From Telmatospirillum sp. (GTDB taxonomy: Bacteria > Pseudomonadota > Alphaproteobacteria > Rhodospirillales > Magnetospirillaceae), in assembly GCA_009712185.1 (NCBI GenBank), contig WASQ01000102.1:1-35774 (forward strand): 35,774 nucleotides of DNA. Reading direction: 5' to 3'. Numbering within the stretch: position 1 is the stretch's first letter; every line of letters begins with the position of its first letter. Under the pieces are notes generated by a model, which ran no database searches, was not told the origin of the DNA, and saw only the letters and a program-made list of their open reading frames with translations. Made by a program: the position numbers and the translations under genes. Positions 1 through 35,774 of this stretch are shown one piece after another.

Positions 1-23
1 TAAGCCCGAGCGGCGCCTGAGCA

Positions 24-45
24 CGAAAAAGCGGAGGCTTTTTCG
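24..45. terminator. Hairpin downstream of the MTA-salvage operon
   Basis: Perfect 9-bp arms (CGAAAAAGC / GCTTTTTCG) around a 4-nt loop. It lies about 110 bp beyond the stop of the class II aldolase gene, the last gene of the minus-strand operon. The A/T run is inside the stem rather than after it, so it is a weak intrinsic terminator candidate. It could equally belong to a gene left of the window or to the adjacent palindromic element. Confidence 0.4.
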
Positions 46-83
46 CTGGTGCAGAGCCTCGTGCACGGAACCGTTCGATCGCG

Positions 84-165
84 TGCGGACAGCAGGGCTT
101 TCCGAACCCCTCGGGCCGGCCACCCGGTGATGAGCCATTCTCACCACCGGGCGGGATTACACCCC
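84..165 (-). repeat. Dispersed palindromic element, copy 1 (diverged)
   Basis: On the minus strand this segment carries GAGAATGGCTCATC flanked by G/C-rich arms, then GGCCGGCCC and a stretch ending near CGGTTCCG. The same order of blocks (GATGAGGATGGCTCATC, GGCGGGCCC, then CGGTTCCG) occurs in copy 2 at 2844-2998 and, reverse-complemented, in copy 3 at 14510-14670. The similarity was found by eye and this is the most diverged copy. It sits just downstream of the aldolase gene. Confidence 0.5.
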
Positions 166-825
166 ACCCCGCTGCGCGTTTTCGCCATAGCTGGCGAATC
201 GCTCGACCATGGACTCCATCTCCTGATCGGACAGCAGAACCGGCTCGCCGATCTGAAGCGCGCGCCAGTACCCCTCCGCCAGTTCCTCCACCTCGATGGC
301 GAGAGACAGGGCGCTGTCCAGGACGGGACCGATGGCGATCATGCCATGGTTGGCAAGCAGGCAGGCTTTTCGCCCGACGAGAGCCGCCATCGCGTGATCG
401 GACAGTTCCTGCGTTCCGAAGGAGGCGTAGGGCGCGCAGCGGATATCGCGGCCGCCCGCCTTGGCCACCATGTAATGGTAGGGGGGTATCGCCTTGTGCG
501 TGACCGCCAGGGCCACGCAAAAGGCCGGATGGGCATGGCCGACGGCCCCGGTCTCGGGCCGTCCGGCATAGATGTCGCGGTGAAACCGCCATTCCGACGA
601 CGGCTTGCGGCTGCCTGCCGGCACACCGTCCATATCGACATAGACGATGTCGTCGGGTTTCAGGCTGCGGGGCGGCATGCCGGACGGGGTGATCAGGAAT
701 CCGTCCTTCCAGCGCACGCTGACGTTGCCGGCGGTTCCCTTGTTGAGGCCGATCCGCTCCATCCGCAGGGCGGCATCCACGATGGCGAGGCGATGGCCTG
801 TCGACCGGATGGTGTCATCAGACAT
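157..825 (-). CDS. Class II aldolase/adducin family protein, probable 5-methylthioribulose-1-phosphate-processing enzyme
   Basis: A 222-aa cytosolic class II (Zn-dependent) aldolase/dehydratase. Visible residues are the acid/base Glu in SSEW (E78), metal-ligand His in GHAHP (H97, H99) and in LLANHG (H160). The ATG at 825 was chosen over an in-frame start at 909 because the 28 extra residues lie inside mtnA and do not resemble the family. It overlaps mtnA by 8 bp, so the two are probably translationally coupled. With mtnA directly upstream, the substrate is likely 5-methylthioribulose-1-phosphate. Either MtnB-type dehydration or Ald2-type cleavage to dihydroxyacetone phosphate plus 2-methylthioacetaldehyde (DHAP shunt, known in Rhodospirillum rubrum) would fit. 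No mtnC, mtnD or other later methionine-salvage genes are nearby, which favours the aldolase reading. A generic fuculose-phosphate-type aldolase is less likely given the context. Confidence 0.85.
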
Positions 826-1927
826 GGGGGGCGCGCTCCGGATACAGCGACAGCAACCCCTCGCGGCTTGCCGGACAAACGCCGCGCTCCGTAATGAGGC
901 CGGTGACAAGACGGGCGGGCGTCACATCAAACCCGAAATTGGCCGCCGGACTGCCATCCGGGGTCAGTTGAACAGTGGTCAGCCGGCCCTCCGCGTCCCG
1001 GCCGGTGATGTGCGTGACCTCCGCCGGATCGCGTTCCTCGATGGGAATCCCCGCAACCCCGTCGTCGATCGTCCAGTCGATGGTCGGGCCCGGCAAGCCG
1101 ACATAAAAGGGAACTCCGTTGTCCTTCGCCGCCAGGGCCTTGAGATAGGTGCCGATTTTGTTGCAGACGTCGCCGGTCGCCGTCGTCCGGTCGGTTCCGA
1201 CGATGCAGACGTCGACACGCCCATGCTGCATGAGATGGCCGCCGGCATTGTCGACGATCACGGTATGGGGCACGCCGTGACCTTTGAGTTCGCAGGCGGT
1301 CAGGCTGGCGCCCTGGTTGCGCGGCCGTGTCTCATCGACCCAGACATGGACCGGCACTCCCCGTTCCAGCGCCTTATAGACCGGCGCCAGCGCCGTCCCC
1401 CAGTCGACGGTGGCGAGCCAGCCGGCGTTGCAATGGGTCAGGACATTGAGACAGTCGGCGCCTTGAGCCTTCCGATGATCCCATAAATCGGACAGGATCA
1501 GGGCCCCATGCTCTCCGATCGCGGCATTCATCGCGACATCCTCGTCGGCGATCGCCGCTGCCCGGGCATAGGCGGCGGACACCCGTTCGGCGACCGGCAA
1601 GGACGACAGCAGCCGGCGCATGTCCTCCAGCGCCCAGCGCAGGTTGACGGCGGTCGGACGGGTTGCCAGAAGACGGCGACAGGCCTCGTCCAGGCGATCA
1701 TCGCCGGCATTTCCCACCAGCGCCAGGGCGACGCCATAGGCGGCGGTGGCGCCGATCAGGGGCGCACCACGAACCCACATATCCCGAATCGCCCGCTCGG
1801 CGTCGTCGAGATCCCCGAGCCGCACCACACGGAATTCGTGGGGCAGCTTCGTCTGATCGATGATCTCGACGCCCCGGCCATCGGCGGCGAGCCAGATCGT
1901 GCGGGTCTGCCGTCCGTGAATGCGCAT
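818..1927 (-). CDS. mtnA: S-methyl-5-thioribose-1-phosphate isomerase
   Basis: 369-aa aldose-ketose isomerase converting 5-methylthioribose-1-phosphate to 5-methylthioribulose-1-phosphate. Family hallmarks are RGAPLIG near residue 53, the catalytic Cys in THCNAG (C166), the Asp in [11 protein letters not shown] (D246), NKIGTY, and the C-terminal GLPGPTIDW block. Length is usual for bacterial MtnA. An AAAGGAT ribosome site precedes the ATG. It begins 3 bp after the mtnP stop and overlaps the aldolase gene by 8 bp, so mtnP-mtnA-aldolase is one operon. eIF2B-alpha-like relatives share the fold but lack this context. Confidence 0.96.
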
Positions 1928-1930
1928 GCT

Positions 1931-2806
1931 CTATCCTTTCAGAACCCGTCCGGCCACCGCGTCGAGCTTCGCCACCATGGCGGGATCGCGCGCCGCCGGT
2001 GCCGTGATGATGGCGGTATCGAGGGCGTGATGACAACCCTCACGACAAGGATCATCGCGATGGCGCAACCGGGGAGCCACCGCCCGGACCAGGGCGCGGG
2101 CGTGGTCCGCATTGTCGTTCAGGATCTTCACGATGGTGTCGACGCTGACATGGTCGTGGTCGGGATGCCAGCAGTCATAGTCGGTCACCATGGCGACGGT
2201 GGCGTAACACAGTTCAGCCTCGCGGGCCAGTTTGGCCTCCGGCATATTGGTCATGCCGATCACGTCGCAGCCCCAGGTCCGGTAAAGCTCGGACTCGGCC
2301 CTGGTCGAGAACTGTGGCCCCTCCATCACCAGATAGGTGCCGCCACGCCGCGCCGGAATGCCGATTTCCGCCGCGGCCAGGGCGACGGCGTCCCCCAGGC
2401 GGGCGCAGACGGGATGCCCCATCCCCACATGGGCGACGAGACCGGTCCCGAAAAAGCTCTTGTTGCGGGCGAAGGTGCGGTCGATGAACTGATCGACGAT
2501 CACGAAGGTGCCCGGCGCCAGTTCAGGCTTCAGGGACCCCACCGCGGACACCGACAGAATCTCGGTGACGCCGGCCCGTTTCAGGGCGTCGATATTGGCG
2601 CGATAATTGAGTTCGGACGGAGGGATGCGGTGACCGCGTCCGTGACGCGGCAGGAACACCAGTGGCTGCCCGTCGAGATCGCCGAACAGCAGTTCGTCCG
2701 ATGGGTCGCCGAACGGGCTGTCGACCTTGCGCCAACGCGTGTTGGCGAGCCCGTCGATCTGATAGACGCCGCTGCCGCCGATGATACCGAGAACCGGAAC
2801 GCTCAT
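1931..2806 (-). CDS. mtnP: S-methyl-5'-thioadenosine phosphorylase
   Basis: 291-aa purine nucleoside phosphorylase-family enzyme cleaving methylthioadenosine with phosphate to adenine and 5-methylthioribose-1-phosphate. Visible blocks are IIGGSGVY at the N terminus, the phosphate-binding PRHGRGH, LNYRANI, SAVGSL, MEGPQFSTRAES and GMTNMPEAKLAREAE, the last typical of MTAP. The ATG at 2806 was chosen because it is preceded by AAAAGGGGA. The upstream in-frame start at 2869 would add a 21-residue tail read from the intergenic repeat. First gene of the mtnP-mtnA-aldolase operon. No mtnK is seen, consistent with phosphorolysis giving the phosphorylated sugar directly. Confidence 0.96.
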   Translation of the reverse strand: MSVPVLGIIGGSGVYQIDGLANTRWRKVDSPFGDPSDELLFGDLDGQPLVFLPRHGRGHRIPPSELNYRANIDALKRAGVTEILSVSAVGSLKPELAPGTFVIVDQFIDRTFARNKSFFGTGLVAHVGMGHPVCARLGDAVALAAAEIGIPARRGGTYLVMEGPQFSTRAESELYRTWGCDVIGMTNMPEAKLAREAELCYATVAMVTDYDCWHPDHDHVSVDTIVKILNDNADHARALVRAVAPRLRHRDDPCREGCHHALDTAIITAPAARDPAMVAKLDAVAGRVLKG

Positions 2807-2843
2807 GGCTTCCCCTTTTACCTGGAGCTGGCTGACTGGTGAC

Positions 2844-2998
2844 ACCAACCGACGATGAGGATGGCTCATCGCGGGTTGGCGGGCCCGACGAGGGCCCGCG
2901 CCATCGTTGGCGCGAAGCCAAGGATTCTGGAAAAACCCGTTCAGGCCGCATGAGGGCTGCGCTGGTCGGTTCCGACCGGCGCAGTTTGGTATTAGCCC
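2844..2998 (+). repeat. Dispersed palindromic element, copy 2 (full length)
   Basis: About 150 bp beginning ACACCAACCGACGATGAGG and ending TTTGGTATTAG. It contains a GATGAG/CTCATC palindrome, a GGGCCC-rich hairpin (GCGGGCCC..GGGCCCGC) and a GCTGGTCGGTTCCGACC segment. The reverse complement of 14510-14670 has the same blocks in the same order (copy 3). No ORF of any quality is inside. It occupies most of the 321-bp gap between mtnP and dapA. Confidence 0.7.
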
Positions 2999-3003
2999 AA
3001 CCC

Positions 3004-3042
3004 GCCGGTGCTGTCCATCCCGAACGGACGTCCAGCACCGGC
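3004..3042. terminator. Hairpin downstream of dapA
   Basis: Perfect 10-bp arms GCCGGTGCTG (3004-3013) and CAGCACCGGC (3033-3042) around a 19-nt loop, 86 bp beyond the dapA stop. There is no T-run, so it may be a processing or stability hairpin. The rest of 3043-3127 shows no gene. Confidence 0.45.
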
Positions 3043-3127
3043 CAACCGGGTGACCCGCGCGGCAAGCCGGGGCCCGGGGTTCGGTCCGGACGCCCGGGAA
3101 AGCGGAATGACGGGAAGACGGATCCCT

Positions 3128-4084
3128 TCACGCCGCCGTGGCGGACGGCAGGGTCGAGGTCGGATAGGGAGCCCGCCGGGCCTCCTCGGCCTCGTGAAAC
3201 ACGATCCGGTCGAGCGCGTCGCGTAAAGGCGCCTCGAACTGCCCGGCAAGCGGCGTCAGGGGCAGGCGGAGATCGTCCTCAATCAGTCCCAGCCGGGCCA
3301 GGGCCCATTTGACCGGGATGGGATTGCTTTCCAGAAACAGGCCGACGGCGAGCGGCGCCAGAAGATCGCGCAGAAAGCGGAAGCGGACCGGATCCCCCTC
3401 GACCCACGACCGGTGCATCGAGGCGCAGAGCGCCGGAACGACATTGGCCGACACCGAAATGCATCCCCGGCAGCCCAGTTCAAGCGCCGCCGGAGCGGTG
3501 GCGTCGTCACCGGACAGAAGCAGGAAGTCCGGACCCAGCTTGCGCCGGAGGACCGACAGTCGCGACAGATCGCCCGACGCGTCCTTGATGCCGACGATAT
3601 GGGGCAGATCGGCCAGACGGACAATGGTGTCGACATCGAGCGCCGCCCCGGTGCGCGACGGCACGTCATAGAGCAGAACCGGCAGGCCGGTTTTGCTCTG
3701 AACGGTGAGGAAATGTCGGAACATCCCGTCCTGGCTCGGCCGGTTGTAATAGGGAACGACGCACAGCAGGGCATCGGCCCCCAGCCATTCGGCCTGATAG
3801 ACCTGATCGACCGAGGTGGCGGTGCAGTTGGATCCGACGCCGGCGACCACCGGCACGCGGCCCCGCGCCGTCTCGACGGCAAGCCGGATGATTTGCGCCT
3901 GTTCGCGCGGGTTGAGCGTCGGGGCCTCCCCCGTTGTTCCGCACACCACCAGACCGGAGCACCCCCGTTCGATCTGACGTTCGCACAGGAAGACAAAGGC
4001 GGACTCGTCGATACGGCCGTCGCGGAACGGCGTCACCAGGGCGGTCATCCAGCCGCCCAGTCCTTTGCAGCGATGGTTCATCAC
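3128..4084 (-). CDS. dapA: 4-hydroxy-tetrahydrodipicolinate synthase
   Basis: 318-aa class I aldolase of the DHDPS/NAL superfamily, condensing pyruvate with aspartate semialdehyde in lysine/diaminopimelate synthesis. Visible are GTTGE (49-53), the proton-relay Tyr in LLYDVPSRTG (Y140), the Schiff-base Lys in GIKDASGD (K167) and the C-terminal NPIPVKWAL block typical of true DapA. The GTG at 4084 has AAGGAT seven bases upstream. ATG at 4081 and an internal ATG near residue 13 are alternatives. It stands alone or follows the small gene at 4220 after 135 bp. The C-terminal 20 residues are Pro/Ala/Ser-rich and look like a loose tail. Confidence 0.9.
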   Translation of the reverse strand: MMNHRCKGLGGWMTALVTPFRDGRIDESAFVFLCERQIERGCSGLVVCGTTGEAPTLNPREQAQIIRLAVETARGRVPVVAGVGSNCTATSVDQVYQAEWLGADALLCVVPYYNRPSQDGMFRHFLTVQSKTGLPVLLYDVPSRTGAALDVDTIVRLADLPHIVGIKDASGDLSRLSVLRRKLGPDFLLLSGDDATAPAALELGCRGCISVSANVVPALCASMHRSWVEGDPVRFRFLRDLLAPLAVGLFLESNPIPVKWALARLGLIEDDLRLPLTPLAGQFEAPLRDALDRIVFHEAEEARRAPYPTSTLPSATAA

Positions 4085-4219
4085 AAAACAGATCCTTGAA
4101 ACGAAAGCCCCCGCACGGGAATTTTTTCCCCGGCCAGTCCGGCGCGGCGGGGCGCCGGATCCCCGTCGCCGCCGGGCCTCAAACCCCGATGGCGCGGTCC
4201 GGGGGTGGCGGCCAGGAGA

Positions 4220-4708
4220 TCAGATCACGCGGCGAAGCCAGTTCGGACGGGAAACAGTGATCACCAGGCGATCCTCCACCGTCTGGGTGGCGCATTGGAC
4301 AAAGCCCCGTGCGGCCAGGGTGCGCAGGATGCCGGGCAGAGTCCGGCCATCGCCGGCCGCCGGCAGATCGATCGCGATCAGCCGCGCCGATTCCGCATCG
4401 CATCGGCCGATCGCGGCCATGCCCGCGGCATCGTTGATTCCCGTGAACCAGACCACCTCCGCCCGCTCGTGCCTCAAGACGCGCTCGTCCGAACGGACAC
4501 CGGTGGCGGACCCGCATCCGGCGGCGGCCAGCCCCGTCACATGCCGGGACATGTCGGGACCGAACACCAGGACCCGGTCTTTGGGACCGATGCCGGACGC
4601 GCGGATCAGAATATCGGTCAGGGTTCGGGCGATATCGGTGGCCGGCGGCGCATCGGAAAAACGGTCAGCCGCAAGAGAGGAAGGATGCGACGGAAAACCG
4701 GTGGACAT
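4220..4708 (-). CDS. Hypothetical Rossmann-like protein (possible SAM-dependent methyltransferase relative)
   Basis: 162 aa with no confident family. The segment around residues 42-75 (DRVLVFGPDM followed by a Gly/Ala-rich helix and TGVRSDE) resembles motif I and the acidic loop of class I methyltransferases. A later beta-strand block (RLIAIDLPAAGDG) and a C-terminal strand pair (VQCATQTVEDRLVITVSRP) also fit that fold. It is shorter than usual methyltransferases and no catalytic motif is evident. The upstream AT-rich region (4755-4835) looks like its promoter. Function unknown. Confidence 0.6.
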   Translation of the reverse strand: MSTGFPSHPSSLAADRFSDAPPATDIARTLTDILIRASGIGPKDRVLVFGPDMSRHVTGLAAAGCGSATGVRSDERVLRHERAEVVWFTGINDAAGMAAIGRCDAESARLIAIDLPAAGDGRTLPGILRTLAARGFVQCATQTVEDRLVITVSRPNWLRRVI

Positions 4709-4755
4709 GGCATGTCATCCCAGTCAGTTGACGACAGGCAGAAGCCTACGCGTCA

Positions 4756-4832
4756 ATGCGGTAAGCGATCCATGTGGCTTTTACCGGATGAATTTATAAA
4801 GTTTTTCCGTAATTTATGACTTCTTTACGAAA
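4756..4832 (-). promoter_or_regulatory. AT-rich promoter/operator region of the hypothetical gene
   Basis: A markedly AT-rich stretch in a GC-rich surrounding. It holds two imperfect inverted arrangements: GGTAAGC..GCTTTTACC (about 4760-4785) and CGTAA..TTACG (about 4810-4831). It lies 50-120 bp upstream of the minus-strand gene at 4708. Promoter elements cannot be fixed by eye. The remaining 4833-4922 shows no gene. Confidence 0.35.
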
Positions 4833-4922
4833 TGCGGTCCCGGGCGATCGCCGCCGGCGGAGGCGTCTTTGACTCCCGGAAGGGATGTCCCGTCCTGCTC
4901 GTCCGCACCCCCTGGAAACGCG

Positions 4923-4954
4923 ATCGGGGCCGCCCTGACCAAGGCGGCCCCGAT
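4923..4954 (-). terminator. Terminator hairpin of the cytochrome bc1 operon
   Basis: Perfect 12-bp arms ATCGGGGCCGCC and GGCGGCCCCGAT with an 8-nt loop, 49 bp after the cytochrome c1 stop on the minus strand. The trailing sequence has only a short TTT, so it is an intrinsic-like hairpin without a strong U tract. Confidence 0.65.
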
Positions 4955-5003
4955 CCATTCCGGCGTCCGGCCGGCGGTCATGCCGCCGGACCCGACCCTC
5001 CGA

Positions 5004-5765
5004 TCAGTGGACGTCGGCCCAGATCTTACGCTTCAGCGCATAGAACAGGACCGTCATCACGAACACGAAGATCAACGCCTTGATTCCCAGGCTGTGGCGC
5101 TGGTCCAGTTCCGGCTCCGCCGCCCAGTTGAGGAAGGCCACGGTATCCTTGGCGATCTGTTCCTTGGTCGCCTTGGTCCCATCGGCGTAAGTGACCAGAT
5201 CGTCGGCGATCGGCGGCGGCATGGCGATGGCATGACCGGGGAAGGTCTCGTTGTAATACATGCCATCCGGGATGGTGACGCCTTCGGGCGGATTGTCCTT
5301 GAAGTTTGTCAGAATGCCATAGACATAGTCGGGCCCGCCGGCGCGCGCCTTGTTCATCAGCGACAGATCGGGCGGAAGCGCTCCGTTATTGGAGGCGCGA
5401 GCCGCCTGATCGTTGGGGAAGGGCGGCACGATCCGGTCCGACGGACGGGCCGGGCGCTGATACATGTCCCCCTGGTCATTCGGGCCGTCCTGAACCTGTT
5501 TCTCGGCAGCGATGGCCTTGACTTCGTCATCACTGAAACCGAGGTATTCCAGGTTCCGGTACGCGACCAGCTTCATCGAATGGCAGTTGGAGCAGACCTC
5601 GCGAAAAACCTGGAAGCCGCGCCGCAACTGGGCTTTGTCATACTGGCCGAACGGGCCGTTCCAGGCCCAGGTCTGGTGCTCAAGCTTCGGTCCCTCCGAC
5701 GCCAGAGCCGGCACCGCGACGGCCATCAACGCGGCCGCCAGGGTGGAAGTCAGAAATTTACGCAT
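5004..5765 (-). CDS. petC: Cytochrome c1 subunit of the bc1 complex
   Basis: 253-aa membrane-anchored c-type cytochrome passing electrons from the Rieske protein to cytochrome c. It has a Sec signal peptide (residues 1-22, ALASE cleavage region), the heme-binding CSNCH (C58, C61, H62), a Met-containing axial-ligand block (FPGHAIAMPPP) and one C-terminal membrane helix (GIKALIFVFVMTVLFYALK). A longer in-frame reading back to 6485 exists, but its N-terminal half is out-of-frame cytochrome b. The ATG at 5765 overlaps the cytochrome b stop by 1 bp (TAATG), indicating translational coupling. Last gene of the Rieske-cytb-cytc1 operon. Confidence 0.97.
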   Translation of the reverse strand: MRKFLTSTLAAALMAVAVPALASEGPKLEHQTWAWNGPFGQYDKAQLRRGFQVFREVCSNCHSMKLVAYRNLEYLGFSDDEVKAIAAEKQVQDGPNDQGDMYQRPARPSDRIVPPFPNDQAARASNNGALPPDLSLMNKARAGGPDYVYGILTNFKDNPPEGVTIPDGMYYNETFPGHAIAMPPPIADDLVTYADGTKATKEQIAKDTVAFLNWAAEPELDQRHSLGIKALIFVFVMTVLFYALKRKIWADVH

Positions 5766-7012
5766 TACGCCTTCTCCATCGGCTGAGCAGCGTGACCGGC
5801 AGCCCCGCCTTTGAGCACGGGAGCGGAGATGCTGTGCGGAAGCGGACGCGGCTTTTCCACCTTTCCCAGGACCCAGAGCGTCGGGAAGAACAGGAAATAG
5901 ACGGCGGTGGCGATACGGCCGACGACGACGATGTCGCCCTCGGGCGGTTGTGAACCGCAATAGCCGAGGATGAGGCAGTCGATCAGGAAGATCCAGAAGA
6001 CCTGCTTGAAAATCGGCCGGAACTTTGCCGAACGCACCTTGGAACTGTCGATCCAGGGCAGGAAGAACAGGATGATGATGGCGCCGAACATGGCGACCAC
6101 ACCGCCCAGTTTGTCGGGGATGGCGCGCAAGATGGCGTAGAAGGGCAGGAAGTACCATTCGGGCACGATATGCGGCGGCGTCACCAGCGGGTTGGCCGGA
6201 ACATAGTTGTCGGGCTCGCCGAAGAAATTCGGCGCGAAGAACACCACCGCCAGATACACCAGCAAAAAGACGCCGATGCCGACCAGATCCTTCACCGTGT
6301 AATAGGGATGGAAGGGAATCGTGTCCTGCGGCCCCTTGGCATCGATCCCGAGCGGGTTGTTCGACTTGGTCGTATGCAAGGCGACCATATGCAGGCCCAC
6401 AAGCCCGAGGATCACGAAGGGAAGCAGATAGTGGAGGGCGAAGAAACGGTTCAGGGTCGGGTTGTCGACCGAGAAACCGCCCCACAGCAGGGTCACGATA
6501 TAGTCGCCGACGACCGGGATGGCCGAGAACAGGTTGGTGATGACGGTGGCGCCCCAGAAGGACATCTGGCCCCAGGGCAGCACATAGCCCATGAAGGCGG
6601 TCCCCATCATCACAAGATAGATCACGAGACCGATGGCCCAGAGAAGCTCTCGCGGAGCCTTATAGGAACCATAGTAAAGGCCACGGAAAATATGAATATA
6701 GACGCAAATGAAGAAAAAGGATGCGCCATTCATATGTAAGTAACGCAGCAACCAACCGTAATTGACGTCGCGCATGATATGCTCGACGGCACCGAATGCG
6801 AGGCCGGTGTTGGCGGCGTAAGCCATTGCGAGGAAAATGCCGGTCGCCAGCATGATCACCAGGACAACCCCGGCGAGAGAACCGAAGTTCCACCAGTAGC
6901 TCAGATTTTTCGGTGTCGGGTAGTCGACGGCACTATGCTTCAGAATCGAGAAGACCGGCAGACGGTCGTCGATCCACTGGACGATCTTGTTATCAAATTG
7001 CTGCCCGCTCAT
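5765..7012 (-). CDS. petB: Cytochrome b subunit of the bc1 complex
   Basis: 415-aa integral membrane quinol oxidase subunit with about eight transmembrane helices and two b hemes. Recognisable are [17 protein letters not shown] near the N terminus, the His-bearing helix with [35 protein letters not shown], and the Qo-site [13 protein letters not shown]. The ATG at 7012 (MSGQQFDN) was chosen over an upstream in-frame start at 7150 that would read back through the Rieske gene. It follows the Rieske gene by 11 bp. Confidence 0.97.
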
Positions 7013-7023
7013 CGTCTGGTCTC

Positions 7024-7578
7024 CTATCCGATCCGGACCGAGGTGTCGGTGAGGAAAGTGTATGTCGGAACCGCCAGATTGAGCGGCGCGGGGCCTTTGC
7101 GGATCCGTCCCGAGGTGTCGTAGACCGACCCGTGGCACGGGCAGAACCATCCCCCGTATTCACCCTTGGGATCCCCGGGCTTCTGCCCCATCGGAATACA
7201 GCCGAGGTGGGTGCAGATCCCCACCAGGATGAGCCACTCAGGCTTCTGAGCACGCTTTTCGTCGGTTTCCGGATCGCGCAGTTCAGCCAGGTTGACATTG
7301 CGGGCCGCCTCGATCTCGGCGGCGGTGCGATGGCGGATGAACACCGGCTTGCCGCGCCAGGTCACGGTGATCGCCTGCCCCTCGGCAACTGCGGACAGGT
7401 CAACCTCTGTGGACGACAACGCCAATGTGTCGGCCGCCGGATTCATGCTGTGGATCAGCGGCCAGACGGCCAGCGCGGTACCGGCGACACCGACGGCACT
7501 GGCTGCATAAAGCAGGAAGTCCCGGCGGGATTCGCCTTCGGGCGGTGTGCCCTGGGAAGGAGTCGACGTTTCAGCCAT
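7024..7578 (-). CDS. petA: Rieske iron-sulfur subunit of the bc1 complex
   Basis: 184-aa ubiquinol-cytochrome c reductase iron-sulfur protein. The N terminus has a twin-arginine-type signal ([14 protein letters not shown], 18-31) that also acts as membrane anchor. The [2Fe-2S] ligands are in CTHLGC (C122, H124) and CPCHGS (C146, H149), and the disulfide Cys are also present. AGAGGAAA precedes the ATG. First gene of the operon; its promoter must lie in 7579-7781, shared with the divergent trmL. Confidence 0.97.
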
Positions 7579-7781
7579 GCTATTTCCTCTCTAGCTCCCG
7601 CAAAAATTGATTCGCGCGGGCATGCAAGCCCATCCGAGCCCCCTGGCATCGAAAAGGGGGCAAGTATGGGCGACCGCAGGTGACGTGACTAGAAACCTGA
7701 TTGGCATATAAATCAATTCCACCACATTGAAAAGCGCAGGATGATCACCCCCCTTTTGACACTTTGGACCGTCTGCAAATT
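7579..7781. promoter_or_regulatory. Divergent intergenic region between petA and trmL
   Basis: 203 bp without a gene, with an AT-rich core (7698-7730) unlike its flanks. It must contain the petABC promoter on the minus strand and a trmL promoter on the plus strand. A TTGACA at 7756-7761 is present, but a matching -10 would fall on the trmL start codon, so I do not assign it. Confidence 0.35.
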
Positions 7782-8249
7782 ATGCGCATTGCTCTATATC
7801 AACCAGATATCCCGCAAAACACTGGGGCTATTCTTCGCCTCGGCGCCTGCTTCGGCGTCGGAGTCGATATCATCGAACCCTGTGGCTTTGTCTGGGACGA
7901 TCGGCGGCTCCGCCGGGCGGGAATGGATTACCTGGAACTGGCGAGCGTCCGGCGGTATCAGTCATGGGACGTTTTTCTCTCTGACAAGGAAGTTGGACGT
8001 CTAGTGCTCCTTACCACGCGCGGGCGTGTCGCGCCACACTCGTTCGCCTTTTGCCACAATGATGTGCTTCTTTTTGGACGGGAAAGCGCCGGAGTCCCGG
8101 ACAGCGTGCATGACGCGGCCGACGAGCGGCTCCGGATTCCGATGACAGCCGGGGCCCGATCCCTGAACGTGGCCTTAAGCGCCGCCATCGTCACCGCCGA
8201 GGCTTTGCGGCAAACCGAACTTTTTCCACCGGAGGTTATCTGGTCGTGA
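7782..8249 (+). CDS. trmL: tRNA (cytidine/uridine-34-2'-O)-methyltransferase
   Basis: 155-aa SPOUT methyltransferase modifying the wobble ribose of tRNA-Leu isoacceptors. It matches TrmL/YibK along its length: LYQPDIPQNTGAILRL at the N terminus, IIEPCGFVWDDRRLRRAGMDY, the knot segment LLFGRESAGVPD, and the C-terminal IPMTAGARSLNVALSAAI. The ATG at 7782 aligns with the family start; a TTG six codons upstream is possible. No clear Shine-Dalgarno sequence is seen. Confidence 0.95.
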   Translation: MRIALYQPDIPQNTGAILRLGACFGVGVDIIEPCGFVWDDRRLRRAGMDYLELASVRRYQSWDVFLSDKEVGRLVLLTTRGRVAPHSFAFCHNDVLLFGRESAGVPDSVHDAADERLRIPMTAGARSLNVALSAAIVTAEALRQTELFPPEVIWS

Positions 8250-8310
8250 CGGCCCCCGGATGTTAGCCTTAGGAACAAAAGGGCGGTCGCGCCCACGGCA
8301 GGGAAACCGG

Positions 8311-8345
8311 CAGGGGGCAGAGGACAGGGGGCAGAGGACAGGGGG
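8311..8345 (+). repeat. Short tandem repeat
   Basis: About two and a half copies of a 14-bp unit (GGGCAGAGGACAGG) ending in a G-run, in the 208-bp gap between trmL and the next gene. No coding or structural role is visible. Confidence 0.6.
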
Positions 8346-8457
8346 GCGGTGGCCCGCCGGCCGGAGCGAGAGGGGAGGACGGATTTGACCTGGGGCCGGG
8401 ACGGCCTCGTCGGGGATCGCCGCCAGCGGGCGACGGTCCAATCGCGCGGAGAACACA

Positions 8458-9531
8458 ATGCGTAAAGTGGCGCTGGCCGCAATCGCTGTTACCACATTCG
8501 CCGGCATCGCCGCCGCCTGGTGGCTTCGTCATACGCCGGAGCCGGTTCCGGAACCGGTGCCGGAACCGGCTTCACCTGGCGCCCGATCCGAGGAGGAGGC
8601 GATCGCCCGGACCCGGGGTCTTGTCTGGCGCGACGGAAACGGGCTCAATTTCCGGCTGAAGTCGGGAGAGATTCTGACGCTTGCCGACCGGTCGGAGTGC
8701 GGCGATCTGCCCTGTCCCAAAGAGTTGACGATCCGATACCGCTTTCTCGACTGGAACGTCGCCGCCGGGGGGTACGATCTCGCCCTGGAACCATCCCCGT
8801 CGCCCCGGACCTTCCTGCCTTATGGAGAGGACGAGGTGATGCTGGTGGATGGCCGCCATGTCGAGCCCGCCGCCTCCGGCCCTGTCGCCCTGCCCGCTCC
8901 GCCACCACCGGCGCAGCCCGACCAAAGCTTGTCCGAATGGTTGACCGACATCGCCAACGGCCGCAACCAGGGGGAGGCTCCGCTGATCGCGGCCAGCCGC
9001 CAGCAGGCGCTCCGCGACGGCCCCCGTCTGATCCTGAAACTGGCGGCCAACCGGTCGATGGTGCTGACCGACGATCTGGTCTGTGGTCAGGTCGCGTGCC
9101 CTCAGCAGGTCTTCCGGTCGTTCGATTACGGAGGCCTCAGCCCGGATGGCCGGTTCCATGTGGTGGAGGAGCATTGGAACGAGGCCAATGCCGGCCTTCT
9201 GATCGATGTCCGCAACGGCGCCATCACGGTCCTGCTGGGCGTTCCGAAATTCTCGCCGGATTCCCGTTATGCGGTGGCGGCGGTCGGCGATCTCGAATGG
9301 TCCGCACCGCGCCGGCTCGAAGTCTGGTCCCTGGACGGAGACACCCCGGGCATCGAATATTCCCTGCCCGCCAAAACGCAGGACGACACGGTCTATGAGG
9401 TGATCGGCTGGGCCGACGGCAGCCATGTCAAACTGCGTCGCGGCCCCTGGTCGTCGGAACGGCGGAGCCCCGTGACGCTAAGCCGCAGCGGCCGCGGCTG
9501 GCGCCTGGAAACGGGGGAGGGGACCAACTGA
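8458..9531 (+). CDS. Membrane-anchored or exported protein of unknown function with internal duplication
   Basis: 357 aa. Residues 4-22 form a hydrophobic signal or anchor, followed by a Pro-Glu-Pro-Val spacer (28-38), so the bulk is probably periplasmic. Two segments resemble each other: residues 63-111 (LNFRLKSGEILTLAD..CGDLPCP) and 191-240 (LILKLAANRSMVLTDD..CGQVACP). Each has strands followed by Cys-Gly-x3-Cys-Pro (C81/C86 and C209/C214), which may form disulfides. The C-terminal half (FSPDSRYAVAAVGDLEWSAP, RLEVWSLDG) reads like beta-propeller-type strands. I recognise no family. Stand-alone gene, convergent with der. Confidence 0.75.
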   Translation: MRKVALAAIAVTTFAGIAAAWWLRHTPEPVPEPVPEPASPGARSEEEAIARTRGLVWRDGNGLNFRLKSGEILTLADRSECGDLPCPKELTIRYRFLDWNVAAGGYDLALEPSPSPRTFLPYGEDEVMLVDGRHVEPAASGPVALPAPPPPAQPDQSLSEWLTDIANGRNQGEAPLIAASRQQALRDGPRLILKLAANRSMVLTDDLVCGQVACPQQVFRSFDYGGLSPDGRFHVVEEHWNEANAGLLIDVRNGAITVLLGVPKFSPDSRYAVAAVGDLEWSAPRRLEVWSLDGDTPGIEYSLPAKTQDDTVYEVIGWADGSHVKLRRGPWSSERRSPVTLSRSGRGWRLETGEGTN

Positions 9532-9540
9532 CGGCGCCCC

Positions 9541-9579
9541 CCGGAAACCGGCTGGCAGTGGTGCTGCCGCCGGTTCCGG
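9541..9579. terminator. Bidirectional terminator hairpin between convergent genes
   Basis: A long imperfect stem: CCGGAAACCGGC pairs with GCCGGTTCCGG, and an inner stem GGCAG/CTGCC caps it. It lies exactly between the convergent gene ending at 9531 and der ending at 9596, so it can serve both. Confidence 0.6.
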
Positions 9580-9595
9580 CCACCGGGAAAAGGGA

Positions 9596-11026
9596 TCAGT
9601 CGTCGGCGTAGGGATTGCGCCGCTTGCGCAGTCCGAAACGGATGGGCACCCCCACAAGACCGAAGCTGTCCCGCAGTCCATTGATCAGATACCGGCTGTA
9701 GGAGTCCGGCAATTCGTCGGCGCGCTGCGTGAACACGGCGAACGTCGGCGGCCGTGTCCGGCCCTGGGTCATGTAGCGCAGCCGGATCCGCCGACCGCCC
9801 ATCACCGCCGGCGGCGGATGCCGTTCGGTCATTTCCGCCAGCCAGCGATTGAGCTGCGCAGTCGAAATCCGGCGGTTCCAGATATCATAGATCCCGGTAA
9901 CCGCTTCCATCAGCCGGTCCACCCCCCGCCCCGCCAACGCGGACAGCGTCACGGTCGGGACGCCCCGGACCTGGGGAAGCGACGTTTCCAGGCGGTCTTT
10001 CAGGCGGCGCAGGGCGTCCGTGCGGTCCTCGACCACATCCCATTTGTTGACGGCCACCACCAGGGCGCGCCCCTCTTCCACCACCAGGCGGGCGATGGTC
10101 AGGTCCTGCTTGTCGAGAATGGCGTTGGCGTCCATCACCAGGACCACCACCTGGGCCATGCGGATCGCCTCGATGGTGTTCGCGGTGGAGAGCTTTTCGA
10201 CCGAGTCGGAGATGTTGGCCCTCCGGCGCAGACCGGCGGTGTCGACCAGGCGGATGACACGTCCGCCATAGGTCCACTCGGTCGTGATCGCGTCCCGGGT
10301 CAACCCCGCCTCGGGCCCGGTCAGCATCCGGTCCTCCCCCAGCAGACGGTTGACCAGGGTCGATTTTCCGACATTGGGGCGCCCGACGATGGCCAGTTGC
10401 AGGGGCCGGGCGGCTTCCACGCGCTCGATCTCCGCCCGTGCATCACCGTCCTCCAGTTCCTCGTCGGAGGGATGCCAGCTCTCCGGCACGGCGTCCTCGT
10501 CCTCCCCGGACGGGACATCCAGTCCGTCATGCTGGCGGGCGAAGGGAAGCAATGCCTCGTAAAGTCCGTCCAGCCCCTCCCCATGTTCGGCGGAAAACGG
10601 CACCGGCTCGCCCAATCCCAGCCCGTAGGACTCGTACAGTCCAGGCGCGCCGGCCTTTCCCTCGCATTTATTCGCCACCAGAATCACCGGTGTCGGACTT
10701 TTGCGCAGATGCCCGGCGAAAAAGGCGTCGAGCGGAGTGACACCGGCCCGGGCATCGATCAGGAAAAGCACCACATGGGCCTCGGCGATGGCCTGTTCGG
10801 TCTGCGCCCGCATGCGCCCCTCGATCGAATTGTCGGTGGCATCCTCAAGACCGGCGGTATCGATCAGGGTGAAGGTCATGTCGGAGATGCCCCCGTGCCC
10901 CTCCCGGCGATCGCGCGTCACGCCGGGCTGATCGTGGACGATGGCGATGCGGCGTCCGATCAGCCGGTTGAAAAGGGTGGACTTGCCCACATTGGGACGT
11001 CCGACGATGGCTACTTTGAAACCCAT
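9596..11026 (-). CDS. der: Ribosome biogenesis GTPase Der (EngA)
   Basis: 476 aa with two tandem Era-like GTPase domains and a C-terminal KH-like domain, acting in 50S subunit maturation. Each G domain has its P-loop GRPNVGKST (about residues 8-16 and 213-221), DTAG (DTAGLEDAT and DTAGLRRRA) and a base-recognition NKC/NKWD motif ([19 protein letters not shown]). The inter-domain linker is acidic ([12 protein letters not shown]). The C terminus [12 protein letters not shown] is typical. It follows bamB by 166 bp in a yfgM-bamB-der order also conserved in enterobacteria. Confidence 0.97.
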
Positions 11027-11192
11027 GGGGGGCGGATCTCCGCGATGATTGGGTCATACCCGTCAATGGCGAAGGACGCGGTCCCGGGCGCCGGGGCGCC
11101 GGCGTTCCCGGTTCCCTGGCGACGCCCGCGCCCGCGGCCCCGGCCCGTGGGTCCGTCCGGGCCGCTGACATCGGCGCGGAGGACTGCTCCGT

Positions 11193-12512
11193 TCAGCGAT
11201 AGGCCAGCAGGTCGCCCTCGGTGGTGACGAACAGCAGGGTCTTGTCGGCGACGATCGGCGTGATCGTCACGCCGTCCGGCAGTTCGTCCTTGCTCATCAC
11301 CTCGCCGGTCTGCGGCGACAGGAACAGAACCTCGCCCACAGAGGAGACCACGATCAGCCGTCCCCCCGCAAGCACCGGACCGGTCCAGACCAGCCGGCCG
11401 CTCTTGTCCTCCGGGTCGTCCCAGCGCTGCAAGGGCTTCACCCAGCGGACCTGACCGGTTTCGGTCTCGAAGCAGGCGATCTCGGAATTGTTGGTGACAA
11501 GATAGACAAAGTCGCCGGCGACCCACGGCGTCTGGATCGACCCCACTTCCTTGTCCCACACGCGCCGGCCGGTGCGGAGATCGACGGCGGCGAAAATATC
11601 GCTGTTACCGGCAACGTAAACGCGCCCGTGGTCGATCACCGGCAGTCCCCGGATGTCGGTCAGCGTGGCCACCTGATCGGTCCGCTTCAGGGTCGAGATC
11701 ACCTCGCTCCACTGAACGGTGCCGTTTTCAATGCGCAGAGCGAACAGCTCGCCGGAGCTGTAGGGCGACAACACGGTATTGCCGTCGGCCGCCGGGCTGG
11801 TTCCGCCCAGCATCGAGGCCATCTCGCTGATCCCATTGTGGTGCCACAGCTCGTGGCCGTTGTCGGTCGCCAGCGCCAGCGTGGCATTGTCGACGGTCAC
11901 GAGCAGAATCCGGCCGTTGCGAACCGTGGGCGCCCCGCGAACCGGGGACGGCAGGGCATGGCGCCACAGAACCTTGCCATTGGCGGCGTCGATGGCCACC
12001 AGCTCGGCATATTGGGTGGTGGCATAGATCCGCCCGCCGTCGAAGGCCAGTCCGCCGCCATAGCTTCCGTCGCCGCTATCGTCGTCGGGCGCCAGATCGA
12101 TCTTCCAGAGGCGCGAACCGTCCTTCAGGCCGTAGGCCGAGACCACCGATTCCGAATCCATGGCGAAGACCTTGCCCTCGGCAACCACCGGCTGGGTCAG
12201 GAAGGCATGACGTTTGCCGGCCCCGGCGCCGATCGATGTGTCCCAGACCCGGTGCGGGGTCGAGGACAGGGCGAGATGACGGGGGTCATGTTGCGGCGAC
12301 CCGCCGGCCTGAGGCCAATCCGCGATGGGCTCCATCGGCGGCAGCCGGATCGGCCCTTTGTTACCGGCATCGGCTTCCAGGGTCTTGCTCTGGGTCAGGA
12401 TGCTGATGCGCTTGCCGGGCAACGGCGGCGTCGGAGTATCGCCGAACCAGTTGTCTCCGCTGCACGCCGCGAGGAACCCGCAAGAGGCGAGGATTAGGGC
12501 AAAACGACGCAT
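11193..12512 (-). CDS. bamB: Outer membrane assembly factor BamB-like beta-propeller lipoprotein
   Basis: 439 aa with a lipoprotein signal ending in LAAC (Cys at about residue 17), then a PQQ-type beta-propeller. Repeated WxxDL / GRIYATTQYAELVAIDAANGKVLWR-type blades are visible, e.g. GKVFAMDSESVVSAYGLKDG, GELFALRIENGTVQWSE, GRVYVAGNSDIFAAVDLRTG and FVYLVTNNSEIACFETETG. It acts as the periplasmic outer-membrane scaffold of the BAM complex. It is 16 bp after the yfgM-like gene and upstream of der. PQQ dehydrogenase is excluded by the lipobox and operon context. Confidence 0.92.
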   Translation of the reverse strand: MRRFALILASCGFLAACSGDNWFGDTPTPPLPGKRISILTQSKTLEADAGNKGPIRLPPMEPIADWPQAGGSPQHDPRHLALSSTPHRVWDTSIGAGAGKRHAFLTQPVVAEGKVFAMDSESVVSAYGLKDGSRLWKIDLAPDDDSGDGSYGGGLAFDGGRIYATTQYAELVAIDAANGKVLWRHALPSPVRGAPTVRNGRILLVTVDNATLALATDNGHELWHHNGISEMASMLGGTSPAADGNTVLSPYSSGELFALRIENGTVQWSEVISTLKRTDQVATLTDIRGLPVIDHGRVYVAGNSDIFAAVDLRTGRRVWDKEVGSIQTPWVAGDFVYLVTNNSEIACFETETGQVRWVKPLQRWDDPEDKSGRLVWTGPVLAGGRLIVVSSVGEVLFLSPQTGEVMSKDELPDGVTITPIVADKTLLFVTTEGDLLAYR

Positions 12513-12528
12513 GTTGGAAGGATCCCCC

Positions 12529-13218
12529 TCAGCCCTTGGCCTTGTCGGCGGCGGGCGCTAGAACGGCAAGCATTTCGGCGGCGCGGGCACGGATGCCGGC
12601 AGGCGCCTGCAAATCGTCGGCAAGCTGCTTGTAAAGTTCGGTGGCACGCCTGGCGTCGCCCTTCTTGCGGGCGATGAGCGCCAACACCTCGGTCGCGGTG
12701 AAATGCCACGGATTGGCGACCACGGCCAGCGGCGCCACCTTGGGTTCGAGTTTGGCCGGATCGGCGGTATCGACCGTCAGCAGGGCCAGCTTCAGAACGG
12801 CAAGGTCGCGGTAATAGGCCGGCGCGGAGGAGGCCGAGATCTTTTCATAGGCGGCACTGGCGCCCGCCACATCTCCCTGCCGGGTCAGTTCCTCGGCACG
12901 ACGCATGGCCGCTGCGACGCCAAATCCGGTATTGGCATCGGCGGCCAGACGGGACAGCGCCTCCAGCGCCTCCGTCGTCTTGCCCTGGTTCAGCAGTTCC
13001 TCGGCGGCGACATAGGCGGCGGCCTCTTTCTGGCGCTGATGCCCCTGCCATTCCTGCCATCCCTGATAGCCGGCGACCACAAGCACCACGCCCACCACGG
13101 CAGCGACAATCCAGTTGCCGTACTGTTTCCAGAGCTTGTGATACTGTTCGCGGCGAAGTTCCTCGTCGACCTCCTGTATCAGAAGGTCTCCTGCGCTATC
13201 CTTGTCGCTGGCGCTCAC
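12529..13218 (-). CDS. YfgM-like membrane-anchored TPR protein
   Basis: 229 aa with one transmembrane helix (about residues 33-51, WIVAAVVGVVLVVAGYQGW) after a charged cytosolic N terminus (EVDEELRREQYHKLWKQYGN, the usual YfgM/DUF2133-type start). A periplasmic helical TPR-like region follows (AYVAAEELLNQGKTTEAL, KKGDARRATELYKQLADD). Enterobacterial YfgM is an ancillary SecYEG partner linking translocation to periplasmic chaperones. Adjacency to bamB and der supports the assignment. Confidence 0.88.
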   Translation of the reverse strand: MSASDKDSAGDLLIQEVDEELRREQYHKLWKQYGNWIVAAVVGVVLVVAGYQGWQEWQGHQRQKEAAAYVAAEELLNQGKTTEALEALSRLAADANTGFGVAAAMRRAEELTRQGDVAGASAAYEKISASSAPAYYRDLAVLKLALLTVDTADPAKLEPKVAPLAVVANPWHFTATEVLALIARKKGDARRATELYKQLADDLQAPAGIRARAAEMLAVLAPAADKAKG

Positions 13219-13481
13219 CGTTCACTCTCTCCTTGGCCTTGGAACGGCGGCCAACATAACGCCGGCTTCACGCCAAGGCAAATACGGCCTTGCGCCTCCC
13301 GTCGCGCGGTGGGCAAACCGGCCGGTCTGCCGCGATGGGAAAGCCCGGGAAACCGCCGAAACGGACCGTCGGAGGGCCATCCGCCCCAATGGCGCGCGCC
13401 ATCTTCATTGACTCTCTTTTAACCCGGCAGGTCCTATAGTTCTGTTCCGGCCCGGGGCCGGTTTGGAAGCGGTGGGATGAG

Positions 13482-13865
13482 ATGGGGCGTCTGCTGGTCT
13501 GCCTGACGATGATTGCGGCCCTCGCCGGATGCGAGGCGTGGAACGGGACAACGAAGGCCCTGCGCCCCGGCATCCCCGCCGCCACCACCTTCGTTCTGGT
13601 CGATGCCGCCAGCCTGATCAACACCCACAAAACCATCGACGATCATCTGATCTCGCTTCTGACCGGCATGGATTGTTCGACCGTCCGCGCCTCCAAGGGA
13701 GACCATTACTGCCTGGAGCCCCCGGAACAGAAGCCCGTCTACATCCGGACGACCTATTGCTACAAAAGCCTGGCGAAGGTCACCTGCTACGACCAGCCCT
13801 TCGATAAGGACGCGACGCAGCTTTATGGCGTGCGGATCGACCGGATCCCGGTCGGTCTCGAATAA
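13482..13865 (+). CDS. Small lipoprotein of unknown function
   Basis: 127 aa with a signal peptide ending in a lipobox (IAALAGC, Cys17), so a membrane lipoprotein. After it come TTFVLVDAASLINTHKTIDDHLISLL and a Cys-rich part (MDCST, HYCLEPP, TTYCYKSLAKVTCYDQPFDKDA) with several probable disulfides. I recognise no characterised family. It probably has its own promoter in the 263-bp gap after the divergent yfgM-like gene. The gap holds TTGACT (13408) and TATAGT (13435), but at 21-bp spacing, which is too long for a confident sigma-70 call. Confidence 0.8.
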   Translation: MGRLLVCLTMIAALAGCEAWNGTTKALRPGIPAATTFVLVDAASLINTHKTIDDHLISLLTGMDCSTVRASKGDHYCLEPPEQKPVYIRTTYCYKSLAKVTCYDQPFDKDATQLYGVRIDRIPVGLE

Positions 13866-13988
13866 TCGTCCCCCCCTTCCCTCCGGAGCCCGGATGCCCC
13901 GCATGACCGGGGCCCGGCACAATCGGCTCCCTGTCCTGGTCAGCCGCTAAAATGGCGCCCCAGCCGTCACGGCGCTGGACGGATGCCT

Positions 13989-14019
13989 CCGGTTGTTGAA
14001 ATATATTGTTCACATACAA
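13989..14019. promoter_or_regulatory. AT-rich inverted repeat upstream of the DUF2794 gene
   Basis: A GGTTGT..ACAACC inverted pair encloses an AT-rich core (GAAATATATTGTTCACAT), about 85 bp upstream of the DUF2794 start. It could be a promoter with an operator or the terminator of the preceding lipoprotein gene. Confidence 0.3.
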
Positions 14020-14098
14020 CCCCGAAAATTCCTTCGGCCGGCTGGTCCTGACGCGTCGTCTGATCATGACAAGGGGCCCATGGCGACAGGGAGGCGCG

Positions 14099-14473
14099 AT
14101 GGGTCAGGTCGTACGGATGGAGGAACCGCACCGGTCGGCGGCAGTGGCCGTTCGCTTCGAACGATCCGAACTGTCGCGGCTGCTGTCGCTCTACAGCATC
14201 CGGGTCTCACGCGGGGAATGGCGGGATTACGCCATCGATCTGGGATCGGGCCGCGCCGTCTTCTCGATTTTCCGCACGGCGCTGGACCGTCCGATTTTCA
14301 CAATCTCGAAGATTGTCCGCCAGGGCCGCGTGGCCTGCTGGGAGGTGGCTGCTGGCGTCAAAACCGTGTTGCGCGCCGACACGCTGGACGAGGCGCTGGC
14401 CGCGTTCGACCGGCGCCTGCGGCTTGTCGCCGCCCTTGATCAGGGGCCACCCCTGTCCGGAGCCGGAGCCTGA
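14099..14473 (+). CDS. DUF2794 family protein
   Basis: 124 aa matching the alphaproteobacterial DUF2794 pattern as I know it: VRFERSELSRLLSLYSIRVS, then GEWRDYAIDLGSGRAVFSIF and a strand-rich C-terminal half. Function is unknown. The ATG at 14099 is chosen because AGGGAGG lies just upstream. A start at 14006 would add 31 residues of non-conserved sequence. Confidence 0.85.
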   Translation: MGQVVRMEEPHRSAAVAVRFERSELSRLLSLYSIRVSRGEWRDYAIDLGSGRAVFSIFRTALDRPIFTISKIVRQGRVACWEVAAGVKTVLRADTLDEALAAFDRRLRLVAALDQGPPLSGAGA

Positions 14474-14509
14474 CCCGGCCCGCCAGGACGGATTTCGGGA
14501 AACCGCGGC

Positions 14510-14670
14510 GACTCATACCAGCCTGCGCTCATCGGAACCGATCAGCACAGCCCTCAGGCGTCGGGCGGGTTTCTCCGAAACCCTTGGGCCATCGCTCGCT
14601 ATCCACTCGCGGGCCCGAGGGCGGGCCAGCCAACCGGCGATGAGTCAGCCTCATCGCCGGTTGGTATCAG
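14510..14670 (-). repeat. Dispersed palindromic element, copy 3 (full length)
   Basis: Reverse complement reads CTGATACCAACCGGCGATGAG, then CTCATCGCCGGTTGG, a GGCCCG..CGGGCCC hairpin, and TGAGGGCTGTGCTGATCGGTTCC. This is the same block order as copy 2 at 2844-2998. The 5' palindrome has arms CCAACCGGCGATGAG / CTCATCGCCGGTTGG around GCTGA. It ends at the stop of the nucleotidyltransferase gene and marks the left edge of phosphonate locus A. Confidence 0.7.
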
Positions 14671-15509
14671 CCCGCCATCACCAGCCGGGGCAACACAATA
14701 TCGCGAGCGCGCGCGACATCGGCCTCGAAATCGATCTCCGTCCAGGGCAGGCCGCTGATGTCCTCCGCGTGGAAACGTGCCGGATCGCAGAGGATTTCAT
14801 CGCGGATGGCCTCCTCATATTCCTGGCCGGTCTGACCACGCGCGATATAGCCGTCGCAGCCGTCGGCCAGGGCCGCCGCCATGGCCGGGGAAAAACGGAA
14901 AAATCCCACCGATTCGCCGTACCACTCATGGGCATGTTCCGGCTTTTTGCGGAAATCGACGATCCGGCCCTCCCGGAAGCAGACCTTCACGGGCTCGTCG
15001 CCGGGTTCGACATCGCGATCGACGAGGAGGCAATTCTCGCCCCCGGCGGCCAGAAGGCGGGCGATCATTTCCGGACCGTAGAGCACATCGCCATCCATCA
15101 GCAGAACCGGCGTGCCGGCGCGAAGGGTCTTCCCCTGCGCGGCCAGCGAGACCAGACTGCCTTCGCGGAAGCGCTCGTTGCGGACGAATCCGACCAGCCC
15201 TCCGGCCCCCAGGCGCTCCACCTCGGCGCGGATCAGATCCTCGCCATAGCCGACGGTGAGCATGACCCGGCCGATACCATTGCGCCGGAGCGCGTCGAGA
15301 TGACGCTCCAGCAACGTCCGTCCCTCGAACTGCAGGAGAACCTTCGGTGGCAGATCCCGTCCGCCAAGCCGCCGCCCCACACCGGCGACCAGAAGAATGG
15401 CCGTCGTTCCGTCGAATACCGCCGTTGACAAGATCGTCTCAATCCCCTTGAGGTTTGCCGGTTTCCGGCAAATATAAATCCGTTCCCAGATCCGCTCGGA
15501 TCGATCCAT
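14667..15509 (-). CDS. Stand-alone sugar/choline-phosphate-type nucleotidyltransferase
   Basis: 280 aa, NTP_transferase (LicC / inositol-1-phosphate cytidylyltransferase-like). The nucleotide signature LVAGVGRRLGG...PPKVLL near residue 40 is intact including the Arg. MDGDVLYGP supplies the metal/base-binding Asp pair, GESVGFFRFS the substrate-side block, and WTEIDFEADVARA the C-terminal metal-binding motif. It is probably a cytidylyltransferase for AEP or another phosphonate or phospho-alcohol. The start is uncertain: ATG at 15509 is used, but the first 27 residues span a perfect palindrome (15454-15472) and conserved sequence only begins at residue 30-36, so a later TTG start is possible. 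Divergent from the pepM fusion. Confidence 0.85.
   Translation of the reverse strand: MDRSERIWERIYICRKPANLKGIETILSTAVFDGTTAILLVAGVGRRLGGRDLPPKVLLQFEGRTLLERHLDALRRNGIGRVMLTVGYGEDLIRAEVERLGAGGLVGFVRNERFREGSLVSLAAQGKTLRAGTPVLLMDGDVLYGPEMIARLLAAGGENCLLVDRDVEPGDEPVKVCFREGRIVDFRKKPEHAHEWYGESVGFFRFSPAMAAALADGCDGYIARGQTGQEYEEAIRDEILCDPARFHAEDISGLPWTEIDFEADVARARDIVLPRLVMAG
15454..15472. promoter_or_regulatory. Perfect hairpin/operator at the start of the nucleotidyltransferase gene
   Basis: TTTGCCGG-TTT-CCGGCAAA: perfect 8-bp arms with a 3-nt loop. It overlaps the annotated N terminus of the minus-strand gene, which argues either for a later true start (making this a leader hairpin or operator) or for structure near the start codon. 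Confidence 0.4.
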
Positions 15510-15595
15510 CCCCCGACTCGCCTCTTGAACCGGTGGTCACAAGGCATGGATTCGCCTTAGATGTACGCATTGACGAGGGGGCCGTCAAATCATTA

Positions 15596-15613
15596 ACATA
15601 CATCGCTGTATGT
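15596..15613. promoter_or_regulatory. 18-bp palindromic operator candidate in the divergent phosphonate promoter region
   Basis: ACATACATCGCTGTATGT: perfect 7-bp arms around TCGC. It lies in the 231-bp AT-rich gap between the divergent nucleotidyltransferase and pepM-fusion genes, the natural place for a repressor site controlling both. Size and symmetry suit a dimeric HTH regulator. The TetR-family gene at 21742 is a candidate, although its own upstream palindrome has a different sequence. Confidence 0.45.
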
Positions 15614-15740
15614 AGATAAAATCCCGCAGATTGGAAGGCAACCGGCGGCGGCTGAGGGGCGCCAGAGGGACTGTCCGTCTTCCCAAAAGGCAATGAAGAG
15701 CGAAACGACCCAAGATTAAAAAAATAAACATCAATAACAT

Positions 15741-17387
15741 ATGGATAAGTCCGTGAGCGAACTCTCCTTAGTAAAACAGGCGAAAAAAACCAAATTTGCG
15801 GCCCTTCGCCACGAAATTTACTCTTCAGACCTTTCCTTCCTGATGGAGGCTCACAGCGGCCTTTCGGCGATGATCGTCGAGGAGGCGGGATTCAAGGGAA
15901 TCTGGGCGTCGGGATTGACGATCTCCGCCAGTCTGGGGTTGCGCGACAGCAATGAGGCATCCTGGACGCAGGTTCTCGACGTGCTGGAATATATGGCGGA
16001 TTCCACCAGTCTGCCCATTCTGGTCGACGGCGATACCGGCTACGGCAATTTCAATAACGTGCGACGCCTTGTCCGCAAGCTGTGCGAACGCCAGATCGGC
16101 GGCGTCTGCATTGAGGACAAGCTGTTCCCCAAGACCAATTCCTTTATCGGGGAGCGCCAGCCGCTCGCCGACGTCGACGAATTCTGCGGCCGCATCAAGG
16201 CCGGCAAGGACAGCCAGACCGACGACGATTTCGTCCTGGTGGCCCGCGTCGAGGCTTTGATCTCGGGCCATGGCATGGAGGAGGCGCTGCGCCGCGCCGA
16301 GGCCTATCGCGCCGCCGGCGCCGATGCCATCCTGATCCATTCGAAGCGTGCCGATGCCGGCGAGATCCTCGATTTTACCCGGCACTGGCAGAACCGCTGC
16401 CCCCTGGTGATCGTCCCGACCATGTATTTCAACACGCCGACCGACACGTTCCGGCAGGCGGGCATCTCCACCATCATCTGGGCCAACCACAATTTGCGCG
16501 CCTCGATCACCGCGATGCGCGAGACCAGCCGGCGGATTCATGACACGCAGTCGCTCTCCGGAACCGAGGGCGGCGTGGCGACGGTCAAGGACATCTTCCA
16601 TCTGGTCGGCAATGCCGAGCTGACGGCCGCCGAAAAGCGTTACCTGCCGGATCGGGCGACCGCCCGCGCCGTGGTGCTGGCCGCGGGCGGCGGCGCACTC
16701 GGCGATCTGACGCGCGACAAGCCGAAATGCATGGTCGACATCCGGGGCCGGTCGCTGCTGCAACGGCTGGTGGGCACGCTCCAGAACGCCGGCATCCGGG
16801 AAATCTCCGTTGTCCGCGGCGAACACAAGGAAGCCGTGGTGCTTCCGGATATTCAGACCATTGACAACGACCGCTACCGCGAGACCGGGGAAGCGTTCTC
16901 CCTGGGATGCGCGCGCAGCCGGATCGACGGCGAAACCGTGGTTGTCTATGGCGATGTCCTGTTCCGCGATTACATCCTGGACGGGGTGATGGCGGCCAAG
17001 GGTGACATCGTGCTGGCGGTCGACGCCAAAAGCGCCATGCTGAAGGCGGAAGGCCAGCCCCGCGACCAGGTTGAGGCCGACCGCCCCTTCTCAGGCAACT
17101 ATCTTGACGACCAGCCCGTCCATCTGGTCCGGATGGCGGAGGATATCGCGCCCGCCGCGGCCCCCGGGGAATGGATCGGCCTCGCCCGGTTCTCGCGCCT
17201 GGGGGCCGTCTGGCTGGCTGAGGAGATCGACGCGCTGGAAGCGGAGGGACTGCTGGAAACGGCCGACATGCCCCTGCTGCTGACCCGCCTTGCCGCGCGT
17301 CATCCGGTGGTGGTGCACTATGTCCTGGGCCACTGGCTTGATGTCGACACCTTGCAGGATGTGGGGGACGCCCTCAACTTCACCTGA
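15741..17387 (+). CDS. pepM: Phosphoenolpyruvate mutase fused to a C-terminal nucleotidyltransferase
   Basis: 548 aa. Residues 20-290 are PEP mutase, which isomerises PEP to phosphonopyruvate, the entry step of almost all C-P bond synthesis. DGDTGYGN (96-103) and the diagnostic [11 protein letters not shown] (125-135) are present, separating it from isocitrate-lyase relatives. Residues 309-548 are a LicC/PntC-like nucleotidyltransferase ending in [14 protein letters not shown], probably making CMP-AEP. Its nucleotide loop reads [19 protein letters not shown] and lacks the Arg expected before Leu, so activity may be altered. No good Shine-Dalgarno precedes the ATG, and the leader is A-rich. 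First gene of the operon; a 230-bp gap follows. Confidence 0.95.
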
Positions 17388-17617
17388 TGCCGTCCACCCC
17401 CGGTCCGGCCGGCGGCAAGATGCCGTCCGGACCGGGGTCCGACCTGACATGCGAGGGATCGCCGGAGACAGACCGTTTCCAAAGACAGGACCTTTTCAAA
17501 GATGGGGCGATTTCCGTCGACGGTCCGCGTAGGATCGCCGATGCCTCCCCACGGGCGAGGAGATGGCTCCATGCCGACTGAAACGGTCGTTCCACCCATT
17601 TCCAAGAGTTTGCCACC
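17388..17617 (+). other. 230-bp structured gap between pepM and ppd
   Basis: It begins with a strong hairpin (see 17398-17437). Further inverted segments follow: GGCGAT (near 17506) with ATCGCC (near 17534) around a CCGTCGACGG palindrome, then CCTC/GAGG and GGAG/CTCC pairs up to about 17575. No ORF or known riboswitch is recognised. It is unusual because the following genes overlap. Confidence 0.45.
17398..17437. terminator. Strong intra-operon hairpin after pepM
   Basis: Perfect 11-bp arms CCCCGGTCCGG (17398-17408) and CCGGACCGGGG (17427-17437). The 18-nt loop carries an inner CGGC/GCCG pair. It starts 10 bp after the pepM stop. With no U tract it may be a partial terminator or mRNA stabiliser that sets pepM expression apart from the downstream genes. 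Confidence 0.55.
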
Positions 17618-18763
17618 ATGATCAAGGCCAGCGATTTCATTGCCGAGGCGGACCGCCAGGGGTTCGACTTCTATACCGGGGTCCCCTGCAGCTTCCTCAC
17701 CCCGCTGATCAACGGCGTCCTGAACGACAGCTCCCTGCATTACGTCGGTGCGACCAGCGAGGGCGAGGCCGTCGCCATCGCCGCAGGGGCGTGGCTCGCC
17801 GGCCGGCGCACCGTGGTGATGTGCCAGAATTCCGGTCTCGGCAACGCCGTCAATCCGTTGACGTCGCTGAACGCCCCGTTCCGCATCCCGACGCTGTTCA
17901 TCACCACATGGCGGGGGCAACCCGGGATCCCGGACGAGCCCCAGCATGTCGTGATGGGGACCATCACCCAGGACCTGCTGCGCCTGATCGGTCTCGAACA
18001 GGACCGGTTCCCGACCGACATATCCGCCCTGTCCGCCACCCTGGCGGCCGCCAGGACGTCGATGGACGCCCGCTCGCTTCCCTTCGCCCTGGTGATGGAA
18101 AAAGACAGCGTCGCGGCCGAGCCGCTGACAGCCCTGCCCTTGCCGAGACCGCCGGCCGGGCGCCGGGCGACGCATCCCGGATCGGCGGGTGACCTGCCCG
18201 CGCGCGTCCAGGTCCTGGAACGGTTCCTGGCGACGGTCTCCGACGATTGCGCCGTGATCGCGACCACCGGCAAATGCGGCCGGGAACTGTTCACACTGGC
18301 CGACCGGCCGCAGCACCTCTATCAGGTCGGTTCGATGGGGGGCGCCAGCGCCATGGGCCTGGGTGTCGCCCTCAACACGGCGAGGCCGGTGGTGGTGCTC
18401 GACGGCGACGGCGCGGCCCTGATGAAGATGGGCAACTTTGCCACCATCGGCGCCTATCGCCCCGGCAATCTGGTCCATATCCTGCTCGACAACGGCGTCC
18501 ATGATTCGACGGGCGGACAGGCGACGGTGTCGGCGTCGGTTGATTTCGCCGCGATCGCGCTTGCCACCGGCTATCAATACGCCACCACCTGCCATACGCT
18601 GGCGGAGGTCGATGATGCTTTGACGGAGGTCGCGACCAGCCCGAAACCGGCCCTGATCCATGTCCGGGTGGCGCCGGGATCGCTTGCCAAGCTGGGGCGT
18701 CCCACGGTGACGCCTCCGGACGTCGCCCGCCGGTTCCAGTCATTCCTTGCCGCCCACCCATGA
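17618..18763 (+). CDS. ppd: Phosphonopyruvate decarboxylase
   Basis: 381-aa thiamine-diphosphate enzyme converting phosphonopyruvate to phosphonoacetaldehyde, the irreversible step that drives PEP mutase forward. The TPP-activating Glu region is ATSEGEAVAIAAG (E48/E50). The TPP/Mg motif is GDGAALMKMGN (263-273) followed by DNGVHDSTGGQ (291-301), diagnostic for Ppd against sulfopyruvate decarboxylase. It is the only Ppd in the window, so both PEP mutases probably depend on it. Its stop overlaps the next start by 4 bp (ATGA). Confidence 0.96.
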   Translation: MIKASDFIAEADRQGFDFYTGVPCSFLTPLINGVLNDSSLHYVGATSEGEAVAIAAGAWLAGRRTVVMCQNSGLGNAVNPLTSLNAPFRIPTLFITTWRGQPGIPDEPQHVVMGTITQDLLRLIGLEQDRFPTDISALSATLAAARTSMDARSLPFALVMEKDSVAAEPLTALPLPRPPAGRRATHPGSAGDLPARVQVLERFLATVSDDCAVIATTGKCGRELFTLADRPQHLYQVGSMGGASAMGLGVALNTARPVVVLDGDGAALMKMGNFATIGAYRPGNLVHILLDNGVHDSTGGQATVSASVDFAAIALATGYQYATTCHTLAEVDDALTEVATSPKPALIHVRVAPGSLAKLGRPTVTPPDVARRFQSFLAAHP

Positions 18764-19752
18764 AAACATCCGCGATTGTCGCCACCCTGATCGGCCTCGC
18801 GATCGCCGCCACCCTGATCGCGACCAACGGCTATGCCGAAATCGGACAGGCCGTCATGATGGCCGGCTGGGGAATCCTGTGGGTGATCGCCCTGCATTTT
18901 CCCCAGATGCTGTTCTCCAGCATGGCCTGGAGGGCCGTGGTTCCCGGTGACCGGCTGCCGGGGGTCCCGGCGTTCATCGGCCTCCGGCTGATCCGCGAGG
19001 GGGTCAACGCCCTGTTGCCGGTCGCGCAGATCGGCGGCGAGTTCGTCGCCGCACGCCTGATGGGATTCGGCGGCATCTCTCTGGGGGCGGCGGGGGCCAG
19101 CGTCACCGTCGACCTCACGCTGGAGATGTTGAGCCAGGTGATTTTCACCCTGCTGGGCCTCGGACTTCTGCTGGTCGGTTCCGGCAGTCCGGAGATCACC
19201 GAATGGGTCCTGAAAGGCAGCCTGCTGGCCCTGCTGCTGGTGGCGGTCTTCATCCTGGCGCAGCGCTGGGGCCTGTTGCGGCTGCTGGAGCGCGGCCTTC
19301 TGAAACTGGCGGAAACCCAGAAATGGAAAGGCCTTGAGGATGTGGCCGGCCTGCATCAGGCGATCGTCGATCTCTATCGGTCACCCCGGCGGCTGGCCTG
19401 GGGCACGGCCCACCACACCATGTCCTGGCTTCTGGGCGGATTGGAGGTATGGGCGGCGCTCTGGGTGGTCGGCCACCCCGTCGGCTGGCGCGAGGCGCTG
19501 ATCATCGAAAGCCTGGGGCAGGCGTTCCGTTCCCTCGGGTTCGCGGTGCCGGGCGCCCTTGGCGTGCAGGAAGGCGGACTGATCCTGGTGGCCGGCCTGC
19601 TGGGCTTCGGCCCCCAGGCCGCGATCGAGCTGTCTTTGTTGAAACGCGTCCGGGAACTGGCCCTGGGGCTTCCCGGACTGGCGGCATGGCATTGGATGGA
19701 GCGGCGGAGCAGCAGAACGCGCGCCGACGCTCAGATGGAGAGCAGACCATGA
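18760..19752 (+). CDS. HpnL-like integral membrane protein (lysylphosphatidylglycerol synthase TM / flippase-like family)
   Basis: 330-aa polytopic inner-membrane protein with about eight helices. The blocks RLIREGVNALLPVAQIGGEFVAARLM (near 80-105), PGALGVQEGGLILVAGLLG and SLLKRVRELALGLPGL are typical of the HpnL subgroup of the UPF0104/LPG-synthase-TM family. HpnL is known beside hopanoid genes, but no hopanoid gene is present here. In this operon a role in translocating or handling a phosphonolipid is reasonable inference. It is coupled on both sides by 4-bp overlaps. Confidence 0.85.
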   Translation: MKTSAIVATLIGLAIAATLIATNGYAEIGQAVMMAGWGILWVIALHFPQMLFSSMAWRAVVPGDRLPGVPAFIGLRLIREGVNALLPVAQIGGEFVAARLMGFGGISLGAAGASVTVDLTLEMLSQVIFTLLGLGLLLVGSGSPEITEWVLKGSLLALLLVAVFILAQRWGLLRLLERGLLKLAETQKWKGLEDVAGLHQAIVDLYRSPRRLAWGTAHHTMSWLLGGLEVWAALWVVGHPVGWREALIIESLGQAFRSLGFAVPGALGVQEGGLILVAGLLGFGPQAAIELSLLKRVRELALGLPGLAAWHWMERRSSRTRADAQMESRP

Positions 19753-20417
19753 GCGGCGACACCTGGACCCACAGACTGGCGCGCCCCTTCGTGCGCCCGC
19801 TGATCGGCACCGGCGTCACACCCAACCATATCACCACGGCACGGCTGGTCACCGGCCTGGCCGCCGCCGCCGCGCTGCTGCCCGGTACCCCGGCCTGGAC
19901 ATGGTGGGCCGGATGGTTATGGTTGTTTTCCGCCTTTCTGGATCGCGCCGACGGCGAACTGGCCCGTCTCGGGGACATGGCCTCGCCGGAAGGCCGCGCC
20001 TGGGATTGTCTGGTCGACAATATCGTCAATCCGGCATTTTTTGTCGCCATCGGGGTGGGGCTGCGCCATAGCTGGCTGGGCGGCTGGTCGATCCCGCTGG
20101 GCCTCGTCTCCGGCGTTTCGCTGTTTCTGTGCGGCTATTGGTCGGAACTGCTGGAAAGCCGGCAGAACTACGCCGTCAAAGCCTATTCCGGCGCCTTCGG
20201 CTTCGACCCCGACGATCTTCTTTATCTTTTCGCGCCACTCGCTTGGCTTGGCTGGCTGGCCCCGATTCTGGTCGGCGCCGCCATCGGGGCCACCATTGTG
20301 GCGATCCTGACCGGCTGGCGCCTGATGCGCCTTGGCACCGAAGAGACGACAGAAGCCCTGTCCGAGACGCCGCCCACACCCGCCACAGCCGATCCTTCCC
20401 GGAGCACCTCGCCATGA
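19749..20417 (+). CDS. CDP-alcohol phosphatidyltransferase family protein (candidate phosphonoalcohol/aminoalkylphosphonate transferase)
   Basis: 222-aa membrane enzyme with several hydrophobic helices. The family signature D-x2-DG-x2-AR-x8-G-x3-D-x3-D is complete in DRADGELARLGD...EGRAWDCLVD (about residues 63-88). The family moves a phospho-alcohol between CMP and a lipid or small alcohol. Here CMP-AEP as donor and diacylglycerol or another lipid alcohol as acceptor would give a phosphonolipid. The ATG at 19749 was chosen because it makes the ATGA overlap with the previous gene and starts before the family-conserved TPNHIT. A longer reading would run through the upstream gene. It has a Thr/Pro/Ser-rich C-terminal tail. 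Confidence 0.9.
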   Translation: MSGDTWTHRLARPFVRPLIGTGVTPNHITTARLVTGLAAAAALLPGTPAWTWWAGWLWLFSAFLDRADGELARLGDMASPEGRAWDCLVDNIVNPAFFVAIGVGLRHSWLGGWSIPLGLVSGVSLFLCGYWSELLESRQNYAVKAYSGAFGFDPDDLLYLFAPLAWLGWLAPILVGAAIGATIVAILTGWRLMRLGTEETTEALSETPPTPATADPSRSTSP

Positions 20418-21550
20418 ACGACCGATCCCCCTCCCCGCCGATTCTCCTGACCCCCGGCCCGCTGACGACCGACCCGGCCGTGCGGCAGGCCATGCAGCGG
20501 GACTGGGGATCCCGCGACACCGCCTTCATCGCCCTGACCACCGAATTGCGCCGGCGCCTGCTCGATGTCGCCAACGGCCGGGCAAGCCACGCCGCGGTCC
20601 CCCTCCAGGGCAGCGGCACCTTCATCGTCGAAGCGACCATCGGCACCCTGATCGGACCGGACGACCGGCTTCTGGTCCTGATCAACGGCGCCTATGGCGA
20701 AAGAATGCTGTCCATCGCCGGGCGCCTGGGGAAATCGGCCACCGCCCTGCGCTGGCCGGAAAACCAGGCTGTCGTTCCGGCGGAGGTCGAAGCCCGCCTG
20801 CGGGCCGACCCGGCCATCACCCATGTGGCGATCGTTCATTGCGAAACCACGACCGGTCTCCTCAATCCGATGGAGGAGGTGGCCACCGTCGCCGCCCGTC
20901 ATGGCAAGGCGTTCCTGGTCGACGCCATGAGCAGCTTCGGATCCCTGCCGATCGACGTCGCCGCAACGCCGATTACCGCGGTGATGGCCTCATCCAACAA
21001 ATGCCTGGAAGGCGTTCCCGGACTGGGGTTCTCCCTGATCGAGAAACGGGCGCTGGAAGCCGCCGCCGGCAACAATCCGTCGCTGGCCTTCGATCTTTGC
21101 GCCCAGAACAAGGGATTCGAGACGAACGGTCAGTGGCGGTTCACGCCACCGGTCCAGGTCGTGGCCGCGCTGGTGGAGGCGCTGCGCCTGCTTGAGGCGG
21201 AAGGCGGCACCGCGGCCCGGCTTGCCCGCTACCGGGCGAACTGCAAGGTGCTGTGCGACGGAATGGCCGCGTTGGGTTTCTCGCTTTACCTGCCCCCGTC
21301 GCTCCAGGCGCCCATCATCGCCACCTTTCATCAGCCGGCGGCTCCCTGGTTCGCGTTCAAGGCCTTCTACGACCGTCTGGCAGAGCGCGGATTTCTGATC
21401 TACCCCGGCAAGCTCAGCAAGGCCGATACCTTCCGGATCGGCTGCATCGGAGCCCTGGTTCCCGCCGATTTCGACCGCCTTCTGGTCGCGATCCGGGCCA
21501 TCCGGGACGAACTCTCGGCACCCGTCCGGGAGGTGGCCGACGCGTCCTGA
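20414..21550 (+). CDS. phnW: 2-aminoethylphosphonate-pyruvate transaminase
   Basis: 378-aa class V PLP aminotransferase interconverting phosphonoacetaldehyde plus alanine with AEP plus pyruvate. It begins LLTPGPLTTDPAVRQAM, the standard PhnW start. It has QGSGTF (65-70), VDAMSSFG with the PLP-ring Asp (D170), and the Schiff-base Lys in SSNKCLEGVPG (K196). Although PhnW is often catabolic, co-transcription with pepM and ppd points to the synthetic direction. No PhnX phosphonatase is present. The ATG at 20414 overlaps the previous stop (ATGA); a longer frame back to 20129 reads through that gene. Confidence 0.95.
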   Translation: MNDRSPSPPILLTPGPLTTDPAVRQAMQRDWGSRDTAFIALTTELRRRLLDVANGRASHAAVPLQGSGTFIVEATIGTLIGPDDRLLVLINGAYGERMLSIAGRLGKSATALRWPENQAVVPAEVEARLRADPAITHVAIVHCETTTGLLNPMEEVATVAARHGKAFLVDAMSSFGSLPIDVAATPITAVMASSNKCLEGVPGLGFSLIEKRALEAAAGNNPSLAFDLCAQNKGFETNGQWRFTPPVQVVAALVEALRLLEAEGGTAARLARYRANCKVLCDGMAALGFSLYLPPSLQAPIIATFHQPAAPWFAFKAFYDRLAERGFLIYPGKLSKADTFRIGCIGALVPADFDRLLVAIRAIRDELSAPVREVADAS

Positions 21551-21572
21551 GCCATCGCCTCCGCGACGCCCT

Positions 21573-21603
21573 CCGGCCCTTGCCCGCGGACGGCGGGGGC
21601 CGG
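21573..21603 (+). terminator. Imperfect GC hairpin after phnW
   Basis: CCGGCCCTTGCCCGC can pair with GGCGGGGGCCGG across a short loop, 22 bp after the phnW stop. It probably ends the locus A operon. No U tract follows. Confidence 0.4.
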
Positions 21604-21659
21604 GCCGACGGGGTGTTCTGACCGCCGTTCCGTCCCTGGAAACTGTCCAATCCGCCAAA

Positions 21660-21675
21660 TTTCAATAATTTGAAA
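21660..21675. promoter_or_regulatory. 16-bp palindrome upstream of the TetR-family gene
   Basis: TTTCAA-TAAT-TTGAAA, perfect 6-bp arms, 66 bp upstream of the regulator start in a locally AT-rich stretch. The place and symmetry suit autoregulation by a TetR-type repressor. Confidence 0.4.
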
Positions 21676-21741
21676 CACAAAACGAATTGATGAGAAGCAC
21701 TGGTTTTCTTATCTTTTTAGAAAATCTTGCAGATTGTTGCC

Positions 21742-22425
21742 ATGGCCGGAAAGAAAAAATCAGACGCTGAAAAAACTCGAACGCAAATAATTGATGCGGC
21801 GGAAATTTTATTTTTCGAAAAGGGCGTATCAAATACGTCCCTGTGTGAAATCGCCGACTATGCCGGGGTGACCCGGGGGGCCATCTACTGGCATTTCCGC
21901 AACAAGGTCGAGTTGTTCCATGCCATGCATATGCGCGTGGCTCTGCCGCTTGAGACCATGCGCCTCGAAACCCTGGGCGAGTCCGATCCGATTCTGGCGC
22001 TGCGGGATTTCTGGATCCGGTCGATTATGCAGATCGCCGGTGACAACCGGCGCCGGCGGGTCATCGAGATCCTGTTCCGGCGGTGCGAATATGTCGAGGA
22101 ATTCGAGGATGCGGCGCGCCGCATCCAGGACTGGTCCAACCGCATCATCGACACCATGATCCGGATCTTCCGCGACGCCGAGGCGAAGGGTCTGCTGACC
22201 GAGGGTATGCCCCCTGACATCGCGGCGTTCTCCACCTACAGCCTGGTGACAGGCATTCTGCATTCCTGGATGATCCGGCAGGACATCGATGACGTCGCCC
22301 TCAAGGCGCCGGAGATCATCACGATGTTCTTCCGGTCCGTGCGCCGTCCCCGTCATGACCCTGCCTGCCTGCCGATTCCGCGACCGGAACGTCGCTCCCC
22401 CGCGCTGCTGCGGGATGTGGTATGA
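21742..22425 (+). CDS. TetR/AcrR-family transcriptional regulator
   Basis: 227 aa. N-terminal HTH: TRTQIIDAAEILFFEKGVSNTSLCEIADYAGVTRGAIYWHFRNKVELF spans about residues 12-60 and matches the AcrR/TtgR branch (GVTRGAIYWHFRNK). The C-terminal ligand domain is helical (RRRVIEILFRRCEYVEEF). No efflux pump is adjacent, unlike most of this branch, so control of the phosphonate genes or of the following HAD gene is a reasonable guess. ATG at 21742 is chosen; a TTG five codons earlier is possible. It overlaps the largest HAD frame by 4 bp. Confidence 0.92.
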   Translation: MAGKKKSDAEKTRTQIIDAAEILFFEKGVSNTSLCEIADYAGVTRGAIYWHFRNKVELFHAMHMRVALPLETMRLETLGESDPILALRDFWIRSIMQIAGDNRRRRVIEILFRRCEYVEEFEDAARRIQDWSNRIIDTMIRIFRDAEAKGLLTEGMPPDIAAFSTYSLVTGILHSWMIRQDIDDVALKAPEIITMFFRSVRRPRHDPACLPIPRPERRSPALLRDVV

Positions 22426-22472
22426 GTGATGACGTCCGGTCCGGGCCGGAACGGCCCGGGAAGGAGAGGGAT

Positions 22473-23105
22473 GTGACCATCAAAGCCGTGATATTCGATC
22501 TGGGGGGAGTATTCCTCGACTGGAATCCCCGCAATCTGTTCGAAAAACTGTTCGACGACCGCCGGGATCTCGATTTTTTCCTGACGGAGGTCTGCAATCC
22601 GGCCTGGAACATTCAGCAGGATGGCGGCCGCAGCTTCGACGAGGCGATCACCGAGGTCTCCCATCGCCATCCCCGCTATGCCGTCATGGCCTCGCTGTTT
22701 TTCGAACGCTGGCCCGAAATGATCGCCGGCCTGTTCGAAGGTACGGTCCTGGCCGCCCGCGCCCTCAAGCAACGGCAGATGCCGCTTTATCTTCTGTCGA
22801 ACTGTTCCGCCGAGACATTTCCGCTGGTCGAGGAGCGATACGATTTTCCCGCCCTGTTCGACGGCTGTGTGATCTCGGGGGAAATCCGGCTGTTGAAGCC
22901 CGATCCGGCCATCTACCACCATCTCCTGGACCGGTTCGGTCTTCGCGCGGCCGATTGCCTGTTCATCGACGATGTCCTGCAAAATGTCGAGGCGGCCCGG
23001 TCGCTGGGCTTCGCCGGGCATCATTTCCAGGGTGCCGGCGGTCTTTGGGACGAGCTTGTCGCCAGGAACTGCCTGAAGCCCGGGGACAGGCCGGCCGGAG
23101 TCTGA
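22473..23105 (+). CDS. HAD-superfamily hydrolase (YihX-like phosphatase)
   Basis: 210 aa. HAD motif I is IFDLGGVFLDW (nucleophile Asp); motif II LLSNCSAE; motif III Lys in LLKPDPAIYHHLL; motif IV FIDDVLQNV. The LGGV start and NxxP/F cap helices resemble the YihX/glucose-1-phosphatase group. The GTG at 22473 is preferred because AAGGAGAGGG (22461-22470) directly precedes it. An ATG at 22422, overlapping the TetR stop, would add 17 non-conserved residues. It lacks the PhnX phosphonoacetaldehyde-hydrolase pattern. Substrate unknown; removal of phosphate or CMP-derived phosphate from a phosphonate intermediate is only a possibility. Confidence 0.88.
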   Translation: MTIKAVIFDLGGVFLDWNPRNLFEKLFDDRRDLDFFLTEVCNPAWNIQQDGGRSFDEAITEVSHRHPRYAVMASLFFERWPEMIAGLFEGTVLAARALKQRQMPLYLLSNCSAETFPLVEERYDFPALFDGCVISGEIRLLKPDPAIYHHLLDRFGLRAADCLFIDDVLQNVEAARSLGFAGHHFQGAGGLWDELVARNCLKPGDRPAGV

Positions 23106-23139
23106 GGGCCGCGCCAACCGGAAGGGATCGGCGCGGCCC
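23106..23139 (+). terminator. Terminator hairpin after the HAD gene
   Basis: Perfect 10-bp arms GGGCCGCGCC and GGCGCGGCCC around a 14-nt loop, starting at the base after the HAD stop. No U tract. Confidence 0.55.
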
Positions 23140-23238
23140 GGGATCAGTTGCGCGGCGACCTTCCGTCCGTCATCGCGCCGTTCCCCGACGTCCGCCGCGC
23201 TATTGATCGGAATCCAACATTTGGCGCCCTTGCGAGTA

Positions 23239-23328
23239 GGGCCAAGCATCCTGCCCGCCTCCGACGCGAAAGCGGCGGAAATGCCGGCTTTTCGGCTTCC
23301 GCCGAACGGCGGGCGGGACGCTTGGCCC
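23239..23328. repeat. Large imperfect palindrome in the convergent gap
   Basis: GGGCCAAGCATCCTGCCCGCC pairs, with two mismatches, with GGCGGGCGGGACGCTTGGCCC. The interior contains a second stem (GGCGGAAATGCCG / CGGCTTCCGCC, imperfect). At 90 bp it is much larger than a terminator and resembles a REP/MITE-type element. It lies between the convergent HAD and MxKDx genes. It has no evident similarity to the four-copy element elsewhere in the window. Confidence 0.55.
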
Positions 23329-23367
23329 CACTCCTGGTTCAAGGACTCATCTGTTGGATTTTGACCA

Positions 23368-23676
23368 CTATTTTGTCTCGCCCGGCATTTTGTCGCCCAT
23401 CGCCTTTTTTGCCGCCATCGCATCCTTCGACATCTGATCCTTCGACATCGCGTCCTTCGACATCGCGTCCTTCGACATCGCGTCCTTCGACATCGCGTCC
23501 TTCGACATCGCATCCTTCGACATCTGATCCTTCGACATCGTGTCCTTCGACATCGCCGCGCCGGCCTCCGGCATGCCGGTCGTCGCCCCCTTGGCGGGCG
23601 CGTCCTGGGCGGCGGCCAGGCCGGCCGCTCCCGCCATCAGGCCAACACACAGAACTGCCATCATCGTCCGTTTCAT
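23368..23676 (-). CDS. Pentapeptide MxKDx repeat protein, exported
   Basis: 102 aa with a Sec signal peptide (MKRTMMAVLCVGLMAGAAGLAAAQ, cleaved near residue 23). A short linker is followed by nine perfect Met-Ser-Lys-Asp-(Ala/Gln/Thr) repeats (residues 42-86) and a short basic tail. It fits the small exported penta-MxKDx family, whose function is unknown. The ATG at 23676 has AAAAAGGAA upstream; a longer in-frame start at 23775 would bury the signal peptide. The gene is divergent from the response regulator. Confidence 0.85.
   Translation of the reverse strand: MKRTMMAVLCVGLMAGAAGLAAAQDAPAKGATTGMPEAGAAMSKDTMSKDQMSKDAMSKDAMSKDAMSKDAMSKDAMSKDQMSKDAMAAKKAMGDKMPGETK
23419..23553 (-). repeat. 15-bp coding tandem repeat
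   Basis: Nine in-frame 15-bp units (plus strand GACATCGCGTCCTTC with GCA/CTG variants) encode the MSKDx repeats. The units are nearly identical at DNA level, which implies recent expansion or slippage. Confidence 0.9.
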
Positions 23677-23857
23677 CGCGCGTTCCTTTTTCCTGTCCCG
23701 GATGTCCGGCGGGGGAATCCCGCGGCGCTCCGGCCGGCTCTCACTGTCGCGCCGCCCCCATCCCGGAGTCCTCACGGAGAGTTAAACAAAACGTGATAAC
23801 CGCGCCGCCCCAAATGAGCGAAGATACCCCCTCCCCTTCCCGGTTCCAGGAGTCGCC

Positions 23858-24622
23858 ATGGACCGCCCCAGACGCGTCCTCCTCGTCGAGGACGACGCCG
23901 ACATCGCCGCTTTGCTCGGGCTGCATCTCTCAGACGAGTCCTATCAGGTGGTCCATGCCGCCGATGGGACCACCGGTCTCGGCCTGCTGACACGCGGCCC
24001 CTGGGATCTTCTGATCCTCGATGTGATGCTGCCCGGGGTGAACGGCCTCGATCTCTGCAAACAGGCCCGGACCCTGCCGGGCTACATCCCCATCATCATC
24101 ATCAGCGCGCGGTCGGGCGAGACCCATCGGATCGTGGGGCTGGAACTGGGTGCCGACGACTATATCAGCAAGCCCTTCTCGGTGCTGGAACTGGTGGCCC
24201 GCGTCAAAGCCCTGTTGCGCCGGTCCGAAGCCCTGGCCCGGACCGCCCGCGCTGATGCCGGCCAGATCGACCGTCACGGCCTGTCACTGGATCCGCTGGC
24301 GCGAACGGCCCGACTGTCCGGCCGCCCCCTGGACCTCACGCCGAGAGAGTTCGACCTGCTTTATCATTTCGCCCGCCATCCCGATCAGGTCTTCTCCCGG
24401 CTTCAGCTTCTGAACGCCGTTTGGGGATACAGTCATGACGGTTACGAGCACACCGTGAACACCCACATCAATCGCCTGCGCACCAAGATCGAGGACGATC
24501 CCGCCCTTCCCCGGCGCATCCTGACCGTGTGGGGCCGGGGCTACAAATTCGCCGCCGAGCCCGCCCCGGCGGGGTCCCCCCCGGACAACGGGTCCGGAAC
24601 GGGGCGGGAGCGATCCCCGTGA
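23858..24622 (+). CDS. OmpR/PhoB-family response regulator
   Basis: 254 aa. Receiver domain 1-125: acidic pocket EDD (11-13), phosphoacceptor D55 in LILDVMLPG, and the conserved Lys in YISKPFS. C-terminal winged-helix DNA-binding domain: LDLTPREFDLLYHFARHPDQVFSR, then YEHTVNTHINRLRTKIE and the wing VWGRGYKF. Coupled to the downstream kinase through a GTGA overlap. Target genes cannot be told from sequence; the divergent MxKDx gene is the nearest candidate. Confidence 0.95.
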   Translation: MDRPRRVLLVEDDADIAALLGLHLSDESYQVVHAADGTTGLGLLTRGPWDLLILDVMLPGVNGLDLCKQARTLPGYIPIIIISARSGETHRIVGLELGADDYISKPFSVLELVARVKALLRRSEALARTARADAGQIDRHGLSLDPLARTARLSGRPLDLTPREFDLLYHFARHPDQVFSRLQLLNAVWGYSHDGYEHTVNTHINRLRTKIEDDPALPRRILTVWGRGYKFAAEPAPAGSPPDNGSGTGRERSP

Positions 24623-26091
24623 GGCCCCGGTTGACCGCCCGCCTGACGCTGGCCCAATCGCTATCCGTTGTTTTCGCCGTCCTGCTGCTGGCGTCCTCGG
24701 GCTTTTCGATCTGGCTTCAGGTTCAGTCCGCCAGCCGGCGCGAGCAGGCCGTGACGCAGCAACTGTCTCTGGGGCTGGCCGCGCATATCGCCGAGACGGC
24801 CCAGTTGATGGACAGCGGCGGCTGGCGGTCCGACGCGGTGCGCGGCCTGTTCGACAAGCTGATGGCGGTCAATCCGTCGGTTGAGGTCTATCTGCTGAAC
24901 AATCAGGGGGTCATCGTCGGCAATGCCGCCCCGCCCGGTCATCTGCGGTCCGATCGGGTCGATCTGGATCCGGTCCGCCGGCTGCTGGGCGGCGCCGCTC
25001 TGCCGGTGACGGGCGATGACCCGCGCATGCCCGGTCAGACGAAGGTGTTCAGCGCCGCCCCGGTCACGGTGGATGGACGGCAGGCCGGCTATGTCTATGT
25101 CATCCTCGAAGGAGAGACGCGCGATGCCCTGGCGCGACGCCTCGCCGATACCGCCGTCATGCGGACAACGCTGGCGACGACCGCCGTCGCCGCCTTGCTG
25201 GCACTCGTCGTGGGATTGCTGGCCTTCCGCCTGATCACCCGCCCGCTGCGATCGCTGACCCGGGCGGTACGCGGCTTCGACGCCCATGGCGACGAAATCC
25301 CCCTGCCGCCCGCGACCGGAGAAAACCGGATGATGGGCGAGGAAATCGCGGTCCTGCGCGCCGCCTTCACGCATATGAGCGGCAGAATTGCGGAACAATG
25401 GCGGGAACTGGCGCAGCAGGATCAACAGCGGCGGGACATGGTGGCTACAATCTCCCACGATCTGCGCACACCGCTGACCTCGCTGCATGGCTATCTGGAG
25501 ACGCTGCGTCTCAAGGACGCCTCCCTTTCCCCGGCCGAGCGGCTGCGCTTCCTCGATATCGCGCTGGCGCAGAGCGCCAAGGTCGGGCGTCTGGCGGAAG
25601 CCCTGTTCGACCTCGCGAGGCTTGAATCCGGTCTGGTGGAGCTGCAACCGGAAACCTTCTCGCTGTCGGATCTGGTCCAGGACGTGGCCCAGAAGCTGGA
25701 ACTGGCGATGACCCGGGGCGGCCAGACGCTCGACGTGGACATGCCCCACCCCCCGCCTCCGGTCCGCGCCGATCTGGGACTGGTGGAACGCGTGCTGACC
25801 AATCTGATCGGCAACGCCATCCGTCATACGCCGGCCGGCACCCGGATCACCGTGTCGGTCCGTCCGGACGGCGCGGAGGTGACGGTCGTCGTCGCCGACG
25901 ACGGACCGGGCATCCCATCCGCCATCCGCGACAGCTTGTTCCTGCGGGCGGCCCCGTGGACGGGAACCGGCGGCGGTCTCGGTCTCGTCGTCGTGCGCCG
26001 GATCCTGCAACTGCATGGCCGCGACATCCGGCTGGAGACGCCTGCGGACGGCCTTGGCACGGCATTCCGCTTTTCCCTGCCCGCGGCCTGA
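24619..26091 (+). CDS. Membrane sensor histidine kinase
   Basis: 490 aa. TM1 about 12-33, periplasmic sensor region 34-182 of unknown ligand, TM2 about 183-203, HAMP 204-255, HisKA with phosphoacceptor H280 in ISHDLRTPLTSL, and HATPase_c with N box NLIGNAIRHTP, G1 DDGPGIP and G2 GGGLGLVVVRR. The GTG at 24619 overlaps the regulator stop by 4 bp. A longer frame from 24529 would run inside the regulator gene. The F box region between G1 and G2 is short (LFLRAAPW). Partner of the preceding response regulator. Confidence 0.94.
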   Translation: MRPRLTARLTLAQSLSVVFAVLLLASSGFSIWLQVQSASRREQAVTQQLSLGLAAHIAETAQLMDSGGWRSDAVRGLFDKLMAVNPSVEVYLLNNQGVIVGNAAPPGHLRSDRVDLDPVRRLLGGAALPVTGDDPRMPGQTKVFSAAPVTVDGRQAGYVYVILEGETRDALARRLADTAVMRTTLATTAVAALLALVVGLLAFRLITRPLRSLTRAVRGFDAHGDEIPLPPATGENRMMGEEIAVLRAAFTHMSGRIAEQWRELAQQDQQRRDMVATISHDLRTPLTSLHGYLETLRLKDASLSPAERLRFLDIALAQSAKVGRLAEALFDLARLESGLVELQPETFSLSDLVQDVAQKLELAMTRGGQTLDVDMPHPPPPVRADLGLVERVLTNLIGNAIRHTPAGTRITVSVRPDGAEVTVVVADDGPGIPSAIRDSLFLRAAPWTGTGGGLGLVVVRRILQLHGRDIRLETPADGLGTAFRFSLPAA

Positions 26092-26136
26092 CGGCCGGAT
26101 GCCCCCCGCGTCCGGGCCATGCGAAGCCAGCCCCGG

Positions 26137-26982
26137 TCAGGCAATGGAAAAGCCGACGATCGCAATTCCGGTGCTGACCATGCACGCGGCCAGCAGACGC
26201 CGGCGGCCGCATTCCTCGTGAAAGGCGGCAATGCCGATCAGGGTGCCGAAGACCGCGCTGGTCTCGCGCAATGCCGTCACCGCGCCGAGGGACAGGCGCG
26301 TCATTGCCCATAACGAAATGGCAAAGCCGCCGATTGCCACGATTCCGGCTGCCGCCCCCCTCAGGACAATAAGGGGATCGCGATGCAGAAACCCAGGTCC
26401 CCGCAGCCCGACGCCACCCAGCACCATTCCGGTTCCGGTCAGGATGTGAAGCCAGCCGGCGAATCCGAGAGCGGTGTGGGCGGCCCTGACCCCGACCCCC
26501 CCGAAAAAGCTGTAGACGCCGATCAGCAATCCCGTCGCAACAGCCATCGCGACCGGCCGCCCGCGGAACCGCCCGGACGCCCCGGCGGCCAGGACCATGA
26601 TCCCGATGGAGATCAACACGATTCCCGCCAATCTCCAGGGGCCCGGATCTTCATCGATGAAGATCATGCTGAAGGCGACCACGATCAGGGGCGAGGATCC
26701 CCGCGCGATCGGGTAGATCTGGCTGAGGTCGCCGAACCGGTAGGCATTGGCCAGCAACATGTTGGACGCCACATTGGCGACAGCCGTGATCACCAGGAAA
26801 GGCCAGCATTCCGGGGCGGGAATCGGAGAGACCAGGGCGGCAACGGCTCCGAACACGAACCCGGTGAGGTAGATCCCCACCGCCATCAGAAAGGGATCGC
26901 CGCTTTTTTTCAGGAAGGCATTCCACAGGGAATGACCGATGGCCGTGAACAGGACGATGAACGAAATCGCAATGTCGGACAA
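26137..26982 (-). CDS. EamA/DMT-family transporter
   Basis: 281 aa with about ten hydrophobic helices in two repeat halves, as in drug/metabolite transporters. The first half includes ANVASNMLLANAYRFGDLSQIYPIARGSSPLIV and the second ALSLGAVTALRETSAVFGTLIGIAAFHE; the R-x-S/T-x-(P/V) placements at the helix ends are typical of EamA pairs. It is 45 bp downstream of the alcohol dehydrogenase gene, so it probably shares that operon and may export a phosphonate intermediate or product. Substrate not predictable. Confidence 0.88.
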   Translation of the reverse strand: MSDIAISFIVLFTAIGHSLWNAFLKKSGDPFLMAVGIYLTGFVFGAVAALVSPIPAPECWPFLVITAVANVASNMLLANAYRFGDLSQIYPIARGSSPLIVVAFSMIFIDEDPGPWRLAGIVLISIGIMVLAAGASGRFRGRPVAMAVATGLLIGVYSFFGGVGVRAAHTALGFAGWLHILTGTGMVLGGVGLRGPGFLHRDPLIVLRGAAAGIVAIGGFAISLWAMTRLSLGAVTALRETSAVFGTLIGIAAFHEECGRRRLLAACMVSTGIAIVGFSIA

Positions 26983-27027
26983 ACCTTCCTCCCTGCGGCG
27001 GATCGCGGTATCGGGTGACCGCCCGGA

Positions 27028-28128
27028 TCAGTCGAAAAGGGCGGGGACGTCGACCGACTGTGCGGGCATCGGCGAATTGGCGAACCGGCTCCGGTCATAG
27101 GCGCGGGTCTGGTCGTCCGCGTCGGTCCGGCTGATCCCCAGCGCCGCGAGCGTCGATGGAAGACCCACGCCCTCCACCAGCCGGGTCCAGACCGGGGCGA
27201 CATCCGAAGGGCCGGCGCTTCCCAGCACCGACAGCACGAAGCCATAGGCGTCGCTCCAGGGTCTCAGACCGGAACTGTTCGACAGGCTGCGCCCGAATTG
27301 TTCCAGATACCGCCCCATCGAAAGGGCCACGGCATGTCCGTGGGCAAGGCCGTACCGATAGGACAGGGGGTAGGACAGGGCATGGGGGATCGTTGTTCTG
27401 GTCACCGCGATCGCGCGCCCTCCCAGATTGGCGGCCAGCGCCATTCGCCGCATGGATCGCGCCTCGCGCGCCATGGCCCCTTGCAGCCCCCCCATTGCCA
27501 GGATCAGGCCCCGGCGGGCGTCGCGGCCGCTTGCCGGCGTCGTCCGCCGGGACAACAGCGATTCGATGCACTGGCAGAGAACATCGAGCCCCGCCGCCGC
27601 CGCCGCCGGGCGCGGGACCGCCGCCATCAGCCGATAGTCGACGACGGCGACGTCGGGCAACAGGGTGGGGTGGTCCAGCGAATGTTTCCGGCCGTGAAGA
27701 TAGACAACCGCGAAAGGCGTGCTTTCGCTGCCGGAACCGGCGGTCGTCGGGACGGCGACCAGGGGAATCCGGCGCGCCAGAGACTGTCCGCCCTCCACCG
27801 CCGTTTTGAGGGTGTCGGGGTCAGCGGGCCAGGTCGCCAGCATCTTCCCGATGTCAAGGACCCGTCCCCCGCCGATCGCGACGACACATCCCGGCTCGGC
27901 CGGATCCGCGGTTAACCGTATGCGGCGGAAGTCGTCGAATTCGGGAACACCCCCGGGACTGAGGACAACCTCCACGGCGCCGGACAGGGACGCGATGAGA
28001 TGAATGACCTCCGGACGCCTCGAAGATGAGTCACCCAGTATTACCAGCGTTCTCCCCACGCCTTTAACATCGATCACCGTTTTTGAAAGAAAATCATCGT
28101 CCATCTCCCCGATAAAGCGTCGCTGCAT
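27028..28128 (-). CDS. Iron-containing alcohol dehydrogenase, probable phosphonoacetaldehyde reductase
   Basis: 366 aa, group III Fe-ADH. Visible are the nucleotide-binding AIGGGRVLDIGK (near 88-99), VPTTAGSGSESTPFAVVY, the metal region DVLCQCIESLLS, and PHALSYPLSYRYGLAHGHAVAL with metal-ligand His. This last block is like that in phosphonoacetaldehyde reductases (PhpC, FomC, DhpG), which make 2-hydroxyethylphosphonate. The neighbouring Fom1-like and Fom3-like genes support this. The first eight residues are not conserved-looking, so MDDDFLSK could be the true start. It follows the dioxygenase gene by 37 bp. Confidence 0.88.
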   Translation of the reverse strand: MQRRFIGEMDDDFLSKTVIDVKGVGRTLVILGDSSSRRPEVIHLIASLSGAVEVVLSPGGVPEFDDFRRIRLTADPAEPGCVVAIGGGRVLDIGKMLATWPADPDTLKTAVEGGQSLARRIPLVAVPTTAGSGSESTPFAVVYLHGRKHSLDHPTLLPDVAVVDYRLMAAVPRPAAAAAGLDVLCQCIESLLSRRTTPASGRDARRGLILAMGGLQGAMAREARSMRRMALAANLGGRAIAVTRTTIPHALSYPLSYRYGLAHGHAVALSMGRYLEQFGRSLSNSSGLRPWSDAYGFVLSVLGSAGPSDVAPVWTRLVEGVGLPSTLAALGISRTDADDQTRAYDRSRFANSPMPAQSVDVPALFD

Positions 28129-28165
28129 AATGACACCTCATCTCGATATCCGGGACTCTCTGACG

Positions 28166-28927
28166 CTACTGAAAGGAAAAGACTCTGAATTCGAAAATAT
28201 TTTTTTCTTTCTTTTCAGAGAAACTACTTTCCTTCCTGGCGTAATACGCCTCCCTTGCGGCTCCGGCCCGTGCCGGCGCGAAGGTGAACAGCAGATGCAG
28301 GGCGTCCTCGGATGTCCGGTTGGGCAGGGTGCGGTGGGGCGCCTCGCTGTCCAGCACGATGGCGTCGCCAAGTCCGGCGCTGACGGATATCCGGTCCATG
28401 CCGTCGAAAAAGGCGTCGCTCATGCGCCCCTTGTCATTGGGGAACCGGCCGTCCCTGTGAACGCCGCCGACCACCTCGAACCCGCCGTGCGCGCGATCAC
28501 TGGTTCCCAGAAACACGCCGATCGAGACGAAATGATCGGCGAACTCCTCCCATCCGGCCGCCGAATCCTGATGGGGTGAATAGCCGTTGCTCCCGGCATA
28601 GCGGATATTCAGCTTGTCCTTGAACAGAGCCACGTCCTCGCCCAGATAGCGGGCCGCGCATTCCTTCAGACGCCGGCCGATGCCGGTCTCGCCCAGACTT
28701 GGAAGCGCTTCCCAAATGCGCTCCACCCTCGCCAGATGCCGCCCCCCGCCGGCGTCGACATCGACGTAATACATGCAGTCCGGGTGCAGATCCGGCGTCG
28801 CCGACAGCCCGGCCAACTCCTCGCGAACCCGACGGACCTCCGCCGGTGTCAACAGGCCTGGCAGGAACGACCAGCCGGCCGCCCTGGCGCCTTCCCAGAA
28901 GCCATCATCACAATGGTCGTTCGTCAT
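28166..28927 (-). CDS. Phytanoyl-CoA dioxygenase (PhyH) family Fe(II)/2-oxoglutarate oxygenase
   Basis: Numbered from the GTG at 28936, the fold is PhyH-type double-stranded beta-helix. Fe ligands are H122 and D124 in SPHQD and H201 in APHRTLPN, with a 2-oxoglutarate Arg nearby (R207). KDKLNIRYAGSNGYSPHQD is the usual pre-ligand strand. Related enzymes in phosphonate metabolism are PhnY (AEP C1-hydroxylase) and DhpA (2-hydroxyethylphosphonate C1-hydroxylase), so C1 hydroxylation of a phosphonate is the best guess. The ATG at 28927 is chosen (253 aa), with AAGGGG upstream. The last 28 residues (RKESSFSEKKEKNIFEFRVFSFQ region) come from AT-rich DNA and look like a run-on tail. Confidence 0.85.
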   Translation of the reverse strand: MTNDHCDDGFWEGARAAGWSFLPGLLTPAEVRRVREELAGLSATPDLHPDCMYYVDVDAGGGRHLARVERIWEALPSLGETGIGRRLKECAARYLGEDVALFKDKLNIRYAGSNGYSPHQDSAAGWEEFADHFVSIGVFLGTSDRAHGGFEVVGGVHRDGRFPNDKGRMSDAFFDGMDRISVSAGLGDAIVLDSEAPHRTLPNRTSEDALHLLFTFAPARAGAAREAYYARKESSFSEKKEKNIFEFRVFSFQ

Positions 28928-29063
28928 AGCCGCCACACCCCTTAAGCGATATGTTTAAATTAAGATAAACTCGCATTACGTGTGGTCTTGCGCATTACAG
29001 TTTAATGACTGTTTTGTTACATCTCCGTTGCGGAAGCGGGACTCTACCGTTAGGAGCAATGAG
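28928..29063. promoter_or_regulatory. Divergent promoter region of locus B
   Basis: 136-bp AT-rich gap between the dioxygenase and PssA-like genes. It holds an imperfect palindrome GTTTA-N8-TAAAC (28953-28970) and a direct repeat CGCATTAC at 28972-28979 and 28991-28998, 19 bp apart (about two helical turns). This suggests a regulator site between the two arms. -35/-10 elements cannot be assigned with confidence. Confidence 0.45.
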
Positions 29064-29702
29064 ATGCAAGCTAAAAAACAGATACTTTCAAATATAACAC
29101 CACTGCATGCATATATTGATGCAGCGAATATCATCACTTGTCTAAATATTAATATCGGTGTTTTTTCAATTTTATATTCTTTCTTGCATAAAATTACATT
29201 GGCATCTATTATGATAGTTGCAGCGGCGGCGATAGATCATCTTGATGGATGGGTCGCCCGGCGGTATGGCAGTGCAAACAAGGCGGCCAGGCAGTTTGGC
29301 GGACACCTCGACACACTGGCGGATGAACTCAACTTTTGCGTCAGTCCGGCCGCCGCCCTCCTGGCGGTGACCGGCGCCGAAACCGGGGCCATCGTGGCCG
29401 CCGCCGCTTTCATCGTCGCCGGACTGTGCCGATTGGCGCATTTCGAGATTGTCGGGGCAGTGGGAGGACGGATCTACAGCGGCCTGCCGACAACCTACGC
29501 CGGCTATGTCACCGCATACGTTCTGACGCTTCTCGATGGAGGGGCGATAGGAAACGAAATTGCAGTAACATTATTTATATTATTGGCATTTCTCGAAATA
29601 TCAAAAATAAAAGTAAAAAAACCGTCGTATTTTATCACGGTCGGCGTCTTGCCATTGTCGTTCGCTGTCTTTTGTTTTCTGTTTATTTCTATGACGCCTT
29701 AG
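29064..29702 (+). CDS. CDP-alcohol phosphatidyltransferase, phosphatidylserine-synthase (PssA)-like
   Basis: 212-aa membrane protein with about six helices. The signature is DHLDGWVARRYGSANKAARQ then FGGHLDTLADELNF (about residues 58-93): D-x2-DG-x2-AR with 12 residues before G-x3-D-x3-D, and LDTLAD..F as in type II PssA. It could therefore use CDP-diacylglycerol plus an alcohol (serine, or a hydroxyalkylphosphonate) rather than CMP-phosphonate plus diacylglycerol. AGGAG lies 7 bp before the ATG at 29064. The N- and C-terminal thirds are strikingly AT-rich (ATA, AAA, TTA codons), unlike the centre and the flanking genes, which points to recent acquisition. Confidence 0.85.
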   Translation: MQAKKQILSNITPLHAYIDAANIITCLNINIGVFSILYSFLHKITLASIMIVAAAAIDHLDGWVARRYGSANKAARQFGGHLDTLADELNFCVSPAAALLAVTGAETGAIVAAAAFIVAGLCRLAHFEIVGAVGGRIYSGLPTTYAGYVTAYVLTLLDGGAIGNEIAVTLFILLAFLEISKIKVKKPSYFITVGVLPLSFAVFCFLFISMTP

Positions 29703-29742
29703 ACCAACCAGTGATGAGATCGACTCACTGCCAGTTGGTATT
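29703..29742 (+). repeat. Dispersed palindromic element, copy 4 (5' palindrome only)
   Basis: ACCAACCAGTGATGAG and CTCACTGCCAGTTGGTAT flank ATCGA. This is the end palindrome of copies 2 and 3 (CCAACCGGCGATGAG..CTCATCGCCGGTTGG) with a few changes and without the remaining ~110 bp. It sits between the PssA-like and radical SAM genes. Confidence 0.6.
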
Positions 29743-29757
29743 CCTGGAGGACAGAGC

Positions 29758-31338
29758 ATGGTGATGCGCGTTGACACTTTGCGTACGCTTTACATCGATC
29801 CGGACGCCGCGCCCACCGTTCGCTACAAGGATGTCGTCCGGTCGAACACGCGCCGTGCCGATCGCCGCATCCAGCGCGTCATGCTGATTTCGCCGCCGGC
29901 CACGCTTTACAAAGGAGACCTGCCGCGATGCACCTATCCGCTGGGTCTCGGCTATATCGCGGCGGTCCTGGAACAGAACGACTATGACGTGGCCATTCTC
30001 GACTGTCTCGTCGAAGGGTACTATCAGACCACCCCGGTCGAGGACGATCCCAACTTCGTCACCTATGGCATCCAGCGCGATGAAATCGCCCGGCGCATCG
30101 CCCTTTTCGGACCCGATATCGTCGGCGTCTCGAGCATCTTTTCGAACCAGTCCGACGCCGTGGCGGAAGTCTTCGCCGCTGTGAGACAGGCCGCTCCCTC
30201 GGCCCTGGTGGCGACGGGCGGCGCCCATGCACGGTATTTTCCACACAATTACATCGAAGATTATGACATCGACGCGGTTTTCCTGAGTGAATCGGAGGTG
30301 ACATTCCTCCAATACGTGGAACATCTGAATGGAGCCGGAGACATCGACGGGATCGACGGCATCATCGCGCGCACCACCGGCGGAAGCCTGGTCGAAAACT
30401 CCGACATGGCGCTGGTCCGCAACAAAAGCCGGACCGACCAGGGGTTCTGGGCCGAAATTGACGCCATCCCCTTTCCCGCCTGGCATCTCTACAATATGGA
30501 GGAATATTTCAGGATCGGCGCCTACCAGTCCCCCTATACGGTTGGAAACCGTGTGGCCCAGATCTACACCAGCCGGGGCTGCACGGCCAAATGCACCTTC
30601 TGCACGACAACCAATTTCTGGGGCGGCAAACTGCGCCGCCGCAGCCCCGAGAACGTTCTCGAGGAACTGTCGCGGCTGAAGGACCGCTATGGCATCGACG
30701 AATTCCACATCCAGGACGACAACATCACCAACGACCGGCAGCATGCCAAATTCCTGTTCCGGCGACTGACCGAACTTCAACTTCCCTGGTGCACGCCGCA
30801 GGGCACCGCACTGTGGCGGATGGATGAGGAACTGCTGGACCTGATGGCGGAGTCGGGGTGTTACCAGATCACCTTCGCCATCGAAAGCGGCAGCCAGCGT
30901 GTCCTCAATGATCTGATCCGCAAGCCGCTCGATCTCGACAAAACACGACATCTTATCGGCTACGCCCGGTCGATCGGGCTTTCGGTGCATGGCTTCTTCA
31001 TCGTCGGCATGCCGCCGATGTTCGGGAACGCCGGGGAAACCATCGACGAGATGTGGCAGACCTACCGGTTTGCCGGGGAGGCCGGCTTCCACAGCGCGTC
31101 CTTCTTCGCGGCGACGCCGATCGTGGGATCGGTCTTATTGTCCGAATGCATGCGCCAGGGTTTCATCGCCAGGGATACGCCGCTCTACCGGATGTCCTAC
31201 AAGCAAGGGTTGATCAATGTTCCCGGTCTCTGGCAGGGCAGCGACATCGCGTCCCTGGCGGCCCGGTTCAATCGTGATTTCAATCAGGCCAATCAGGCGC
31301 GGAAAGGTCGGCGGGCCTGGTCGGCCGCTCAATATTGA
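29758..31338 (+). CDS. Cobalamin-dependent radical SAM enzyme, Fom3-like C-methyltransferase candidate
   Basis: 526 aa. An N-terminal B12-binding domain (about 40-195; LPRCTYPLGLGYIAAVLE, DIVGVSSIFSNQSDAV, TGGAHARYF) is followed by a radical SAM core with CTAKCTFC (C275, C279, C282) and GIDEFHIQDDNIT. A C-terminal extension contains KQGLINVPGLW. The B12-plus-radical-SAM architecture is class B methyltransferase type. Fom3 methylates C2 of CMP-2-hydroxyethylphosphonate in fosfomycin biosynthesis, and the next gene encodes a Fom1-like enzyme that would make that substrate. GGAGG precedes the ATG; the third-codon ATG is an alternative. Other class B activities cannot be excluded without alignment. 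Confidence 0.88.
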   Translation: MVMRVDTLRTLYIDPDAAPTVRYKDVVRSNTRRADRRIQRVMLISPPATLYKGDLPRCTYPLGLGYIAAVLEQNDYDVAILDCLVEGYYQTTPVEDDPNFVTYGIQRDEIARRIALFGPDIVGVSSIFSNQSDAVAEVFAAVRQAAPSALVATGGAHARYFPHNYIEDYDIDAVFLSESEVTFLQYVEHLNGAGDIDGIDGIIARTTGGSLVENSDMALVRNKSRTDQGFWAEIDAIPFPAWHLYNMEEYFRIGAYQSPYTVGNRVAQIYTSRGCTAKCTFCTTTNFWGGKLRRRSPENVLEELSRLKDRYGIDEFHIQDDNITNDRQHAKFLFRRLTELQLPWCTPQGTALWRMDEELLDLMAESGCYQITFAIESGSQRVLNDLIRKPLDLDKTRHLIGYARSIGLSVHGFFIVGMPPMFGNAGETIDEMWQTYRFAGEAGFHSASFFAATPIVGSVLLSECMRQGFIARDTPLYRMSYKQGLINVPGLWQGSDIASLAARFNRDFNQANQARKGRRAWSAAQY

Positions 31339-31348
31339 GGTGGTCGCC

Positions 31349-32650
31349 ATGGACGAAACCATCGTTTATGTCGGTATGGTCGGAGACATGTTGCATGCGG
31401 GACACATCAATGTGTTGGCCAAGGCCCGCACCCTGGGGCGCGTGGTCGTCGGAGTCCTGACCGACGACGCGGTGATCGGGTATAAACGAACGCCGTTCAT
31501 GAAGTTCGCCGACCGCGTGCGCGTGGTCGAAAATCTGGCCGGTGTCGACCGGGTCGTTCCGCAAAGAACCCACAGCTACGCGGAAAATCTCAAGGAACTG
31601 CGCCCCCACTATGTCGTCCATGGCGATGATTGGCGCTATGGCGATCAGGTGGCGGCCGTCCGCCGCGAAGTCATCGAGGTGCTTCAGGAATGGGGCGGCG
31701 AACTGATCGAGGTCCCCTACACGCCGGGAGTGTCGTCCACCCTCATTCATCAGGCCTTCGAGGAGGAGGGGGTCATGGCGCGCGGCCGGCAGGGACGGCT
31801 GCGCCATCTTCTGGAGGGCAAGCCCTGCATCCGGATCATGGAGGCGCACAGCGGTCTTGCCGCATTGATCAGCTATCGCGCGCGTTATCAGGAAAAAGTC
31901 TTCGATGCGCTGTGGCAAAGCAGCTTCACGGACGCCACCTTGCGCGCCAAGCCGGACGTCGAGATCGTTGACCATGGCGCCCGCCTGGCGACGATCAACG
32001 AGATTTTCGACGCGGCCCCGCTGCCGCTGATCTACGACGGCGACACCGGCGGCTTTCCGGAAAAAGTCCACCAGTTGACCAAATCGCTGGACCGGGCCGG
32101 CGTCTCCGCCCTGTGCCTGGAGGACAAGGCCGGCGCGAAGCGGAATTCTCTTCTGGGCACCGAGGTGGCGCAGACCCAGGCGACGATCCCCGAATTCTGC
32201 GAACGCATCGGCGCGGCGAAACGGGCGGTTTCCCATGGCGATTTCATGTTTTTTGCCAGGATCGAGAGTTTCATCCTGGGGGGCACGCTGCGCGACGCCC
32301 TGACCCGGGCGGAAGCCTATATCGATGCCGGCGCGGACGGCATCCTGATCCATTCCATCGCCAAAACCGCGGACGAGGTCGTCGGCTTCGCCTGCGCCCT
32401 GCGCAAAACCGGCAGCCGGGTCCCGATCCTGGTGGTTCCGACGACCTACGGCAACACCCATGAAAGCGTGCTGGCGGACGCGGGAATCAACGGCATCGTC
32501 TATGCCAATCATCTTCTCCGCGCCGCCTATCTGCCGATGGTTCAGACCGCCAACAACATCCTGCGCAAAGGTGTATCGGAGGACGAGGAGCTATCGGCGA
32601 TGCTGGCCTCGCCCAAGGACATCCTGAGCCTGATTCCGATCGCGAAATAG
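31349..32650 (+). CDS. fom1: Bifunctional cytidylyltransferase-PEP mutase, Fom1-like
   Basis: 433 aa. Residues 1-140 are a TagD/GCT-type cytidylyltransferase: HAGH (16-19), KRTPFMKFADRVRVVENL, HGDDW (91-95) and GVSSTLI (127-133), the ISSTxI-type motif. Residues 160-433 are PEP mutase with IMEAHSGLAAL, DGDTGG (230-235) and EDKAGAKRNS (258-267). This domain order is that of Streptomyces Fom1, which makes phosphonopyruvate and later CMP-2-hydroxyethylphosphonate. It is the reverse of the locus A fusion and uses an unrelated nucleotidyltransferase fold. The ATG at 31349 lies 10 bp after the radical SAM stop; a longer frame from 31217 overlaps that gene. The gene symbol is by analogy. Confidence 0.93.
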   Translation: MDETIVYVGMVGDMLHAGHINVLAKARTLGRVVVGVLTDDAVIGYKRTPFMKFADRVRVVENLAGVDRVVPQRTHSYAENLKELRPHYVVHGDDWRYGDQVAAVRREVIEVLQEWGGELIEVPYTPGVSSTLIHQAFEEEGVMARGRQGRLRHLLEGKPCIRIMEAHSGLAALISYRARYQEKVFDALWQSSFTDATLRAKPDVEIVDHGARLATINEIFDAAPLPLIYDGDTGGFPEKVHQLTKSLDRAGVSALCLEDKAGAKRNSLLGTEVAQTQATIPEFCERIGAAKRAVSHGDFMFFARIESFILGGTLRDALTRAEAYIDAGADGILIHSIAKTADEVVGFACALRKTGSRVPILVVPTTYGNTHESVLADAGINGIVYANHLLRAAYLPMVQTANNILRKGVSEDEELSAMLASPKDILSLIPIAK

Positions 32651-32724
32651 CGGACTTAGGGCGACAGCGCGGCCGGACGCTTCGACCCCGCAGAAGCGGA
32701 GCGGAAGCGCCGCAGGAAAACAAC

Positions 32725-32758
32725 AGGACCCGGAGCGACGTTCATCGGGACGGGTCCT
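32725..32758 (+). terminator. Hairpin downstream of locus B
   Basis: 8-bp arms AGGACCCG and CGGGTCCT around an 18-nt loop, 74 bp after the fom1-like stop. It probably ends the plus-strand arm. The rest of the 284-bp gap (32651-32934) shows no gene; a GCTTC..GAAGC stem occurs near 32679-32696. Confidence 0.45.
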
Positions 32759-32934
32759 CACATCCGGATGACACGGCCGCACCGCTTCGTCCGCCACCGG
32801 CCTTTGGTCAGGGGAGGCCACGGTCGGTCGACAAAGCGTCCGAAAACTGCGATGACTGCGCGCACGGGCCGGCCGACCCCTCCCCGGCCGGTCCTCCCGT
32901 TCCCCCTTGAATCGCGCAGGGTCCCAATCCGATC

Positions 32935-34284
32935 GTGACAGATCCCCTTTTCTCAGCCATTTCCGAATCCGCGCCCTGGTGGCGCGTTCGGCCGGGAACA
33001 TCGCTGACCGTCGAAGGCGGCGCCCCTCTCGCCGGCACCTACCGGATCAGCGGCGCCAAGAACGCGGTCCTGCCGCTGATGGTGGCGACCCTCCTGTCGC
33101 CCCGCCCCGTCACCCTGAACAATGTTCCGGCGAGCCTCGACGTTGCCGTTCTGGCCGCGCTGCTGCGGCGGCTGGGGGCAACCCTGGACTGGCGCGAGGA
33201 TGTGTCCGGCCTCAGCCTCACCGTGACGGCCGCAGCCATCCACGCGGAACGGATCGAGCGGGATCTTGTGACCCGGATGCGCGCTTCCGTTCTGCTGCTG
33301 GGGGCCCTGCTGGCCCGCTCGGGCGAGGCCGACCTTCCCCTGCCGGGCGGGGACGCCATCGGTTTGCGCGGAATCGACTATCATGTGAGCGGACTGCGGG
33401 CCATGGGCGCCGACATCACCCTGTCGCACGGAACGGTCCGGGCCAGGGCCGCTGCCGGCCTCAAAGGGGCCGACATCCGCCTGCCCGGTCCGTCGGTGGG
33501 AGCGACCGAAAATCTGATGCTGGCAGCCGTCGGCGCAAGCGGCACCACAACGATCCGCAACGCGGCCCAGGAGCCGGAGATCACCGACCTCGCCCATTGC
33601 CTGACCGCCATGGGCGCGACCATCTCGGGAATCGGCAGCGACACCCTGGTCATCGCGGGCGGGCGCTCTCTGGAGGGCGCCGTCCACCGCGTGATGCCGG
33701 ACCGGATCGAGTTCGGCACCCTGGCGGCGGCGGCGGCCATCACCGGCGGCGAACTGACGCTTCTGCCGGGCGTGACCGGCCTCGGGGACGCCACCGGCCT
33801 TCTGGGGGCGGCGGACCCTGTGTTCCGCCAGGCGGGCATCGATCTCAGGCCCGTCGCCGGCGGAGTGGTGGCCGGACGGGCGGACGCCGGTCTGGCCGGC
33901 GTCGATATCGTCACCCAGCCCTTTCCCGGATTCCCGACCGACCTTCAGGCGCCGGCAATGGCCTTGCTGGCGATCGCGGAGGGGGCCGGATCGATCACCG
34001 AGACGATCTTCGAACATCGTTTCCGGCATGTTGACGAGCTGCGGAAAATGGGCGCCAACATCACGGTCCGCGGACGCACGGCCCTCGTGCGGGGCGTTCC
34101 GCGCCTTGCCGGCGCCCATGTGGAGGGCAGCGACGTACGCGCCGCCGCCGCGCTGTTGATCGCGGGTCTTGGCGCCGCCGGGACGACGGTTCTCGGCGGA
34201 CTGGACCATCTCGACCGGGGGTACGACCGGATCGCCGAGAAGCTTTCGGCCGTTGGCGCCCGTATCCGCCGGACGGAGGAGTGA
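32935..34284 (+). CDS. murA: UDP-N-acetylglucosamine 1-carboxyvinyltransferase (MurA) with catalytic Cys replaced by Asp
   Basis: 449-aa EPSP-synthase-fold enzyme transferring enolpyruvate from PEP to UDP-GlcNAc, the first committed peptidoglycan step. Conserved: SGAKNAVLPL (K42, N43), TRMRAS, FPTDLQA with the general-base Asp, and SDVRAAAALL..HLDRGYDRIAEKL. The active-site loop reads PGGDAIGLRGIDYH: D140 stands where the fosfomycin-alkylated Cys (Cys115 in E. coli) should be, encoded by GAC at 33352-33354, while the Arg, Asp and His after it are kept. Asp-type MurA is active and fosfomycin-insensitive in other bacteria. An N-terminal extension of about 20 residues is unusual. The start is GTG with only a weak ribosome site. 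It is not beside hisG/hisD, where I expect many alphaproteobacterial housekeeping copies, so it is possibly a second, resistant copy. Confidence 0.93.
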   Translation: MTDPLFSAISESAPWWRVRPGTSLTVEGGAPLAGTYRISGAKNAVLPLMVATLLSPRPVTLNNVPASLDVAVLAALLRRLGATLDWREDVSGLSLTVTAAAIHAERIERDLVTRMRASVLLLGALLARSGEADLPLPGGDAIGLRGIDYHVSGLRAMGADITLSHGTVRARAAAGLKGADIRLPGPSVGATENLMLAAVGASGTTTIRNAAQEPEITDLAHCLTAMGATISGIGSDTLVIAGGRSLEGAVHRVMPDRIEFGTLAAAAAITGGELTLLPGVTGLGDATGLLGAADPVFRQAGIDLRPVAGGVVAGRADAGLAGVDIVTQPFPGFPTDLQAPAMALLAIAEGAGSITETIFEHRFRHVDELRKMGANITVRGRTALVRGVPRLAGAHVEGSDVRAAAALLIAGLGAAGTTVLGGLDHLDRGYDRIAEKLSAVGARIRRTEE

Positions 34285-34393
34285 CGGCCCGGCCGGACGC
34301 CATTTGTCACGAAATGTTTAACCCGGCGGGAGGATTTTGCGATCCGCCTTCCGCCAGCATGACGCCATTCCCACCCCCATCCCGGAGGACAGA

Positions 34394-34891
34394 ATGGCGA
34401 CCAGACGAACGTTTCTTCTGACCGGGGCCGCCGGCTTGGCGGCCCTCGTCATCGGGTTTCCCCCCGGGCCGCGCGGCCCCGCCCGGGCGGCCGGCGGCCC
34501 CGCCGTCATGCCGGACGACCGGCAATGGCGCGCCCGCCTGTCCCCGGCGCAATACCGGATTCTCCGCGAGGAAGGGACCGAGCCCCCTTTCAGCAGTCCG
34601 CTCAATGACCAGCACGGCAGCGGCATCTTCGCCTGTGCGGGTTGCACCCAGGCCCTCTTTTCCTCGGCCGCCAAATTCGACAGCCATACCGGCTGGCCCA
34701 GTTTCTGGCAGGCCATGGAGAAGGCTGTCGGCACCCGCACCGACAACAGCTTCGGCATGACGCGGACAGAGGTTCACTGCACCCGCTGCGGCGGGCATCT
34801 CGGACATCTGTTCGACGACGGGCCGGGGCCCACCGGCCTGCGCTACTGCATCAACGGCCTCGCCCTGTCCTTTCTTCCCGCCCCGGCCTGA
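34394..34891 (+). CDS. msrB: Peptide-methionine (R)-S-oxide reductase, exported
   Basis: 165 aa. Twin-arginine signal ATRRTFLLTGAAGLAALVIG at the N terminus. Then the MsrB fold: zinc-binding CAGC and CTRCGGHLGH pairs, TGWPSFWQ, and the catalytic Cys in RYCINGLAL near the C terminus. The ATG at 34394 with CGGAGGACAGA upstream is preferred to a start at 34337. Export implies repair of oxidised methionine in envelope proteins. The adjacent CcdA/DipZ-like gene would supply reducing power from the cytosol. Confidence 0.94.
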   Translation: MATRRTFLLTGAAGLAALVIGFPPGPRGPARAAGGPAVMPDDRQWRARLSPAQYRILREEGTEPPFSSPLNDQHGSGIFACAGCTQALFSSAAKFDSHTGWPSFWQAMEKAVGTRTDNSFGMTRTEVHCTRCGGHLGHLFDDGPGPTGLRYCINGLALSFLPAPA

Positions 34892-34926
34892 CCCCGGGCG
34901 ACGGCGACATCCGACGGAGTACCGAC

Positions 34927-35774
34927 ATGCTGCTGTTCCTTCTGGCCTATCTGGGCGGCGCCCTCACCATCGCCAGTCCCTGCATTCTGCCCGTGCTTCC
35001 CTTCGTCTTCGCGCGTGCCGGTCAGCCTTTCGCGCGAAGCGGCCTGCCCCTGCTGGCCGGCATGGCCGCCACCTTCTCCCTGGTCGCGACGGCCGCCGCG
35101 ATCGGCGGCGGCTGGGTTGTGACCGCCAATCAGTGGGGCCGCGACGCGGCGCTCGCACTGATGGGCCTTTTTGCGGCAACCCTTCTGTTTCCCGGTCTCT
35201 CCGACCGCCTGACCCGGCCTCTGGTGGCTCTCGGGAGCCGCCTGTCCGGCACCGTCGGGGCGGACACCCCGGACGGGCTCCGGTCCGGTCCGGCGGCCTC
35301 CTTCCTCCTTGGCGTGGCCACCGGTCTTCTCTGGGCGCCCTGCGCCGGCCCCATTCTCGGTCTCGTCCTGACCGGCGCGGCACTGGGTGGCGCCTCCGTG
35401 GGATCCGGCCTGCTGCTTCTGGCCTATGCCGCCGGCGCGGCGACGTCGCTGTCCCTGGCCCTGCTTGCCGGCGGACGGGTGTTTCAGACGATGAAACGGT
35501 CCCTGGGCGCCGGGGAATGGATCCGCAAGGGCCTGGGGGCCGCCATGCTGGCCGGTGTCGCGGTCATCGCGGGCGGTCTCGATACCGGTCTGCTGACCCG
35601 GATCTCGGTCGCCTCCACCAGCGGGCTGGAACAGACCCTGGTGGATCTTCTGTCCGGACCGGCCTCGGCCGGCGAGACGGGCGCCGGCAGGGCGACGGCC
35701 CTTCCGGCGGAAAACCGGGCGGGAGCCGCCGCGGCGCTCCCCGATCTCGGTCCGGCGCCGTCGCTTGACGGCGC
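34927..35774 (+). CDS. CcdA/DsbD-type membrane thiol transporter, probably DipZ-like (3' truncated by window)
   Basis: At least 282 codons, open to the window end. The hydrophobic helices carry the paired redox Cys of the family: ASPCILPVLPFVFAR near residue 19 and LLWAPCAGPILGL near residue 142. After about six helices it enters an Ala/Gly/Pro-rich linker (from about residue 235), as expected before a periplasmic thioredoxin/TlpA domain in DipZ proteins, but that domain would lie beyond the window. GGAGT precedes the ATG. It starts 36 bp after msrB, so the two probably form an operon for periplasmic reduction. Confidence 0.88.
   Translation, partial: MLLFLLAYLGGALTIASPCILPVLPFVFARAGQPFARSGLPLLAGMAATFSLVATAAAIGGGWVVTANQWGRDAALALMGLFAATLLFPGLSDRLTRPLVALGSRLSGTVGADTPDGLRSGPAASFLLGVATGLLWAPCAGPILGLVLTGAALGGASVGSGLLLLAYAAGAATSLSLALLAGGRVFQTMKRSLGAGEWIRKGLGAAMLAGVAVIAGGLDTGLLTRISVASTSGLEQTLVDLLSGPASAGETGAGRATALPAENRAGAAAALPDLGPAPSLDG

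Follow-up and report, generated by a model that had tools for sequence, protein, structure and literature searches.

A Fom3-containing locus of Telmatospirillum sp. that may direct a fosfomycin-like compound through a new route

Gene content of locus B

The window analysed here is a stretch of 35,774 nucleotides from Telmatospirillum sp. (contig WASQ01000102.1). The cytochrome b of this genome is 67% identical to that of Azospirillum, a distant relative. A group of six genes, named locus B, occupies positions 26137-32650, and all six were confirmed at the positions and in the families given in the original prediction, so that its description of the gene content holds. The genes are listed in Table 1 together with the phosphonopyruvate decarboxylase gene of locus A and a gene for an accessory MurA, unmentioned in that prediction, which begins 284 bases downstream of locus B. 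The start positions 29064 and 31349 were judged from alignments and are given as likely. A homolog of the iron-dependent alcohol dehydrogenase (Fe-ADH; at least 80 bits) was present in 72 of 80 Fom1-type loci, and 76 of the 80 carry a phosphonopyruvate decarboxylase. None was seen in locus B, which is probably supplied with phosphonoacetaldehyde by the decarboxylase of locus A.

Table 1. Genes of locus B and two associated genes in the window.
Feature	Position	Strand	Evidence
Phosphonopyruvate decarboxylase of locus A	17618..18763	+	TIGR03297, 420 bits (cut-off 312.5)
EamA-family membrane transporter, possible exporter	26137..26982	-	Pfam EamA, 51 bits; NCBIfam TIGR03340 (phosphonate-utilisation-associated membrane protein), 125 bits, below cut-off 288
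Fe-ADH, candidate phosphonoacetaldehyde reductase (FomC-like step)	27028..28128	-	Best NCBIfam model TIGR03405 (Phn_Fe-ADH), 146 bits, below cut-off 424
PhyH-family Fe(II)/2-oxoglutarate oxygenase, candidate HppE replacement or C1 hydroxylase	28166..28936	-	Pfam PhyH
PssA-like CDP-alcohol phosphotransferase	ORF 28980-29702, likely start 29064	+	PF01066
Fom3 ortholog, B12-dependent radical SAM C-methyltransferase	29758..31338	+	Identity to Fom3 and tree
Fom1-type cytidylyltransferase-PEP mutase fusion	ORF 31217-32650, likely start 31349	+	Structure matches
Accessory MurA (Asp where E. coli MurA has Cys115), candidate gene for self-resistance	32935..34284	+	TIGR01072 and alignment

The radical SAM protein and the cytidylyltransferase-PEP mutase fusion

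The fosfomycin cluster of Streptomyces viridochromogenes NRRL 3413 (L151) encodes a Fom3 to which the radical SAM protein is 59% identical (646 bits), or 58% over the whole alignment. The cluster motif CxxxCxxC is present in both proteins, and a B12-binding domain was also found in the window protein. In a tree of 53 rows, the two proteins form a pair supported at 100/100, and the path from the window protein to Fom3 is 0.72, compared to at least 2.45 to every other row. By these comparisons the protein is a Fom3 ortholog, as had been claimed, and its predicted activity is the C-methylation of CMP-2-hydroxyethylphosphonate at C2. The proposed placement among class B radical SAM enzymes thus came out with Fom3, in a tree that held one Fom3 and had neither PhpK nor Sden_1168 sequences among its rows. 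The best curated match of the protein was NF038361, the model of the Sden_1168 P-methyltransferase, with 319 bits and a cut-off of 575. This match is no argument against Fom3, because the Streptomyces Fom3 itself scores just 293 bits; owing to this lower score and to the pairing in the tree, a Sden_1168-type identity was rejected in favour of Fom3.

Among 317 genomes of the order, Fom3 was found in this genome only, none was found in the four other genomes of the genus, and the best other match among 398 genomes of the phylum was 37% identical. A search of 396 Actinomycetota genomes (E 1e-60) retrieved the query's own genome alone, and L151 was the one locus with Fom3 among the 80 Fom1-type loci. 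The best match listed in a tblastn search of plasmids with the radical SAM protein had just 29% identity. In titles and abstracts of the open-access literature, Fom3 outside fosfomycin synthesis was not reported.

The cytidylyltransferase half of the fusion protein matched 5X3D, a Fom1 domain (E 2.9e-48), and the PepM half matched a PepM structure (E 3.7e-39) and contains the motif EDKxxxxxNS. With its N-terminal cytidylyltransferase joined to such a PepM, the protein is of Fom1 type as judged from these matches, which bears out the domain order originally described. The possibility that the fusion is remarkable by itself was rejected, since at least 572 relatives were confirmed and a domain of this type is borne by 23.6% of PepM proteins, according to passages of PMC6697681.

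Search for the fosfomycin finishing enzymes and the proposed route to CMP-2-hydroxypropylphosphonate

In the whole assembly, the best match to a single HppE query, which recovered its own Streptomyces gene at E 4.9e-128, had an E value of 0.023 and was confined to residues 6-77. A single FomD query, run without a positive control, gave no match in the assembly. Because one sequence was used for each, a diverged HppE or FomD could be missed. The absence of both genes, originally noted for the window, therefore extends to the assembly at this sensitivity, and the genome search that had been suggested retrieved neither of them. Moreover, no FomA or FomB was noticed among the annotated genes of the window. 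Two components that would be expected of a Streptomyces-type fosfomycin cluster were thus not found, and because of this the ending of the pathway would differ from that of fosfomycin.

The assembly consists of 153 contigs, and this fragmentation, together with the single query sequences, would be compatible with a normal fosfomycin pathway in which HppE and FomD have fallen into assembly gaps or are too diverged to be detected. We consider this very improbable, as the completeness of the assembly is listed as 100, the HppE search yielded the short stretch mentioned and nothing else, and the locus has a PhyH oxygenase instead.

Since a Fom3 ortholog and a Fom1-type fusion are present, and HppE and FomD were not found, the path up to CMP-2-hydroxypropylphosphonate is well supported at the sequence level, and the route originally predicted from phosphonoacetaldehyde to this intermediate was retained. 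PepM and the decarboxylase of locus A would form phosphonoacetaldehyde, which the Fe-ADH would reduce to 2-hydroxyethylphosphonate; the cytidylyltransferase would turn this product into its CMP ester, and Fom3 would C-methylate the ester to CMP-(S)-2-hydroxypropylphosphonate.

The PhyH oxygenase

The AlphaFold model of the PhyH protein (mean pLDDT 80.5) has a PhyH fold, and the best 50 matches in a structure search with this model were PhyH-type and related 2-oxoglutarate dioxygenases. The iron ligands His122, Asp124 and His201 are unchanged in three aligned sequences. Judged from its HxD...H ligands and modelled fold, the protein is a 2-oxoglutarate oxygenase. The closest relative found outside, with 41% identity, is the PhyH protein of L093, a Fom1-type locus of Arenicellales. 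Both this gene and the best plasmid relative, from R. rhizogenes, are neighboured by LicD and cytidylyltransferase genes with Fom3 absent, which suggests headgroup tailoring. The surroundings of a second plasmid relative are without any phosphonate gene.

The route as first proposed assigned no role to the PhyH protein, although a 2-oxoglutarate cyclase, FfnD, is known and works in the synthesis of the phosphonate antibiotic fosfonochlorin, as described in parts of PMC10764440. We propose that the PhyH protein would most likely oxidise C1 and close an epoxide in the manner of FfnD, replacing HppE. Hydroxylation is the usual outcome in the PhyH family, and among curated models the NCBIfam methylphosphonate hydroxylase fits the window protein and two of its relatives best, in all cases below the cut-off (97 bits for the window protein, cut-off 500). 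The enzyme might on these grounds hydroxylate C1 with no ring being formed; the product would then be of the 1,2-dihydroxypropylphosphonate type, either free or as an ester, and would have another target. Such a pathway gives no account of the Asp-115 MurA described below and seems to us improbable. Ring closure and hydroxylation by a PhyH enzyme cannot be told apart from the sequence.

The CDP-alcohol transferase

The transferase scored 69-80 bits with three CDP-alcohol transferases of rhizobial PepM operons, compared to 32 bits with the best of the four other family members that this genome encodes outside the window. By eye, the sequence contains a CDP-alcohol transferase motif whose middle gap is longer, and the score of 84 bits for TIGR00473 is below the cut-off of 107 for PssA, the CDP-diacylglycerol serine transferase. 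Eight records matched the protein and seven neighbourhoods were opened, four of which place a relative in an operon with PepM, aminotransferase and cytidylyltransferase genes. This operon context supports a transfer step after CMP-2-hydroxypropylphosphonate, as had been predicted, and the enzyme would move the phosphonate onto an alcohol, in place of simple CMP removal. To our knowledge, no CDP-alcohol transferase is used in known fosfomycin synthesis.

On a Priestia megaterium plasmid, a relative of the transferase adjoins a plasmid-borne DXR; no PepM motif was found in the 28 kb around it. The GC3 of the transferase gene is 0.50, compared to 0.75-0.85 in 20 other genes measured, and because of this foreign composition the operon may be a mosaic.

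The accessory MurA

Fosfomycin is in clinical use, and its target is MurA. The accessory MurA scored 471 bits with the murA model TIGR01072 (cut-off 393). Aligned to MurA of E. coli K-12, it has Asp in place of the fosfomycin-binding Cys115 and keeps nine more positions (K22, N23, R91, R120, D305, R331, D369, R371 and R397). Cys is found at 115 in the genome's other MurA and in the 29 copies read in relatives. At E 1e-60, two MurA copies were found in this genome, one in 36 of 40 relatives and none in the remaining four. The exact peptide PGGDAIG occurs inside a MurA in one of 369 sampled genomes of the phylum, namely this one; other Asp-type proteins would escape this search, as it sees the exact form only. 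No MurA was found in the stretches examined around 80 other Fom1-type loci, 47 of which had 10 kb on both sides, and no terminator-like site was found on the + strand between the PepM and MurA genes.

Of 51 MurAs compared, 4 have Asp-115 but occur without Fom3, one of them being a second copy carried by the Arenicellales genome of L093. As this copy lies approximately 161 kb from the Fom1-type cluster of that genome, in an unrelated-looking neighbourhood (glutamine synthetase- and amidotransferase-like genes, by eye), it was not counted as support. In the MurA tree, the window copy groups weakly with other Asp-115 proteins (82/76 and 82/78, the bootstrap not having settled). Because the grouping is weak and long branches meet, no origin is claimed.

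According to parts of PMC4790336, the Cys115Asp variant of E. coli MurA retains activity and is insensitive to fosfomycin, and the resistance genes of producers usually lie inside their clusters. With Asp-115 and with the catalytic and phosphonate-binding residues kept, the accessory MurA is by its residues of the fosfomycin-insensitive type and a candidate self-resistance gene. Fom3 and an insensitive-type target occur together within 5 kb, an indication that the product is directed at MurA. We propose that this product, free or esterified, would target MurA and that the second MurA would protect the cell, target replacement standing in for the FomA and FomB kinases. MurA-based self-resistance in a producer was not reported in titles and abstracts of the open-access literature.

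The transferase relatives in PepM operons, and likewise the LicD genes beside the PhyH relatives in L093 and R. rhizogenes, could also speak for CMP-2-hydroxypropylphosphonate, perhaps hydroxylated by PhyH, being put on a lipid or polymer by the CDP-alcohol enzyme, the MurA being coincidental or guarding against the fosfomycin of others. It also fits this explanation that most of the capacity of bacteria for phosphonates is believed to be devoted to cell surfaces (PMC6697681). We regard it as rather unlikely, because it leaves unexplained an accessory MurA with the insensitive residue so close to the Fom1/Fom3 operon. Fom3, Fom1-type activation, the failure to find HppE and FomD in the assembly and the transfer context all stand from the original prediction, whereas a pathway to a headgroup only does not account for the Asp-115 MurA.

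Comparison with known systems and significance

Like the L151 cluster, locus B has a Fom1-type fusion, Fom3 and an Fe-ADH. L151 has HTH-cupin and DUF402 genes beside Fom3, which we take to be HppE and FomD, whereas the window has the PhyH, CDP-alcohol transferase, EamA and Asp-115 MurA genes, in a genome where HppE and FomD were not found. In the literature consulted (PMC6697681, PMC12723261, PMC8158854, PMC10764440, PMC4790336 and PMC9381506), the reported fosfomycin producers are Streptomyces and Pseudomonas syringae, the last enzymes of the Streptomyces route are FomD and the epoxidase Fom4 (HppE), and self-protection is by kinases, which in Streptomyces are reported to be FomA and FomB (PMC4790336). 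L093 of Arenicellales combines the closest Fom1-type fusion found (57%) with PhyH and Fe-ADH; unlike locus B, its 20 kb show no Fom3, CDP-alcohol transferase or MurA, and it has LicD, an aminotransferase and a decarboxylase of its own. A CMP-activated phosphonate and a CDP-alcohol transferase of PepM-operon type are shared with phosphonyl-tailoring (Pnt) operons, which combine PepM and a cytidylyltransferase with either a CDP-alcohol transferase or LicD, but the incomplete gene tables of four rhizobial PepM operons list no radical SAM gene. Finally, the likeness to the fungal fosfonochlorin pathway, with its 2-oxoglutarate oxacyclase FfnD, is an analogy: a 2-oxoglutarate iron enzyme accompanies a phosphonate in both. 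We know of no Fom3 in the fungal pathway.

The sequences show family membership, Fom3 orthology, gene order, the absence of HppE and FomD at the sensitivity used and the Asp-115 MurA; from these we infer all the reactions assigned to this strain, the formation of an epoxide, the acceptor, the self-resistance role and the product. We put at about even the chances that locus B and the MurA gene form a phosphonate pathway of fosfomycin type whose ending departs from the standard one, comprising a PhyH-derived epoxide, the transferase, a MurA-directed product and an insensitive MurA. A more specific form is put forward tentatively, namely an HppE-independent fosfomycin route of an alphaproteobacterium, in which Fom3 would be followed by PhnY/FfnD-like epoxidation and by a transferase releasing the product as an ester of an alcohol or a lipid, which would be a masked epoxyphosphonate, with an insensitive MurA and not kinases for protection.

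If the lipid explanation were true, Fom3 would serve a new purpose, namely the making of a methylated phosphonate headgroup. If the preferred reading is true, the bacterium, which may produce a fosfomycin-like compound, would have a new fosfomycin-type route involving another oxygenase, a transferase and replacement of the target, possibly leading to a masked (esterified) epoxyphosphonate, and the accessory MurA would be usable as a marker for MurA-directed pathways in other genomes.

Identity and distribution of the radical SAM protein

Judged by its sequence, the B12 radical SAM protein of locus B is Fom3. As the original prediction supposed, it falls in the Fom3 clade: it matches the Fom3 of Streptomyces viridochromogenes NRRL 3413 (locus L151) with 59% identity and 646 bits (58% identity over the whole alignment), and the two pair at 100/100 in a 53-member tree of B12 radical SAM proteins, PhpK and Sden_1168 themselves lying outside the sampling. 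The L151 radical SAM gene is adjoined by HTH-cupin (HppE-type) and DUF402 (FomD-type) genes, and NRRL 3413 is a fosfomycin producer. The best curated fit of the window protein, the Sden_1168 P-methyltransferase model (319 bits, cut-off 575), was set aside as uninformative because the Streptomyces Fom3 itself scores 293 on this model.

Fom3 is rare. Among 317 genomes of the order it was found in the window genome only, two others having matches of 36-38% identity, and none was found in four other genomes of the genus. The next-best match in 398 genomes of the phylum has 37% identity, and in 396 Actinomycetota an E value of 1e-60 was reached by the query's own genome alone. More distant radical SAM proteins beside other phosphonate genes are included in the table.

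The absence of hppE and fomD, noted earlier for the window, extends to the genome as searched (153 contigs; listed completeness 100%, contamination 3.08%). The best HppE match (E 0.023) covers only residues 6-77, the helix-turn-helix region, with a query that recovered its own gene at E 4.9e-128; a FomD query used without a positive control gave no match.

Organization of the locus and its flanks

Two phosphonate loci are present in the window, and the two gene groups of locus B are divergent. Locus A encodes an aminoethylphosphonate pathway that has nucleotidyltransferases of its own and an HpnL-type membrane protein, and it presumably supplies the decarboxylase missing from locus B. Its CDP-alcohol transferase, the second in the window, is unrelated to the PssA-like one and has a further copy in the genome at 58% identity. 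Phosphonate-use genes lie approximately 1.8 to 12.8 kb to the right of the window, so that synthesis and breakdown genes are near each other on this contig; phnM and phnD are identified by their curated models, the remaining C-P lyase and transport genes were recognised by eye alone, and two frames taken as phnI and phnJ have no match among the NCBIfam models.

Positions of the loci discussed
Locus	Position	Strand	Content
Locus A	14667-21550		NTP transferase, PepM with C-terminal nucleotidyltransferase, phosphonopyruvate decarboxylase, HpnL-type membrane protein, CDP-alcohol transferase, 2-aminoethylphosphonate transaminase
Locus B, first group	within 26137-32650	-	EamA, Fe-ADH, PhyH
Locus B, second group	within 26137-32650	+	PssA-like transferase, radical SAM protein, cytidylyltransferase-PepM
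Window MurA	32935-34284	+	accessory MurA
Right flank (L207)	~37.5-48.6 kb of contig		phosphonate-use genes
L085	5259-11457		radical SAM protein (36% identical to window Fom3) immediately before aminoethylphosphonate operon: PepM, decarboxylase, transaminase, nucleotidyltransferase
L084	12415-16000		stand-alone Fom1-type cytidylyltransferase, decarboxylase, Fe-ADH, adjoining other B12 radical SAM (23-24% identical to window Fom3 in L084 and L088; two genomes, one genus)
L088	15941-19899		as L084
L267, Rhizobium rhizogenes plasmid	4265-12021		cytidylyltransferase, PhyH, LicD in a row; two VOC-family proteins upstream, predicted tetracycline-resistance gene downstream
L263, Arenicellales	9304-10611		Asp-115 second MurA; neighbours resemble glutamine synthetases and amidotransferases (by eye)
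L272/L274, Priestia megaterium pBM700	143159-146805		unannotated CDP-alcohol transferase between aminotransferase (nucleotidyltransferase-like start) and DXR

Comparison with other Fom1-type loci

The cytidylyltransferase half of the window fusion matches the Fom1 domain 5X3D (E 2.9e-48). By itself such a fusion is ordinary; Rice et al. 2019 give a Fom1-type domain fused to 23.6% of PepM proteins (PMC6697681). Scanning species-representative genomes with a cytidylyltransferase alignment confirmed at least 572 relatives, and 80 loci were kept, 47 of them with a complete 10 kb flank on each side. Among the matches listed, a decarboxylase occurs in 76 of the 80 and Fe-ADH in 72, Fom3 in L151 alone and a close PhyH only in the Arenicellales locus L093; the window-type PssA-like transferase, EamA and MurA occur in none at the bit thresholds used. 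On these counts, the combination in locus B was therefore not seen elsewhere.

An accessory MurA of fosfomycin-insensitive type

The window MurA (471 bits on the curated murA model, cut-off 393) begins 284 bases beyond locus B, and no plus-strand terminator-like site was found between it and the cytidylyltransferase-PepM gene. The second MurA of the genome, on contig C100 beside genes resembling hisG and hisD by eye, is 48% identical to it; at E 1e-60, 36 of 40 relatives have exactly one copy and 4 have none. Compared with E. coli K-12 MurA, the window copy keeps K22, N23, R91, R120, D305, R331, D369, R371 and R397 and has Asp at the Cys115 position, where the genome's other MurA and the 29 relatives' copies compared have Cys. 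According to a review (PMC4790336), Cys115 is bound by fosfomycin, the E. coli Cys115Asp enzyme is fully active and fosfomycin-insensitive, and producers usually keep resistance genes within their clusters, the known fosfomycin producers relying on kinases.

The exact peptide PGGDAIG, a search that Asp-type MurAs with other neighbouring residues escape, occurs in 13 of 369 genomes of the phylum, inside an open frame of at least 60 codons at 7 of the 13 loci and in a MurA only in the window. Asp-115 was also found in 4 of 22 MurAs from 19 of 20 chosen genomes (15 from among the 80 kept loci, three additional Fom1-type genomes and two with radical SAM relatives), which counts against uniqueness. 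Three of the carriers are MAGs (two actinobacterial, one from Gemmatimonadales); the fourth is the L093 genome, in a second copy that lies approximately 161 kb from its Fom1-type cluster if the two contigs, identical in length, are one.

The oxygenase and the transferase

The window PhyH carries the HxD...H ligands. Its AlphaFold model, built from three sequences, has a PhyH fold (mean pLDDT 80.5), PhyH-type dioxygenases are nearest in structure searches, and the best curated model, methylphosphonate hydroxylase, is far below cut-off. HppE works at C1 of 2-hydroxypropylphosphonate. Since neither HppE nor FomD was found, PhyH would be the strongest candidate to close the ring, and the PssA-like CDP-alcohol transferase the strongest to deal with the CMP ester. 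A review (PMC10764440) likens to the HppE reaction that of FfnD, a 2-oxoglutarate cyclase in fosfonochlorin synthesis, although co-substrates and stereochemistry differ. Against a ring-closing role, the L093 PhyH stands beside LicD without Fom3. PhyH matched 38 plasmid records, two of whose neighbourhoods were opened: the best relative, in R. rhizogenes, is flanked by a cytidylyltransferase and LicD, and the Rhizobium etli one has no phosphonate gene in its surroundings. The settings in L093 and R. rhizogenes suggest that a CMP-activated compound is tailored ahead of transfer.

The transferase looks like a phosphonate-operon type from sequence comparison, in line with the predicted transfer step. 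It scores 69-80 bits to three rhizobial PepM-operon CDP-alcohol transferases and at best 32 bits to four other family members of this genome outside the window (six PF01066 matches in the genome); in a small tree its place beside the rhizobial proteins has no firm support. Its plasmid relatives are mostly rhizobial (8 records matched, 7 opened): four neighbourhoods are PepM-aminotransferase-cytidylyltransferase-CDP-alcohol transferase operons, one has a cytidylyltransferase and no PepM listed in ~10 kb, one is the Priestia locus and one lacks annotation. Operons of this kind lie on Sinorhizobium and Mesorhizobium plasmids (L265, L266, L269, L270), and some add further tailoring genes (methyltransferase, MFS transporter, dioxygenase). 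Plasmid pBM700, where 28 kb of sequence contained no PepM motif, is possibly a parallel case of a transferase with a duplicated antibiotic target, DXR being the fosmidomycin target. The GC3 of the window gene is 0.50, against 0.75-0.85 in 20 other genes measured, and marks it as foreign.

The product of locus B

Our best inference is that locus B makes CMP-2-hydroxypropylphosphonate, and to this point the chemistry of the original prediction stands; its ending, transfer of the headgroup to a lipid or polymer, is now one of two live readings. Two fosfomycin-tied features, Fom3 and an additional, insensitive-type target, lie within 5 kb, and we therefore think that the product acts on MurA. This has weak points: the tie between MurA and locus B is read from their adjacency, a transferase is unexplained in an antibiotic pathway, and the PhyH contexts of L093 and R. 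rhizogenes speak for tailoring before transfer.
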